This document shows, piece after piece, positions 1-64,000 of a stretch of 64,000 nt of DNA. Position numbers and translations under genes: made by a program. The notes below the pieces were generated by a model. It was not told the DNA's origin. It saw nothing but the letters and a program-made list of their open reading frames with translations, and made no database searches. The stretch is from Helianthus annuus. Its lineage: Eukaryota > Streptophyta > Magnoliopsida > Asterales > Asteraceae. How positions within the stretch are numbered: position 1 is the first letter of the stretch; the number at the start of each line of letters is the position of its first letter. Where the stretch lies: assembly GCF_002127325.2 (NCBI RefSeq), contig NC_035435.2, positions 122,073,127 to 122,137,126 of the forward strand, written 5' to 3'.

Positions 1-746
1 TCCCTGTGTTATTCTTGTCGGTTTGTGATTTTAGTTTCCGCTTTTTCGCATTCTTCACATACCCAATCACATTCGAGAACTTTATTTATCATTACTTTCA
101 TGCAATTGCTAGCAAAATGTCCAAAAACTAACAATTTATTAATACAAAAAAATCCCATTTAATATCAACAAATAGACTTACGTTTGGTCAGCACCATCAA
201 GACATCTACATCATATAACAAGTAAGTCCTCACGCCCTGCATCTCCACATATATCACACACTGTCATCATCAAATATATTGGCATATTACACAGTTGAAT
301 AAATGTATTTTTAGATACTAAATAATGGCAAAAGCACAACTAATACCTATAAATTTTGAATATTAAAAACTGGAATATTCAGGAAACAGGATGTGGAAGT
401 AAGCAACTTCAGGGAGCCAATGATCCCACTACCATTGAAATAGCATTTGAAGTAGTATATATTTCTTTCTACACTTTGACATCGTTAGATTGAATTGAGT
501 GGTGTTTTTAAAATGAAGAAAGTAAGCCTGTTCACTAATAGAGCGAATAAATATCATATCTAGTCTAAGTTCCCGTGTGCTACACGTGTGGTCTTACAAT
601 AAATTATACTACTTAGAAATGTTGACCTAAACTTTTAAATACCAGTACCGTACCGTACATTTTCGGTACCGGTATCCATATTTGGCGAATTTCGGTACCG
701 ATACCGTACTCATCTAACTTAATCATCTTATTCATGACACCAATCT
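1..746. other. Non-coding, A+T-rich flank
   Basis: I see no gene here. The part nearest 746 should hold the 3' untranslated region of the minus-strand glutaredoxin gene. Positions about 646-712 contain a cluster of GGTACC-centred palindromes (ggtaccggtat and relatives), which resembles the subterminal sequence of small hAT-type elements, but I could not define ends or a target duplication. Confidence 0.5.
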
Positions 747-1193
747 TCAGAGCTGTGCAGAGGCATTCGCAATGGCACCTGCTTCGGTTAGCAACGGCAC
801 CAGCTTCCCAGCTCGATGCTTCTCCATAATAGCTGCATAAAAGACCACAATATCAATCATCCGCGATCAACAAACACTAAAAAACAGACACAAAATTGCT
901 CAAACAACTTACCATCCGAGCCACCAATGTGCTTCCCACCTATGAATACATTAGGAACAATACTCTGACCGGTCCACTCCTTTAGAGTGGATTGGATTTC
1001 ACCTCCATCACCTATCAAATCCATGCATATTACTTCTTCAAATGTTATTGATACAAACTCCGATATGAATCAATTCCTCGAAAGAGTCAAAAGTCACTAC
1101 TTACTTTCTTCATCCAGTTCGATAACCTTATAGGACACGTTAAGCTCGGAGAACAGTTTCTTCACGCTCTTGCAATAGCCACACCAAGTCTTG
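747..1193 (-). CDS. GRXC1: Class I glutaredoxin (C1 type), exons 2-4; first exon not found
   Basis: Glutaredoxins reduce disulfides and glutathione adducts using glutathione. Three minus-strand exons are visible: 1193-1105, 1011-913 and 832-747, all with GT-AG borders and matching phases (2, 1, 1). Exon one of these encodes the active site KTWCGYCKS; the next encodes SDGGEIQSTLKEWTGQ, then VPNVFIGGKHIGGSD, which contains the TVP-like cis-proline loop (here IVP) and the GG glutathione-binding turn; the last encodes KLVPLLTEAGAIA and stops at 747-749. CGYC with this C-terminus is the C1 subtype in plants (family knowledge). The family's usual N-terminal exon of about 40 residues, ending VVVFS, is not visible on this strand up to 3600. 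Immediately upstream is a DUF789 exon with a phase-compatible donor. The gene may therefore be truncated or chimeric. The core residues themselves are intact. Confidence 0.82.
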
Positions 1194-1466
1194 CTGCCAA
1201 AATCAAGTTAAAATTTCTTAGTTCCTAATCGCACAACATCATTCATCAAGACAAACCAAGAAAGATAGCTTTGCATCTATACTTTCACGATTTGTCGTGA
1301 AAAAGGAACTTAACTGTTCTTACAGTAACACTTGTTATTAGGAATCAAGTTAAATTCCTAATTGCTGATCCGAGAGATTAGCTATAAATCTATGATAAAA
1401 ATAACATCATTCAGCAAGATAAACTAATCGAAAACGCTTGTTAGTAAATAAAACTATAATACTCAC

Positions 1467-1678
1467 CTTCTTTTGGTTAGGGGTGTTGTCGGATCTACAT
1501 AAAGTTGAATGTCGGACAAATAAGGAACATTGTAGTGAACAACTGAATCACTTTCATTCAACACAAGAGGAACTCCAGCTCCATATGCACTCCATTCCAT
1601 TAAAGACTCCCAAAGATTCCCAAGTACAAAATATGGGTTGTAATCGTTTACTTTATTCCTCCATTCCTTCATGCTAGT
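1467..1678 (-). pseudogene. DUF789-family exon fragment
   Basis: The minus-strand translation contains [13 protein letters not shown] followed by [13 protein letters not shown], the conserved core of plant DUF789 proteins, which have no firmly assigned function. The fragment is bounded by an acceptor (ATGTAG at 1684-1679) and a donor (GAAG|GTGAGT, exon end 1467), so it looks like one complete exon with phase 0 in and phase 2 out. I find no other DUF789 exons in the window; the full proteins are several times longer. VHYNVPYL differs from the usual VQYYVPYL. Its donor phase matches the next downstream exon, the glutaredoxin CGYC exon, so splicing into it would keep frame. It could be a duplicated exon captured in an intron, or the last relic of a neighbouring gene. 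Confidence 0.7.
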
Positions 1679-2010
1679 CTACATATATGATATATCAAAT
1701 AAATCACCAATAAGATCGTGTTTTTATGCCACTCAACAAACTTAATCATAAGTGTTAATGTATTATCAATAGCCCCATTCAAGTATCCTGAACACTAATA
1801 TAATCGCTACTTTACTTGTATGCAACTTTAGCATCATCTAATTTCACAGCATCAGATGCTGAATTAGTAAACTAATGTTAACTTTCTAGTAGAGCTAACA
1901 CATCACATGCAAAATCATTGACAATACATAATGAACCACAATGATCAGTTATTACTCAAAAACATGCATTGTTTCCTAATCCAGTCAAATTCATACAGTA
2001 CCAATTTTGT

Positions 2011-2382
2011 TAACGACCCATGTAACCAATCATCAAAAAACACATAAACAACTTGCAATTTCTTCATTATCAAAGTTTTTATTTTTTCTTGAATCTTGTT
2101 TTGATACATTTTAATGACTACCAATAATCAAAAACTATAAAAAATCACATTTTTTAACTACCCATGTAACCAATCATCAAAAAAACACAGAACCAACTTG
2201 CAATTTCTTCATTATCAAAGTTTTTATTTTTTTCTTGAATCTTGTTTTGATACATTTTAATGCCTACCAATAACCAAAACCCAAAAAAAAAATCACATTT
2301 TTATAACTACCCATGTAACCAATCATAAAAAAAAACACATAAAAAAACATGCAACTCCTCCATTATCAAACCATTTTAACTT
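2011..2382. repeat. Tandem repeat, about 145 bp x 2.5
   Basis: Units start at about 2011, 2155 and 2303, each beginning near a 'taac.acccatgtaaccaatcat' phrase. The first two units are nearly identical over 140 bases and the third is truncated. The sequence is A+T-rich and has no coding potential. It lies within what would be intron if the 3228 exon belonged to the glutaredoxin gene. Confidence 0.8.
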
Positions 2383-2580
2383 AAAACTTGTAACAATACC
2401 TTAGGGAAATGCGGTTTAAGTCACAACTGGAGTCGTGTGTTAATTGAACACCCTACCTACACATCACATTGATTGTTTAAGAAGAACGGAAGAAAATGAA
2501 AAAGAATACCAAAAACACATCACATTGATTGTGTAGAGAAACACAATGTGAGTGTAATCAGCCATAAAAAGAGCTGAATT

Positions 2581-2924
2581 GGAGGCAACTGATCAAACAC
2601 CAGGTAAGCAACCACTTTCTTAGACAGTTCTGACCCGTTTAAGAGGCAACTTAGACCCTGGATTTGACATAAACACATAAACAACTTCAAAACACAATAA
2701 ATAATACATATAAAATGGGAGGCAATTGATCAAACACCTGGTAGGCAGCCACTTTCTAAGACAATTCTGACCCGTTTAAGAGGCAACCTAGACCCTGAAT
2801 CTGAAATTAACACAAAATCAACTTCAACTTCAAAACACAATATCCGAAATAATACATATAAAATGGGAAGCAATTGATCAAACACCTGGTAGGCAGCCAC
2901 TTTTTGAACCCACTGCAAAAACAC
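2581..2924. repeat. Tandem repeat, about 140 bp x 2.4
   Basis: Units start at 2581, 2718 and 2866 with 'ggaggcaattgatcaaacac' and contain 'tgacccgtttaagaggcaac'. The third unit stops after about 60 bases. It is independent in sequence from the array at 2011-2382. No protein is encoded in a consistent frame. Confidence 0.8.
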
Positions 2925-3152
2925 ATAAACTTTTTTTGTTATTTAAATATATAATATAACATCATATGAAACATTAAAGAATTTTGTTACATGTCCAATT
3001 TTCACTTGACCAGAGCATTTGTGTTGATGTGAGAGGGATCATCTCTCTTAATATGACTACAAACATATCAAACAAATTTCACAGAATCATCAGCTATTGT
3101 TTGAAATTAATCACTCAAACGTTACGAAAGAGATTAGGTCACTGATTCTTAC

Positions 3153-3228
3153 CAGATTTAGCGAGAGGAGAATAGACATAAGTAATCAATTTGGAAGATA
3201 ATGATCTCAATCCGGTGTTCAATGCCAT
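3153..3228 (-). CDS. Possible first coding exon, short presequence-like peptide
   Basis: A minus-strand ATG at 3228 opens MALNTGLRSLSSKLITYVYS, rich in Ser, Leu and basic residues with no acidic residue, as in mitochondrial targeting peptides. The exon ends at 3153 with a good donor (CTG|GTAAG, phase 1). An acceptor at 3275 (AAGCAG|TTC) begins the exon, and a further upstream untranslated exon ending at 3487 (ATAG|GTAAGT) is plausible, reaching about 3600. I could not identify the downstream exon: an acceptor at 3057 gives only 31 unrecognised codons. It may be the alternative start of the glutaredoxin locus or the head of another small gene. Confidence 0.35.
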
Positions 3229-3231
3229 TAT

Positions 3232-3374
3232 GGTGTATAATAACACCAATAAACACACAAATTAGAACAATGAACTGCTTAAAACCGGCTTAAGCTGACA
3301 CAAATAGAAATACATTAGGGTGTATAATAACACCAATAAACACACAAATTAGAACAATGAACTGCTTAAAACCG
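3232..3374. repeat. 56-bp direct repeat (3232-3287 and 3319-3374)
   Basis: The two copies read ggtgtataataacaccaata... to ...gcttaaaaccg with no visible difference. The duplication includes the splice-acceptor-like segment at 3275, so two equivalent acceptors lie 87 bp apart on the minus strand. Confidence 0.85.
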
Positions 3375-3601
3375 CATATATAAAGAATTAGCGGCTTAAT
3401 CAATAACAACATACAAATCATACAACCAAATTAGGGTTTTCTTATAACAAATACAAAATCACAAACAGAGATGGAAACCAACTTACCTATGATTCAGTTT
3501 CGAAGGATGATGATGAAGATAAATCAAAACAGGCGACTTCAGTGTTCCTTTGAAACCTCCGATTAAAGCCTAAATTGTATATAGAACATAAAATTGGAAA
3601 C

Positions 3602-4873
3602 GCTTCTATAATTTCCAAAAACATCTTCCGGTAATTGATTAATTATTCAACCTTCCATATATAATCAAAGGAGACTTTGAAAGAAGAATGAAGGAATTGA
3701 TTAATTGAATGAGAATAGAGAAAAATGGCGCTAAAAATGAATTATCTGGCTAAAGAGATATGCCACATAATGGTCAAATGCTTAACATTATTTTGCTTTA
3801 GTATAAGAGATAGATCAGTATAAACACAACTTCATATAAAATGATGCAAATTAAGAGAGCAACCAATATAAAATGATGCATATTATGAGAGCAACCATTA
3901 AATGATTACGAGAGCAACCATTAAATGATCGCTCTAAAAAATATTTTATAAGGGAGAACTACAAGAACTTACAAGAAAACACTTAAAAACCTTATTTAAT
4001 TATGAAAAACCAGTAAATGTAAGATATTAAATAATTTATCCCTTCATTTAATTGATTTTTTCTTATCCTCTCTAAACAAGGCTTGAGGACAAGGTTACGT
4101 TAACCAACTCATTCAAAAGTGGGAACCATTCTATCCCTTATCATTCTAATTTGGATTCATTAGCACCTAGAGAGAGAGTGTGTGTGAGCGCGCGCATGTG
4201 TGAGGTGGCCAGCGGATTGTAGTGACGATATACGGTGGTTTCGGGCAATGACAGACTTGGGAAGCCGCGGTGGTAATACCTTGGTACTATATTACTATTC
4301 ATGGTAGTGAAGGGACTCGCCCTTTACTTGGGAATAAAGAGAGGAAACATAGCATTTCACAAGAGTGAGGTGTGGCTAGCAACAATGTGGTGATCAACAG
4401 CTAAAGAGAGAAATGGAGAAGATATGAGTAGTGGTGCAATCGGTAGTCAAATTAAAGGCGGACGAGACTGTGTGGTGTTCCGGTAATTGAGTAAGTGCCT
4501 ATTTGACCGGAGGTGGTGGTTGATCACAACGACAAGAGGTGAACAATGGTGGCGGTCATCTGGTTAGAAAGAGAAAAGATCGTGGTGATTAGATTCATCA
4601 CAAAACAAGCAAGAAAAGGATTGATCAAGGGTTGCCAAGAACTCACTAGGGGTGGTGTGTGGCTGTCCAGTCAAGAATGAGTGGCAAGTGTGCGACCGAC
4701 AGTGTTTCATTACGGCTAGACGCAACGGGTTAAGGGCTTGAAACAAACTAGTATAAAACGTGACATCGATCTAATCAAACACACCCTTGTTCATTTGACA
4801 TGTGGAGAAATAAACGGAGATAAGACAAAAATCTTAAAGAATTAGCTTGAGTGAAGAATGGGTAATGGATGAC
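3602..4873. other. Non-coding; one copy of a dispersed ~180-bp repeat
   Basis: No gene is visible. Positions about 3935-4085 resemble the segments at 6235-6395, 8505-8660 and 8705-8860 (agaactacaagaacttac, then taagatattaaataattt, then cctctctaaa). A short GT/GC-rich purine-pyrimidine tract lies at about 4171-4205. Confidence 0.5.
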
Positions 4874-5864
4874 TAGGTATGGCAATGGGTCGTGTATGGT
4901 TCGGGTATGGCTAATCCCATACCCGTACACCCATACCCGGCCCATTACCTGTCGGGTATTTGACGGATATTTACCCGTCGGGTATCAGGCATACCCGCGA
5001 TATCGGGTATACCCGTTTGGTTTTCATGTATATATGATTTACTTTCCTTTGTAATTTTATGTTTTAAAAAATTATATAATATATTAAATTATGATAACTA
5101 ACATACATATCATCATCATCATCGTAATAATATTTGATATATTTAAAAATGCAAATATAATATAATATTAATCTTAAAAAATAATTTTGTATTTCATAGT
5201 GTGTGTGTAAAGGGTGGGGTTCAGCTACAAAGTCAATTTTTCCTACAAGTCTACAAAGTCATAAAACACCACAAAATTTTAGTCAAAACACACTTAAACC
5301 CACAATAACATAGTGAAGATCACTAAAACACTATATCCAAACTCTAACAGTCCTTAAAAACTTCGAACACACCATCGTAGAAATATGAATATAAAACACA
5401 ACATGATAATCAACATAAAACACAATAATGTTAGTTCGATAATCAAACCCTTATCGTCCAAAACACAACACAAAACCCACACATATGGTGTTTTAGTAAT
5501 CTTCACTATGTCATTTCTGGGTTTTGAGTGTGTTTTATGATTGACATTATGATATCTTATGACTTTTTACACTTTGTAGAAAAATATAAATTACAAATGA
5601 AAAGTTTATTTCTCAAATAATAAAACTACAAGAATGAAACATCACTAAACAATAGTTAAAGGAAAATAAATATAAAACTTAAAAGTTTTCGGGTATGTAT
5701 TTCGGGTAAACGGGTATATAGTTTCGTGTAATCGGGTCGGGTATCATCTAATCTCATACCCGACCCATACCCGGCTCAATACCCATCGGGTATTAGATAT
5801 ACCCGTCTTAAATGTTTCGGGTTTTGTATATATCCGTCAGACTGAGATATCTTTGCCATCCCTA
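4874..5864. mobile_element. Non-autonomous hAT-like DNA transposon, 991 bp
   Basis: The element begins TAGGTATGGCAA and ends TTGCCATCCCTA, imperfect terminal inverted repeats. It is flanked by an exact 7-bp duplication GGATGAC (4867-4873 and 5865-5871). Both subterminal regions (about 4895-5025 and 5690-5820) are packed with CGGGTA/TACCCG motifs in both orientations, typical of transposase-binding arrays in hAT-type elements (family knowledge). No transposase is encoded; the short ORF at 4869-5054 is only the repeat-rich end. hAT duplications are usually 8 bp, so one base may have decayed. Confidence 0.75.
5238..5588. repeat. Foldback element nested inside the hAT-like element
   Basis: The left arm at about 5238-5331 (ctacaaagtcataaaacac, gtcaaaacacactta, catagtgaagatcac) is the imperfect reverse complement of the right arm at about 5488-5588 (gtgttttagtaatcttcac, gtgttttatgattgac, ctttgtag). 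A spacer of about 155 bases separates them. The arms can form a long imperfect hairpin. I could not fix a target duplication. Confidence 0.7.
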
Positions 5865-5884
5865 GGATGACGATGTATAGTTAG

Positions 5885-6400
5885 GCAGATTTTGACCTAC
5901 TATATTGCTTTAAGTCAAAGTTTTTCCTTTGCTTAAAAATAATAACATAATTTATACTTGTTCTTTAGTCGTATTTTTATTATATATTTGATTTACTTAA
6001 CCACATAAGCAATTAAAAAAATTAGTTATAATAATAACTTAAACAAGAAAAACAACAATAACAACCATATTCAATATAATCCCATCTCTAACCAAGAAAA
6101 CTTAAACACGAAAAGAATTGTAAATTTTTAAAAGAAAAAAAATCACCACCAAGATTGAAAATCATTTGTAAATAGGATCCCAAACTTAAATAAATCATAC
6201 ACTTGCAAGCTATGAGAGCAGACATTACATGAGATCTAAAAAATAATTTCTAGGGGAGAACTAGAAGAAATTATGATAAACCATTTAAAATCATTATTTA
6301 TTATGAAAAATCTATAAATGTAAGATATTAGATAATTTATTCCTTCATTTAATTGTTTTTTTTTTCGCTATATCCTCTCTAAATGAGGCTTGGGGATCAT
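5885..6400. repeat. Dispersed segment, copy 1 (empty MITE site)
   Basis: This stretch aligns by eye with 7870-8660: ttttgacctactata, ttacttaaccaca.aagcaatt, aacaagaaaaa, ccaccaagattgaaaat, and the 180-bp end shared with other copies. Near 6018-6030 it has the uninterrupted sequence into which the MITE at 8023-8320 inserted in the other copy. It is not coding. Confidence 0.7.
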
Positions 6401-6436
6401 TCAAACGTGGGAACCCTTATAGCCCTTATTCTCATT

Positions 6437-6576
6437 TGGATTCTGATGTGTGTGAAGCGTGATATGATTTTATTAATATTTTGAGTCTATTTTACGCATT
6501 AATCATTGGAACCTGGTGTGTGTGAAGCGTGATATGATTTTATTAATATTTTGAGTCCATTTTACGCATCAATCAA
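6437..6576. repeat. Tandem duplication, 70 bp x 2
   Basis: Units 6437-6506 and 6507-6576 share 'gtgtgtgaagcgtgatatga' and continue with only a few differences to 'ttttacgcat.aatca'. The pair sits at the left edge of the antisense LTR-like stretch. Confidence 0.85.
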
Positions 6577-7865
6577 GTTTTAAATTTATAAAACACGATA
6601 TTCTACTAACACTAAACATACACTTGGGCAAGTGCACCCATCGTAAGCGTAGTATAGTGTTGGTAAGATAGCGATGTCGTCCAAGGACACAAGAGCTTTT
6701 AGTACTGTTTTATCCTCAACGTCTAATCGATCTAATTTTTTTGAGAAAAGTTTTGAAATATGAAAATAAAAACGAAAAATGCAAAGATAAATAAAATTAA
6801 AAACAGATAGACAAGATGAATCACTTTGATCCGACTCGCCTTTAATGTATCCTTTGATAATTTTCGCACTTTCGTACTTTTTAAGAGATTATCTTAGTTA
6901 TAGTAGTAGGCCCCTCTTTTGAAGGTGACGTTACCCTCAACTCAGTGGTTTGAGTCAGGAGGAATACAATCCCAAAGGGTCGGAATATTGAAAGATAATT
7001 AATTAAGTTATTAATGCGAAAAGTGGTAGGCCCCTCTTTTGAAGGTGACGTTACCCTCGGCTAAGTGGTTTGAGTCAGCAAGGATACAATCCCAAGAAGC
7101 CGGTTTAATGTATTAATAGTAGTTTACATATGAGGGGTTCAAGCTATTCAGATCCCCGCCATCCAATACCAGTGGGGCATTGCAGGAGGTCCTAGTAAGC
7201 TTGAACCAGGTCCTCGCAGGATCTATACACTGAACAAGGTAAAAACCTTACCAAACCATTCCCCTAACCCCCGACCAGGTAGTCAACATGCTTTTATATA
7301 GACCGTAAAAACATGAATGATGCAATCTTTTACTTTATATAGACAGTAAAGTAACGGCAAGACACCAGGAAACATGATAGGAAGAATTTACCTTCAACAT
7401 AAGAAACTAGTTATTAAAGTCATTAATACAAAACCAAATAAAAAGTGCCGAAAGATTAAAAATCAAAAGTAATACAATAGAGACTTGTCTTCACCAAGTG
7501 ATGTAAGAGATTTAACCAAATATGGCCTTTGATTGGCAAGAACCCTTACGATCAATGTTGGATCCCGAGACTACTACACACTCTAAAGATGGGTGATGTA
7601 TGATGGTGGTGGGTGTTGGTGTTGTAGTGGTGGTGGAGTGGTGGCAAAGTGGGAGAGTAGTGGTTTGCCAAGGGATGCCTTTGAAGTGATATCCCTATTT
7701 ATAGTCTGCACGGTGCTCTGGCCACGACCCCGTGTCCAGTGGGCATGCCCCCGTGGCCAGCCTTTTCTCTTCCTTCATTAAATGCAAGTGTCAGCAGAGG
7801 GTCCCACACGGCCCCGTGTCTAATGGACACGACCCCATGATCAGCATCGTATCTGTACTATTAAG
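6577..7865 (-). repeat. Antisense LTR-like sequence, unclassified
   Basis: Read on the minus strand, a TATA box (CTATAAATA, plus positions about 7698-7706) is preceded by GC-rich CACGGGG.CGTG motifs (7722-7850), and about 1.1 kb of non-coding transcript-like sequence follows. A pair of similar segments, 'gtggtaggcccctcttttga' to 'gacgttaccctc', occurs at about 6905 and 7023. I found no terminal TG/CA pair, second LTR or protein domain, so this is a degraded LTR or leader fragment whose family I do not recognise. Confidence 0.4.
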
Positions 7866-7869
7866 ATTT

Positions 7870-8660
7870 TACAAGATTTTGACCTACTATATATTACGAT
7901 TGCTTTAAGTAAAAAATAATTATTTGCTTAAAATATAATAGCATTGTTTATACTTGTTATTTACTCATATTTTATTATACATTTGACTTACTTAACCACA
8001 CAAGCAATTAAAAAAATACTTAGGCTAAAGGGTGTGGGGAACATGATTGAGTCACTAATTGCCATGTAGGATCATTAATAAATTGCTACACCATCTTCAC
8101 ATGGTTGGCATGGATTAAACCATGACAACCATGAGCCTCCTTTCCTTTTTTAATATTTCTTTTTCCTTTTTTACAAATAAATTAAAATAAAAGAATAGTG
8201 GTTTGGGTCATTACCATACCCATAGGGTAGTGGTTTTAAATGATGAATTGAAAGCAAGTGACATGACGCTGATGTGGAGGGTCCTGGAGGCCATAAGTAT
8301 CATGACCACACCCTATAGCCTTATAATAACTTAAACAAGAAAAATAATAACCATATTCAATACAATCCCAAGCAAACTTAAACAAGAAAAAATTGTGAAT
8401 TTTCTGAAAAAAAAAAAGCACCACCAAGATTGAAAATTGTTTGTATTAATAGGATCCCTAACTTAAATAAATCGTACATTTGCAAATTATGAGAGTGGAC
8501 ATTACATGAGAGCTCTAAAAAATACTTTCTAGAAGAGAACCACAAGAACTTACGATAAACCACTTAAAATTATTATTTATTATAAAGAATATACAAAGGT
8601 AAGATATTAACTGAATTATCTCTTCAACTAATTGATTTTTTTCCTATATCCTTTCTAAAC
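7870..8660. repeat. Dispersed segment, copy 2, carrying a MITE
   Basis: This is the diverged duplicate of 5885-6400, interrupted at 8022/8321 by a 298-bp insertion. Similarity resumes at ataataacttaaacaag and runs to ctatatcctttctaaac. No ORF is conserved between the copies. Confidence 0.7.
8023..8320. mobile_element. Tourist-like (PIF/Harbinger-type) MITE
   Basis: The terminal inverted repeats are GGCTAAAGGGTGTGG (8023-8037) and CCACACCCTATAGCC (8306-8320), with one mismatch in 15. The flanking target duplication is TTA (8020-8022 and 8321-8323). TTA/TAA duplication and 298 bp fit Tourist-like MITEs (family knowledge). The related segment at 5885-6400 lacks exactly this insert. No protein is encoded. 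Confidence 0.82.
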
Positions 8661-8694
8661 TACGAGAACTCCATATATATACACACACACAGGT

Positions 8695-8862
8695 GAGGCA
8701 TGCATTATATGAGAGCTCTAAATGTTGGGAAAACTGCAAGAACATATGAGAAACCACTTAAAATCATTATTTATTATGAAAATTCTATAGATGTAAGATA
8801 TTAAATTATTTATCCCCTCATTTAATAGATTTTTTTCCTATATTCTCTCTAATTACTCTTGA
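8695..8862. repeat. Partial copy of the dispersed ~180-bp repeat
   Basis: It contains gagagctctaaa, gagaaaccacttaaaatca, taagatattaaattattt and ctctctaa in the same order as the ends of the segments at 3935, 6235 and 8505. It lies only 35 bases after one of them. Confidence 0.6.
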
Positions 8863-9380
8863 CAAGTTTTATACACGTGTATATAATAGTAAACATCATC
8901 CTTCGCATTCAAAGTTTTAAAAACATTTCATTAGTATAACTATAAAAAGGCTATGTCGGTGAGGGGCTTTTTTTTATTTTTTTTTCCTTTTTTTGTCTTT
9001 TCCTACCAACATTTGAGTTTTCTTTTTTTTTTTTCTTAATTTAGGTTTTCGGCCCTTATGCTTTGTGTGTTGTTTCTTAAATACCAACTTCTTTTGCAAT
9101 TTACAGTTTTCGTCAACGTTTAAACTTTACGCTTTTACCCCTTGCACAATTTTTTTCTTCCTTTTTTGTGGTTTTGTTTTTTTACTTATAATCTTTAATT
9201 TTCAGCATTCACTCTTACAACCTCCTAACTTTCTAAATACTTTTTAATCAACTTTTACGTCTTTATTTTTATTTACATGACAACCTTTTTACTTTGTAAA
9301 TACTTTTCTAATCGACTTTCCCACTTGATGTAAGACGTATGTCGACATACTTTTGTATCGGATCAAAAATCGGGTCGCCC

Positions 9381-9409
9381 CACCGTGAAGCACGGGTGTA
9401 ACACCCTAG
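9381..9409 (+). mobile_element. Helitron-type 3' terminus
   Basis: CACCGTG-aag-CACGGGTG (9381-9398) forms a 7-8 bp hairpin. After a short spacer the sequence reaches CTAG at 9406-9409, followed by T. A hairpin about 10 bases before a CTRR end, with insertion before T, is the Helitron 3' signature (family knowledge). The 5' end was not located; the pyrimidine-rich region about 8870-9380 upstream probably belongs to the element. No Rep/helicase is encoded, so it would be non-autonomous. Confidence 0.6.
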
Positions 9410-9700
9410 TTTTAAACTAATTTACAAGACCTAAAACATAAAATTTTTGGCACATGTTTACAAGGTTGAAAACGTTAGGCCCTTACAAAGTTATTGAGAT
9501 TTTTAATTTGTGTTTTCTATTTATTGTATATTTAAAAGACGAAAACTTAAATACATAAATTCAAAATTGCTTATCTATTCATCTCATGCTTCTTAATGCT
9601 TCTTAAAATAGATATATTTATGTGCTAGTTGGCTTTAATAGTTATCTACTTCTACAAGTATTAATTAAGTTTTGCATATATAAAAAGTTAAAATTAAGCA
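9410..9700. other. Non-coding spacer
   Basis: This is an A+T-rich stretch between the Helitron-type end and the element A LTR. I see no gene or defined repeat in it. Confidence 0.5.
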
Positions 9701-10320
9701 TGATGACGGGTAGCCCAAAGCCAAATATAAATGATTTAAATACATAGATGCTCAAAAGGCTAAACGGTTCAAAGGTTCAAAACCTGGGAAGTCGAGATAA
9801 AGCAACTCGGAAACAGTAAGAAGTCACATCTCTGGGTTGCTTCACCAACTCACCAGCCGCAAAAGTAATGCAGGTCCACATAGCACACTCTTTTATCCGC
9901 GGGGCAAAAGGCTTCAACCCCCGAAATGGTAAGTCCCTCACTGCAAGCATGGTCACTAGTCAAATGCATTCCTCTTTGAGAGATGCCTTCTCCTATAAAT
10001 TAAAACTTCATTTACTAAGCAGACATTCACTGGCCAGCCCTGATTCCTAAGATCTCTGGTCATTCACTTCGAGCACTTGCTTCATGCAAGTCACCTCCTA
10101 TCACAATCAACACACACATTCCTTTTCCTATTCATCCGAATCTGGGCACACTTCAGAGGAGGATCTTTAGTAAACAACAAGAATAAACTAGTGAACCTCT
10201 CTCCACGTCTTGCAAACGTGGGGGGACCCCACGACCTGCGTTAGGCAAAGTTGAACCCTTCAACCCTTTTGCCTAACCAGCCAAGCTACTATCTTTGGTC
10301 TATTATTTGTTGCATCAACA
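9701..10320 (+). repeat. Element A 5' LTR (single)
   Basis: The LTR is taken from TGATGACGGG (9701) to ...tgcatcaaca (10320), directly before the PBS-like motif. It contains a TATA box (9994-10000). The left border is inferred from the TG start because no 3' LTR survives for comparison. Confidence 0.6.
9994..10000 (+). promoter_or_regulatory. Element A LTR TATA box
   Basis: TATAAAT in the LTR, 327 bases before the LTR end and upstream of gag. It is the likely RNA polymerase II core promoter of element A. Confidence 0.5.
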
Positions 10321-10322
10321 AG

Positions 10323-10340
10323 TTGGCACCCACCGTGGGG
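10323..10340 (+). other. Element A primer-binding site region
   Basis: TTGGCACCCACCGTGGGG directly follows the LTR. The same site (TTTGGCGCCCACCGTGGGG) follows the LTR of element G at 62912, which supports the LTR boundary of both and their common lineage. Confidence 0.7.
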
Positions 10341-10400
10341 CTACGCCACTATTTTTCTTCAACAGACCTAGTAGTGTAGCTCCATTCTCATAAAATTACC

Positions 10401-11361
10401 ATGTCGGAAAGTGGATCCCCGGGAGAAGTGAACCAGGTTCCAAACACTTCTACCCTAGGCACTAGCCAGACTCATGTGGCTATACCAACTTCTTTTTCGA
10501 CTTCGGGGAGCACTCCCGAGTTTCTCACTTTCAACACTCCAACTCCATCCAGATCTGGGGTCCCTTCCCCCAGTGTTGGTGTCTCTAGCACCCCCTCACG
10601 TGTTGAACTTACCCCTTAAGGGGTCGCTAACAACTTCCTTGAATTGAGGTATCTCCTCAACCAATATGTGAGTAGGGAAAGGGACAAGGGTGTGAGGATT
10701 CGTCTGGATTATGATGAGATAGAACCAACACTATCTCCCGGACCTCCCATCCCTCCTTTTGCATCCAGGGATGAGGCTGGTCCCAGTAATCCTCCTCCAA
10801 ACCCTAACCCATATTTATCCGCGAGGCCAAATCCTACAGTGTACCCTCTCTTCTCGTCTCAACCAGCCATAAGTGGTGCTCCACTTGGCCATGAGCTGAC
10901 CCTTGACCAGCTCCTACAGTCCCCAGTGACGAGTATTCCACCCTCAACAACGACTTTGTGGGAGCAGGCCTCGTCGGTACTCCCCTTGGCACGAAGTGCC
11001 GTTATGAGCACTCCCTTAGGAGTTAACTGCTCTGTTGCACCCGGAAGCCTTCAAGACTTCAACTTTATGCCCCAGATGATGACCCAGATGATGGCCAGTT
11101 TCCCGTGGCAACCCTTCATCGATCAAGTGCTGGCCACCCAAGGGAACAACAACAACGTGGGTGCAAGGGTTGAAGAGGACTTGGCCAAGCCTTATAAGCC
11201 AAGCAACCTCTCATGCTTTTCACAGCAAATAGCCGATTATGATTTCTAAACGAAGATTAAAATGCCATCCCACATCAAAACCTATGATGGGACTGAAGAT
11301 CCTGAAGACCATCTTCAGATCTTTACTGGTGCCGCAAGAATCGAGAAATGGTCAAACGTTG
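10401..11361 (+). pseudogene. Element A gag, 5' part
   Basis: One frame starts at ATG 10401 and is rich in Ser, Pro and Thr. It contains in-frame stops at 10617-10619 and 11247-11249, then reaches the conserved Tat-gag entry with IKTYDGTEDPEDHL and ARIEKW before element I interrupts it at 11361. The frame resumes at 25490 with ECCLMFMQTLVG. No zinc knuckle is in this part. The split codon context and 5-bp duplication (CGTTG/CGCTG) show a simple insertion. The function was capsid/nucleocapsid formation; it is non-functional now. Confidence 0.85.
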
Positions 11362-14300
11362 TGTGACAACCCTCACAATTCCAGGTATCCGTACAATTAA
11401 TTAATATTTAATTTGTGCTAAATGACTGTGCTTGATTACAACTGTGATTAAACTGCTTTCTGATATCTGTTACATACATACATATGCAATCATACTTTAT
11501 ACTGTCACTTCATTTATTTCATACAAACATTAGTGACAAACTTGATGCACAAAGCATAGTTAGCACAGTGAGCGGATAACCCAGAAAACATGCTGACGAT
11601 GCCAGCACCTAGACAGACAATGTTTTTGAGGCCAGTATGAGCCAGAGATAGAGTACTACACTAGTAGGGAGTGTAGGGAGGTGAGGACCATAAAACTGTA
11701 TCACTAGGTGATAGTTATAGTGCCCGGAAGTGCCTAAAACATACTTTAAGTGCAGAATTCTGTACTAAATAACCAAAATTCAGCATTTAATAATGCTAGT
11801 AAAGTGCAAAAACTTGACAAAATAGTCCTAGATATTTTCCCAAGTGTTGGGAATTAAAGGTGTCACTAAAAGTAATATAAAAGACACTTCAAAGATTAAT
11901 TTAGCACTTTAACGGACAACACCCAACCGAACAACCGGACTTTACCCGAAACATAAAAATATTGCCAAACACATTGTTTTTACTTTTCTGAGCTAGTTAG
12001 GGTCCCCGAACACCCTAACACAGTTTATATTATAACACACACCTTAACCCACTAACTTAACCTTTATAATCTAACTAGATCCATTACAACCCAACCCCAT
12101 ACCCCCCCTTTCGACGGTTACATGGGGACATCCCTCCCATGAATTCTTTTCATTATTTAAATGGTTGATGCTAGTAGATTTAGGAACATGTTAACCAAGG
12201 GTTATTAGATTTCTATAAAGCCCACTAGTTAACCACCTTCTCTCATCACCACCAACATTTCACCTTCACACTCTCCCTCTCTTCTCTTTGGTTCGGCCGC
12301 CACCACCACACCACCATACCACCACCTTCAAGTCCTTTTCAAGAAATCCATACATATCCAAGGGTGCTAGAGACCGAACAAGTAAGCTTGGTGTACTCGG
12401 AAGCTCAAGGACCGCTCTCGTTTTCTTTTATCCATCACTTTTACGCTTTGAAACTCCCCTAGCCTTGTGCTTGTAGTAAGTGCCTTAGATCTTCATCTTG
12501 TTCATATTTTTGTTGGTTAATAGTGAAAAGGATGGTGAAAATGTAAGAACTCTAAGGAACATAATCATAGTCTTGAAGTATAAACTAACTAGAGATGATA
12601 TATGGTTAAAGTAATGAAGAAATCATGTTGTTCTTATGTTGTTATGCTTATTGTATGTTGTTTGTTAGTAAAAATATTATGGTTCATCACAAAGGCTTGC
12701 TAGATCATGTTTAAAGACATGAACTAGCAAGATGTGAAGGTTAAAAATGTTGTGGATGATGAAATCATCCACACATAAGCTATGAACTTGATTACATACA
12801 TGTTTCTTGAATAATAAAGATCAAAATGGGTTGTAAACTTGTAAATCTAAAGATCTACGAATGGTTTTTCGAAAGAACCAAGTGAAAAATATTACTTTTG
12901 ATAACACTTGGATCTTACATAAAATTTACGCATTTTTAAGGGATAAACAAGTGTAGGAACACTTGTGTAAAAAGAGAATTTCACATAGAAATATTTTTAG
13001 AAATCATGACTAGAAGTTGTAAATGTTCAAATCCTTTAAAAATAAAGTTTTTAAGAAACTAACCACATTTTTAAAGGTAACAAGACTCACTAATTATGCT
13101 AGTAAGTTACTACTTGCTTTTATAAATTTTCCAAGTTCATAAGCTGATGGTTCATGCTTATTTTTGTCAAGATTGGTGATTAGAGATTGTATTGTTGGTT
13201 GATGATTGTTTGAATGATTTTACAAAAGAAAATGATATGCTAGTAAGCATGGACGCCTCCATTTACAAAGGAAACTCTGGCGAAATTTTTCTAGAATTTC
13301 AACACTTAGAAATATTTTTCTAACCCGAGTTTACAAATATATTTTTAACTTTATTTTTCTAAATAAACTTCGCCATCATTTTTATTTCAAAAATTACCAA
13401 GTACCGGAGGTGGATTTCGTAAATAAAATTTGATAAATATATATTTAGAATATATATATTTTATAATAAAACGCTTGTGTGATTGTTTGTTATTCTGTGC
13501 ACTAGATGTATTATTTTTAGGGTAAAAATAATATAACTTGAAAATACCATGAAATTACGACTCCAAAATAATACCAATGCTCTCACAAAATAAATATTTA
13601 AGTTACACAAGTATTGTTGCTTTACGACACGCTAAAACGTAACTTATGTATATTTCGGAAAATACTCCCATACGTATATTTTGATAAAGTGTTATTTTGA
13701 AAAATGTATGAGGTAAAATATAATATTTTTTGGGAAAAATATATATATATTGGAATTAAAATGTTTTAGACAAGTGATTAAAATATATTTTCTAAGTGGG
13801 ACTTAAAATATATTTTTTGGAATTATAAAGCATACATGTATAAATACCCCCATCCTTGGGAAGGAAATACACTTATAAAATAATTAAAAAGTGTGAATAC
13901 GAAATAGTTGCCTAACTATTTTCCTAAAAACACTATACCCTAAGCCAAGGCACGGCCCATCCGTCTAATAGGCATTAGTACGTGTAGGTCGTCGCGTAGC
14001 AGACCGAGTTGGAATTGACGACTATTTCAGGAGACACGCTTCAGTGAGTTCATGTCCCCCTTTTCTCTTTACTGTTTTCAGTTTTATACTTCGGGGGTGA
14101 AATACATGCGACAATTGTTACAAACATTTATTACATGGTATGGTTAGCGTAGGGAGGGTTTATACTACTAGATCATGTGAGGGGTGGGTACAACACTTGA
14201 GGCCATTAATCCTCGTTGTTAGGACCGAGGGACACAAGAGTGATAGATCGATTTGGGTGTAGCGAGCCCACACCCGTGAGGCCGGGGCGGCCCATAGAGG

Positions 14301-14871
14301 TGACTGTGTCTTCTAACCGAAGCCCGGTAACAAATTTGCTAGGTTTGAGTTTCCCTGCACTTTCGCACACATACCAGTGGCTTTGCAACCCATTGGTGAT
14401 CTCTTTTTCCTTATTGCTACATACCAGGAACTTTTATTTATACATGAAAGGTTTATACATACTCACTTTTTCATGAACTCGCTCAACTTTTGTTGATTTT
14501 TCAAACTACATGTATTTCAGGAAATTAGTGGATCTGACAAGGTATGCAATCTCGTCAAGCTGCGTAAGGAATAATGATGTCATCCGGGTTTAGGAAGTGT
14601 GACCCTTGCCTGGACGGGTTACAAGTCTATACCGTGTTTTTAGTCAAGTCTTTTGTCGTATCGTATGAACATGTTTTTAATTTATGTCGTGGTTGTATTA
14701 AGTCTTATGTGTCGACTTTTTAAAATAATGTTGTCGTGGTAACTTTAAAAACTTTATGAATGGATGAACATCATGTGTTTTATTTTCATATAGCATGGTT
14801 ATGATAATTGCTATGGTATTAAGAAGTCACACCAAATAAACCCACGCTTCCGCAAAAGCCAGGGTGTGACA
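11362..14871 (+). repeat. Element I 5' LTR, 3.5 kb
   Basis: It starts TGTGACAACCC and ends GGGTGTGACA, and is nearly identical to 21967-25489. The TATA box is at 12214-12220. A strong splice-donor-like site (TA|GTAAGTGC) lies at 12475/12476, leaving about 2.4 kb of LTR downstream. Short open frames (12288-12476, 14216-14476) recur in both LTRs simply because the LTRs are copies. The unusual length comes from A+T-rich sequence after the putative transcription start. Confidence 0.92.
12214..12220 (+). promoter_or_regulatory. Element I LTR TATA box
   Basis: TATAAAG, followed about 20-35 bases later by CT-rich sequence (ccttctctcatcaccacca) that looks like a plant transcript start region. The 3' LTR equivalent is TATAAAA at 22822-22828. 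Confidence 0.55.
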
Positions 14872-14874
14872 GCT

Positions 14875-14886
14875 TGGTATCAGAGC
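14875..14886 (+). other. Element I primer-binding site
   Basis: TGGTATCAGAGC, complementary to the 3' end of plant initiator-Met tRNA, three bases after the LTR end. Confidence 0.9.
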
Positions 14887-15048
14887 ATCGATCATAGCGA
14901 ACTAGGATTCTTTCTCGAGTCTAGACTATGATCACTAGGGCTCTCACGAAAACATTTTTACATTGCATACACTAAAACGTCCAGATCCAGGATACAAAAC
15001 ATTTTTACAAATAAAAGGCACAAATACACTTTTTCAAAAGTTATATTT

Positions 15049-15263
15049 CAGTCTTAGAGACTGAGGGAGTTCAGCCTTAGAGGCTGGGGAGGTTCAGCCT
15101 TAGAGGCCGGGGAGGTTCAGTCTTAGAGACTGAAGGGTTAAATCTTAGAGATTGGGGAGGTTTAGTCTTAGAGACTGGGAGGTTGGTCTTAGAGACCAGG
15201 GAGTTAGTCTGAGAGGCTATGGAGTTCAGTCTGAGAGACTGGGAGGGTAGTCTAGAGAGACTA
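15049..15263 (+). repeat. Array of ten covarying hairpins in the element I leader
   Basis: Ten units start at 15049, 15072, 15095, 15118, 15140, 15163, 15184, 15205, 15227 and 15248. Each is a stem of about 6 bp with a 3-nt TAG or GAG loop (a 4-nt loop in the last). Stems include CAGTCT/AGACTG, CAGCCT/AGGCTG, AATCT/AGATT, TGGTCT/AGACCA and TAGTCT/AGACTA. Most changes keep pairing; unit 3 has one A-C mismatch and some units have G-U pairs. The spacers are purine-rich. The array lies between the PBS and the first ORF, where retroelements carry packaging or translation-control RNA. The function is unknown. Confidence 0.85.
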
Positions 15264-15399
15264 GGAGAACTATTTGTTTGCATTATTGTGACTTACATGT
15301 TTATTTGATTTCATGTTGATATTTGTGCATATGTGTGATTGTGTTACAGACACCATGGTTTCTTCTTCAGACACATGAGTATCAGACACAGTAGACCCC

Positions 15400-16879
15400 A
15401 TGGTAGTTGTGTCAGACGACGAGATACCATCAGAGGGAGACGTATACACATCAGACACCACGAGCACGGACGACGATGATTTCCAGCCGTTCGCTCTGCC
15501 AGACATCGGAGTTCAGATACAGCCTGTTGATGGCATTCCTGCTGGGGATTTACCTCTTGCGGTGATCCCTGCTCCCATTCCGCTTGCTGCTTTCCCCGTG
15601 GTGGATGCGCCACTCGATGTCGTATCTGATGACGACATTGATCTGTTCGAGGAGGGTCCGCCTGAGGACGACTATGAGGGCGGGGCCCTGATTGATGCTG
15701 ATGTTATCCTTCCTATTGCTGAGGCCCCTGTAGAGAAGCTTCCTCTTGGTTCACCTGTCCCGGAATCCTTGGAGTCTGTGGCATCTGCGTCTTTGCACGA
15801 CCTTAGTGTGCAGCATCACCCTTCTGACGCCGACCCTGACATGGCGATGTCAGCTGCACCGGTCCATCACATGAGTTTGAGTTTGACCCGTAGCTCCCAT
15901 TGATCCGTTATTTGACATCCCTGCTGATTTTGATATGGATCTAGTTGATCCCGAGCCTGTCATGGCCCCAGAGCCTGTTGTTGCTCCTGATCCTGCACCA
16001 GAGCACGACCGTGTTCTTGATGATGCCCCAGCCGTTGCACCGCCTGATATGGGTGCACCGGCCATTGCACCTCTTGTTGATGATATACCCATTGCTGACC
16101 TTCCCGTTGTTGCTCCACCATTGGTGGACGATCCTGTTGTTGATGCACCATTACCTGATCCCGTGCCGGCATTGGTTGACCGCGCACCTTTCGCCGCTCA
16201 CATAGATCCTCGTTATGCAGACACCCGCAACGGGTGGATCGATGATGATGACGATTACCCACCGTTTGTGCTACCTGTCACTCCTCCAGTAGCACCTGTT
16301 TCTGCACCCACTGATATTCCATTGTTTCCCCCACACACCACGGATGTTCATCGCACTGATCTTCTCATTACGTTCCTCCAGGACATACCGCCACCTCGTC
16401 CTGGAGAGGGGTCATCGAGGCAGCCGTCTGTTTCTGTTCCACCCGTACTGTCATCATCTTTACCGTTCACATCTCAGTTTCCTCATGTTGCACCACCTAC
16501 TGCACCATCTTTCATACCATCGAGCGAGCCATTTTTATGGACTACGCCCCCTGTCATGCCATTGTCTGATCCGTACCACCCGTACCATGTTGGGTACACT
16601 ACGGAGGACATACTTACATCCTTGATGATGCAACAGGATGCATTGACACGTCGTATTCAGGAGTTGGAGAGAGCTCCACGACCACCTTGCCACTGTCAGA
16701 CCCCCTTTGCAGCACCACACACCCCTCGTCCGCTTTCCCCTGATTCAGACGTTCGTTTCTTGACATCTGAGCAGCAGATTGCATATTTGCTGCGCGCCTG
16801 TCGTGCCTTAGAGGAGGACTGGTTGCACATGCGTCACTTGCTTTTCTCTCGTTTTCCTCCTCCTCCGCCATCAGCATAG
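15400..16879 (+). pseudogene. Element I extra ORF before gag, acidic and proline-rich, frameshifted
   Basis: An open frame runs from ATG 15400 to 15903 and a second from 15935 to 16879 in another frame; a short stretch in a third frame near 15880 (HEFEFDP) shows that two small indels split one gene. The combined protein is about 490 residues with Asp/Pro/Val/Ala-rich degenerate repeats (APDP, VAPP, DDIP, DDDD), a predicted short helix (MMQQDALTRRIQELERAP) near the C-terminus and an ending of FPPPPPSA. I see no zinc finger, enzyme motif or membrane segment. An acceptor-like site (TTACAG at 15350) lies 50 bases before the ATG. It is not part of canonical gypsy coding capacity and I do not recognise a family. 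Confidence 0.7.
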
Positions 16880-17250
16880 GCATTTTGGTTCGATGCAGGT
16901 AGGCTTTTGGTGAGAAGACCGCGATTGTGCCAACTACACAGCATCTTGAAGACCGCATTTTGATGTCATGACTTTTGATATTTAGTTTTTGGTTGTTGTA
17001 AACGACTAGATAGTTCAGGCAAGGGCGATGTGGCCCTTAGTCACTTTTGATGTACGATACAGTTATAAAACTTGTAAACATTGTATTGTAGTCTTGATTT
17101 TATGATAGCACAATCGCAGTATTCTCATTATATGCGTTGTTGGATTAATTGTTTTAATTTTATAACCTGTGATGTTATGTGATTGGTGAATGTTATTACG
17201 TACGCGTATTATTTACTTACTATGACCTGACCGACATGATCATCTTTTAG
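16880..17250 (+). other. Non-coding interval between extra ORF and gag
   Basis: About 370 bases without coding signal. It ends in a pyrimidine-biased acceptor-like site (catcttttag|aag, AG at 17249-17250) three bases before the gag ATG, which would allow gag to be made from a spliced RNA. Confidence 0.5.
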
Positions 17251-17253
17251 AAG

Positions 17254-17992
17254 ATGCCTCCAAGACGTGACCCGCGCATGCCCACTACTGAGGCGGAACT
17301 CCAAGGGATCATTATCGCAGCTATCGCACAATACGCTGCCTCTCATGCAGAGACGAGTTGAAATGTCTCAAACAACAACGGCAATAGCAATCCACCCAAT
17401 GGTAATGTTAATTCGTTTGAGATATACTATGATACATTTGGATATTTATAGCACGTCCGCTGATACCATTTGTAAATTCTAACGTTTGTGCAGGGTGCAC
17501 TTACAAGCAATTTCTCGATTGCAAGCCTGTGAATTTCGACGGCACAGGAGGTGCTGTTGCGTTTGTTAGGTGGGCTGAAAAGACAGAATCTGTCCTTAGA
17601 ATGAGCAAGTGTGCTCCCGAGCAACAAGTGACCTACATCTCAGGGCTGTTTCTGGATGGAGCCCTATCGTGGTGGAATCTGCAAGTGCAAACTTTAGGTG
17701 AAGCTGCTGCTTATGCGTTATCATGGAATGAGCTGAAGGAGCTCATGAGAAGCAAGTACTGCTCACGTGCTGAAATTCAAAAGCTAGAGACTGAGTTCTG
17801 GCACCTAAAAATGGAAGGTCCCAAGATTGTAGAGTATGTTCAGAGATTTCACGATTTGTCCCATGTAGTGTCGTACATGGTCACACCCGAGTTCAAACGT
17901 GTTCAGCGCTTTATCTAGGGATTGGCACCTCAGATCATGAGTATGGTTACCACGTCCAACCTGCAACCATCACAGAAGCCATAGATCTCAGT
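17254..17992 (+). pseudogene. Element I gag N-terminal half, broken
   Basis: The start MPPRRDPRMPTTEAELQ at 17254 is typical of this gypsy gag group. A TGA at 17359-17361 interrupts it. A 92-bp intron-like insert (17402-17493) separates NPPNG from CTYKQFLDCKPVNFDG; removing it restores frame. The capsid-like core follows ([32 protein letters not shown]), then a TAG at 17916-17918 in place of the Trp of RFIWGLAP and a one-base deletion near 17960, after which the frame is that of the downstream pol ORF. Two nonsense codons and one frameshift make the product inactive. Confidence 0.85.
17402..17493 (+). other. Intron-like insert in element I gag, 92 bp
   Basis: It begins GTAATG after AATG and ends tttgtgcag before GGTGCAC. 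It is A+T-rich with stops in all relevant frames. Its length (92, remainder 2 on division by 3) is exactly what is needed to rejoin the two gag frames. This fits a small plant intron; an unrelated insertion with chance GT-AG ends is the alternative. Confidence 0.6.
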
Positions 17993-20900
17993 GTGGCTCT
18001 TACTGAGGAAGCCATTAGATTGAACAAGTTTTCAGTTACTGAGCAGAAGAAGAAAGAGACTCATGTGGAGTCGTCTGGTGAAAACAAACAGAAATTTTCA
18101 AACTTCAAGCAAGGTACCAGTAATGTGAACAAGAAGGGTGAATCAAGCACACCGGCCAGAGCTGCAACCGGTGTTGAGAACAAAGGAAAAGGTTATATGG
18201 GTACTCTGCCCAAGTGTGATACATGCCAACGCCACCATTCTGGTCAGTGCAGATTGAGGAAGTGCGAGTCATGTGGGAGGAACGGCCACACGAAGGATAC
18301 GTGTTGGGCCGGAACTGGTGCTAGGCGCGTTGGTAATCGAGGTTATGGGAATAGTAATGGAAACCGCCAACAAGGAGGAAATGGCGGAAATGGAAACCGT
18401 GGAAATGTTGCGAATCAAGCTGGGAATGGAAATCGCAACCAAAACAACACTCAAGCTGGAAATGAAAATGGTAATGGTCGAGGACCGGGATGTTTTAATT
18501 GTGGAGAACTTGGGCACTTCAAGAGGGAATGCCCGAAACTGAATCAAGCCCGTGGAAGATTGTTCAACATTGGCGCAAGGGAAGCGCGCCAGGATCCAAA
18601 CGTTGGGACTGGTACGTTCCCTATAAACCAACGCTTTGCATCTATCCTGTTTGATACTGGTGCCGACTATAGCTTTATATCATTAGAATTTAAGAATATG
18701 TTTGGGTTAGCTGCTAGTAAGTTAGACGTTCCGTACTCAATTGAACTGGCTAATGGGAAGCTAGTTGAAACCAATGAGGTTGTCAGAGGTTGCGTAATTG
18801 AGCTGGGAGAACGCGAGTTCACTTTGGATCTACTACCAGTCGAGTTGGGAAGCTTCGACGTGGTAGTAGGGATGGATTGGTTGTCATGCAACAAAGCCGA
18901 GATTGTGTGTCACGAAAAGACCATCCGCATCCCAATAGAAGATGGAGAAACGGTCGTGGTTCACGGAGAGAAGCATGATACACCCCTAAGAATCATTAGC
19001 TGTCTGAAGGCTAGAAAGTGTTTGCAGAAGGGATGTGTCGCCTTCTTGGCACACATCGTGGATAAAGAAGTTGCTGAGCCGAAGATCGAAGACATTCCAG
19101 TCGTGAAGGAATATCCTGAAGTCTTTCCAGGATTACCACCACAAAGACAAATCGAGTTCCACATTGACTTAGTTCCAGGCGTTGCGCCTGTGGCTAAGGC
19201 ACCTTACCGACTTGCACCTTCGGAGATGCAAGAGTTGTCAACGCAACTCCAGGAGTTGTTAGACAAGGGATTCATCAGACCAAGCTTCTCACCTTGGGGA
19301 GCTCCAGTCTTGTTTGTTAAGAAGAAGGATGGTAGTTTTCATATGTGTATCGACTACCGGGAACTGAACAAGTTGACTATCAAAAATAGATATCCTCTGC
19401 CAAGAATTGATGACCTATTTGATCAGCTGCAAGGTTCAAGTTTCTACTCAAAGATCAATTTGCGATCAGGTTATCATCAGCTGAGAATACAAGAGGAAAG
19501 TATTCCCAAGACTGCTTTTAGAACTCGTTATGGACATTACGAGTTTCTGGTGATGCCGTTTGGGTTGACAAACGCGCCAGCCGTTTTCATGGATTTGATG
19601 AACAGAGTTTGTAAGCCGTACCTCGACAAGTTCGTGATCGTATTCATCGATGATATTTTGATCTACTCAAAGACGAAGGATGAACACGAACAACATTTAG
19701 GAGCTATTTTGGAGCTACTTAAAAAGGAGAAGTTGTATGCCAAGTTCTCAAACTGCGAGTTCTGGTTACGCGAAGTCCAATTTCTTGGACATGTGGTTAA
19801 CGGAAATGGAATCCATGTGGATCCAACAAAGATCGAGGCAATCAAGAATTGGGAGACTCCAAAGACGCCAACCGAGATTCGACAGTTCTTAGGTTTGGCT
19901 GGTTATTATCGAAGGTTCATTGAGGATTTCTCAAAAATCGCCCAACCTTTGACTTCCCTTACCCAGAAAGACAAGAAGTTCGATTGGGGAGACAAACAAG
20001 AAGAAGCGTTTCAGTTGTTGAAGGACAAGCTTTGTAATGCACCAATCTTATCGCTACCCGAAGGAACGGATGACTTCGTGGTATACTGTGACGCCTCGTG
20101 TCAAGGTTTGGGTTGCGTGTTGATGCAACGACAGAAAGTTATAGCATATGCTTCTCGCCAGCTGAAGGTTCATGAGAAAAATTATACCACGCACGACTTG
20201 GAATTAGGCGCGGTGGTATTTGCGCTGAAGATTTGGCGACATTATTTGTACGGTACGCGATGTACAATCTTCACTGATCATAAGAGCCTGCGACACATAT
20301 TCGACCAAAAGGAGCTCAACATGAGACAAAGACGCTGGGTCGAACTATTGAACGACTACGACTATGAGATCAAGTATCATCCGGGGAAGGCGAATGTGGT
20401 CGCCGATGCCCTAAGTCGGAAAGAAAGGATCAAGCCCATAAGGGTTAGGGCTTTGGAAATGATTGTCCAGACAGACCTCTCATTGCGCATTCGTGCCGCG
20501 CAGAGAGAAGCTCTCAAAGAAAGGAACATTGAGGATGAGTATCTCCGCGGGATGGAGAAGCAATTGGCGCCAAACGAGGAGGGAACTTTGGGCTTCATGA
20601 AACGAATTTGGGTTCCTCTGTTTGGTGGTTTGAGAAAGGTTATTTTCAACGAAGCTCACAAGTCACGGTACACAATTCATCCAGGAGCGGATAAGATATA
20701 CCAAGATCTTAAGGATTTCTACTGGTGGCCTAGGATGAAAGGCGATGTTGCAGTTTATGTTAGCAAGTGTTTAACGTGCGCCAAGATAAAAGTCGAATAT
20801 CAAAAGCCTTCAGGTCTTCTGCAGCAACCTGAAATACTCAAATGGAAATGGGAACAGATTTCAATGGATTTCATAACAAAATTGCCAAGAACGCCCAAAG

Positions 20901-21931
20901 GCCACGATACTATTTGGGTAATAGTAGACCGCCTAACGAAATCTGCGCACTTCCTGCCCATCAGGGAAAAAGATAACACGAGTAAACTAGCTGAGATATA
21001 CATGAGAGAGATCGTTGCACGACATGGAGTGCCTCTCTCAATCATCTCTGATAGGGATGGAAGATTTGTGTCAAGGATTTGGCAATCCTTTCAAGAAGCA
21101 TTCGGATCTCAGCTGAATCTAAGTACAGCATTTCACCCGCAAACGGATGGACAGAGTGAGCGAACGATTCAGACATTAGAAGATATGCTACAAGCTTGTG
21201 TAATGGATTTAGGTGGAAGTTGGGATACTCACCTACCATTGGTCGAATTTTCATACAATAACAGTTATCATGCAAGCATTCAAGCCGCACCGTTCGAGGC
21301 TCTTTATGGACGCAAATGTCGATCACCGATTTGTTGGGCTGACGCAGGTGATAGACAGCTAGTTGGTCCGGAATTGGTCCAGGAAATGACAGAAAAAATT
21401 GCACAGATCCGAGAGCGCATCAAGGCGGCTCGTGATCGACAAAAGTGTTATGCGAACCGAAGAAGGAAAATTCTGGAATTTGAGGTAGGGGATATGGTAT
21501 TATTGAAGGTTTCACCCTGGAAGGGTGTGGCACGCTTTGGAAAGCGTGGAAAGTTAAATCCGCGCTACATTGGTCCATTCAAAATTCTGAAGAGGGTTGG
21601 TTTGGTAGCATATAAGTTGGACCTACCCGCTAAACTTAATGGTGTTCATGATACATTCCATGTATCAAACTTGAAGAAGAGTCCAACACAAGAGACCGTA
21701 GTCATTCCTGCTGATGAAGTTCATATTGACGACACGCTCCACTTTGTCGAAGAACCAGTAGAGGTTACCGATTGGAAGATTAACAAGACACGCCGGAGTA
21801 GTGTCAAACTCGTCAAAGTTCGATGGAACGCAAGACATGGTCCAGAATTCACGTGGGAACGTGAGGATCGTATGAAAGAAAAGTACCCCCATTTATTTCC
21901 CAAGACCCCTGCAACTAGAAGCAGAGCCTAA
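17993..21931 (+). CDS. Element I gag C-terminus and pol polyprotein (protease, RT, RNase H, integrase, chromodomain)
   Basis: An open frame of 1312 codons. In order: a C/H-rich cluster (about 75-104), a CCHC knuckle [14 protein letters not shown] (about 167), protease FDTGAD (about 220), RT with [13 protein letters not shown] (about 551, FIDD box), RNase H beginning VVYCDAS (about 697), integrase zinc-binding HPGADK...CLTCAK (about 895-925), the DDE core with MDFITKLP (about 958), SDRDGRF (about 1018) and a Glu in GQSERT (about 1054), and a C-terminal chromodomain-like [15 protein letters not shown] (about 1275). All catalytic residues I can check are present. The first codons belong to gag, so the listed ATG is only the first Met in an open frame after the upstream frameshift. 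Confidence 0.92.
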
Positions 21932-21953
21932 AATTTCGGGACGGAATTTTCTT

Positions 21954-21966
21954 AACGGGGGGAGAA
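21954..21966 (+). other. Element I polypurine tract
   Basis: aacggggggagaa immediately before the 3' LTR; it would prime plus-strand DNA synthesis. Confidence 0.85.
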
Positions 21967-24900
21967 TGTGACAACCCTCACAATTCCAGGTATCCGTACA
22001 ATTAATTAATATTTAATTTGTGCTGAATGACTGTGCTTGATTACAACTGTGATTAAACTGCTTTCTGATTTCTGTTACATACATACATATGCAATCATAC
22101 TTTATACTGTCACTTCATTTATTTCATACAAACATTAGTGACAAACTTGATGCATAAAGCACAGTTAGCACAGTGAGCGGATAACCCAGAAAACATGCTG
22201 ACAATGCCAGCACCTAGACAGACAATGTTTTTGAGGCCAGTATGAGCCAGAGATAGAGTACTACACTAGTAGGAAGTGTAGGGAGGTGAGGACCATAAAA
22301 CTGCATCACTAGGTGATAGTTATAGTGCCCAGAAGTGCCTAAAACATACTTTAAGTGCAGAATTCTGCACTAAATAACCAAAATTCAGCAATTAAAAATA
22401 CTAGTAAAGTGGAAAAACTTGACAAAATAGTCCTAGATATTTTCCAAAGTGTTGGGAATTAAATGTGTCACTAAAAGTAATATAAAAGACACTTTAAAGA
22501 TTAATTTAGAACTTTAACGGACAACACCCAACCGAACAACCGGACTTTACCCGAAACATAAAAATATTGCCAAACACATTGTTTTTACTTTTCTGAGCTA
22601 GTTAGGGTCCCCGAACACCCTAACACACTTTATATTATAACACACACCTTAACCCACTAACTTAACCTTTATAATCTAACTAGATCCATTACAACCCAAC
22701 CCCATACCCCCACCCTTTTGACGGTTACATGGGGACATCCCCCCCCATGACTTCTTTTCATTATTTAAATGGTTGATGCTAGTAGATTTAGGAACATGTT
22801 AACCAAGGGTTATTAGATTTCTATAAAACCCACTAGTTAACCACCTTCTCTCATCACCACCAACATTTCACCTTCACACTCTCCCTCTCTTCTCTTTGGT
22901 TCGGCCGCCACCACCACACCACCATACCAACACCTTCAAGTCCTTTTCAAGCAATCCATACATATCCAAGGGTGCTAGAGACCGAACAAGTAAGCTTGGT
23001 GTACTCGGAAGCTCAAGGACCGCTCTCGTTTTCTTTTATCCATCACTTTTACGCTTTAAAACTCCCCTAGCCTTGTGCTAGTAGTAAGTGCCTTAGATCT
23101 TCATCTTGTTCATATTTTTGTTGGTTAATAGTGAAAAGGATGGTGAAAATGTAAGAACTCTAAGGAACATAATCAAAGTCTTGAAGTATAAACTAACTAG
23201 AGATGATATATGGTTAAAGTAATGAAGAAATCATGTTGTTCTTATGTTGTTATGCTTATTGTATGTTGTTTGTTAGTAAAAATATTATGGTTCATCACAT
23301 AGGCTTGCTAGATCATGTTTAAAGACATGAACTAGCAAGATGTGAAGGTTAAAAATGTTGTGGATGATGAAATCATCCACACATAAGCTATGAACTTGAT
23401 TACATACATGTTTCTTGAAAAATAAAGATCAAAATGGGTTGTAAACTTGTAGATCTAAAGATCTATGAGTGGTTTTTCGAAAGAACCAAGTGAAAAATAT
23501 TACTTTTGATAACACTTGGATCTTACATAAAATTTACGCATTTTTAAGGGATAAACAAGTGCAGGAACACTTGTGTAAAAAGAGAATTTCACAAAGAAAT
23601 ATTTTTAGAGATCATGACTAGAAGTTGTAAATGTTCAAATCCTTTAAAAATAAAGTTTTTAAGAAACTAACCACATTTTTAAAGGTAACAAGACTCACTA
23701 ATTATGCTAGTAAGTTACTACTTGCTTTTATAAATTTTCCAAGTTCATAAGCTGATGGTTCATGCTTATTTTTGTCAAGATTGTTGATTAGAGATTGTAT
23801 CTTGTTGGTTGATGATTGTTTGAATGATTTTACAAAAGAAAATGATATGCTAGTAAGCATGGACGCCTCCATTTACAAAAGGAAACTCTGGCGAAATTTT
23901 TCTAGAATTTCAACACTTAGAAATATTTTTCTAACCCGAGTTTACAAATATATTTTTAACTTTATTTTTCTAAATAAACTTCGCCATCATTCTTATTTCA
24001 AAAATTACCAAGTACCAGAGGTGGATTGTCGTAAATAAAATTTGATAAATATATATTTAGAATATATATATATATTTTATGATAAAACGCTTGTATGATT
24101 GTTTGTTATTCTGTGCACTAGATATATTATTTTTAGGGTAAAAATAATATAACTTGAAAATACCATGAAATTACGTCTCCAAAATAATACCAACGCTCTC
24201 ACAAAATAAATATTTAAGTTACACAAGTATTGTTGCTTTACGACACGCTAAAACGTAACTTATGTATATTTCGGAAAAATACTCCCATACGTATATTTTG
24301 ATAAAGTATTATTTTGGAAAATGTATGAGGTAAAATATAATATTTTTGGGAAAAATATATATATTTTGGAATTAAAATGTTTTAGGCAAGTGATTAAAAT
24401 ATATTTTCTAAGTGGGACTTAAAATATATTTTTCGGAATTATAAAGCATACATGTATAAATACCCCCATCCTTGGGAAGGAAATACACTTATAAAATAAT
24501 TAAGAAGTGTGAATACGAAATAGTTGCCTAACTATTTTCCTAAAAACACTAAACCCTAAGCCAAGGCACGGCCCATCCGTCTAATAGGCATTAGTACGTG
24601 TAGGTCGTCGCGTAGCAGACCGAGTTGGGATTGACGACTATTTCAGGAGACGCGCTTCAGTGAGTTCATGTCCCCCTTTTCTCTTTACTGTTTTCAGTTT
24701 TATACTTCGGGGGTGAAATACATGCGACAATTATTACAAACATTTATTACATGTTATGGTTAGCGTAGGGAGGGTTTATACTACTAGATCATGTGAGGGG
24801 TGGGTACAACACTTGAGGCCATTAATCCTCGTTGTTAGGACCGAGGGACACAAGAGCGATAGATCTATTTGGGTGTAGCGAGCCCACACCCGTGAGGCTG

Positions 24901-25489
24901 GGGCGGCCCATAGAGGTGACTGCGTCTTCCAGCCGAAGCCTAGTAACAAATTTGCTAGGTTTGAGTTTCCCTGCACTTTCTCACACATACCAGTGGCTTT
25001 GCAACCCATTGGTGATCTCTTTTTCCTTATTGCTACATACCAGGAACTTTTATTTATACATGAAAGGTTTTTACATACTCACTTTTTCATGAACTCGCTC
25101 AACTTTTGTTGATTTTTCAAACTACATGTATTTCAGGAAATTAGTGGATCTGGCAAGGTATGCAATCTCGTCAAGCTGCGTAAGGAATAATGATGTCATC
25201 CGGGTTTAGGAAGTGTGATCCTTGCCTGGACGGGTTACAAGTCTTAAACCGTGTTTTTAGTCAAGTCTTTTGTCGTATCGTATGAACATGTTTTTAATTT
25301 ATGTTGTGGTTGTATTAAGTCTTATGTGTTCGACTTTTTAAAACAATGTTGTCGTGGTAACTTTAAAAACTTTATGAATGGATGAACATCATGTGTTTTA
25401 TTTTCATATAGCATGGTTATGATAATTGCTATGGTATTAAGAAGTCACACCAAATAAACCCACGCTTCCGCAAAAGCTAGGGTGTGACA
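21967..25489 (+). repeat. Element I 3' LTR, 3.5 kb
   Basis: TGTGACAACCC to GGGTGTGACA. It differs from the 5' copy by scattered substitutions and small indels. It carries the same TATA (22822-22828) and donor-like site (GT at 23084). Confidence 0.92.
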
Positions 25490-26482
25490 CGCTGAATGTT
25501 GTTTAATGTTCATGCAAACCCTTGTCGGATCAGCAAGAATCTGGTTCAATGACTTACCCGCTCGAAGCGTTCGAAGCTTCGATGACCTCAGCAAAAGGTT
25601 CCTAGCCAACTTCTCCCAACAAAGGCGGTATGTTAAAGATGCTACAGTGATCTTTCAGATCAAGCAAAGAGATGATGAAAGCCTTCGAGAGTTCATAGAG
25701 AGATACAAGAAAGAAGGTCTAACCTATGTGGGGGCAGACGAAAAGATGAGGGTGGCCGGTTTTATGTATGCCATTACATCCAAGTACCTCACAAGGGATT
25801 TCAACAAATCCCTCCCTAAGACCTTGGAAGAAGCTCTTGAAGGGGCTGAGGCCCACATCCGAGGGGAGGAGGCAGTAGATATCAAAGAACAAAGGAAAAG
25901 AGGATCCAGCTGGCGAGGTAACAGCCCAGCTAGAAAGAGGGAGAACTTTAACTCCTATGACAGACGCCAAAAGGGTTCAGACCATCGAATGTCTGAAGGT
26001 CGTAAACCTTCCAGCATGGAGAAAGGCATAAGTTTCACACCCCTCACAAAGACTCCTCAAGAAATCCTCGCAACGAAAGAAGTCAAGCAAAACTTTCGGC
26101 CTCCTAGGCCTCTCCCCAAAAGCAGAAAAAACGAGAACTCCACACAATACTGTGAGTTTCATTAAGAAAAGGGTCACCACACCAATGATTGCTTCCAGCT
26201 CAAGAAAAGAATTGAAGAAGCTGTTAATTCCGGAGAACTTGCTCACTTGGTGAAAGGGGTAAGGGACAAAATGGCTGAAGGAAAGGGCAAGGAAGTCAAT
26301 ATGGTGTATTTTGATGGAAGGGTTCCACACAAGTGGCAACGGTTGGAAGCTTGGGAGCTTCAGTGTGTTTGCTTTCATCCAACAGAGAGAGACCCCCTCT
26401 CAAGCCCTCTTGTGGTAGAAGCAACTGTAGGAACGTTACAAACAAGCAGGGCATACATAGACACTGGTGCTTCCACTGAATC
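25490..26482 (+). pseudogene. Element A gag, 3' part, and start of protease
   Basis: This continues the frame broken at 11361. It holds the capsid core (ARIWFNDLPARSVRSFDDLS, FLANFSQQRR, ESLREFIERYKKE) and a zinc-knuckle remnant CEFH.EKGHHTNDC with a TAA at 26163-26165 inside it. The protease signature AYIDTGAS at about 26450 is followed by a frameshift into the pol frame. Related Tat gags have an uninterrupted knuckle here. Confidence 0.85.
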
Positions 26483-29400
26483 ATGTTCGAAAAGCTCTTT
26501 AACCGTTTGAGCAATGAAGAACGTTCAAAGCTTCAACCCTCTGGGACCTCCATAAAAGGTATTGCCGATATACCCCTTAAGCCTTTAGGGCAACTGACAC
26601 TTAATGTTCGTTTCAGCAAAGGTCAGAAGGAAAGAATCCAACCACTCACCTTTGTGGTTATCAACATACCTTCAAACTATGATGTGATCATTGGAAGGCC
26701 GGGGCAGTGTGCATTCTATATGGCCGTGTCTGTTGGTCATGGCACTGTCAAATTTCCCATCGAGAGGGGAATAGCAACCCTTCAACCTTCTCAGGAGGCC
26801 TACCTGGTCGAAGGAGAAAGTTCCAAAAGTGAAGAAGATAAACAAAGGCTAATCAAAAATCCCAAGTACCCTGAACAAAGAATAAGGGTCAACCCAAGCC
26901 TTTCACAAGAAACCCTCTCGTATCTTGAAAAGTTGCTAACACATTACAGCGATGTCTTCGCTTGGTGTCCGGAAGATATGACAGGGATCCCTCGAAGCAT
27001 TGCTGAACATGAGTTAAGGATACCACCTGATGTTAAGCCTGTGGTCCAAAAGAAAAGAAGTCTAGCACCTGAGAGAAGCCTGGCTGCTTGCCAAGAAGTT
27101 GAAAAGCTTGTGTCAGCCGGCATTCTCCAAGAAGTTAAGTACCAATCATGGGTTGCAAACCCAGTTATGGTCAGAAAGCCAGACAACTCCTGGAGGATGT
27201 GCATAGACTTCAAGGATCTCAACAAGGCTTATCCCAAAGATTGCTACCCATTACCAGAAATCGATCTCAAGGTCGACTCCCTCACCGGTTACCCTTTCAA
27301 GTGTTTTCTTGACGCTTACAAAGGGTACCATCAAATACTCATGAAAGAAGAAGATGAGGAAAAGACAACGTTCCACACCGATAAAGGAATCTTTTGTTAC
27401 CAAAAGATGCCTTTTGGCCTCAAAAACGCTGGAGCAACCTACCAACGTCTAGTAGACAAAGCCTTTGCAAGCCAAATTGGTAAAAACATGGAAGCATATG
27501 TCGACGACTTGGTAATCAAAAGCAAAACGGAATATCAAATGCTCGATGACATTCAAGAAACTTTCCAGAACCTCAGAAAGGTTAACATGAAACTCAACCC
27601 TGAAAAATGTTCATTTGGGTTTGAGGAAGGGAAGTTCTTGGGTCATATTGTTGGGAAACAAAGCATCAAGGCTAATCCAAACAAGGTGAGAGCTGTTCTT
27701 GAAGCCAGATCACCAAAAACCAAGAAGGAGGTTGAAAGCTTAAATGGGAAGCTTGCAGCCTTGAAGCGGTTTACCTCAAAGTTGGTGGAAAGGTCTCTCC
27801 CCTTTTTCAAAACGCTCAAGGGTTGCATTGATAAGAAAGACTTCAGATGGACTGAAGAGGCTAAAGAAGCCTTTAACCAAATGAAGCAACACCTAGCTTC
27901 CTTACCCAACCTGGAAGCCCCAGAAACGGGAGAATTGATCTCAGTATACCTCTCGGTTGCTGAGGAAGCAATAAGCGCGGTCCTCACCATTGAACGAGAT
28001 AAAATCCAGGTACCCGTTTATTTCTTTAGCAAAACTTTAAAATTGGCTGAAACCAAATATCCTCCTCTGGAAAAATTTGCCCTAGCCCTAGTCCAAACAA
28101 CTAGAAGGTTTCGAAGGTATTTCCAAGCACACCCTATACAAGTAGTTACCGATCAGCCTATCAGGAGTGTGCTTGAAAAACCAGAAAACTCGGGACGATT
28201 AGCCAAATGGGTAGTAGAACTAGGTGAACATAACATCACCTATGTCCCAAGAAAAGCCATCAAAGCCCAAGTCTTTGCTGATTTCATTATAGAAGTCCCT
28301 ATGCAAACCATCACTGAAGTAAACACTGCCACCACTGAACCCTCAAGCCTGGAAGCTTTTTACCGATGGGGCTTCAAGCGTTGAAGGGTCAGGGGCTGGG
28401 CTTATTCTGATCAACCCAGAAGGGTTAGAATTCACATACGCTCTTCGCTTTGATTTTCAGACAACCAACAACGAAGCTGAATACAAAGCACTGATAGCTG
28501 GTTTAAGACTGGCTAAAGAAATGAAGATCTAGAAGCTTGAAGTGTTTACAGATTCGTTGCTGGTATCAAGCCAGGTGAATGATAGCTACATTGCAAAGGA
28601 GCCCAACATGAAAAGGTACAAAGAAAAATCCAAAAAATTGATGAATACCTTCCAAACATGTAGTATCAAGCAAATTCCCAAGTCCCAAAACAAGAAGGCA
28701 GATGCCTTAAGCAAACTCGCATCTCTCACTTTTGCTCACCTTACAAAGAAGGTGTTGGTAGAAGTGTTAAAGGCTTCATCAATTGATGAGTTAGAATTTC
28801 AAGATGTAATCACCGATGAAGATCCAAATTGGATGACTCCAATAAAGAAGTTCCTCAAAAACGGTGAATTGCCTAGTGATCAAACAGAGGCTGAAAGGGT
28901 TAAGATCAAGGCAAGTCAGTATGTACTACAAGGTGAAACCCTTTACAAAAAAGGTTATCTTGCTCCCTTGTTAAGATGTGTGGGTCCCGAGCAAAGTCAG
29001 TATTTGATCAAAAAAATTCACGAAGGTATATGCGGAGCTCATTTTGGAGCTAGGTCAGTGGTTGCAAAACTTATGAACCTTGGGTATTTTTGGCCCTCAA
29101 TGCACCGGGATCCGCTGAGCAATTAAGGAAATGTGATGCCTGCCAAATTCATGCACCAATCCCAAAAAGTCCCAAGCACGATCTGGTCCCAATAACCTCA
29201 GCATGGCCATTCTATAAATGGGGGATGGACATTGTCGGCCCGTTTCCCCCAAGCAAAGGTGGAGTAAAATTCTTGCTGGTGGCTATAGATTATTTCACCA
29301 AGTGGCCCGAGGTTAAACCACTTACAAAGATCACGGGCAAGCAGGTAATTGACTTTGTTTATTATTTGCCGTTATGGATTGCCGGGAGTACTTGTCACTG

Positions 29401-30045
29401 ACAATGGAAAGCAATTTGCTGAGAAGCCTTTCAGCGTTTGGATACAGGATCAATCAAGTCTTCAGCTCAGTGGCTTAGCCGCAATCAAACGGTCAGTTTG
29501 AAAGGACGAATCGAAGCATAGTGGAAGGTATCAAAACAAGATTGGGAAGGTATGAAAGCAACTGGCTTGAAGAATTTCCAAGTGTTTTATGGGCAATCCG
29601 GACAACCGAAAAAACAAGCCATAAAAAAACACCTTATAGCCTAGTATTTGGGTCCGAGGCTGTAATTCCTGCTGAAATAGGAGTTGTAACACAACGAATA
29701 GTCAACATAGATCGCGAAACAAACCAAAAAGAGACTATGTTGAACTTACAACTCCTAGAAGAAGCACGAGACCAAGCCGCAATTCAAGAAGCCAAATACA
29801 AGCAACGAATGGAAGCCTACTACAACAAGAGAGTCAAGAATGAACGTTTCAAGCCAGGAGACCTGGTCCTTAGAAACAATGAAGCTAGCAAAAAAGAGAA
29901 TCAAGGAAAGCTTGGCCCAAAATGGGAAGGCCCGTACACCATCCTTGAAGCACATAAGGGTGGATCTTACAAGCTAGCAGACCAAGAGGGTAAAAGGCTT
30001 CCAAGGCACTGGAATGGAAAAACCTTGAAAAGGTTCCATGTCTAA
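26483..30045 (+). pseudogene. Element A pol (RT, RNase H, second RNase H, integrase), multiply broken
   Basis: Open to 28384: protease tail, RT with SWRMCIDFKDLNKAYPKD and AYVDDLVIKS, then RNase H. After a frameshift near 28370 the second RNase H reads NNEAEYKALIAG, has a TAG at 28528-28530 and continues to ADALSKLASL. Integrase follows with HEGICGAHFG, CDACQ, DIVGPFPP and DYFTKWPE, broken by a frameshift near 29110 and a degraded stretch at 29380-29520. The C-terminal part is MEGIKTRLGRYESNW to the PKWEGPY motif and stop at 30043-30045. No chromodomain is present, as expected for the Tat lineage. Confidence 0.88.
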
Positions 30046-30252
30046 ACGGGAAAGATTGGTTTGTATTTCACAATGTTGCATTTCAAGAGTTGAACTATGA
30101 AAACCTTTTGTAAAAATATCTCTTGAATGAATGAAGTTGTTTTATCAAATTTTTTCTTTCTATCCTAAAATCAGGTTGAGAACCTAGCAAGAAACTCCAT
30201 GGCAAGGGCCATGTAAGGGGTTGAGCTCCCAGGCCACATCGCTCAATAGGTT
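30046..30252 (+). other. Element A 3' untranslated part, left of element B
   Basis: Non-coding sequence after the integrase stop. Its last five bases AGGTT (30248-30252) are the target duplication of element B, and it resumes at 37892. Confidence 0.8.
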
Positions 30253-30676
30253 TGTTAGTGCACTATGTCTGTTGACTTCGTCTTGTATCAAGTCATATAA
30301 TAGGATTGGATAGGATAATCAGTGTCCGAGGTGCTAGAAACTGATTTTGATGTAAATGGTGGTGATTTCGCTTGAAAGTGCCAAGAACCATTTCAAGCGA
30401 AATCTAATTCAAGTGATTCCGCTTGAAAATGTCCTTGACCATTTCAAGCGAAATCAACATGTCTATAAATAGGGGTTCTGTTTATTTGGAGCGGGATTAT
30501 CAGGGTTGTCTTGTAATCAGTAACGAGGTGCTGCCGAATTGTCTCCAGGTGCTGTAATCAATATTATATCAATATAGAGACTTTATAATTACATCGAGCG
30601 TCCGTTTCATTGATTCCGCCTTTGACACGGATAAACAACTCTTCTGATCGCATTTGGGTCACACAACGATCCTACA
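30253..30676 (+). repeat. Element B 5' LTR
   Basis: TGTTAGTGCAC to GATCCTACA. It contains two hairpins built from GATTTCGCTTGAAA (30364-30377) with its complement at 30391-30404, and GATTCCGCTTGAAA (from 30415) with its complement ending at 30455, just upstream of the TATA box. Confidence 0.93.
30464..30471 (+). promoter_or_regulatory. Element B LTR TATA box
   Basis: TATAAATA directly downstream of the two hairpin motifs. The 3' LTR copy is at 37677-37684. Confidence 0.65.
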
Positions 30677-30678
30677 AG

Positions 30679-30690
30679 TGGTATCAGAGC
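30679..30690 (+). other. Element B primer-binding site
   Basis: TGGTATCAGAGC, two bases after the LTR; matches initiator-Met tRNA. Confidence 0.9.
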
Positions 30691-30882
30691 TCAGGAAGAA
30701 GAGTTTAGCTCAATTGCATCAGTTTTTCTGACTTCTACACCTTCTTTTTCAAATTGGACAAGATTTAACAGTCAAAATGGATTGAATTTTTCACCGAACA
30801 TGCAAAACAGTATTTTAACAAAGCCTTGAGAGTTTGAGACCGAAATACAGATTAAAAATGACAAAAACTGGACAAAAAGGTT

Positions 30883-31185
30883 ATTCCGCTTGAACGTAAC
30901 TTTCTGATTCCGTTTGAAATCAACAACAGATTCCGCTTCAAATGACTATTCCGCTCGAAAATAGCACTTGATTTCGCTTCAAACCTGCTATTTCGCTTGA
31001 GAATAAATCAGATTTCGCTTGAGTCCTATATTCCGCTTGAAGAATAGATCTGATTCCGCTCGAAGTATTATTCAAGTGATTCCGCTTGAAAGTTGGATTC
31101 AGATTGAATTTCTGTTTTCGCTCCAACTGTGATTCCGCTTCAATTTGTGTTTCCGCTTGAGATCCTTATTTCGCTTGAAAGAGGA
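30883..31185 (+). repeat. Array of 14 degenerate ATTCCGCTTGAA motifs in the element B leader
   Basis: Copies such as tattccgcttgaacg, gattccgcttcaaat, tatttcgcttgagaa and gattccgctcgaagt recur about every 20-25 bases, all in the same orientation. The same 12-14 base word forms the hairpins of the LTR. Variation is concentrated at T/C and G/C positions. They lie between the PBS and gag and do not encode a recognisable peptide. Confidence 0.85.
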
Positions 31186-31304
31186 TTTTCGTGTCAAGAT
31201 CATTTCACGTCAACCGAGTGTCAGTCTGTTTCAGGATATTTGATATTTTTTGTACTAATTTTGTTTGTTTAATTGTTTGTCTCCAGGTTATTCAGGATCA
31301 AACC

Positions 31305-34300
31305 ATGGCTGAAGAATTCTACAACACGTTTTTCAACGCGTTCACATCCGAATCTTCCGAGATTACAACCGTTACCCCAAAAACCATCACAAAAGCGATC
31401 AATGAGAACATCAAGCATGATAATTTCTACAGAACACACTCAAAGCCACCAACTCTGGAAAGCATTGAAGATTATACTTGGTGGAAAGAACAGTTTCTTA
31501 ACTGGGCGAAAGCGTATGCGCATGAAAGCTGGTTCTGTTTAGAGTTTGGATACGAACGACCAAAAGATGATAAAGGTGAAGAACTTCCATTCAAGAAATT
31601 AACCAGAGAGGATAAATCTGAATTTGCCACCTAACAGAGAATGATTGCTTTGATCCAGTCGGCAATTAGAAATGATAGTTTTGCATTGCTTAATCATGAT
31701 GGGTCGTCAAAATCTGTTTGGGAAGCTTTACGTGTTAAAGCTGAGGGGGGTAAACAGATTAAAAAGAACAAAATTGTGTTGCTTAAAAAAGAATTCGATC
31801 TATTTGATAGCTTAAAAGGAGAGACTGTGAGGCAAATGATTGAGAGATTTTGCCATTTAAAAATTGAACTTGAGAGATTTGAGATTGTGAAAACAAGAGA
31901 GGAAATTATCGACAAAGTGATTGAAGCGTTACCACGAGCTGATCAGTGGCAAACGTTTGTTTTTATTCTGAAAAATGATGCTTTGTATGATACAATTTCT
32001 CTTGACAAACTGTTTGAAAAGATTGAAACTCATGAGCTTGAATTGCAGAAACAGAACAAGATGAGCAGTTCTTCTCATCAACAGAATGTTGGATTGTACT
32101 ACAAAGGAAGTTTACCTTCATAGAAAGTTGTCAGTTCACCAAAGACAGCATTCAGTGGTGAGAGAACAAAAGAACCCGAGAAAAGCTCATCAAGTTATGA
32201 TCCGGGTTATCATTCATCGGCTTCAAAAGCTAGTTCAGAAGATGCAGAGGAGATATTATGCAACATTGCTCTCAAGTTGAAAAATTCTCCTGCAATGAGC
32301 ATCAACGCAGCTAAACAACAAATGAGTTTTCTTGCATCTGTTCTGGAATCGTATGAAGGTCTTGTAGGTGGCAAAATTGGAAACTCAGAGTTAACCAAAG
32401 AAGACTACGACCAGATTGATCCAGAAGAGATGGAACTCATTGACATTCGCTGGTGTCTGGCAAGTTGCATTCGCATAGCTCAAAGATATATGGAGATTAC
32501 TGGGAAACAATCTCTTGGAGGTGCATCAACAAAACTTGGATTTGACAAATCCAAAGTAACCTGCTTCAAATGCAAAGGTCATTTCAAGAGAGAATGCACT
32601 AATTCTGCAGTTGGTGGAAATGAACATCCGTTCAATGATGATTACTACAGAAAGGCGATCTACCACCGTAGCAGAGAAGAGCCAAAGATGATTGAAGATA
32701 AACCCAGAGAAAAATCAAGAGCTTGTTTTGTTATTCAAGATGATGAAGGTTTTGACTGGAGCGAGATTTGTCCAGAAGAAGATCGTTTGGAAAATGTTCG
32801 AAAAACAACTCATGGCAGAGCTATGATAGAGAAAAGACAATTTGTTTTTGTTGCTGAAATCAAAGATGAAAACAAAGAAGAAAAAGGCACAGCTGAGACA
32901 AAAGAGAAAACTCGAGAAGAGATTTTGAGTGAGAAAACTTATCGCGAAAAAAACATTGCTTTGAATAGAATGGATGAAATGCAAGAAGATTATGAGAGTG
33001 CTGTCAGCAACAAGAGATGAGATAAAAAGAGAGAGTGTTACTTCAACCGAGAAGGTGAACCAGTTGTTCCAAAGAAAGATATAATCTTTGAAGATGTTCT
33101 TCTCATAATTCCTTTAAGAGCTGAATATTATAGAAATGTGTTGAAAGATGACACATATGCAAAAAGGCATGAAAAGGAAATTAGATATGCCATGACATCG
33201 TGCTTGAGAAAAAGGGATGAAGAGAGAATGAGGAAGAATGTTGAAGAAATGGTGAAAAATCTAAAGAAAGTTGCTGAAGAGGTTAAAGCTGAAGATGTTA
33301 AAGTTGAGGCTGTGAAAGAAATCAAAGTTGTGAATGTTGAAGATGTGAAAGAAAAAGTTGAGATGAATGAAGAAGTGGAAAAAACTGTTACTGAAAAACA
33401 GCAAGTTGTAGAAGTTGTGGAGAAAACTGAAAGTTTTGCAGAAGTAAAGATTGAGAATTTGAAGTAATGCTGGTGATGAAGTTGGTGTTGAAGAAAAGAA
33501 AGAAAAGCTGAAGCAGACAGAGGCAGCTGAAAACACCGAGGTGCCAATCACTGAGGTAAATTCTGATTCTGAAATCTTAAAACCGATTGAACAGTGCAAG
33601 AAATGCATGGAAAAGTGCAAAGCTTGTACTGAAAAAGATGAGAAGTTCAATACAAGAGATCTTGAATTCACAAAAATTGAAAACATTTTTAAAGAAAAAT
33701 GCAAAGAAATGCTAGAAAAAGAAAAAGTTTTAAAAGAAAATGATGAAAAACTTTCAGAAAAATGTAAAAAATTAGAAAAAGAAAATGAAGTTTTGAAAGA
33801 AAATGTTTTGAAAAAGACAGAAGAATGTGATCGAAAAGAAAATGTTTGTCAAGAAATGAAGAAAGAATATGACTCAATGAAATTGGCATATCACATTACA
33901 AAAGAGTCATATGAAAAAGTGAAAGATGAAATGAAAATTGCTCAATCAAGAATGAATTATCTTTCTGAAACAACTAAAGAACTTAAAAGAATGTATGAAA
34001 TAAAACAAGGTGTTGTTAATTCCTATATTGAGGATGTTGCTAAGCTAAAGCGACAGATTGCTGATTTAGAACAGGACAACAACAAGTTAAAAAGTTTTCA
34101 CGTGTCGTCATATGTGCTTGAAAGAATTTTCAATATAAAACTGGGAGATGGTGAGTCTGAGCAAAACAAGAAAGGCATTGGCTCAGAGTTTCATCAAGTT
34201 CCACCACCAGAAAAGTTTGCATTTTATGATTAAGAAAAGGTCGAAAAAGCTTTCAACCTGGTAGATCAATTGCCAGATAATATTGACGTAACCTATTCCA

Positions 34301-35533
34301 AATCTGATGATTCTAGTGATTCAGAGGTGGTAGGTAAAGTCGTTGAAAGTGTGTTGAAAGAAGAGTTAGTAGATACAGGTAAATCTGAATCACAGGATGA
34401 AAATGAAGGTAATTTTCATGATAGATATCTGAAAAACACAAAATCCGAGAAAAAATTGAATGAAGATTCAAAAGGATTGGTTTATACCATGATTGGATCG
34501 GACAAATTATTCTTAGATGTTGTATTCCCAATTCAGAATGTGATTTCAGAAAAGATTGACAAAGTTTTCAAAATGGTTGAAATTGAAAAATCTGAAATTC
34601 CAAAGTTTGCTGGTAAAGGTCACAAAACTTTTTATAACAAACCTGGTTTTAAGAAGAAAAACATGAAGGCTGGGTTGGGTTATAAGAAGAAACAGAATTG
34701 GAAGAAAAATGAAGTGCCAAATTATCAGGCAAAGATGAGTTTTGTTCGTGGAACAACAACAGAAGAAGAGAAAGAACTAAAATTTAGACGACAGTCTAAT
34801 GACGAGTTCTTAGCTCAAAAGAAAAAGCAAAAACCAGAGGTCAAAGATGTTTCCAAGAGAACATGTTTCAAATGTGATCAAATTGGACATCTTGCACGAA
34901 AGTGTCCAAATTTGAAACCTGTGGATGTTGAATTAAAAACAAAGTCTGAAAATGTGGAAACACAGAAATCTGAGGATGTGAAACAAAGGTCAACCAGATT
35001 TGATTCGAAACAAACTTGGAGGTACAATACAAACAAGTTTGCTTCAAATCAAAATTGGAAATCAAACCCGAACAGGTCAGATTCAAGATAGACCTGGAAT
35101 TCTCACACACCCAGATTCAGAACAACACAAAGTTGGAAAACATCAGTTGATATGACAAAACCCCAAGAGTTTTGGAAACCAAAAATTGTTTTTCAAAATC
35201 AAAAGGTTCAAAAAGATTCACATTTTTACAAACGTGGTACTCCAAAAGGTCAAACATGGAGTGTTAAGAAACAAGTAACTTCGGTAAAAGATGAGAAAGT
35301 TGAAGTGAAAAATGATAAGGTCTTTGTGAAAGATGACAAAGAGTTTCCAACATTTAATGAAAATTATTGCATTGAAATGCCTAACGTCAAACAGACCTGG
35401 GCTAAATTGTTCAAGTAATTGAATACTTTGAATGTGCAGGTGCTCAACAAAACCAAAGATAGTGAGAATAAAAGTTGGAGCAGCCTGGCACAACGAGAGG
35501 AGAAGAAGGCTGCTGGACCCTGGTTTGGTTGAA
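31305..35533 (+). pseudogene. Element B gag-like polyprotein, multiply interrupted
   Basis: ATG 31305 (MAEEFYNTFF) follows a T-rich acceptor-like site (tgtctccag, AG at 31285-31286). One frame runs to about 33465 through TAA 31632-31634, TAG 32121-32123 and TGA 33018-33020. After a one-base shift a second frame runs to 35533 through TAA 34231-34233, TAG 35089-35091 and TAA 35416-35418. Domains: a UBN2/copia-gag region (YTWWKEQFLNWAKAY, then VWEALRVKAEGG and RFCHLKIELERFE), a defective knuckle CFKCKGHFKREC, a long Lys/Glu coiled coil (about 33140-34100) and an intact knuckle CFKCDQIGHLARKC (34866-34907). It ends about where autonomous relatives would enter protease. Confidence 0.85.
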
Positions 35534-37465
35534 CAGGGAGTTTAACATTTTCTATAAATAAATAAACAATATTTCAAAAACCCTAAAAATTGAAAAACTA
35601 AAAACCAAAAATATGTTTTTAGTTTGTTAAAAAACTTGAAAAACCAAAAATATGTGTTGATTGAATATGCCGAAACCCTCACGGCGGAACAAACATGATT
35701 ACTTTCACAAGATTGAAAAACGGTTTTCAAACTGTCGAAAATCAATGGGTTGTAAATCATGGGGGTACTTTATGTTAGATTTTCTGCAAAACAGAGCACT
35801 TTAGGCAGAAAATGGATGGCGAGACAAAGCTATCAGTATCGGTTTGTCAAATTTTCTTTTAATGATTTTGTATTTTAGGGGGAGAAAAATTGTCAGAAAA
35901 TCCAAAAACATTAGAAAATTTGAAAAAGCCAAAAACATGATAAAATTCAAAATTCGAGTTTTGTGTAAAAAGAGGAAATGATAGTACATCAGTAGACAGT
36001 TACAGTATGCTAAAAAAATGTAATGATTAAATAGCGTTAAAGAGTTTCACTGATGATATGCCGATAGGTTTTTATACATTTAGTAAACTTTTTCGGGATA
36101 TAAACCTAAATTCAAACTTGCTTATTTCGTGGGGAACACTACTTGGATATATAGGTAACCCTTGAAATCTCGTTTGAAGGATCCCTCTTTCTGAGATACT
36201 AGGTCTTTATGCGTAGTGATATCTGGGGTATTATTCCGAGACTTCTGGTGAATGGAAGTTCTGACCTAGTCCCCGAATAATACTTTTCGCATTGCTTGAA
36301 ATACAGCGTCGCCCTTAGCAAAAATTATGAAACAATAAAATTGATAATCATTGTTGAAGAAAAGATCCTCTAAAGGGGACACACCTAAAGTCGAACCGTC
36401 ATCTCTCTGCTGAACGGAAGTTCTGACCTGAGCTCTCACGGTTTCGCATCTAACCCCTTACAGATATCATCTAGGTATATTCACCTGTAAGACTGAATAT
36501 TGGGATCTGGATATGGGAGTATATTCAAGAGGTGGGACACATGAATGAGTTTAAGTTCTTAAAACACCTAATTCGTATCCTGAATCAGTTGAAATTTGTG
36601 TGAAAATTTAAGTGGATCAGTATATCGACAATCTAAGTGAATTGTTTAATTCTTAATGTGTAACTAAGCTCAACGGTACTTGTGACTTGTCAAAAACTGA
36701 TATGATCCTCTGACGTATACTCAAACAAAAATATTGTCTGTAAATATGTTTGTAAATATTTCTTTACTGCTTTATATTTTCAGAAAAATACAAAAAGATT
36801 TTTGATTCTGCTTTATTTTCGACAACCGATGTCTGAGATGCTGAGTTTCAAAATCTGAGTAAGCTGATTGTGTTTCTGAAAATAAAACAAGTTCATTAAT
36901 TTGAAACTTGAATTAAAAATCAAAAATCAAAAACAGTTTGTGATATCTCCAAGGTCATTAGTTTGGACTTGGATGATTAACTGTGGGGGATTTGGATGCT
37001 TATATTGTTATAGAGCCAGTTTCCGATTCTGTTCGCTGAATCTGCAAAATTCTAAAGATTGTTGATAGGGGGAGTGATATAGAAAGTTTGAATTGCCAAA
37101 TTATGATTTCTGAAATTTTATAATGTTATTACTCATAAACGTATGAGTATTGCAGGTAAGAGTCCAGACTACGATCCCAGAAGCATAGTCTAAGGGGGAG
37201 TCTGAAGACGAGCTCAAAGCAAGGGGGAGCTTGTAGCTAGAAAGCGAGGTGTCGATCCCTAAAGCATGGAAGCTTGACGAAAGGGGGAGCCTAAAGAAGC
37301 TGATAAAGATAGAGCCAGGATGAGAACCTGTGAAGAAAAGAAAGAGATTGATTGATGCTTACAGTGTTAGACAATTTGGAAAGAGCTTGAAGACTGATCA
37401 AGACTGAAGATGTGTCATGATAGAGAATCGACACTGAAGACTTCGTCAATGTCCAAGGGGGAGTC
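35534..37465 (+). other. Element B 3' non-coding region with six polypurine-tract-like motifs
   Basis: No ORF of note. AGGGGGAG occurs at about 35877, 37067, 37192, 37222, 37282 and 37455, the last directly before the 3' LTR. Pol is absent. Confidence 0.8.
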
Positions 37466-37891
37466 TGTTAGTGCACTATGTCTGTTGACTTCGTCTTGTA
37501 TCAAGTCATATTATAGGATTGGATAGGATAGTCAGTGTCCGAGGTGCTAGAAACTAAGTTTGATGTAAATGGTGGTGATTTCGCTTGAAAGTGCCAAGAA
37601 CCATTTCAAGCGAAATATAATTCAAGTGATTCCGCTTGAAAATGTCCTTGACCATTTCAAGCGAAATCAGCATGTCTATAAATAGGGTTCTGTTTATTTG
37701 GAGTTGGATTATCAGGGTTGTCTTGTAATCGGTAACGAGGTGCTGCCGAATTGTCTCCAGGTGCTGTAATCAATATTATATCAATATAGAGACTTTATAA
37801 TTACATCGAGCGTCCGTTTCATTTATTCCGCCTTTGACACAGATAAACAACTCTTCTGATCGACTCATTTGGGTCACACAACGATCCTACA
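37466..37891 (+). repeat. Element B 3' LTR
   Basis: TGTTAGTGCAC to GATCCTACA, followed by the duplication AGGTT. Small indels and substitutions separate it from the 5' copy (for example gatcgcattt versus gatcgactcattt). Confidence 0.93.
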
Positions 37892-38295
37892 AGGTTCAAG
37901 GGTTGAATGAACCTATATAAGGGGTGAGTTCCTAAATCAATACAACTCCATGAGACTTATTAATTAAAAATAAAAGTGTCTCATAGACAGGTTTTGTGAT
38001 GATGGTAAAGTGATGATGTATTCGGGATGATGATGTAAACGACTGTAATCAACGAATAGTTGATAGAATCAGGTTGAGAAATGTTGAGATATTTGGATGT
38101 AATCACAGTTCAGATAAGAGTTCAGATATTGGACGTGAAAGTTTTTATTAAATGTACTTTATTTTATGCTTGAAGTCTGATGGTAAAGGGAACCAGGTAT
38201 GTGGGTTTTTTTAAAAGTTGATTGTTATTTACAAAATTGCCCCCTGTTCACATTGGTTCTCACACTAAAGATGGTTCTCGCATGAACCCTACCTG
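37892..38295 (+). other. Element A remnant right of element B
   Basis: Non-coding. It does not resemble the 9701-10320 LTR, so element A was cut before its 3' LTR. It ends abruptly where an antisense LTR-type sequence begins (cctacc|tgtcacaccccc). Confidence 0.6.
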
Positions 38296-38831
38296 TCACA
38301 CCCCCAAAATCCACGAGCGGAGTATCACCGCTGGAGGCGTGACATGACTAGGATCTAGCCACCAATCACAATGAACTCATAGGTATATTTAAATAAAACT
38401 TTCTTTTAGTAACATTAAGTGTTACAATGTTACAAATAATTCACTGTGTACAGCGCAAGCATAATTCACTCGTTTTGTGTTTATAAACCACATGTAAAAA
38501 CCATTAGTCTTGTATTGTGATTCCATGTATCTCGACCCACGACCACTCCAGCCTCCCAGACAGCAAGTTCCAACAATATGCACCTAAAGGCCTGCAAGGC
38601 ATGTAACAACGATTCAACAACAAAGTTGACCGAATTCACAGTTGGTTGTTCATTTTAAAGTTGTTCCAAAAACCATAAGTTCTTTCGTAAACCATGAGTT
38701 AACCAATCCTTTATTTCCCAAACCATAACTAGTGGGGACTACCCCATGTAACCACTAGACCGTTACCATATCGACAATTGACTAAGAAAGTTGTGCCATA
38801 CGTCAATGTCTATCATCATTGACTAGGTGCC
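38296..38831 (-). repeat. Antisense LTR fragment, unclassified gypsy type
   Basis: The sequence starts tgtcacaccccc, the complement of a typical chromovirus LTR end (ggggtgtgaca), and continues about 535 bases without ORF. It stops inside a sentence at 38831/38832, where RT sequence of element C' starts. It is not similar to the LTRs of C or I beyond the terminus. Confidence 0.5.
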
Positions 38832-41163
38832 CGTATTCATCGACGATGTCTTGATTTATTCCAAATCGAAAGCCGAACACGCGCAACATCTACGTTTAGT
38901 CCTCGAATTACTCCAGGGGAACTAACTCTATGCCAACTTCTCCAAGTGCGAATTCTGGTTAGAAGAGGTTCAGTTTCTGGGTCACATCGTGAATAGTCAA
39001 GGTATCCATGTCGACCCTGCGAAGATTGAAGCAGTTAAGAGTTGGATTATGCCAAAGAACCCGTCTAAAGTCCGTTCTTTTCTCGGATTAGCGGGCTATT
39101 ATCGACGATTTATCAAAGGATTCTCTAAGATCGCTGTGCCGCTTACCGCTCTTACGCATAAAGACAGGTCTTTTGTTTGGGGAACCGAACAAGAGTCTGC
39201 ATTCCAAACTCTCAAGCATAAGCTTTCTAATGCTCCCGTTCTCTCATTGCCTGATGGGAACGAAGATTTCATTGTCTACTGTGATGCTTCCAACCTTGGC
39301 CTTGGTTGTGTCCTCATGCAACGAGACAAGGTTATAGCTTACGCTTCTCGACAGCTCAAAATCCACGAGAAGAACTACACAACCCATGATCTCGAGCTAG
39401 GCTCGGTTGTCTTTGCATTAAAGATATGGCGACACTATCTGTATGGTACCAAGTGTACGATCTTCACCGATCACATGAGTTTACAAAACATCTTTAATCA
39501 AAGAGAGCTCAATATGCGTCAACGCCGATGGGTAGAACTCCTCAACGATTACGACTGCGAGATTCGTTATCACCCAGGCAAGGCAAATGTCGTTGCCGAC
39601 GCGCTCAGCAGACAGAGTTATTTGCTCAGTATTCGTAATACCCAAGCCCAATACGATCTCGAAACCCTCATCTGCGAAGCCCAACATGCTTGCTTTAATG
39701 AACGCACCTTGAAGAAGGAGAGAATCTATCACGATGGAGCTCAACTTGTAAGCAAATAGAATGGGATCTTCTATTTTCTGGATCGAATTTGGATCCCTAA
39801 GCGGACCGAATTACGAAAGATTTTAATGGATGAAGCCTACAAATCTCGGTATTCTATTCATTCCAGTGCCGATTCTTTGTTACAAGTACTGGTGGCCGGG
39901 TATGAAAAGGGATATCGCCCTCTATGTCGGAAGATGCCTGACTTGTGCAAGGGTCAAGGCTGAACATCAAAGGCCCTCTGGCTTACTCGAACAACTGCCA
40001 ATTCCTATATGGAAGTGGGAGAGCATAGCTATGGATTTCATAGCCAAGCTTCCACCCACGTCGTTAGGTCACGACAGCATTTGGGTTGTCGTTGATCGTT
40101 TGACCAAATCAGCCCACTTTTTGCCAATACGAGAAGACTACAAGGTAGAGCGATTAGCCCGAATCTACAACGATGAGATCATTTGTAATCATGGTACACC
40201 TCATGACATCATCTCTGACTGTGATGCTCAGTCTACGTCGCGATTGTGGGAAACGTTTCAAGCAGCTCTCGATACGTCGCTTAATCTAAGTACCGCATTC
40301 CATCCTCAAACCGACGGACAGACTAAAAGAACGATCCGTACTCTTGAAGACATGCTCCGTGCGTGTGTCATAGACTTCGGTGGTAATTGGAACAAATACC
40401 TGCCGTTAGTCGAATTCTTGTACAATAACAGTTATCATACCAGCATCCAAATGGCACCATTCGAGTCCCTATAAGGAAGGAGATGTCGATCGCCTATTGT
40501 ATGGCACGAGATCGGTCACTCGCAATTAACCGGTCCGGAGCTATTACAAGAAACGACTGACAAAGTCCTCCAGATCCGAGACAACTTGTTGAAAGCTCGA
40601 AGTAGACAGAAAAGTTACGCCAATAGAAGACGCCAGCCCCTGGAATTTGACGTTGGCGACTACGTACTCCTAAAGGTATCACCTTGGATGGGTGTGGTCA
40701 GATTCGGCAAGAAAGGGAAACTAGCGCCTCGATATGTTGGACCTTTTAAGATTCTGGAGAGGATCGGAAAAGTCGCCTACAGACTCGAACTACCGGAGGA
40801 ACTTAGTAACGTCCACCCGACTTTCCATGTGTCAAACCTCCGAAAATGCCTGGCTGAGCATGATTTGATTGTACCTCTCGATGACCTTCAGATAAACGAA
40901 ACGCTACACTTCGTGGAGAAGCCTGTCGAAATCATGGACCGCCAAACCAAGCAACTCAGGCGCTCGCGCATTCCTATTGTGAAAGTCTGATGGGAAGGCA
41001 AACGAGGCGCGTAGTTCACTAGGGAACTCGGAAGTGACATGAAGGCGAAGTACCCGCAGTTATTCAAGTGAAAGTCTAGAGAGAGAAAGTTCTCAGCGTG
41101 ATTCACGGTGATGTACAGCTTTCAGCCTAATTTCGGGACGAAATTCCCTAAACAAGGGGATGC
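38832..41163 (+). pseudogene. Element C' : truncated pol sharing its LTR with element C
   Basis: It begins inside RT at the FIDD box (cgtattcatcgacgatgtc) and parallels 47408-49725 almost base for base: RT thumb, RNase H ([12 protein letters not shown]), integrase and chromodomain-like tail. Private defects are TAG 39757-39759, a deletion near 39868 and TGA 40988-40990. Defects shared with C are TAA 40472-40474 and TAG 41012-41014. It runs into the LTR at 41164. The 5' part, gag and 5' LTR are missing. Confidence 0.9.
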
Positions 41164-43968
41164 TGTAACACCCCGTGTTATCGAATGCCAAAGTCAAAGT
41201 CAAAGTCAAAGTCAAGATTGACTCCTTTGACCATAGTTAGTCTATTTTATGTTTGCGATTACGTTAGTTGTATTATGTGGAGTAAGTGTTATCAATCAAA
41301 GTAATCGAATGTTCAAATCAATGCGAAACGCTAAACGACTGTGAATAGCAGGAAGTAACAATGCGATAAAGTCAATTAATCAATAATCGAGCTAATCTAA
41401 TCATCATCGAACTCGAGAATCGAATTACGCGATTTCTGGTGTTAGTATACGTGTGTGTGTGCCTTATGTGTTACTTGTGCATGTTTACTTTATGTTATGT
41501 GTGGTAATCAATCGAAACTCGAAACTCAATCGAACTCAATCAAGATTGAATTATGATAATTGGTGGCGAAAGGACAGCGCGAGACATAGGTGATTGTATG
41601 TTAGATATAGTGGTTGGGATTAAAAGTAATTTGAATAGGAAACTCTATCGTATTCTCATCAATCGCAATCGAAATCGAAATATCGAAAATCGTCGCACCG
41701 AACGCTTGAATCAGGCAGCTAAACGATCAGGCTCCCAGCCGATCGAACAGCCCAGCCGATCGGACTGCTGTCCGATCGGACAGGCTGTCCGATCAGGGTG
41801 CCTGACCGATCGGCCAGCCCTTTCCTCTTTTGGAAGCCTATAAATACCCCTTGTCACTTTCAAACTTTCTACTTTTGGAAACCTCTGACCGACCAGCTCG
41901 TGCTCCCCTCCTTTTCTCAGATTCCTTCCGATTCCGGTAAGATTTCATCCTAAATCTTGTACTTTCTTGATCTATACACACTCCTACACCTTTCTATCTT
42001 ACAAATCTTACTTTTTAACCGTGAAATCATCAAGATTCAAGTGTTCAAGGATGAAGTTATCATGGTGTTCTTGAGGAACTCCATGTTTTGGCTCCAATCC
42101 ATCAAGAATCACTTGGATCTAGCCGATTTTCCACATAAATAAACAAAGATCTATCATAGATCTAAACATTTACACGGTGAAAAGGATTGAAAGGATGTTT
42201 TTCCAACTTTCTTTCAACTCTTTTACACTCAATGCCTTCCAACCGGTAGAAATAGAGTTTGAACCGACTCACTTATCATCCTAGTAGTTGTGCGGTTCAA
42301 GATTCGGGTTCTATCCACGAGGTTCACCGATTTCGGGATAAATGTTAAACTCCGTTCTGAATAGTGCACCGGCCGGATTTGGGTGATTCCTGTCCGAGCA
42401 GGAGAAACAAGTAAGAACGAGGGTTCTATGGTTCAACTCGTTGTCAAAGTACCTCGATATAACGACAAACAATCAAAACAGCCAAGTGTTAGACGAACAA
42501 GTCGACCAGGTCAGGAAGCTGACCGATCGGACTGACTGTCCGAACGGATAGCCCAGCCGATCGGATAAGCCAGCCAATCGACCAGGCCAACCGATCGGCT
42601 AGCACATGGCCCCACACTTTAACAGATTCATAAAGTCTAGTATTGAACGAAGTGCTGTTCGATCGGACTATGGTCTGATTTGAATTACTCTTCGGATCAT
42701 GAGATACTATGCTTCAACACTTAATAGATTTTCAACTTGTTCAACACGTTGGAGTGCCACCCGATTGGTCGGACCGTCCGACCAGGTGACACCCTGATAA
42801 GAACTTGTTGTTGAAGTACCTAACTGATCGGTTAAGCCGGCCGATCGAACGGTCCGTTCGATCGATCGACCTGAAAGGTAAGGATACTCCCATGTTTTCA
42901 AATACTACAACGAAAACCTCAAAAGGTCAAACCATCATACACAAACACATCCTTCTCAAAGGAAGAAACAAGCCACTCGAACAGTCCATCCGATCGGCCT
43001 ACTAATCGACCGGACAGACTGTCTGAACGGTCTGGTTAACCGAACGATCAAGCCGTCCGATCGGACCTACCGTCCGATCGACCAGGCTGTCCGACCCTCC
43101 AACACTTGTTTACGTTTTACGCGTTGCTTATCGTTATGCTATCAAACTATTCAGGCTAACCCTACTCTCAAGTGCTCCCTTCAATCCATCAATCACTGTG
43201 AGTATACTCGAACCCTTTTTGCTTTAGCACTTTTGGGTGTTACATACGTTACTTATTCTAAATCACAATCGAACACACTACTCAATTATTTCAAGCGCTA
43301 ACCGTTACCGCATATATTACGTGACTAAATGAATGCTTGTTGTTATGTTTACACGTGGAATGCTGTCTACCTGCCTTAACGACGATAGTACTATAGTTTG
43401 GACTCAGCACCCGTTCACACGGGGGTTGTTAAGGACCATTACTTGCATGGATTACGGTGGTAATCATGTATTGCGAACTGCCTCGGGCAGTCAACCCGCA
43501 GTCATTGGTATCGATAGATCCATGTCGATAATTAACATGCTTCGTTTTCCTCTGTGTACGTGCTGGTTATGCGTAAACTATTTCGAACTCTATTATGCTA
43601 TTATCAAACTTGTATGCTCACCTTTACATTTTATGTATTGACTTTATTTTAACGTATGTGACAGGCAATTAGGATGCTTATCTGCTAGGAAGGCGAGCTT
43701 AGAATAAGCGTCTAGAGCATAGTTGTCTGTAGATCTTGCAGATCGAGTCTCTAGAAGCATTTGAACAATTTTTATATTTAAAATCTGAGTTGTCGGAACA
43801 GAATATTTGAGTTGATGTTATCTGTAATAATTTGTATGCTATTTAAGGTACAGTATGGGACGTATTATATAAATTGAATAGTAATAATAATTGTTATGGA
43901 AACTTCTGGACAATCTGTTTCACTCAGTGCCATGCCCCGATGATTCCGCCATCGGTTGGGGTGTGACA
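41164..43968 (+). repeat. Element C 5' LTR (shared with C'), 2.8 kb
   Basis: TGTAACACCCC to GGGTGTGACA. TATA at 41839-41846, donor-like CG|GTAAGATT at 41936/41937. It contains about fifteen CCGATCGG-type words in four clusters (41738-41812, 42520-42600, 42770-42870, 42988-43085). A 102-codon open frame at 43333-43641 recurs in the other LTR by duplication only. Confidence 0.92.
41839..41846 (+). promoter_or_regulatory. Element C LTR TATA box
   Basis: TATAAATA followed by cccc, directly after the first CCGATCGG cluster. The 3' LTR copy is at 50407-50414. Confidence 0.65.
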
Positions 43969-43971
43969 GAT

Positions 43972-43984
43972 TGGTATCAGAGCC
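43972..43984 (+). other. Element C primer-binding site
   Basis: TGGTATCAGAGCC, three bases after the LTR end; initiator-Met type. Confidence 0.9.
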
Positions 43985-44029
43985 ATAACTATTGGGAATT
44001 AGGCTAGACTCGACCTAGTCCGGGTCGAT

Positions 44030-44040
44030 GTCTTAGAGAC
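44030..44040 (+). repeat. Single GTCT-TAG-AGAC hairpin in the element C leader
   Basis: Identical to the core of several units of the element I array. The surrounding leader sequence (aggctagactcgac, tagactatag) also resembles the element I leader before its array. Confidence 0.6.
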
Positions 44041-44220
44041 CTAGACTATAGTTAGGTACCAACAGACCAAGCTTATGTACTATATATCCTGCTAATTCTC
44101 ATCATCACTGCACACGAATTTTCAGACAGCGACAAGTGACTCAGTCGGGATTAGGTGTGAAAACCGCAAAACTCTCGACTAAACTACTTGTTTGATCTAT
44201 ATTTATCTATAAAACACGGG

Positions 44221-44345
44221 AATTCGCGTTGAACCAGGAGTGAAATCTATACTTTAACGCGGATTTTCGTCGCTCTTCCTAATAAAAAGTCGGAATAAAG
44301 TTGTTTAAGCCAGGGGTGAAACCCTAACCTTGACAACTTATTCCG
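44221..44345 (+). repeat. Two paralogous large hairpins in the element C leader
   Basis: Hairpin 1 pairs AATTCGCGTT (44221-44230) with AACGCGGATT (44256-44265). Hairpin 2 pairs CGGAATAAAGTTGT (44291-44304) with ACAACTTATTCCG (44333-44345), with one bulged A. The loops share CCAGG.GTGAAA, and both are followed by TTTTCG.CGCTC or TTTTTCGCTC. The stems differ completely in sequence yet both pair. Confidence 0.75.
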
Positions 44346-45042
44346 GTTTTTCGCTCATCTCACCAAAGCCTCGACGGACTCCAACGACCTGAACTCACAA
44401 GTATGACCTAGGGAATACGTGCTGAATGCCCAAGAATTGAGACAGAAACACGATCCCGAAAGTCGAAAAGTGACGACAAGTCTATTGAGAAAAGTCGAAT
44501 CACTTTGGGTAGTCAATGTCTAGTAGTCGCAGACGATCTAATTCCCGATTTTATGTGTTTCTAAGTCGGCAGTTGTCACTCTGATAATTCGTCGATTTTA
44601 TGTGTTTTATGTGTAAATTACCTGTTTATGTGTTTAAATTTTGGAGGATTAATCGATTTTTGCTATCACTTCGATCAACACACACGACTCGCATTGCTCT
44701 TCTATCTCAATACGCTAACAAGTCGTTGCAAATCTAGACGACATTGTGATACGATTATACTATACTACTCGATGTGCTATACGCGATCGCCATACACGAA
44801 TGACACGCGAGCTTTGAATGATAGGTTTCTGTATTCTGACTACCTCTGTGATTAAATAGGAATGTGTTTATGTGTCTCTGTGCTCTACGTGCTTATGTGA
44901 CTACGTGAATCTGTGATTATGTGATTATGTGTTTATGTGATACACGTTTCGACGTGTTCCTGAGCTTTAGTAAGTAGTAGACGTGTGAGGTGAGATTCGA
45001 TTTTGATGTGTCTAAGACCTACGACGATGTCTGTTGCAGACC

Positions 45043-46779
45043 ATGTCGTCATCCGGACACCGAACCCCACTTACCCGCCAAGAGAAGAGAGACAGACGTC
45101 TTGCTGCTATCATCGCCAAGCAAGTGGCAAAAGCTGTGAGCGATGTCTATGAAAACGTCAGCAAATCTTCTGAGGAGTCGAGAACTGAAGCTCCCAAAGA
45201 CGCTACCAAGACTGTTTTCAGCTTTAAACAGTTCAAGGCATGCGGACCAAAGGAATTCACCGGAGAAGATGGCCCAACAGCTATGTTTCAATGGTTCGAT
45301 TCCATCGAAGTCACTCTGCGCCAAAGCGGCTGTCCAGAAGATCTCCGTACCCTAAACACAACCGGCGTCTTCCAGCCCCGAGCTCTAGACTGGCGGACGA
45401 CTGAACGAAACAAACGCGGGAATGATGCAGCTTATGAGCTGACATGGAAGGAGCTGAAAGCCATCATGATGGACGAATTCTGCCCTCCCCATGAACGCCA
45501 AAAGCTGGAGGATGAGTTTTGGAACATTAAGCAGAAGAATGGAGATAACGCTGCCTTGACTGCACGCTTTAAACTGCTCAACATCATTTGTCCCGATCAA
45601 GTCAAGACGTCAGACATGGCCATCAAGAAGTACATTCGAGCTCTACCCGATTGTGTTGCCGGCTTTGTTCATGCCGCCAAGACATCATCAATTGAGGAGA
45701 CTTACTTGCTTGCCGCCGAGATCAACGACAAGCGAGTAAAAGCTGGTTTTTGGGATAAGCCCTCCAAGTCTCTACATCAAGCTACCACTGCATCAACCGC
45801 CGAAATCGCCACTGCTCAACCATCCAAGTCATCACGCCGCAAGAAGAAGCACAACAACAACAACTCCAGCAATAAAAACTGTGCTGTCACTACCACTGCT
45901 GCTCCTCTACAAGCCGTACCGGCTCAGCAGCAGTCTCATCATCGACCAGCACCAATTACTCAAGCGCCGCCAGCAAAGCGTGCTTACACAGGTCCCCACC
46001 CGCTCTGTCCGACATGCTCATATCATCATCCGGTGGGTCTTGCCTGTCGTTTCTGCGCTCATTGCAATCTGTACGACCATTTTACTGCTAATTGTCGCTT
46101 TGGCCCTCGTCAAGCCCTAGTTCAAGCCACTGCTCATCAAGCTCTACTTCCAGCCCTGCAAGGCCAACTCGTGGCTCAAGCACCCGCGATCAATGCTCGA
46201 GTCTGCTTTGCTTGTGGTGACCCTAACCACTTTGCAAACATGTGCCCGAACAGGGTTGTGAAGCAAGAACCCCAGCAGCAGCATCAACAAGCAGCACGCG
46301 CCAGAACCTTCAACATCAATGCTCGTCAAGCTCAGACTGACAACAACGTGGTTAATGGTACGTTCCTTGTGAATGGTATTTATGCATCATGTTTGTTTAA
46401 TACTGGAGCCGATAACTGCTTTGTGTCGTTTGAATTCGAGAAGCTCCTTAGTCGTAAGCGCTCTTATCTTCCCTCGTCATTCGAAGTTGAAGTCGCTACT
46501 GGAAGAACTTTCGCCGTAAATTCTGTTCTCCGTGATTGTACTCTCGAGCTCGACAATCACATCTTTCCAATCGACCTTATCCCGATGCAACTCGGAAGTT
46601 TCGACATCATAGTAGGCATGGACTTTCTACGCGAAAACCATGCTGAAGTTGTGTGCTTCGACAAGATGATTCGATTCTCGCTCGCGAATGGTGATTTATT
46701 ATGTGTGTACGGTGAAACTGCTTCGAAAGGTCTCAAGCTCATGTCATGTGTCCAAGCTAGCAAGTATCTCCGCAAGTAA
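45043..46779 (+). CDS. Element C gag and protease
   Basis: ATG 45043 follows an acceptor-like TTGCAG (AG 45038-45039). Order: gag core (FSFKQFKACGPKEFTGEDGP, ELTWKELKAIMMDEFCPP), a basic Asn/Gln-rich linker with RRKKKHNNNN, a C/H cluster CPTCSYHHPVGLACRFCAHC, a CCHC knuckle CFACGDPNHFANMC (about residue 385), and protease SCLFNTGADNCF. The protease has NTG where DTG is expected, so its catalytic Asp appears lost. TAA at 46777-46779 ends it in the same frame as the RT that follows. It is about 578 residues. Confidence 0.85.
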   Translation: MSSSGHRTPLTRQEKRDRRLAAIIAKQVAKAVSDVYENVSKSSEESRTEAPKDATKTVFSFKQFKACGPKEFTGEDGPTAMFQWFDSIEVTLRQSGCPEDLRTLNTTGVFQPRALDWRTTERNKRGNDAAYELTWKELKAIMMDEFCPPHERQKLEDEFWNIKQKNGDNAALTARFKLLNIICPDQVKTSDMAIKKYIRALPDCVAGFVHAAKTSSIEETYLLAAEINDKRVKAGFWDKPSKSLHQATTASTAEIATAQPSKSSRRKKKHNNNNSSNKNCAVTTTAAPLQAVPAQQQSHHRPAPITQAPPAKRAYTGPHPLCPTCSYHHPVGLACRFCAHCNLYDHFTANCRFGPRQALVQATAHQALLPALQGQLVAQAPAINARVCFACGDPNHFANMCPNRVVKQEPQQQHQQAARARTFNINARQAQTDNNVVNGTFLVNGIYASCLFNTGADNCFVSFEFEKLLSRKRSYLPSSFEVEVATGRTFAVNSVLRDCTLELDNHIFPIDLIPMQLGSFDIIVGMDFLRENHAEVVCFDKMIRFSLANGDLLCVYGETASKGLKLMSCVQASKYLRK

Positions 46780-49633
46780 TACAGAGCTTTCTTGGCCAAC
46801 ATCGTAGTAGTAGAGAAGGAAAAGAAAAGGAAGACCGAGATCAGAGACGTCCCAGTGGTCCGTGAATTTGCTCAGGTGTTCCCTGATGATCTTCCTGGAT
46901 TACCGCCTAGTCGTGATATCGACTTCCACATCGACCTCATTCCTGGAGCTAACCCCGTATCCAAAGCCCCATATCGACTCGCGCCATCCGAAATGCGGGA
47001 ACTCTCGAACCAACTCCAGGAGTTACTTGAAAAAGGCTTTATTCGCCCGAGCACCTCTCCTTGGGGCGCACCAGTCCTTTTCGTCAAAAAGAAGGATGGG
47101 TCGTTCAGGATGTGTATCGACTATTGGGAATTGAATAAGTTGACCATCAAGAACCGTTACCCTCTACCTCGCATCGACGATTTGTTTGATCAGCTACAAG
47201 GTGCTACGTGTTTCTCGAAGATCGATCTACGTTCAGGCTATCATCAGTTGCGTATTCAGGAAGAAGATATACCCAAGACCGCTTTTCGCACTCGTTACAG
47301 CCACTATGAGTTCGTTGTTATGCCTTTTGGTTTAACCAACGCACCCGCGGTTTTCATGGATCTGATGAATCGTGTGTTTAAGCCGTATCTTGACCGTTTT
47401 GTTATCGTATTCATCGACGATGTATTGATTTATTCCAAATCGAAAGCCGAACATGCGCAACATCTACGTTTGGTTCTCGAGTTACTCCAGGGGAACCAAC
47501 TCTATGCCAAGTTCTCTAAGTGCAAATTCTGGTTAGAAGAGGTTCAGTTTCTGGGTCACATCGTGAATAGTCAAGGTATCCATGTCGACCCTGCGAAGAT
47601 TGAAGCAGTTAAGAGTTGGATTATGCCAAAGAACCCGTCTGAAGTCCGTTCTTTTCTCGCATTAGCGGGCTATTATCGATGATTTATCGAAGGATTCTCC
47701 AAGATCGTTGTGCCGCTTACCGCTCTTACGCATAAAGACAGGTCTTTTGTTTGGGGAACCGAACAAGAGTCTGCTTTCCAAACTCTCAAGCATAAGCTTT
47801 GCAATGCTCCCGTTCTCTCATTGCCCGATGGGAACGACGATTTCATTGTCTACTGTGATGCTTCCAACCTTGGCCTTGGTTGTGTCCTCATGCAACGAGA
47901 AAAAAGTTATAGCTTACGCTTCTCGACAGCTCAAAATCCACGAGAAGAACTACACAACCCATGATCTCGAGCTAGGCGCGGTTGTCTTTGCATTAAAGAT
48001 ATGGCGACACTATCTGTATGGTACCAAGTGTACGATCTTCACCGATCACAGGAGTTTACAGCACATCTTTAATCAAAGAGAGCTCAATATGCGTCAACGC
48101 CGATGGGTAGAACTCCTCAACGATTACGACTGCGAGATTCGTTATCACCCAGGCAAGGCAAATGTCGTTACGACTCAGTATTCGTAATACCCAAGCCCAA
48201 TATGATCTCGAAACCCTCATCCGCGAAGCCCAACATGCTTGCTTTAATGAACGCACCTTGAAGAAGGAGAGAATCTATCACGATGGAGCTCAACTTGTAA
48301 GCAAATCGAATGGGATCTTCTATTTTCTGGATCAAATTTGGATCCCTAAGCGGACCGAATTACGAAAGATTTTAATGGATGAAGCCCACAAATCTCGGTA
48401 TTCTATTCATCCCGGTGCCGATAAAATGTACCAGGATATTCGTTACAAGTACTGGTGGCCGGGTATGAAAAGGGATATCGCCCTCTATGTCGGAAGATGC
48501 CTGACTTGTGCAAGGGTCAAGGCTGAACATCAAAGGCCCTCTGGCTTACTCGAACAACTGCCAGTTCCTATATGGAAGTGGGAGAGCATAGCTATGGATT
48601 TCATAACCAAGCTTCCACCCACGTCGTCAGGTCACGACAGCATTTGGGTTGTCGTTGATCGTTTGACCAAATCAGCCCACTTTTTGCCAATACGAGAAGA
48701 CTACAAGGTAGAGCGATTAGCCCGAATCTACACCGACGAGATCATTTGTAATCATGGTACACCTCGTGACATCATCTCTGACCGTGATGCTCGGTTTACG
48801 TCGCGATTGTGGGAAACGTTTCAAGCCGCTCTCGGTACGTCGCTTAATCTAAGTACCGCATTCCATCCTCAATCCAACGGACAGACTAAAAGAACGATCC
48901 GTACTCTTGAAGACATGCTCCGTGCGTGTGTCATAGACTTCGGTGGTAATTGGAACAAATACCTGCCGTTAGTCGAATTCTTGTACAATAACAGTTATCA
49001 TACCAGCATCCAAATGGCACCATTCGAGTCCCTATAAGGAAGGAGATGTCAATCGCCTATTGTATGGCACGAGATCGGTCACTCGCAATTAACCGGTCCG
49101 GAGCTATTACAAGAAACCACTGACAAAGTCCTCCAGATCCGAGACAACTTGTTGAAAGCTCGAAGTAGATAGAAAAGTTACGCCGATAGAAGACGCAAGC
49201 CCCTGGAATTTGACGTTGGCGACTATGTACTCCTAAAGGTATCACCTTGGAACGGTGTGGTCAGATTCGGCAAGAAATGGAAACTAGCGCCTCGATATGT
49301 TGGACCTTTTAAGATTCTGGAGAGGATCGAAAAAGTCGCCTACAGACTCGAACTACCGGAGGAACTTAGTAACGTCCACCCGACTTTCCATGTGTCAAAC
49401 CTCCGAAAATGCCTGGCTGAGCATGATTTGATTGTACCTCTCGATGACCTTCAGATAACAAAACGCTACACTTCGTGGAGAAGCCTGTCAAAATCATGGA
49501 CCGCCAAACCAAGCAACTCAGGCGCTCGCGCATTCCTATTGTGAAAGTCCGATGGGAAGGCAAACGAGGCGCATAGTTCACTTGGGAACTCGAAAGCGAC
49601 ATGAAGGCGAAGTACCCGCAGTTATTCAAGTGA
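46780..49633 (+). pseudogene. Element C pol (RT, RNase H, integrase, chromodomain-like tail), broken
   Basis: The same frame continues after the TAA: RT with [10 protein letters not shown] and [13 protein letters not shown] 47680-47682 replaces Arg in GYYRR. A one-base insertion in an A-run near 47904 shifts RNase H, a deletion near 48170 removes about 27 bases relative to C', and integrase ([31 protein letters not shown]) ends at TAA 49035-49037 and TAG 49170-49172. A two-base deletion lies near 49459, then TAG 49574-49576, and the natural stop is at 49631-49633. It is inactive. Confidence 0.88.
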
Positions 49634-49725
49634 AAGTCTAGAGAGAGAAAGTTCTCAGCGTGATTCACGGTGATGTACAACTTTCAGCCTAATTTCGGGA
49701 CGAAATTCCCTAAACAAGGGGAGGC

Positions 49726-52517
49726 TGTAACACCCCGTGTTATCGAATGCCAAAGTCAAAGTCAAAGTCAAGATTGACTCCTTTGACCATAGTTAGTCTA
49801 TTTTATGTTTGCCATTACGTTAGTTGTATTATGTGGAGTAAGTGTTATCAATCAAAGTAATCGAATGTTCAAATCAATGCGAAACGCTAAACGACTGTGA
49901 ATAGTAGGAAGTAACAAAGCGATAAAGTCAATTAATCAATAATCGAGCTAATCTAATCGTCATCGAACTCGAGACTCGAAATACGCGAATTCTGGTGTTA
50001 CTATACGTGAATGTGTGCCTTATGTGTTACTTGTGCATGTTTACTTTATGTTATGTGTGGTAATCAATCGAAACCCGAATCGAAACTCGAAACTCAATCG
50101 AACTCAATCAAGATCGAATTATGATAATTGGTGGCGAAAGGACAGCGCGAGACATATGTGATTGTATGTTAGATATAGTGGTTGGGATTAAAAGTAATTT
50201 GAATAGGAAACTGTATTGTATTCTCATCAATCGCAATCGAAATTGAAATATCAAAAATCGTCGCATCGAACGCTCGAATCAGGCAGCTGAACGATCAGGC
50301 TCCCAGCCGATCGAACAGCCCAGCCGATCGGACTGCTGTCCGATCGTACAGGCTGTCCGATCGGGGTGCCTGACCGATCGGCCAGCCCTTTCCTCTTTTG
50401 GAAGCCTATAAATACCCCTTGTCACTTTCAAACTTTCTACTTTTGGAAACCTCTGACCGACCAGCTCGTGCTCCCCTCCTTTTCTCAGATTCCTTCCGAT
50501 TCCGGTAAGATTTCATCCTAAATCTTGTACTTTCTTGATCTATACACACTCCTACACCTTTCTATCTTACAAATCTTACTTTTTAACCGTGAAATCATCA
50601 AGATTCAAGTGTTCAAGGATGATGTCATCATGGTGTTCTTGAGGAACTCCATGTTTTGGCTCCAATCCATCAAGAATCACTTGGATCTAGCCGATTTCCA
50701 CATAAATAAACAAAGATCTATCATAGATCTAAACATTTACACAGTGAAAAGGATTGAAAGGATGTTTTTCCAACTTTCTTTCAACTCTTTTACACTCAAT
50801 GCCTTCCAACCGGTAGAAACGGAGTTTGAACCGACTCACTTATCATCCTAGTAGTTGTGCGGTTCAAGATTCGGGTTCTATCCACGAGGTTCACCGATTT
50901 CGGGTTAAACGTTAAACTCCGTTTTGAATAGTTCGCCAGCCGGATTTGGGTGATTCCTGTCCAAGCTGGAGAAACAAGTAAGAACGAGGGTTCTGTGGTT
51001 CAACTCGTTGTCAAAGTACCTCGATATAACGACAAACAATCAAAACAGCCAAGTGTTAGACGAACAAATCGACCAGGTCAGGAAGCTGACCGAACGGACA
51101 GCCCAGCCGATCGGATAAGCCAGCCGATCGACCAGGCCAATCGATCGGCTAGCACATGGCCCCACACTTTAACAGATTCATGAAGTCTAGTATTGAACGA
51201 AGTGTTGTTCGATCGGACTACGGTCTGATTTGAATACTCTTCGGATCATGAGATACAATGCTTCAACACTTAATCGATTTTCAACTTGTTCAACACGTTG
51301 GAGTGCCACCCGATCGGTCGAACCGTCCGACAAGGTGACACCCTGATAAGAACTTGTTGTTGAAGTACCTAACCGATCGGTTAAGCCGGCCGATCGAACG
51401 GTCCGTTTGATCGATCGACCTGAAAGGTAAGGATACTCCCATGTTTTCAAATACTACAACGAAAACCTCAAAAGGTCAAACCATCATACACAAACACATC
51501 CTTCTCAAAGGAAGAAACAAGCCACTCGAGCAGTCCATCCGATCGGCCTATTGATCGACCAGACAGACTGTCCGAACGGACTGGTTAACCGAACGATCAA
51601 GCCGTCCGATCGGACCTACCGTCCGATCGACCAGGCTGTTCGACCCTCCAACACTTGTTTACGTTTTACGCGTTGCTTATCGTTATGCTATCGAACTATT
51701 CAGGCTAACCCTACTCTCATGTGCTCCCTTCAATCCATCAATCACTGTGAGTATACTCGAACCCTTTTTGCTTTAGCACTTTTGGGTGTTACATACATTA
51801 CTTATTCTAAATCACAATCGAAGACACTACTCAATTATTTCAAGCGCTAACCGTTACCGCATGTATTACGTGACTAAATGAATGCTTGTTGTTATGTTTA
51901 CACGTGGAATGCTGTCTACCTGCCTTAACGACGATAGTACTATTGTGTGGACTCAGCACCCGTTCACACGGGGGTTGTTAAGGACCATTACTTGCATGGA
52001 TTACGGTGGTAATCATGTATTGCGAACTGCCTCGGGCAGTCAACCTGCAGTCATTGGTATCGATAGATCCATGTCGATAATTAACATGCTTCGTTTTCCT
52101 CTGTGTACGTGTTGGTTATGCGTAAACTATTTCGAACTCTATTATGCTATTATCAAACTTGTATGCTCACCTTTATATTTTATGTATTAACTTTATTTTA
52201 ACGTATGTGACATACAATTAGGATGCTTATCTGCTAGGAAGGCGAGCTTAGAATAAGTGTCTAGAGCATAGTTGTCTGTAGATCTTGCAGATCGAGTCTC
52301 TAGAAGCATTTGAACAATTTTTATATTTAAAATCTGAGTTGTCGGAACAGAATATTTGACTTGATGTTATCTGTAATAATTTGTTTGCTATTTAAGGTAC
52401 GGTATGGGACGTATTGTATAAATTGAATAGTAATAATAATTGTTACGGAAACTTCTGGACAATATGTTTCACTCAATGCCATGCCCCGATGATTCCGCCA
52501 TCGGTTGGGGTGTGACA
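49726..52517 (+). repeat. Element C 3' LTR, 2.8 kb
   Basis: TGTAACACCCC to GGGTGTGACA, preceded by a purine tract (aaacaaggggaggc). It carries the same TATA, donor-like site (GT at 50505) and CCGATCGG clusters as the 5' copy. It lacks one stretch of the second cluster near 51085 (an adjacent gatcggactgactgtccgaac run is absent). Confidence 0.92.
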
Positions 52518-53050
52518 TTCCGGCTTCTTGCTTCCAATTTCGTTATTTATTATGATTCTTATTGTTCTCACTCTTGCTAAGTGGGAGCTTCCGGATACCC
52601 ACGTCATCACATATATATTTATCTACTATAATAAAAGAAATCAAGTTTTGGACACGTGTCATTCATAGAAGGTATCATCAAATCTATACTTATCTTTTGT
52701 TAACTAAATAAATAAATAATAAATTAATATTAAATTTTATCATACTTTAATAAAATATTATCCTCAAATCCAAATTGTTAAATAAATATATTTTTAAAAC
52801 AAATACCTCTATTTCCTACTTAGCTTATTAAATAAATAAATAATAAATTAATATTAAACGTTATCCTATTTTATTAAAAATATAACTTTTTATATTAATT
52901 GGTATACAAAATTATATTTATTCAACTAGTGTAAAACGCGGGGTTTTTAAAAATATAACTTTTTTTATTATTTACTATACAAAGTTACATTTATATAACA
53001 CGTGTACTACACGAAGTTTTTAAAGATATATAACTTTTTATCATTTGCTT
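52518..53050. other. Helitron-like non-autonomous sequence and spacer
   Basis: From about 52622 the sequence reads tctactataataaaagaaat followed by gacacgtgtcatt, the usual opening of small plant Helitrons (family knowledge). Near 52925-53010 short hairpin-like cacgtgtactacacg words recur, as in Helitron 3' regions. I could not fix a CTRR end. No protein is encoded. Confidence 0.45.
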
Positions 53051-54400
53051 TGTATAACAACCCTAAACCGACACCCTCGAAATATTTTCGGCCTAAAATA
53101 TTTTAAAATATCCCAATATGTCCTAAAATACACCCCATACGCGAAAACGGACCCCGAATACCTTAAATATTATTAAAAATAATTAAAAATCAAATTTTTG
53201 GGTTTCTCGCGGGGTGCGTAGACCCCTTAGGGATCTTACGCGGGCCGCTAGAGATCGAAAGTACGGCGCAGCCCGGTGCTGCCACGTGACAGCCACACGT
53301 CGAAGCTAGCCGATGACCCGGATCACCTAAACCCTAACCGACCTAGTACGCGGGCCGCGTAGGCCCTGGTCTTATTTTACGCGGGCCGCGAGAAAAGCAA
53401 AATCAGGCCCTATAAATGGCGACGAAGGGCTTTAGTCCCAAATCGTTCATTCACTCGATCTCTCTCTCAATTTCTTAATAGTTGAAGTTATACTCGGGGA
53501 TAATACCCCCCCTAATAACGAGGTTCTACTCCGTTGTAAGTATTATTACCCCCGGATACGTATTAGATACTCTGCTCGATTGATCTAGGGTTCCATAACG
53601 GCTGTCGTGGTTCTGCCCGACGTAGTCGTTGGAATGCCGTCTCGGGGAGGGTATTGCTAATGTTAAAATGCATTATTATACTAACACGTGTGCATTTGTG
53701 TAATTTATAGATTATTCCTAGGAAATCCTTACTGATAACCTAAGAAAGCAATGTGAGTAATCTCCTTTTTGCAAATTGTTTTTACAAAACCTCACTTAAT
53801 TAATTATATATTAAATAGTTATTGAATATTTGTAAGGATACAATTATCGTCGGTATGTTGGGGTTTTGTATACAAAATTAGTTACTACCTTGCGAGTAAT
53901 AACTTTTCCACAAGTCGGGTTGACAGTACCGTGGGTGTTAATTGATATGACTTGGAAACAAATGTAATTGCGAGATCGCCCTCAATACTGTACAATGGTT
54001 TTTATTAAAACTTGATTGAACTGGGATTCACTCACCAATAATTCCCACTGACAAAATGTTTTTTAAACACGTTTCAGGTAACAAAATGTAAAAACCAAAT
54101 AGAAGCCAGCTGGACAGCATTGAAGGCTTGGAAAAGTGGCAATAAAGTTACCTAAAAGAAATAGATGTTTTTACTAAATAAAAATAGGATTTATTCCTAT
54201 GAAAATGTGTGTACTGAAAACTTGGGTTTTATCCCATGTGTTTAATATTATGAAAGTGTGGCATTTTACTCTGATAAAATATTTCCTAACTACAGTCCTG
54301 ATGTAAATTCCGCTGCCAAATTAAACAATACCAGATACCACCGAAACTGGCTGCGGCCGCCCGTTCCCATAATTGTTATAGGAGGACGGGGGTTGCGACA
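53051..54400 (+). repeat. Element E 5' LTR, about 1.35 kb
   Basis: Taken from TGTATAACAACCC (53051) to GGGTTGCGACA (54400), just before the PBS. It contains three ACGCGGGCCGC words (about 53238, 53349, 53380) and a degenerate fourth upstream (53208). TATA is at 53411, and a donor-like TT|GTAAGTATT at 53535/53536. The left border rests on the TG start only. Confidence 0.75.
53411..53417 (+). promoter_or_regulatory. Element E LTR TATA box
   Basis: TATAAAT about 20 bases after the last GCGGGCCGC word and 125 bases before the donor-like site. Confidence 0.6.
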
Positions 54401-54405
54401 GAAGG

Positions 54406-54417
54406 TGGTATCAGAGC
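54406..54417 (+). other. Element E primer-binding site
   Basis: TGGTATCAGAGC, five bases after the LTR end. Confidence 0.9.
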
Positions 54418-54549
54418 TAAGCCACTGATTCAGCCACAGAAGTGTTCTGCTGACACCAAAATTTAAATTGTTAGGAAACAAATTACGGGAATACGTGCAT
54501 AATTGTATTTTATTGTTATGTGTTATTTGACTATTTGTTAGTTTACAGT

Positions 54550-55410
54550 ATGAGCGACCATGGACCATCTGACGCGTACCGTCAATTGTCTGGTTCGGCT
54601 AGAAGCGAAGGTGCCTCTTCTCAGCCTGCCCTCTTGGGGTACTCTGTTGATACGGAAGAAGGAATATTCGTATTTAAGGCTCAAGCTGAAGAGCCATTTC
54701 CTCAGAAAAAGAGGGGATGGTTCAGTAGGGGAGCACATGAGCGTAGAAAGCGTATGAAAAAGTTACAAGAACAGAGAGCACTAGCCGCAGCCAAAAGAGA
54801 AACCGATGCATATGCCCAGGATATGCTTAATAGGGGTATAGCCAACATCCATATCTTAACAACCACTGCAGCTGACCCTAACCTGGAACAAATGCTAGCA
54901 CCCCAACCACAACCACTAATTCCTGACCAACCGATGGAGATAGAAAATCCTGAAAATCAAGTAGAAATGCATGATTTTAATCCGGAGGAAATACCTAGGG
55001 TACCCGCACCAAATCCCTTAGACCCAAATTACGACCCATGGTGGGACGACAATAGGGACTATGTGCAACGTTACCCCATTCTAGAAGACATGCCAATGCA
55101 GAACCTAGGAGCCTACCCAGAGTTAGACCCTCTAGATCCCTATTATGATAATGATGTATTCATTAGAGAGATTCTAGAAAATCCTTACCCATACCAGGCC
55201 CCTACACCTCCATACCAGGAACCCACACCCGAGATTCCGAACCCAGTCCTAGAACCTGCACCCCCAATGAGTGCAGAAAACGTACAAGAACTTAGGACAT
55301 TTGGTGAGGAAATCTTAGAGAATAGTGAACGAATGAGACAGGTGGGAGAGCGACTCGTCTTGAAGTACGACGAGCGCAATACGGATTTTTGGATGAATCC
55401 ATATCAGTAG
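54550..55410 (+). CDS. Element E extra ORF before gag, intact, 286 residues
   Basis: An acceptor-like TTTACAG (AG 54547-54548) lies one base before the ATG, which decides the start over the in-frame upstream Met at 54520. The protein has a basic helix (about 63-85, ERRKRMKKLQEQRALAAAKR), an acidic Pro/Asn/Asp/Tyr-rich middle (LDPNYDPWWDD, LDPLDPYYDND, tandem PYPYQAPTPPYQEPTPE) and a C-terminal amphipathic helix (about 245-276, LRTFGEEILENSERMRQVGE). No enzyme or zinc motif. It has no obvious sequence match to the extra ORF of element I, but the same place, composition and C-terminal helix. I do not recognise the family. Confidence 0.75.
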   Translation: MSDHGPSDAYRQLSGSARSEGASSQPALLGYSVDTEEGIFVFKAQAEEPFPQKKRGWFSRGAHERRKRMKKLQEQRALAAAKRETDAYAQDMLNRGIANIHILTTTAADPNLEQMLAPQPQPLIPDQPMEIENPENQVEMHDFNPEEIPRVPAPNPLDPNYDPWWDDNRDYVQRYPILEDMPMQNLGAYPELDPLDPYYDNDVFIREILENPYPYQAPTPPYQEPTPEIPNPVLEPAPPMSAENVQELRTFGEEILENSERMRQVGERLVLKYDERNTDFWMNPYQ

Positions 55411-55424
55411 AAGCGATGGTGGAG

Positions 55425-55429
55425 AAGGT

Positions 55430-55460
<31 letters not shown>

Positions 55461-55705
55461 TAATATATTAATAAAATATGTGTGTATGTGTATAAAAAAA
55501 TACGGATGCCTATTATTAGTAGTGTAATTTTAAATTTCAGTCGGTATTGTAATTTTAATTTCAGTACTGGTGTGTAATAGATGCATATTATATGAATAGA
55601 GTAAAGTCACAATGATCGACGCTTTTGACCAAAATGTGTGTCATGTGATTGGGTATATTCAATATTATTTGTGATATTAATATGTGGTAAATGTTTAAAA
55701 TTCAG
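55425..55705 (+). other. Spacer with (TAA)n microsatellite
   Basis: About ten ataata repeats at 55427-55460, then non-coding sequence ending in an acceptor-like aaaattcag directly before the gag ATG. Confidence 0.7.
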
Positions 55706-56284
55706 ATGGACAACGAAGTGAGTCAGGAAAACCATACTGTTAATATCCAGAACGACAACAACCTGAATAACAATAATCTGAATAACGAGAATCCGAACAA
55801 CAATAACAATGGAAATCAAGTGGATAATAGTGTCATCCAACACATAGTGGCACAAGGAATAATAGATGCAATACCATTTATTATCCAAACTGTTAAGGAA
55901 GCTGAAAATAAAAGTAAGCATAGCAGTAAGCGACCAACTGAACCAGAACACAGCGTAAACAGTGGACCCGTATTTCAGGTGCCCATTCCCAAAAGAAGAA
56001 GAACCATGCCATATGGTTGTTCTTATAAAGAATCCTGGTCCTGCAAACCAGTTGAATTCTCGGGCAATGAAGGACCCATTGCAGCTCTACGCTGGATAGA
56101 AAAGACTGAGGCTGTTCTGAAAGTAAGTAAATGTGCGGAAGAAGACAAAATAATGTTTGCCTCTAATCTGTTTAAGAACTCAGCCTTAGAATGGTGGAAC
56201 ACTATCCTCCAGTCAAGAAGAAGTGATAGGGTATACAACATGGAATGGGAGGTGTTTTGGTCAAAAATTACCGAAGCAATTAAG
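55706..56284 (+). pseudogene. Element E gag, truncated by element F
   Basis: ATG 55706 opens MDNEVSQENHT, then an Asn-rich low-complexity segment, a basic patch KRRRTMPYG and the gypsy gag core (ESWSCKPVEFSGNEGPIAAL, RWIEKTEAVLKVSKC, NSALEWWN). It stops being gag at 56284 after ITEAIK. There is no internal defect before that. The core resembles that of element I. Confidence 0.85.
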
Positions 56285-57006
56285 TGATCAAATTAGTTAA
56301 GTGAGGTAGTGTGCTAGAAATAAGTGTCGAAAAAATGTTAACCAGATTAATTGCAAAAACAGTTTCAGGATACGGCTCATGATATAGAGCTGTATCTGCG
56401 ATCAAACAATGAGCATAAAAGTAAAGGTTGACACGTGATGTACGAGGAAAGCCCTTGATCAATCTAGATCGCCGGCACAAAACCTCGGGAGCTGACAATC
56501 GCAGCTGCCTTGTTCTTCTATTACTTCAAATGTCAGGATATAGTGTAAGATGTAGTGCGGATCAACTAGGTGTTACAATGTAATTCGAGTACAAGTGTTT
56601 GTGGAGAGTGTTTGCTAGAAGCTAGAGAGCTAAAGTGTGCGAAAGAGTGAAGTGTAAAGTTCTGTGCCTTAATCTGATCCGCCCCATCTATTTATAGTAA
56701 AAGTAATATAACAAACTATCCTATTAAACCGGGATCCGGCGGATATTCCCCACTTGAACGTTGTAGACCTGGTCTTTCGGGTCCAACGTCTCTCAAACAA
56801 CTAATTCGCCCGAGTCTCTAGGAGAAGAAGCCCATCTGACCGTTAGTGACTTACAGCTTCCTACCTGCACGTGTATTATTTAGTGAACACCAGGATATCG
56901 CCCGGGATGTTACCAATATCCCGATCCAGTATCCTGATCACAAGTAAATAGTCAAAAGCAAGATATTAGTCAGGATATATATATGCTCAGAAAATGGCCC
57001 ATAACA
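56285..57006 (-). repeat. Element F 3' LTR (antisense), 722 bp
   Basis: On the minus strand it starts TGTTATGGGCC (57006) after a purine tract and ends TTTGATCA (56285). It is recognisably related to the LTR of G: both have a CCGAGGTTTT.TGCCGG segment and TGATCAAGGGCTTT.CCTCGTA, with substantial divergence. Confidence 0.85.
56689..56696 (-). promoter_or_regulatory. Element F LTR TATA box
   Basis: TATAAATA on the minus strand, followed by sequence that becomes the 5' end of the F transcript when present in its 5' LTR. Confidence 0.55.
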
Positions 57007-57020
57007 ATTGTCCCCAAATA
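57007..57020 (-). other. Element F polypurine tract
   Basis: Minus-strand TATTTGGGGACAAT directly before the LTR. Confidence 0.7.
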
Positions 57021-57265
57021 TATCTGTTGGTATACCAATCCAACGGATATATTTTAAAAATTCTATCTCATAAATCAAGGCAATTAAATCGAGACGATGG
57101 TCAAGATTACACCTTAACTTCCAACGCGCTTTTAACTCGATGGAGATTCACAACGCTCCTATATCTTCCCTCTTCTTGTTTGAAAAGCAGATATCTCCAA
57201 CGGAGTCTCCAGGTAATTCCCTACTTCTTATTCATTTCCTGTCAATCTCTTTTCCTTTACTTGCA

Positions 57266-59024
57266 ATGGCTGCCAGAACTTATTCTCAAACCGGCGAATC
57301 ATCCGAGACCTTCATTCAGCAGAATCTGCTCAAAAATCCCGAGAAGGATGTCTGTGCTTTTGATAACGCAGACATTGCGGCTTTGAGAGCTTCCGGTGCT
57401 TTCTCTGATGGTACGGTCTTTAGACCATTTGATCGGTCAATTCGATTGGACGTTTCTTCTACTGATTGGGTCTGCTTCCAGGCATACCCTTTCTCGCTAG
57501 GTCTTCGGTACCCTTTTCCCGAATTTATGATGCAATTCTTCCGGACTACCGGTATTTCTTTTGCCCAAACCATTCCCATGGTCTGGAGGGTATTAATCGT
57601 ACTCAACCAAATTAAAAACCTTCATTGTCCCGACCTTTGTATTGAAGATATGCCAATCGTATACCGCCTCTGATCCCACGGTTCTAGCCGGTTTTTGCTT
57701 TTTTCAACTTCCAGCAAACCCCTTATTCTTAAAACCACTAAGAATGAAGACGGATGGCAACGCAAGTTTTTCTTCGTCAAACGAGATTCCATTGATGAGG
57801 GTGCTAGCCTTCCGGTGGAGTGGTTAACCACCGGTAGGATCATGAATGTCCCCACGTATCTCAAGACTTTTATCTTTTACTAATATCCTCTTACTTGATC
57901 CTTTTGTAGTGAATTTCAAGGAAGTAGCTCCCCCCAATGCGGAATCAGAAAAGAGAATTGAAACAGTTTACCAATTACCTGCAAGTGACAGAAGTTTTAC
58001 CACACATATCCCGAGTTCCAGTCAATACTCATCATCCGAAATGTCTGGTAAGGATTACTTTTGAAATAATTAATTAGCGCAATATAATATAATGAAGGGT
58101 AATAAAGATGTAAAATTTTTCCCTTTATGCAGCACCAGCCAAGATCCCTGAAGTCTTTGACCTCGACGAGCTGGCCATTTATTCCAATCAGGTCCAGATC
58201 AAGATGGAACCTAGTCCCAAGGCCACGGCCTCATCCAAGCCCAGCAATTCCAAGGCCATCGTCATTCCCAAACCTTCGCCAGCTACCAAGCCTCGGAGTT
58301 CAAGCTCTCGTAAAAGGAAAGAGCCCGATTCCCTTATTATCTCTGATACATTCCCCTACGAGAACCACGGGTTCATCGAAGCAAGGGGTTTATGACTTCT
58401 TTTCTCAACCAGGTTAGTATCCTTGAGCCATATTCTGCAGCTTTTACCACTTATAAGTATTTATCAAAACCAATACATGTCCTCCTATTTTTGCAGGGTC
58501 TTGAACGTCTGGTCCATCTATATCAAGAATCATGTGGGCTCAACAAGACGCTTGAATCCAAATTGAAGAAAGCCGAGGTTACCATCTCCGATCAGGGCAT
58601 AATTGCAGCTGCCAAATCTCGGCACTACGAGGAGAAGTTTAAGGCTATGAGCCAAGAACACCAGACCGCTCTCAACAAAGCTGCTCTCCAGGCCCAAGCC
58701 GATCTAGATGCTGCCCATGCTCAACATGAACGGGATATGGTCAGCTACCGGGAAAGCCTTAAAAGCTCCGTCGTCACTTCTCTCCTCCAGGCCAGGCTAA
58801 AGATGGCCCATGAAGCCAAAGCACTGGGCTTCGAATGCCCTTCTTGGGACGTCAATGCCTGGGAAACAAAGTTAAGGAGCCTCGGCGGCACTTCTACTAA
58901 ACCTGCAGCTGAAGGATCTTCAAAAGCAGTCGAAAAACCAACTGGTGCTGAGAGGGATGCTGAGGCTGATCCCGAGACAGATGCTGCTGAAAATACCATG
59001 AACGAAGAAGGCGCTGGTTCCTAA
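57266..59024 (+). pseudogene. Antisense spliced ORF (aORF) of element F, Transposase_28-like
   Basis: It is coded on the strand opposite to F's pol. ATG 57266 (MAARTYSQTG) leads to RYPFPEFMMQFFRTTGISFA and PMVWRVLIVLNQI, the pattern of the plant 'putative gypsy type transposon' domain. TGA 57671-57673 interrupts YRL.SHGS. Later exons are 57910-58047, 58133-58412 and 58497-59024. Introns 58048-58132 (GTAAGG...TGCAG) and 58413-58496 (GTTAGT...TGCAG) keep phase; the first intron border is unclear and one base is off between 58133 and 58392. A Lys/Pro/Ser region with KRKEPDS is followed by a long coiled coil. Antisense ORFs of this kind are known from Tat elements. Its role is unknown. Confidence 0.7.
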
Positions 59025-60533
59025 AACTTATTTCCTTTAAATTTAAGAGTTATGCTTATGTTCGAACAATTTTATTTCTTGTCCTATGAACAGTTTTTAT
59101 TTCTGTATTAAAACAACTTGATAGCTGAAGATGGATGGGTCCTAGCTTTTAGGATGAACCCTTCGGTTATCAACTGGTATTGCTTATTTCAAATAATTTC
59201 TTCTTTCAATTGGCTTGCTCTTGCTCTCATATCCTGATCAATATACTCGGTGATACATTGTGGAAATTTTTATAGAATTTCTAAAAATCCAATTAATTTC
59301 AGATAAAAGATAGTCCACTTTCTAAAACCTATTTTGATAACACTTGTTTGATCATAGTTTTGTTTTCAACCAAGTATTACTTCCCCAATATTTCAATCAG
59401 ATATCCCGAAACATATCCAAAAACACATTCTGAAGGCATATCCTAAAGAGATGTCGTTAATCAGAGTTACATAATTCAGAAGGTATTAGTTGGTTCTCGC
59501 CTTCTTGAGGGGGCAGGAGTGGAAACATCTGAGAGAGCGCTCGATCACTGATCCAATTTGAGTACCTCTACAGGATAGACCTCAACAGAAAACTGAAGAG
59601 TAACGACAGCAAGTGATTGAGTTCAGTAGTTCCTCATATAAAATTATTGACTCTAGAGATATAGTAATATGGAGAAGACAAAATTGTTTCAAGCACCGAC
59701 AGAACCGGTGTAAGATTCGCAAAGGAAAGATCATACCAGGAATTGAATGTAACCCTAGTATCAAACTCCAACCCCTTTTGCAACTTCTCCTACTAAGATG
59801 TCCCTAGTCCGAGACACTTAGCCCAATTTTGATCTTTTAAGCTTCACACAATTGCTTTAGAAGGAATGTCCCCTGTGCATGAAGTCTTTAAACACTTGGA
59901 AAAATTTTGAACATTAGTTCCAACTGTATAGACGATTCTTGTGTTACAGGGGTAAAACGCAAAAATACACTGGAGATAAATCCTTAGTATCCTGGGGAAA
60001 ATCCCAAATTTTCATGCGCTACAGGCGGGAGTGTATAAACTCCAAGACTTAGAAAGGTGAAAACCTTTAAAACTTAGAGAGTATGAAAATACCCTTTCGA
60101 GAGAGAGGGTGATCAATCCTCGTATACCTTTAGGATTCAGGATATAGCCAATAGTAACGAAATTGTCAGCCACTTTTACATGAACTGGTCCCGCTACCTT
60201 GAACTATCCCCGAATAACTTGCGCTCCAGGCGGGGTGTTTAAACCCAATTCGGAAGAAAGGTGAATACCTTTAAGCCTGTGAAGGGATTAGGATCCCTTA
60301 AACGTGAGAGAGGGGGCCAATCCTCTAATCTTTCGAAGTATCCTGAATGTATATCCTGGAGCTATATCCCGAAGCATATACTGCAAAACATCAGTAAACT
60401 AAGGTGGGTGTTAGCCTGGCTAACACCCCTCTGATGCTTAAGTTAGTAATGGGTTTAAAACAATAAATAATATCAAAATTTAACAAAAGAGATAGAACCC
60501 ATACCATCCCGAGTTAGAATTTAAATTCCATAC
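59025..60533. other. Element F non-coding region between pol and aORF, with repeated hairpin blocks
   Basis: No ORF. Two related blocks begin at about 60017 (gcgctacaggcggg) and 60222 (gcgctccaggcgggg), each with a series of small inverted repeats and the words gaaaggtgaa.acctttaa and gagagaggg....caatcctc. The 3' regions of Tat elements often carry tandem repeats (family knowledge). Confidence 0.65.
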
Positions 60534-62192
60534 TCACTTGAAATAGAGTTTTAGATGTATAGCATTCCAGGATCTTGGTAGCATATCCCCCTCCATATTC
60601 TTGAGCCGGTATGCCCCTTTTCCTGATTCTGACTCAACCTCATAGGGTCCTTCCCATTTTGGAGCCAACTTTCCATCAGCAGGATTAGTAGTATTCTGAA
60701 AAGCCTTTCTCAATACCCAATCCCCAACTTGAAATCTTCTAGTCCTTATATTCTTGTTTTATGCTCTAGATATCCTCTGTTGATATGCTGCCATCCTTAG
60801 CCTTGCAGCGTCTCTTGTCTCATCAATAGTATCCAGTTCCTGGCATAGGACTTCAGGATTCTGCTCAGGATCCCTGAGGTTGGATCTCGCTGTAGGTATC
60901 ACCATTTCTGTCGGGATCACCGCTTCTGCTCCAAATACCAAGGAAAACGAGGTTTCGCCAGTTGCACTCTTCACCGTTGTCCTATCAGCCCACAAAACAA
61001 AGGGTAATTCTTCTGCCCATCTTCCTTTCTTAGCCCCTAGTCTCTTTTTTAAGTTGTTGACAATTATCTTGTTCGAGGATTCTGCTTGTCCATTTGCTTG
61101 AGGATGTACTGGTGTAGATGTGATCATCTTGATTCCCCAACTCTTGCAGAAGTCAGTAGTCCTTTTACTTATAAATTGAGATCCATTGTCACAAATTATC
61201 TCAGCTGGTACTCCAAACCTAGTCAGGATGTTTCTTTTTATGAAGGATACCACCTCTTGATCTCTGACCTGAACAAATGCTTATGCTTCAACCCACTTGG
61301 AGAAATAATCCGTCATTGCCAACATGAAAACCTTTCCTCCTGGAGCCTTCGGAAGCTTTCCCACTATATCCATACCCCATTTCATGAATGGACAAGGGGA
61401 AACAATAGGATACAGCGGTTCAGCAGGCTGATGTAATATGTTACTGTGTCTCTCTGACACGCGTCACATCTTCGAGCATATTCTGTGGCATCTTTTCTCA
61501 TCGTCGGCCAATAATATCCTGTCCTTAATACTTTTGAGAATAACGACATGCCCCCAGTATGATTACCACAATCCCCTTCGTGTATATCCTGAAGCACTTC
61601 TTTGGTTTCGGGATCCTCCAAGCACCTCAGATATGGTCCTGCAAGATATTTCTTATACAAAACGTCATTTATAATAGTGAATCGTGATACCTTCATTCTA
61701 AAGGCCTTAGGATTCTCGTTCTTTGGGATGTGTCCTTCCTTGAAATATCTGATGATTGGTGCCATCCAGGACTTAGGATCCTGCTCGGGATACTCATCAT
61801 CAGGATCCTGAATACTTATTACTTCCTTATCCTGAGGATTCGTCGCAGGATATAGGATATGTAATACTGGTATTCGGGTTCCTTCCGGTATCCTGACCGA
61901 TGATCCCAGATTTGCCAAGCATCAGCTTCAGCATTTTCCTCTCTTGGTACCTGTTGAAGTGTAAAAATATCGAAATATCCTGCTAATTTTTTAAGAATAT
62001 CGAGGTACTCGACTAACTTCTCACTTTTAACTGCATAGGATCCATTTAAATGATTAGTGATTAACAAGGAATCGACATATACTTGCAAATTCTTGATATT
62101 CATATTCTTAGCCAATTCTAATCCTGCAATTAAAGCTTTATATTCTGCTTCATTATTAGTGGCAGGAAATCCACACCTAATAGCTTGGGGTA
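60534..62192 (-). pseudogene. Element F pol 3' part: second RNase H and integrase, broken
   Basis: Minus-strand order: RNase H with NNEAEYKALIAGLELAKN (about 62170-62110) and VPREENAEAD; a frame break near 61930; integrase zinc-binding HEGDCGNHTGG...RRCDACQ; a frame break near 61445; [13 protein letters not shown] and [10 protein letters not shown] with a stop at 61283-61281; CDNGSQFIS and NGQAESSNK completing the DDE triad; a stop at 60761-60759 after RISRA; then DWVLRKAF, the PKWEGPYEV motif and the natural stop at 60536-60534. No chromodomain. It is non-functional. Confidence 0.87.
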
Positions 62193-62910
62193 TGTTAGGG
62201 CTGGATTTTTATGACCTATGATCCTTACTCGGTATCCTAACAAGTGATCCTTGTTTCTTTGGCAGATAGTGATCCTCAGAAGAGCTCTAGGGTCAGGATC
62301 ATGGATCATCCTAAGGATCCTCATACTAACGATTGTTCTCTTTGGATTTAATGTTGTTTTGCAGGAATTACGAGTTGGACATGGTCTTAGCAACGTAAAC
62401 AAGGAATCTGTCACGCTAATTTCGCACATGCATAATCAAAGATGGACGTTATGGATAATATTGAAACTCAGCACAATTCAAGGGAAATTAATTAGGCTAA
62501 ATTTACTTCTATTTCTAAAGGGGTAACGAGCAAGTAGTTAGGTGATTTGCCTAAAATAGAACCACACACACTTGTATAAATGGCACTCTTGAACATTCGG
62601 AAGACACAACACATTTCTCACACGCTTTAGCACACGATACTATAGTGATCCTTGTACCTAGCTCGTTACCATCCGAAGTTGTAACCATTATTTGTTATAT
62701 TGAAGTTTGGTGATCGGTAGTTTCCATCACCCGAGGTTTTTTATGCCGGAGATCATTCATTGATCAAGGGCTTTTTCCTCGTATAAATCCTTGTGTCACT
62801 TGTGCAATTTTCATTATAGTGGTCCTTATCTTTGTTCATCATACCAAGCATCATTCCCCGTTTACAAAGAGTTTGGTTGCATTATCCTTGTGTGATTTTT
62901 GACCAAAACA
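62193..62910 (+). repeat. Element G 5' LTR, 718 bp
   Basis: TGTTAGGGCTGG to GACCAAAACA. The length is close to the F LTR (722 bp), with shared segments. TATA at 62575-62581. Confidence 0.85.
62575..62581 (+). promoter_or_regulatory. Element G LTR TATA box
   Basis: TATAAAT, about 335 bases before the LTR end and upstream of a ctcacacgctttagcacac leader-like start region. Confidence 0.5.
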
Positions 62911-62911
62911 G

Positions 62912-62931
62912 TTTGGCGCCCACCGTGGGGC
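62912..62931 (+). other. Element G primer-binding site region
   Basis: TTTGGCGCCCACCGTGGGGC right after the LTR, the same type as in element A. Confidence 0.75.
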
Positions 62932-62989
62932 AATTGGTGCTTCATTCATAAGAAAATTTTTCTGTTGGTGATCATTCCGGAAGCGTTGC

Positions 62990-64000
62990 ATGGCTTCATC
63001 GTTGAAGAATACTTCCACAGTGATGTCTGTAGTCAATTCATCTAATGGCATTCCACCTTTGCCTCCACCACCAGCTGGATCTCAGAAAAATGCTGAGAAG
63101 AGACCAACTCCTATCTTCTCTAAACCTTCATCTTCTGTTCTAACTTCTTCTGCTCCTAGTACTAGTGATATATTTACTTTGATTTTGCAGATGAGGGATC
63201 GTATGCAGCAGCAGGATGAAACTAATGACAGGATCCTAAGGAAATCGGAGATCTCAAAAGGCAAAAGAAAACGCCAGAGGATCATTCCTCACTAATGCCC
63301 AAATCTTTGAATTTTGATACTCCGATGATTACTTCTCAGCCATCAGAGGCCCCAGACATTCAACATATGGGTGGATTAAGAGGAGTGCATTTCGGCCCAG
63401 CAGCGGTGACTCAGGCATCAGGATCATATTTCCAACCGGCAGGATCCTATACTTAGCATATGGGATCCTTCATGAACTCAGGATCCTCCTTCGTTCCAGG
63501 ATCATCCCAAATTCAAGGATCCTCCTTTGTTCCAGGATCATCCCATGTTCAGGGATCCCTCCAGATGCCAGGATCCTTGAAGAATTTGCAAACAGGAAGT
63601 CCAGATGTCCATCAAGGAGATTTTATTCCAATGCAGATCATTGCTTCCACTGGTCCCTCCATCATCCCAAAATCCCATCAATATGGATTCACACCCAATG
63701 TTCCTAACTTGAACCCGATGGGAGGTAACACTTCTAAAAATTCTCTTACCACTAACCATGGATTCATGCAGGATACAGGTATCAACCGTGCTATGGCCAG
63801 AGAACTGCAGAAACTGAAGGATATGATATCAAGTGTTCCAGGGGTAGTCAAACCTATCCCGGAGATTGCAGACGGAAGCCATAAGGTATCTCGTTTTGCA
63901 CCACCAATTTGTGATGCTGAGATACCCAAAAGATTCCATATCCCTACTATGAAGCTGTATGATGGTACGACGGATCCTGAGGAACACATAGCACAATACA
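62990..64000 (+). pseudogene. Element G gag, 5' part, with Gly-Ser repeats; frameshift and one stop
   Basis: ATG 62990 (MASSLKNTSTVMS) opens a frame that ends at 63295. A one-base shift near 63239 moves the gag into the next frame (PEDHSSLMPKSLNFDTP), where TAG 63454-63456 interrupts PAGSYT.HMGSF. A repeated block SSFVPGSSQIQG, SSFVPGSSHVQG, SLQMPGS follows, encoded by GGATCC/GGATCA words. At the window end the Tat-gag entry appears (RFHIPTMKLYDGTTDPEEHI), equivalent to IKTYDGTEDPEDHL in element A. It is partial because the window ends. Confidence 0.82.

Follow-up and report, generated by a model that had tools for sequence, protein, structure and literature searches.

Ten tandem hairpins lie in the leader of a 14.1-kb LTR retrotransposon (element I) of Helianthus annuus, between the primer binding site (PBS) and the first start codon, and the two halves of their stems change together. 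Among the ten units of this one copy, covariation of the stem halves is supported beyond a null model that allows for the relatedness of the units, and neither chance nor ordinary drift explains the pairing well. Judged from this one copy, selection on the RNA structure of the array is plausible. Our favored reading, which is tentative, is that a hairpin array was kept at the RNA level in an active element lineage, and that it was used most likely as a multivalent landing site for Gag in the selection of RNA.

The array and its host element

The array occupies positions 15049-15263 of the window (the entire 64,000-nt stretch of DNA that we analyzed) and holds ten tandem inverted repeats on the forward strand, each of 15-16 nt and spaced 21-23 nt apart. 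The first-pass annotation had described these repeats and their period; both TRF, whose rows over 15047-15267 have a period of 22-23 and 8.9-9.9 copies, and our listing of the units confirm them. From unit 1 to unit 10, the start-to-start spacings are 23, 23, 23, 22, 23, 21, 21, 22, and 21 nt.

Written as 5' arm, loop, and 3' arm, units 1 (15049-15063) and 4 (15118-15132) both read CAGTCT-TAG-AGACTG, and unit 9 (15227-15241) reads CAGTCT-GAG-AGACTG. Unit 2 (15072-15086; CAGCCT-TAG-AGGCTG) has C-G instead of T-A at pair 4. Unit 3 (15095-15109; CAGCCT-TAG-AGGCCG) also has C-G at pair 4, and its pair 2 is broken (A-C). In unit 5 (15140-15154; AAATCT-TAG-AGATTG), pair 3 has gone from G-C to A-T and pair 1 is broken (A-G). 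Pair 1 is T-G in unit 6 (15163-15177; TAGTCT-TAG-AGACTG), and pairs 1 and 2 are both altered in unit 7 (15184-15198; TGGTCT-TAG-AGACCA). Unit 8 (15205-15219; TAGTCT-GAG-AGGCTA) has T-A at pair 1 and T-G at pair 4, while unit 10 (15248-15263; TAGTCT-AGAG-AGACTA) has T-A at pair 1 and a 4-nt loop. Overall, the loop is TAG in seven units, GAG in two, and AGAG in one (nine loops of 3 nt and one of 4 nt). The inner stem pairs (CT/AG) are invariant in all ten units, and each of the outer four pairs varies.

The linkers between the units are rich in purines (53 of 68 letters) and have no C (0 of 68), with GGAG in 9 of 10. Their runs of G might form a G-quadruplex. If G-T pairs are allowed, the 220-nt array has 34 five-pair stem registers, versus a mean of 6.1 for the window (standard deviation 3.8), and the array is the window's maximum. 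We rejected a protein-coding repeat, as no open reading frame (ORF) of at least 100 amino acids is listed across the array. We also rejected a known RNA family: when 14800-15450 was compared to Rfam 15, the sole match was to mir-9014, with 18.4 bits (the gathering score is 63) and E = 0.67.

Element I has the features of a Ty3/gypsy element: two LTRs, a PBS, and the order gag-PR-RT-RH-IN. The 5' LTR (11362-14871) starts with TGTGACA and ends with TGTGACA, and the 3' LTR (21967-25489) was placed by self-BLAST (11362-14874 paired with 21967-25493) and by reading its ends. The element is flanked by CGTTG before the 5' LTR and CGCTG after the 3' LTR, so that 4 of 5 letters are equal. The LTRs differ by substitutions at 70 of 3512 aligned positions (0.020), and 45 of these 70 are transitions. 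The PBS, TGGTATCAGAGC, is an exact match at 14875-14886 and is of what we take to be the initiator-Met type. It ends 162 nt before the array, and the ATG at 15355 begins 91 nt after it, which agrees with the earlier placement of the array between the PBS and the first ORF.

Directly after the PBS, there is a stem-loop, GATCATAG...CTATGATC (14890-14933, forward strand), which is weak (z = -1.36; 19 of 200 shuffles fold as well). By eye, another gypsy element in the window (element II) has a similar layout, with a stem-loop directly after its PBS (43983-44060); the z scores for the two stem-loops are -1.4 and -2.3. The stem-loop of element II contains GTCTTAGAGAC, which is the core of array units 1, 4, 6, and 7. 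When we searched the window with a covariance model of the units, the best match outside the array was at 44030-44040, or 46 nt downstream of element II's PBS, with E = 0.46 (the next matches have E = 1.2 and 1.7); the location of this match was spotted post hoc. It is possible that the array originated from a PBS-stem motif.

After the leader comes an extra, proline-rich 5' ORF region (15355-16879, forward strand), whose frame is broken in this copy, with open pieces at 15400-15903 and 15935-16879. Neither piece has a match in Pfam. For 15935-16879, we found 289 homologues among 8,000 scored candidates, and the named ones among the matches listed are from Helianthus. The closest one listed is a Helianthus annuus protein (100% identity over 98% of the query), and longer homologues without the interruption exist. 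The gag-pol block (17529-21931, forward strand) comprises a gag piece (17529-17918) and a frame with a zinc knuckle, protease, RT, RNase H, and integrase (17993-21931), all identified with Pfam. The zinc knuckle is of the CCHC type. Pfam gave no chromo domain in element I at a threshold of 1e-3; the C terminus of the integrase presumably resembles that of Tekay.

The window contains other retroelement sequences. A second gag-like ORF (PF03732; 25506-26165) begins 16 nt past the 3' LTR, so element I probably inserted into or beside another retroelement. A third element has short LTR-like repeats (30250-30678 and 37463-37893), a PBS at 30679, and an ATG at 31305. Between its PBS and its ATG (at 30884-31179), it has thirteen TTCCGCTTGAA-like motifs, so two different elements of the window have repeats after the PBS. 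Element II has 16 copies of the palindrome CCGATCGG in duplicated stretches (41739-43094 and 50307-51639), compared to a mean of 0.1 and a largest count of 2 in mononucleotide shuffles. The spacing of several of these copies is close to 17 nt, and CGGAC...GTCCG arms lie between neighbors. The palindrome resembles the CGG-CCG boxes that were called Sirevirus-specific (PMC2829016, in excerpt), and here it is in a Ty3/gypsy element. Finally, two copies of a 5.1-kb stretch (38832-43968 and 47406-52517; 95.7% identical), which has matches to the end of the pol of element I, surround a single PBS, leader, and gag. This arrangement suggests that the element is tandem or recombined, and not a simple insertion.

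Pairing, covariation, and folding

Across the ten units, 58 of 60 stem pairs form (96.7%), if we include two G-U pairs (pair 1 of unit 6 and pair 4 of unit 8). The other two are the broken pairs of units 3 (pair 2) and 5 (pair 1). The first-pass annotation gave five stem variants, and every one of them is in the array, but it omitted the 2 of 60 broken pairs and the 2 of 60 G-U pairs. Two-sided changes are present at 4 of the 6 stem positions, in 7 cells.

We compared these values to column shuffles, in which the 3'-arm letters were shuffled (500 shuffles each). In this comparison, which ignores kinship among the units, no shuffle matched the fraction of paired cells, the 7 two-sided cells, or the covariation score (0 of 500 for each), and 3 of 500 reached two-sided change at 4 of 6 pairs. 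The number of further pair types was ordinary (219 of 500 shuffles reached the observed value). If the partners are slid by 1-3 columns, 32-48% of the cells pair, although this control favors any structure that is drawn from the same sequences. When whole 3' arms were permuted among the units, 58 pairs were reached in 27 of 400,000 permutations.

The arms also pair with those of other units. Within units, 58 of 60 pairs form, versus 48 of 54 between adjacent units, whichever neighbor is taken, and units that are four apart also pair highly in one direction (34 of 36). In a 10 x 10 table of arms, the best partner for the 5' arm of unit 5 is its own 3' arm, and the 3' arm of unit 7 is fully paired only with its own 5' arm, so local pairing explains the changes in these two units better than pairing between units does. 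Several other arms have many partners that are equally good.

As a null model that includes relatedness, we simulated tandem duplication with independent mutation, and we kept the runs that were within 0.07 of each arm's observed divergence. We counted the runs that combined at least 38 paired cells among the 40 outer ones with two-sided change at all four outer pairs. With 65% transitions (close to the LTRs' 45 of 70), none of 3983 runs in one setting and none of 4000 in another gave this joint outcome. With 90% transitions, it occurred in 0 and 1 per 4000 runs. Even in the most lenient setting, with transitions only, it occurred in 2 and 6 per 4000 runs (38 paired cells alone were reached in 2-3%). 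Separately, among 20,000 shuffles of a 22-nt unit, 134 had a stem of at least 6. We therefore rejected a chance repeat, given the stem density, the column shuffles, the arm permutations, the duplication null, and the unit shuffles. Within this single copy, the column shuffles and the duplication null agree with the earlier statement that the stem halves change together.

The first-pass annotation had also called the covariation a signature of selection on RNA structure. The covariation is significant, but it is not diagnostic of selection: template switching can mimic it, and in its predicted ground state, the RNA pairs unit with unit.

Through template switching, hairpin arms can arise and be repaired as a matter of mutation only (PMC8794818, in excerpt). 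Slippage or strand jumping, in reverse transcription or in replication, might have enlarged the array, with one arm of each small hairpin copied onto the other by template switching, so that complementarity was restored without any benefit to the element. We consider this possible, if somewhat unlikely. In RNA genes, template switching accounts for multi-base compensatory changes and for the repair of stems (PMC8794818, in excerpt). In unit 7, two adjacent pairs differ jointly from the commonest units, as a single switch would give, and repeats are present in another leader of the window too. None of the ten loops is inverted, but switches that involve only an arm would leave the loop as it was. 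The persistence of two broken and two G-U pairs argues against continual repair, and mutation alone does not predict linkers that remain purine-rich and free of C.

The age of the array bears on both selection and arm-copying. The arms differ among the units by 0.23-0.25 (about 24%), which is far more than the 0.020 between the LTRs, so the array presumably formed and diverged before element I inserted. The expected number of changes after insertion is about 1 in the 120 arm bases (about 1% per copy), and we see 2 broken pairs; the array was probably close to fully paired when element I last moved. Both selection in an active lineage and continuing arm-copying are compatible with this.

The RNA of the array is predicted to be strongly structured. 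RNA from 15040-15275 folds better than all of 200 dinucleotide shuffles (z = -5.9), and the reverse strand of the array folds less well (-64.0 versus -94.1). In the minimum-energy fold of 15046-15270, the units pair with one another (-92.7 kcal/mol, versus -53.5 for ten separate hairpins). Just 2 of the 10 units have a probability above 0.5 of forming their own hairpin in the global ensemble, versus 6 of 10 if the pairing span is limited to 30 nt. The longer leader (14870-15380) again has a long-range fold, which is less exceptional (z = -3.3). When the 3' arms were re-dealt among the units, the mean loss of stability was 6-8 kcal/mol, but for three settings of the span, 12, 9, and 17 of 300 re-dealt arrays matched or exceeded the stability of the original, so the effect is modest. 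We rejected a kissing-loop dimer initiation site, as the loops (UAG or GAG, and one AGAG) are not self-complementary.

Possible roles of the array

To our knowledge, how plant LTR retrotransposons choose their own RNA for their particles is poorly known. For Ty1 and Ty3, the packaging sequences are described as lacking a precise definition, and the RNA structure of Ty3 as uncharacterized (PMC4974528, in excerpt). In the plant element BARE, the RNA for translation and the RNA for packaging are separate pools (PMC3735527, in excerpt). Packaging of MMTV requires single-stranded purines (GGAGAAGAG) that bind Gag, and a similar GGAG in HIV-1 has been remarked on (PMC8096270, in excerpt).

If the array is a Gag landing site, it would be transcribed within the genomic RNA, and its pairing would have been kept while the lineage replicated because the genomic RNA uses it. 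The short stems would space out the C-free purine linkers, most of which have GGAG; the zinc knuckles of Gag would bind the exposed linkers and thereby pick out full-length RNA for the particles; and tandem amplification would give more Gag sites. The near self-complementarity of each unit could also allow units to pair from one RNA molecule to another, which might help dimers to form. The first-pass annotation had put forward packaging, dimerization, and translation control as roles for the array, and we treat all three as candidates. The position in the leader fits a candidate packaging signal of the retroviral type. We count the covariation, the pairing with own arms, the divergence of the arms relative to the LTRs, the purine linkers, and the CCHC knuckle as support. 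On the other side, a single copy was seen, the predicted fold prefers long-range pairing between units, the loops have no kissing capacity, and template switching can imitate the covariation. Also, in two sunflower expressed sets, Tekay elements are missing or under-represented (PMC7730604 and PMC9784723, both in excerpt); if element I belongs to the Tekay clade, this counts against a Gag site.

More broadly, some plant Ty3/gypsy elements might carry a modular, expandable packaging signal: a series of hairpins, perhaps amplified from a stem-loop motif next to the PBS, that spaces GGAG linkers as Gag sites, with the copy number tuning RNA selection or dimerization. We regard this generalization as doubtful. 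Still, a covarying repeat array is a compact and countable candidate for a signal of RNA selection. If copies of the element differ in their number of units, then natural variation makes the packaging question testable. The array also offers a good opportunity to tell selection on RNA shape apart from mutation by arm-copying.

A serious rival to the Gag site is that the array controls translation or splicing. A structured array ahead of a 3' splice-like site and the first ATG could slow scanning or keep some of the RNA unspliced, and so balance genomic RNA against mRNA. A U-rich stretch that ends in TTACAG lies directly before the start of ACACCATGG (15344-15358), and in element II, TGTTGCAG precedes the start of gag. 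In one annotated homologue (P0005), the N-terminal extension departs from the genomic reading upstream of the TTACAG junction, perhaps owing to a predicted splice. Plant LTR elements are known to undergo splicing, and BARE makes spliced and unspliced pools (PMC3735527, in excerpt). The splice sites of the leader, though, were called by eye from the consensus, and while covariation demands a structure, control of splicing or translation does not need ten copies of it. We consider such control unlikely. By eye, TTTCAG/GAAATT...GACAAG/GTATGC (14515-14547, in the LTR) and TTACAG/ACACCATGG (15344-15359) resemble a small exon and splice sites; if these putative sites are used, then the PBS and the array are intronic.

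Alternatively, the array might act as DNA. A dimeric plant factor could bind the dyad-symmetric repeats as cis-regulatory boxes, as has been proposed for the repeated motifs of Sireviruses. Those motifs are palindromic, with 8 to 32 copies per element, and form clusters both in the LTR and ahead of the env-like ORF (PMC2829016, in excerpt), and element II has its 16 CCGATCGG boxes in the same window. Sequence-specific binding would not require the outer four pairs to change letters and yet stay complementary. The linkers are strongly strand-asymmetric, which points to RNA, and the array is downstream of the promoter as we placed it by eye (TATAAATA at about 13841). Overall, binding at the DNA level seems quite unlikely.

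We give even less credence to a by-product on the host's side, in which the array yields double-stranded RNA and is a hotspot for small RNAs, with no gain for the element. The palindrome clusters of maize Sireviruses do have an excess of small RNAs (Bousios 2016, as cited in PMC10760457, in excerpt), but a by-product does not explain why pairing was kept up as the units diverged.

Comparison with known systems

The first-pass annotation knew of no equivalent of the array in plant gypsy elements. Among open-licence papers, judged by their titles and the openings of their abstracts, we likewise found no leader hairpin array in these elements. We also searched viral and prokaryotic contigs, which say little about plants. 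The perfect 15-nt unit is found exactly once in each of 63 viral-contig stretches; a two-unit pattern has 4 matches in the window's array and none in the viral or the prokaryotic contigs; and with the pol protein of element I, 10 stretches of viral contigs fit the pattern and none was confirmed.

Ty1 is a copia-like element. Like the array, the PAL sequences of its leader are self-complementary stretches in the 5' part of an LTR retrotransposon's RNA, and a role in dimers has been proposed for them (PMC5454406, in excerpt). Ty1 has three palindromes with a loop-loop contact, whereas the array's loops lack self-complementarity.

Among plant gypsy elements, Retand elements have tandem repeats in an internal non-coding region, but between pol and the 3' LTR instead of in the leader, and in the available text of that paper, the words "hairpin" and "leader" do not occur (PMC11963269, in excerpt). 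Group 2 of the sunflower Tekay elements resembles element I in having a proline-rich ORF upstream of gag; the portion of the paper that we covered does not mention a leader array (PMC11728184, in excerpt). We rejected membership in this group: the extra ORF is in the same place, but two pieces of the Tekay 13-2 nuclear localization motif were searched for and are absent from all 120 homologues of the extra ORF that were listed, many of which are partial.

The packaging region of MMTV is similar in that it lies in the leader near the PBS, with a purine stretch (GGAG) beside stem-loops (the ssPurines in SL4; PMC8096270, in excerpt). It is a single site with a complex fold, established by binding and packaging assays, while the array is a series of ten candidate sites.

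Clusters of palindromes have been described in the Copia Sireviruses, at other sites in the element (PMC2829016, in excerpt), which qualifies the earlier claim of novelty. The repeated motifs of Sireviruses are in Ty1/copia elements, in the LTR and in the linker before env; nearly all have a CGG-CCG core, and the available text describes no covarying tandem hairpins (PMC2829016, in excerpt). The array has the core CT-TAG-AG and is part of a Ty3/gypsy 5' leader. As the core, the place, and the superfamily all differ, we rejected the array as a set of Sirevirus boxes. These palindromic boxes are nevertheless its nearest described relatives: both are short, dyad-symmetric motifs, in many copies, that cluster before an extra ORF in a non-coding part of a plant LTR element (PMC2829016, in excerpt).
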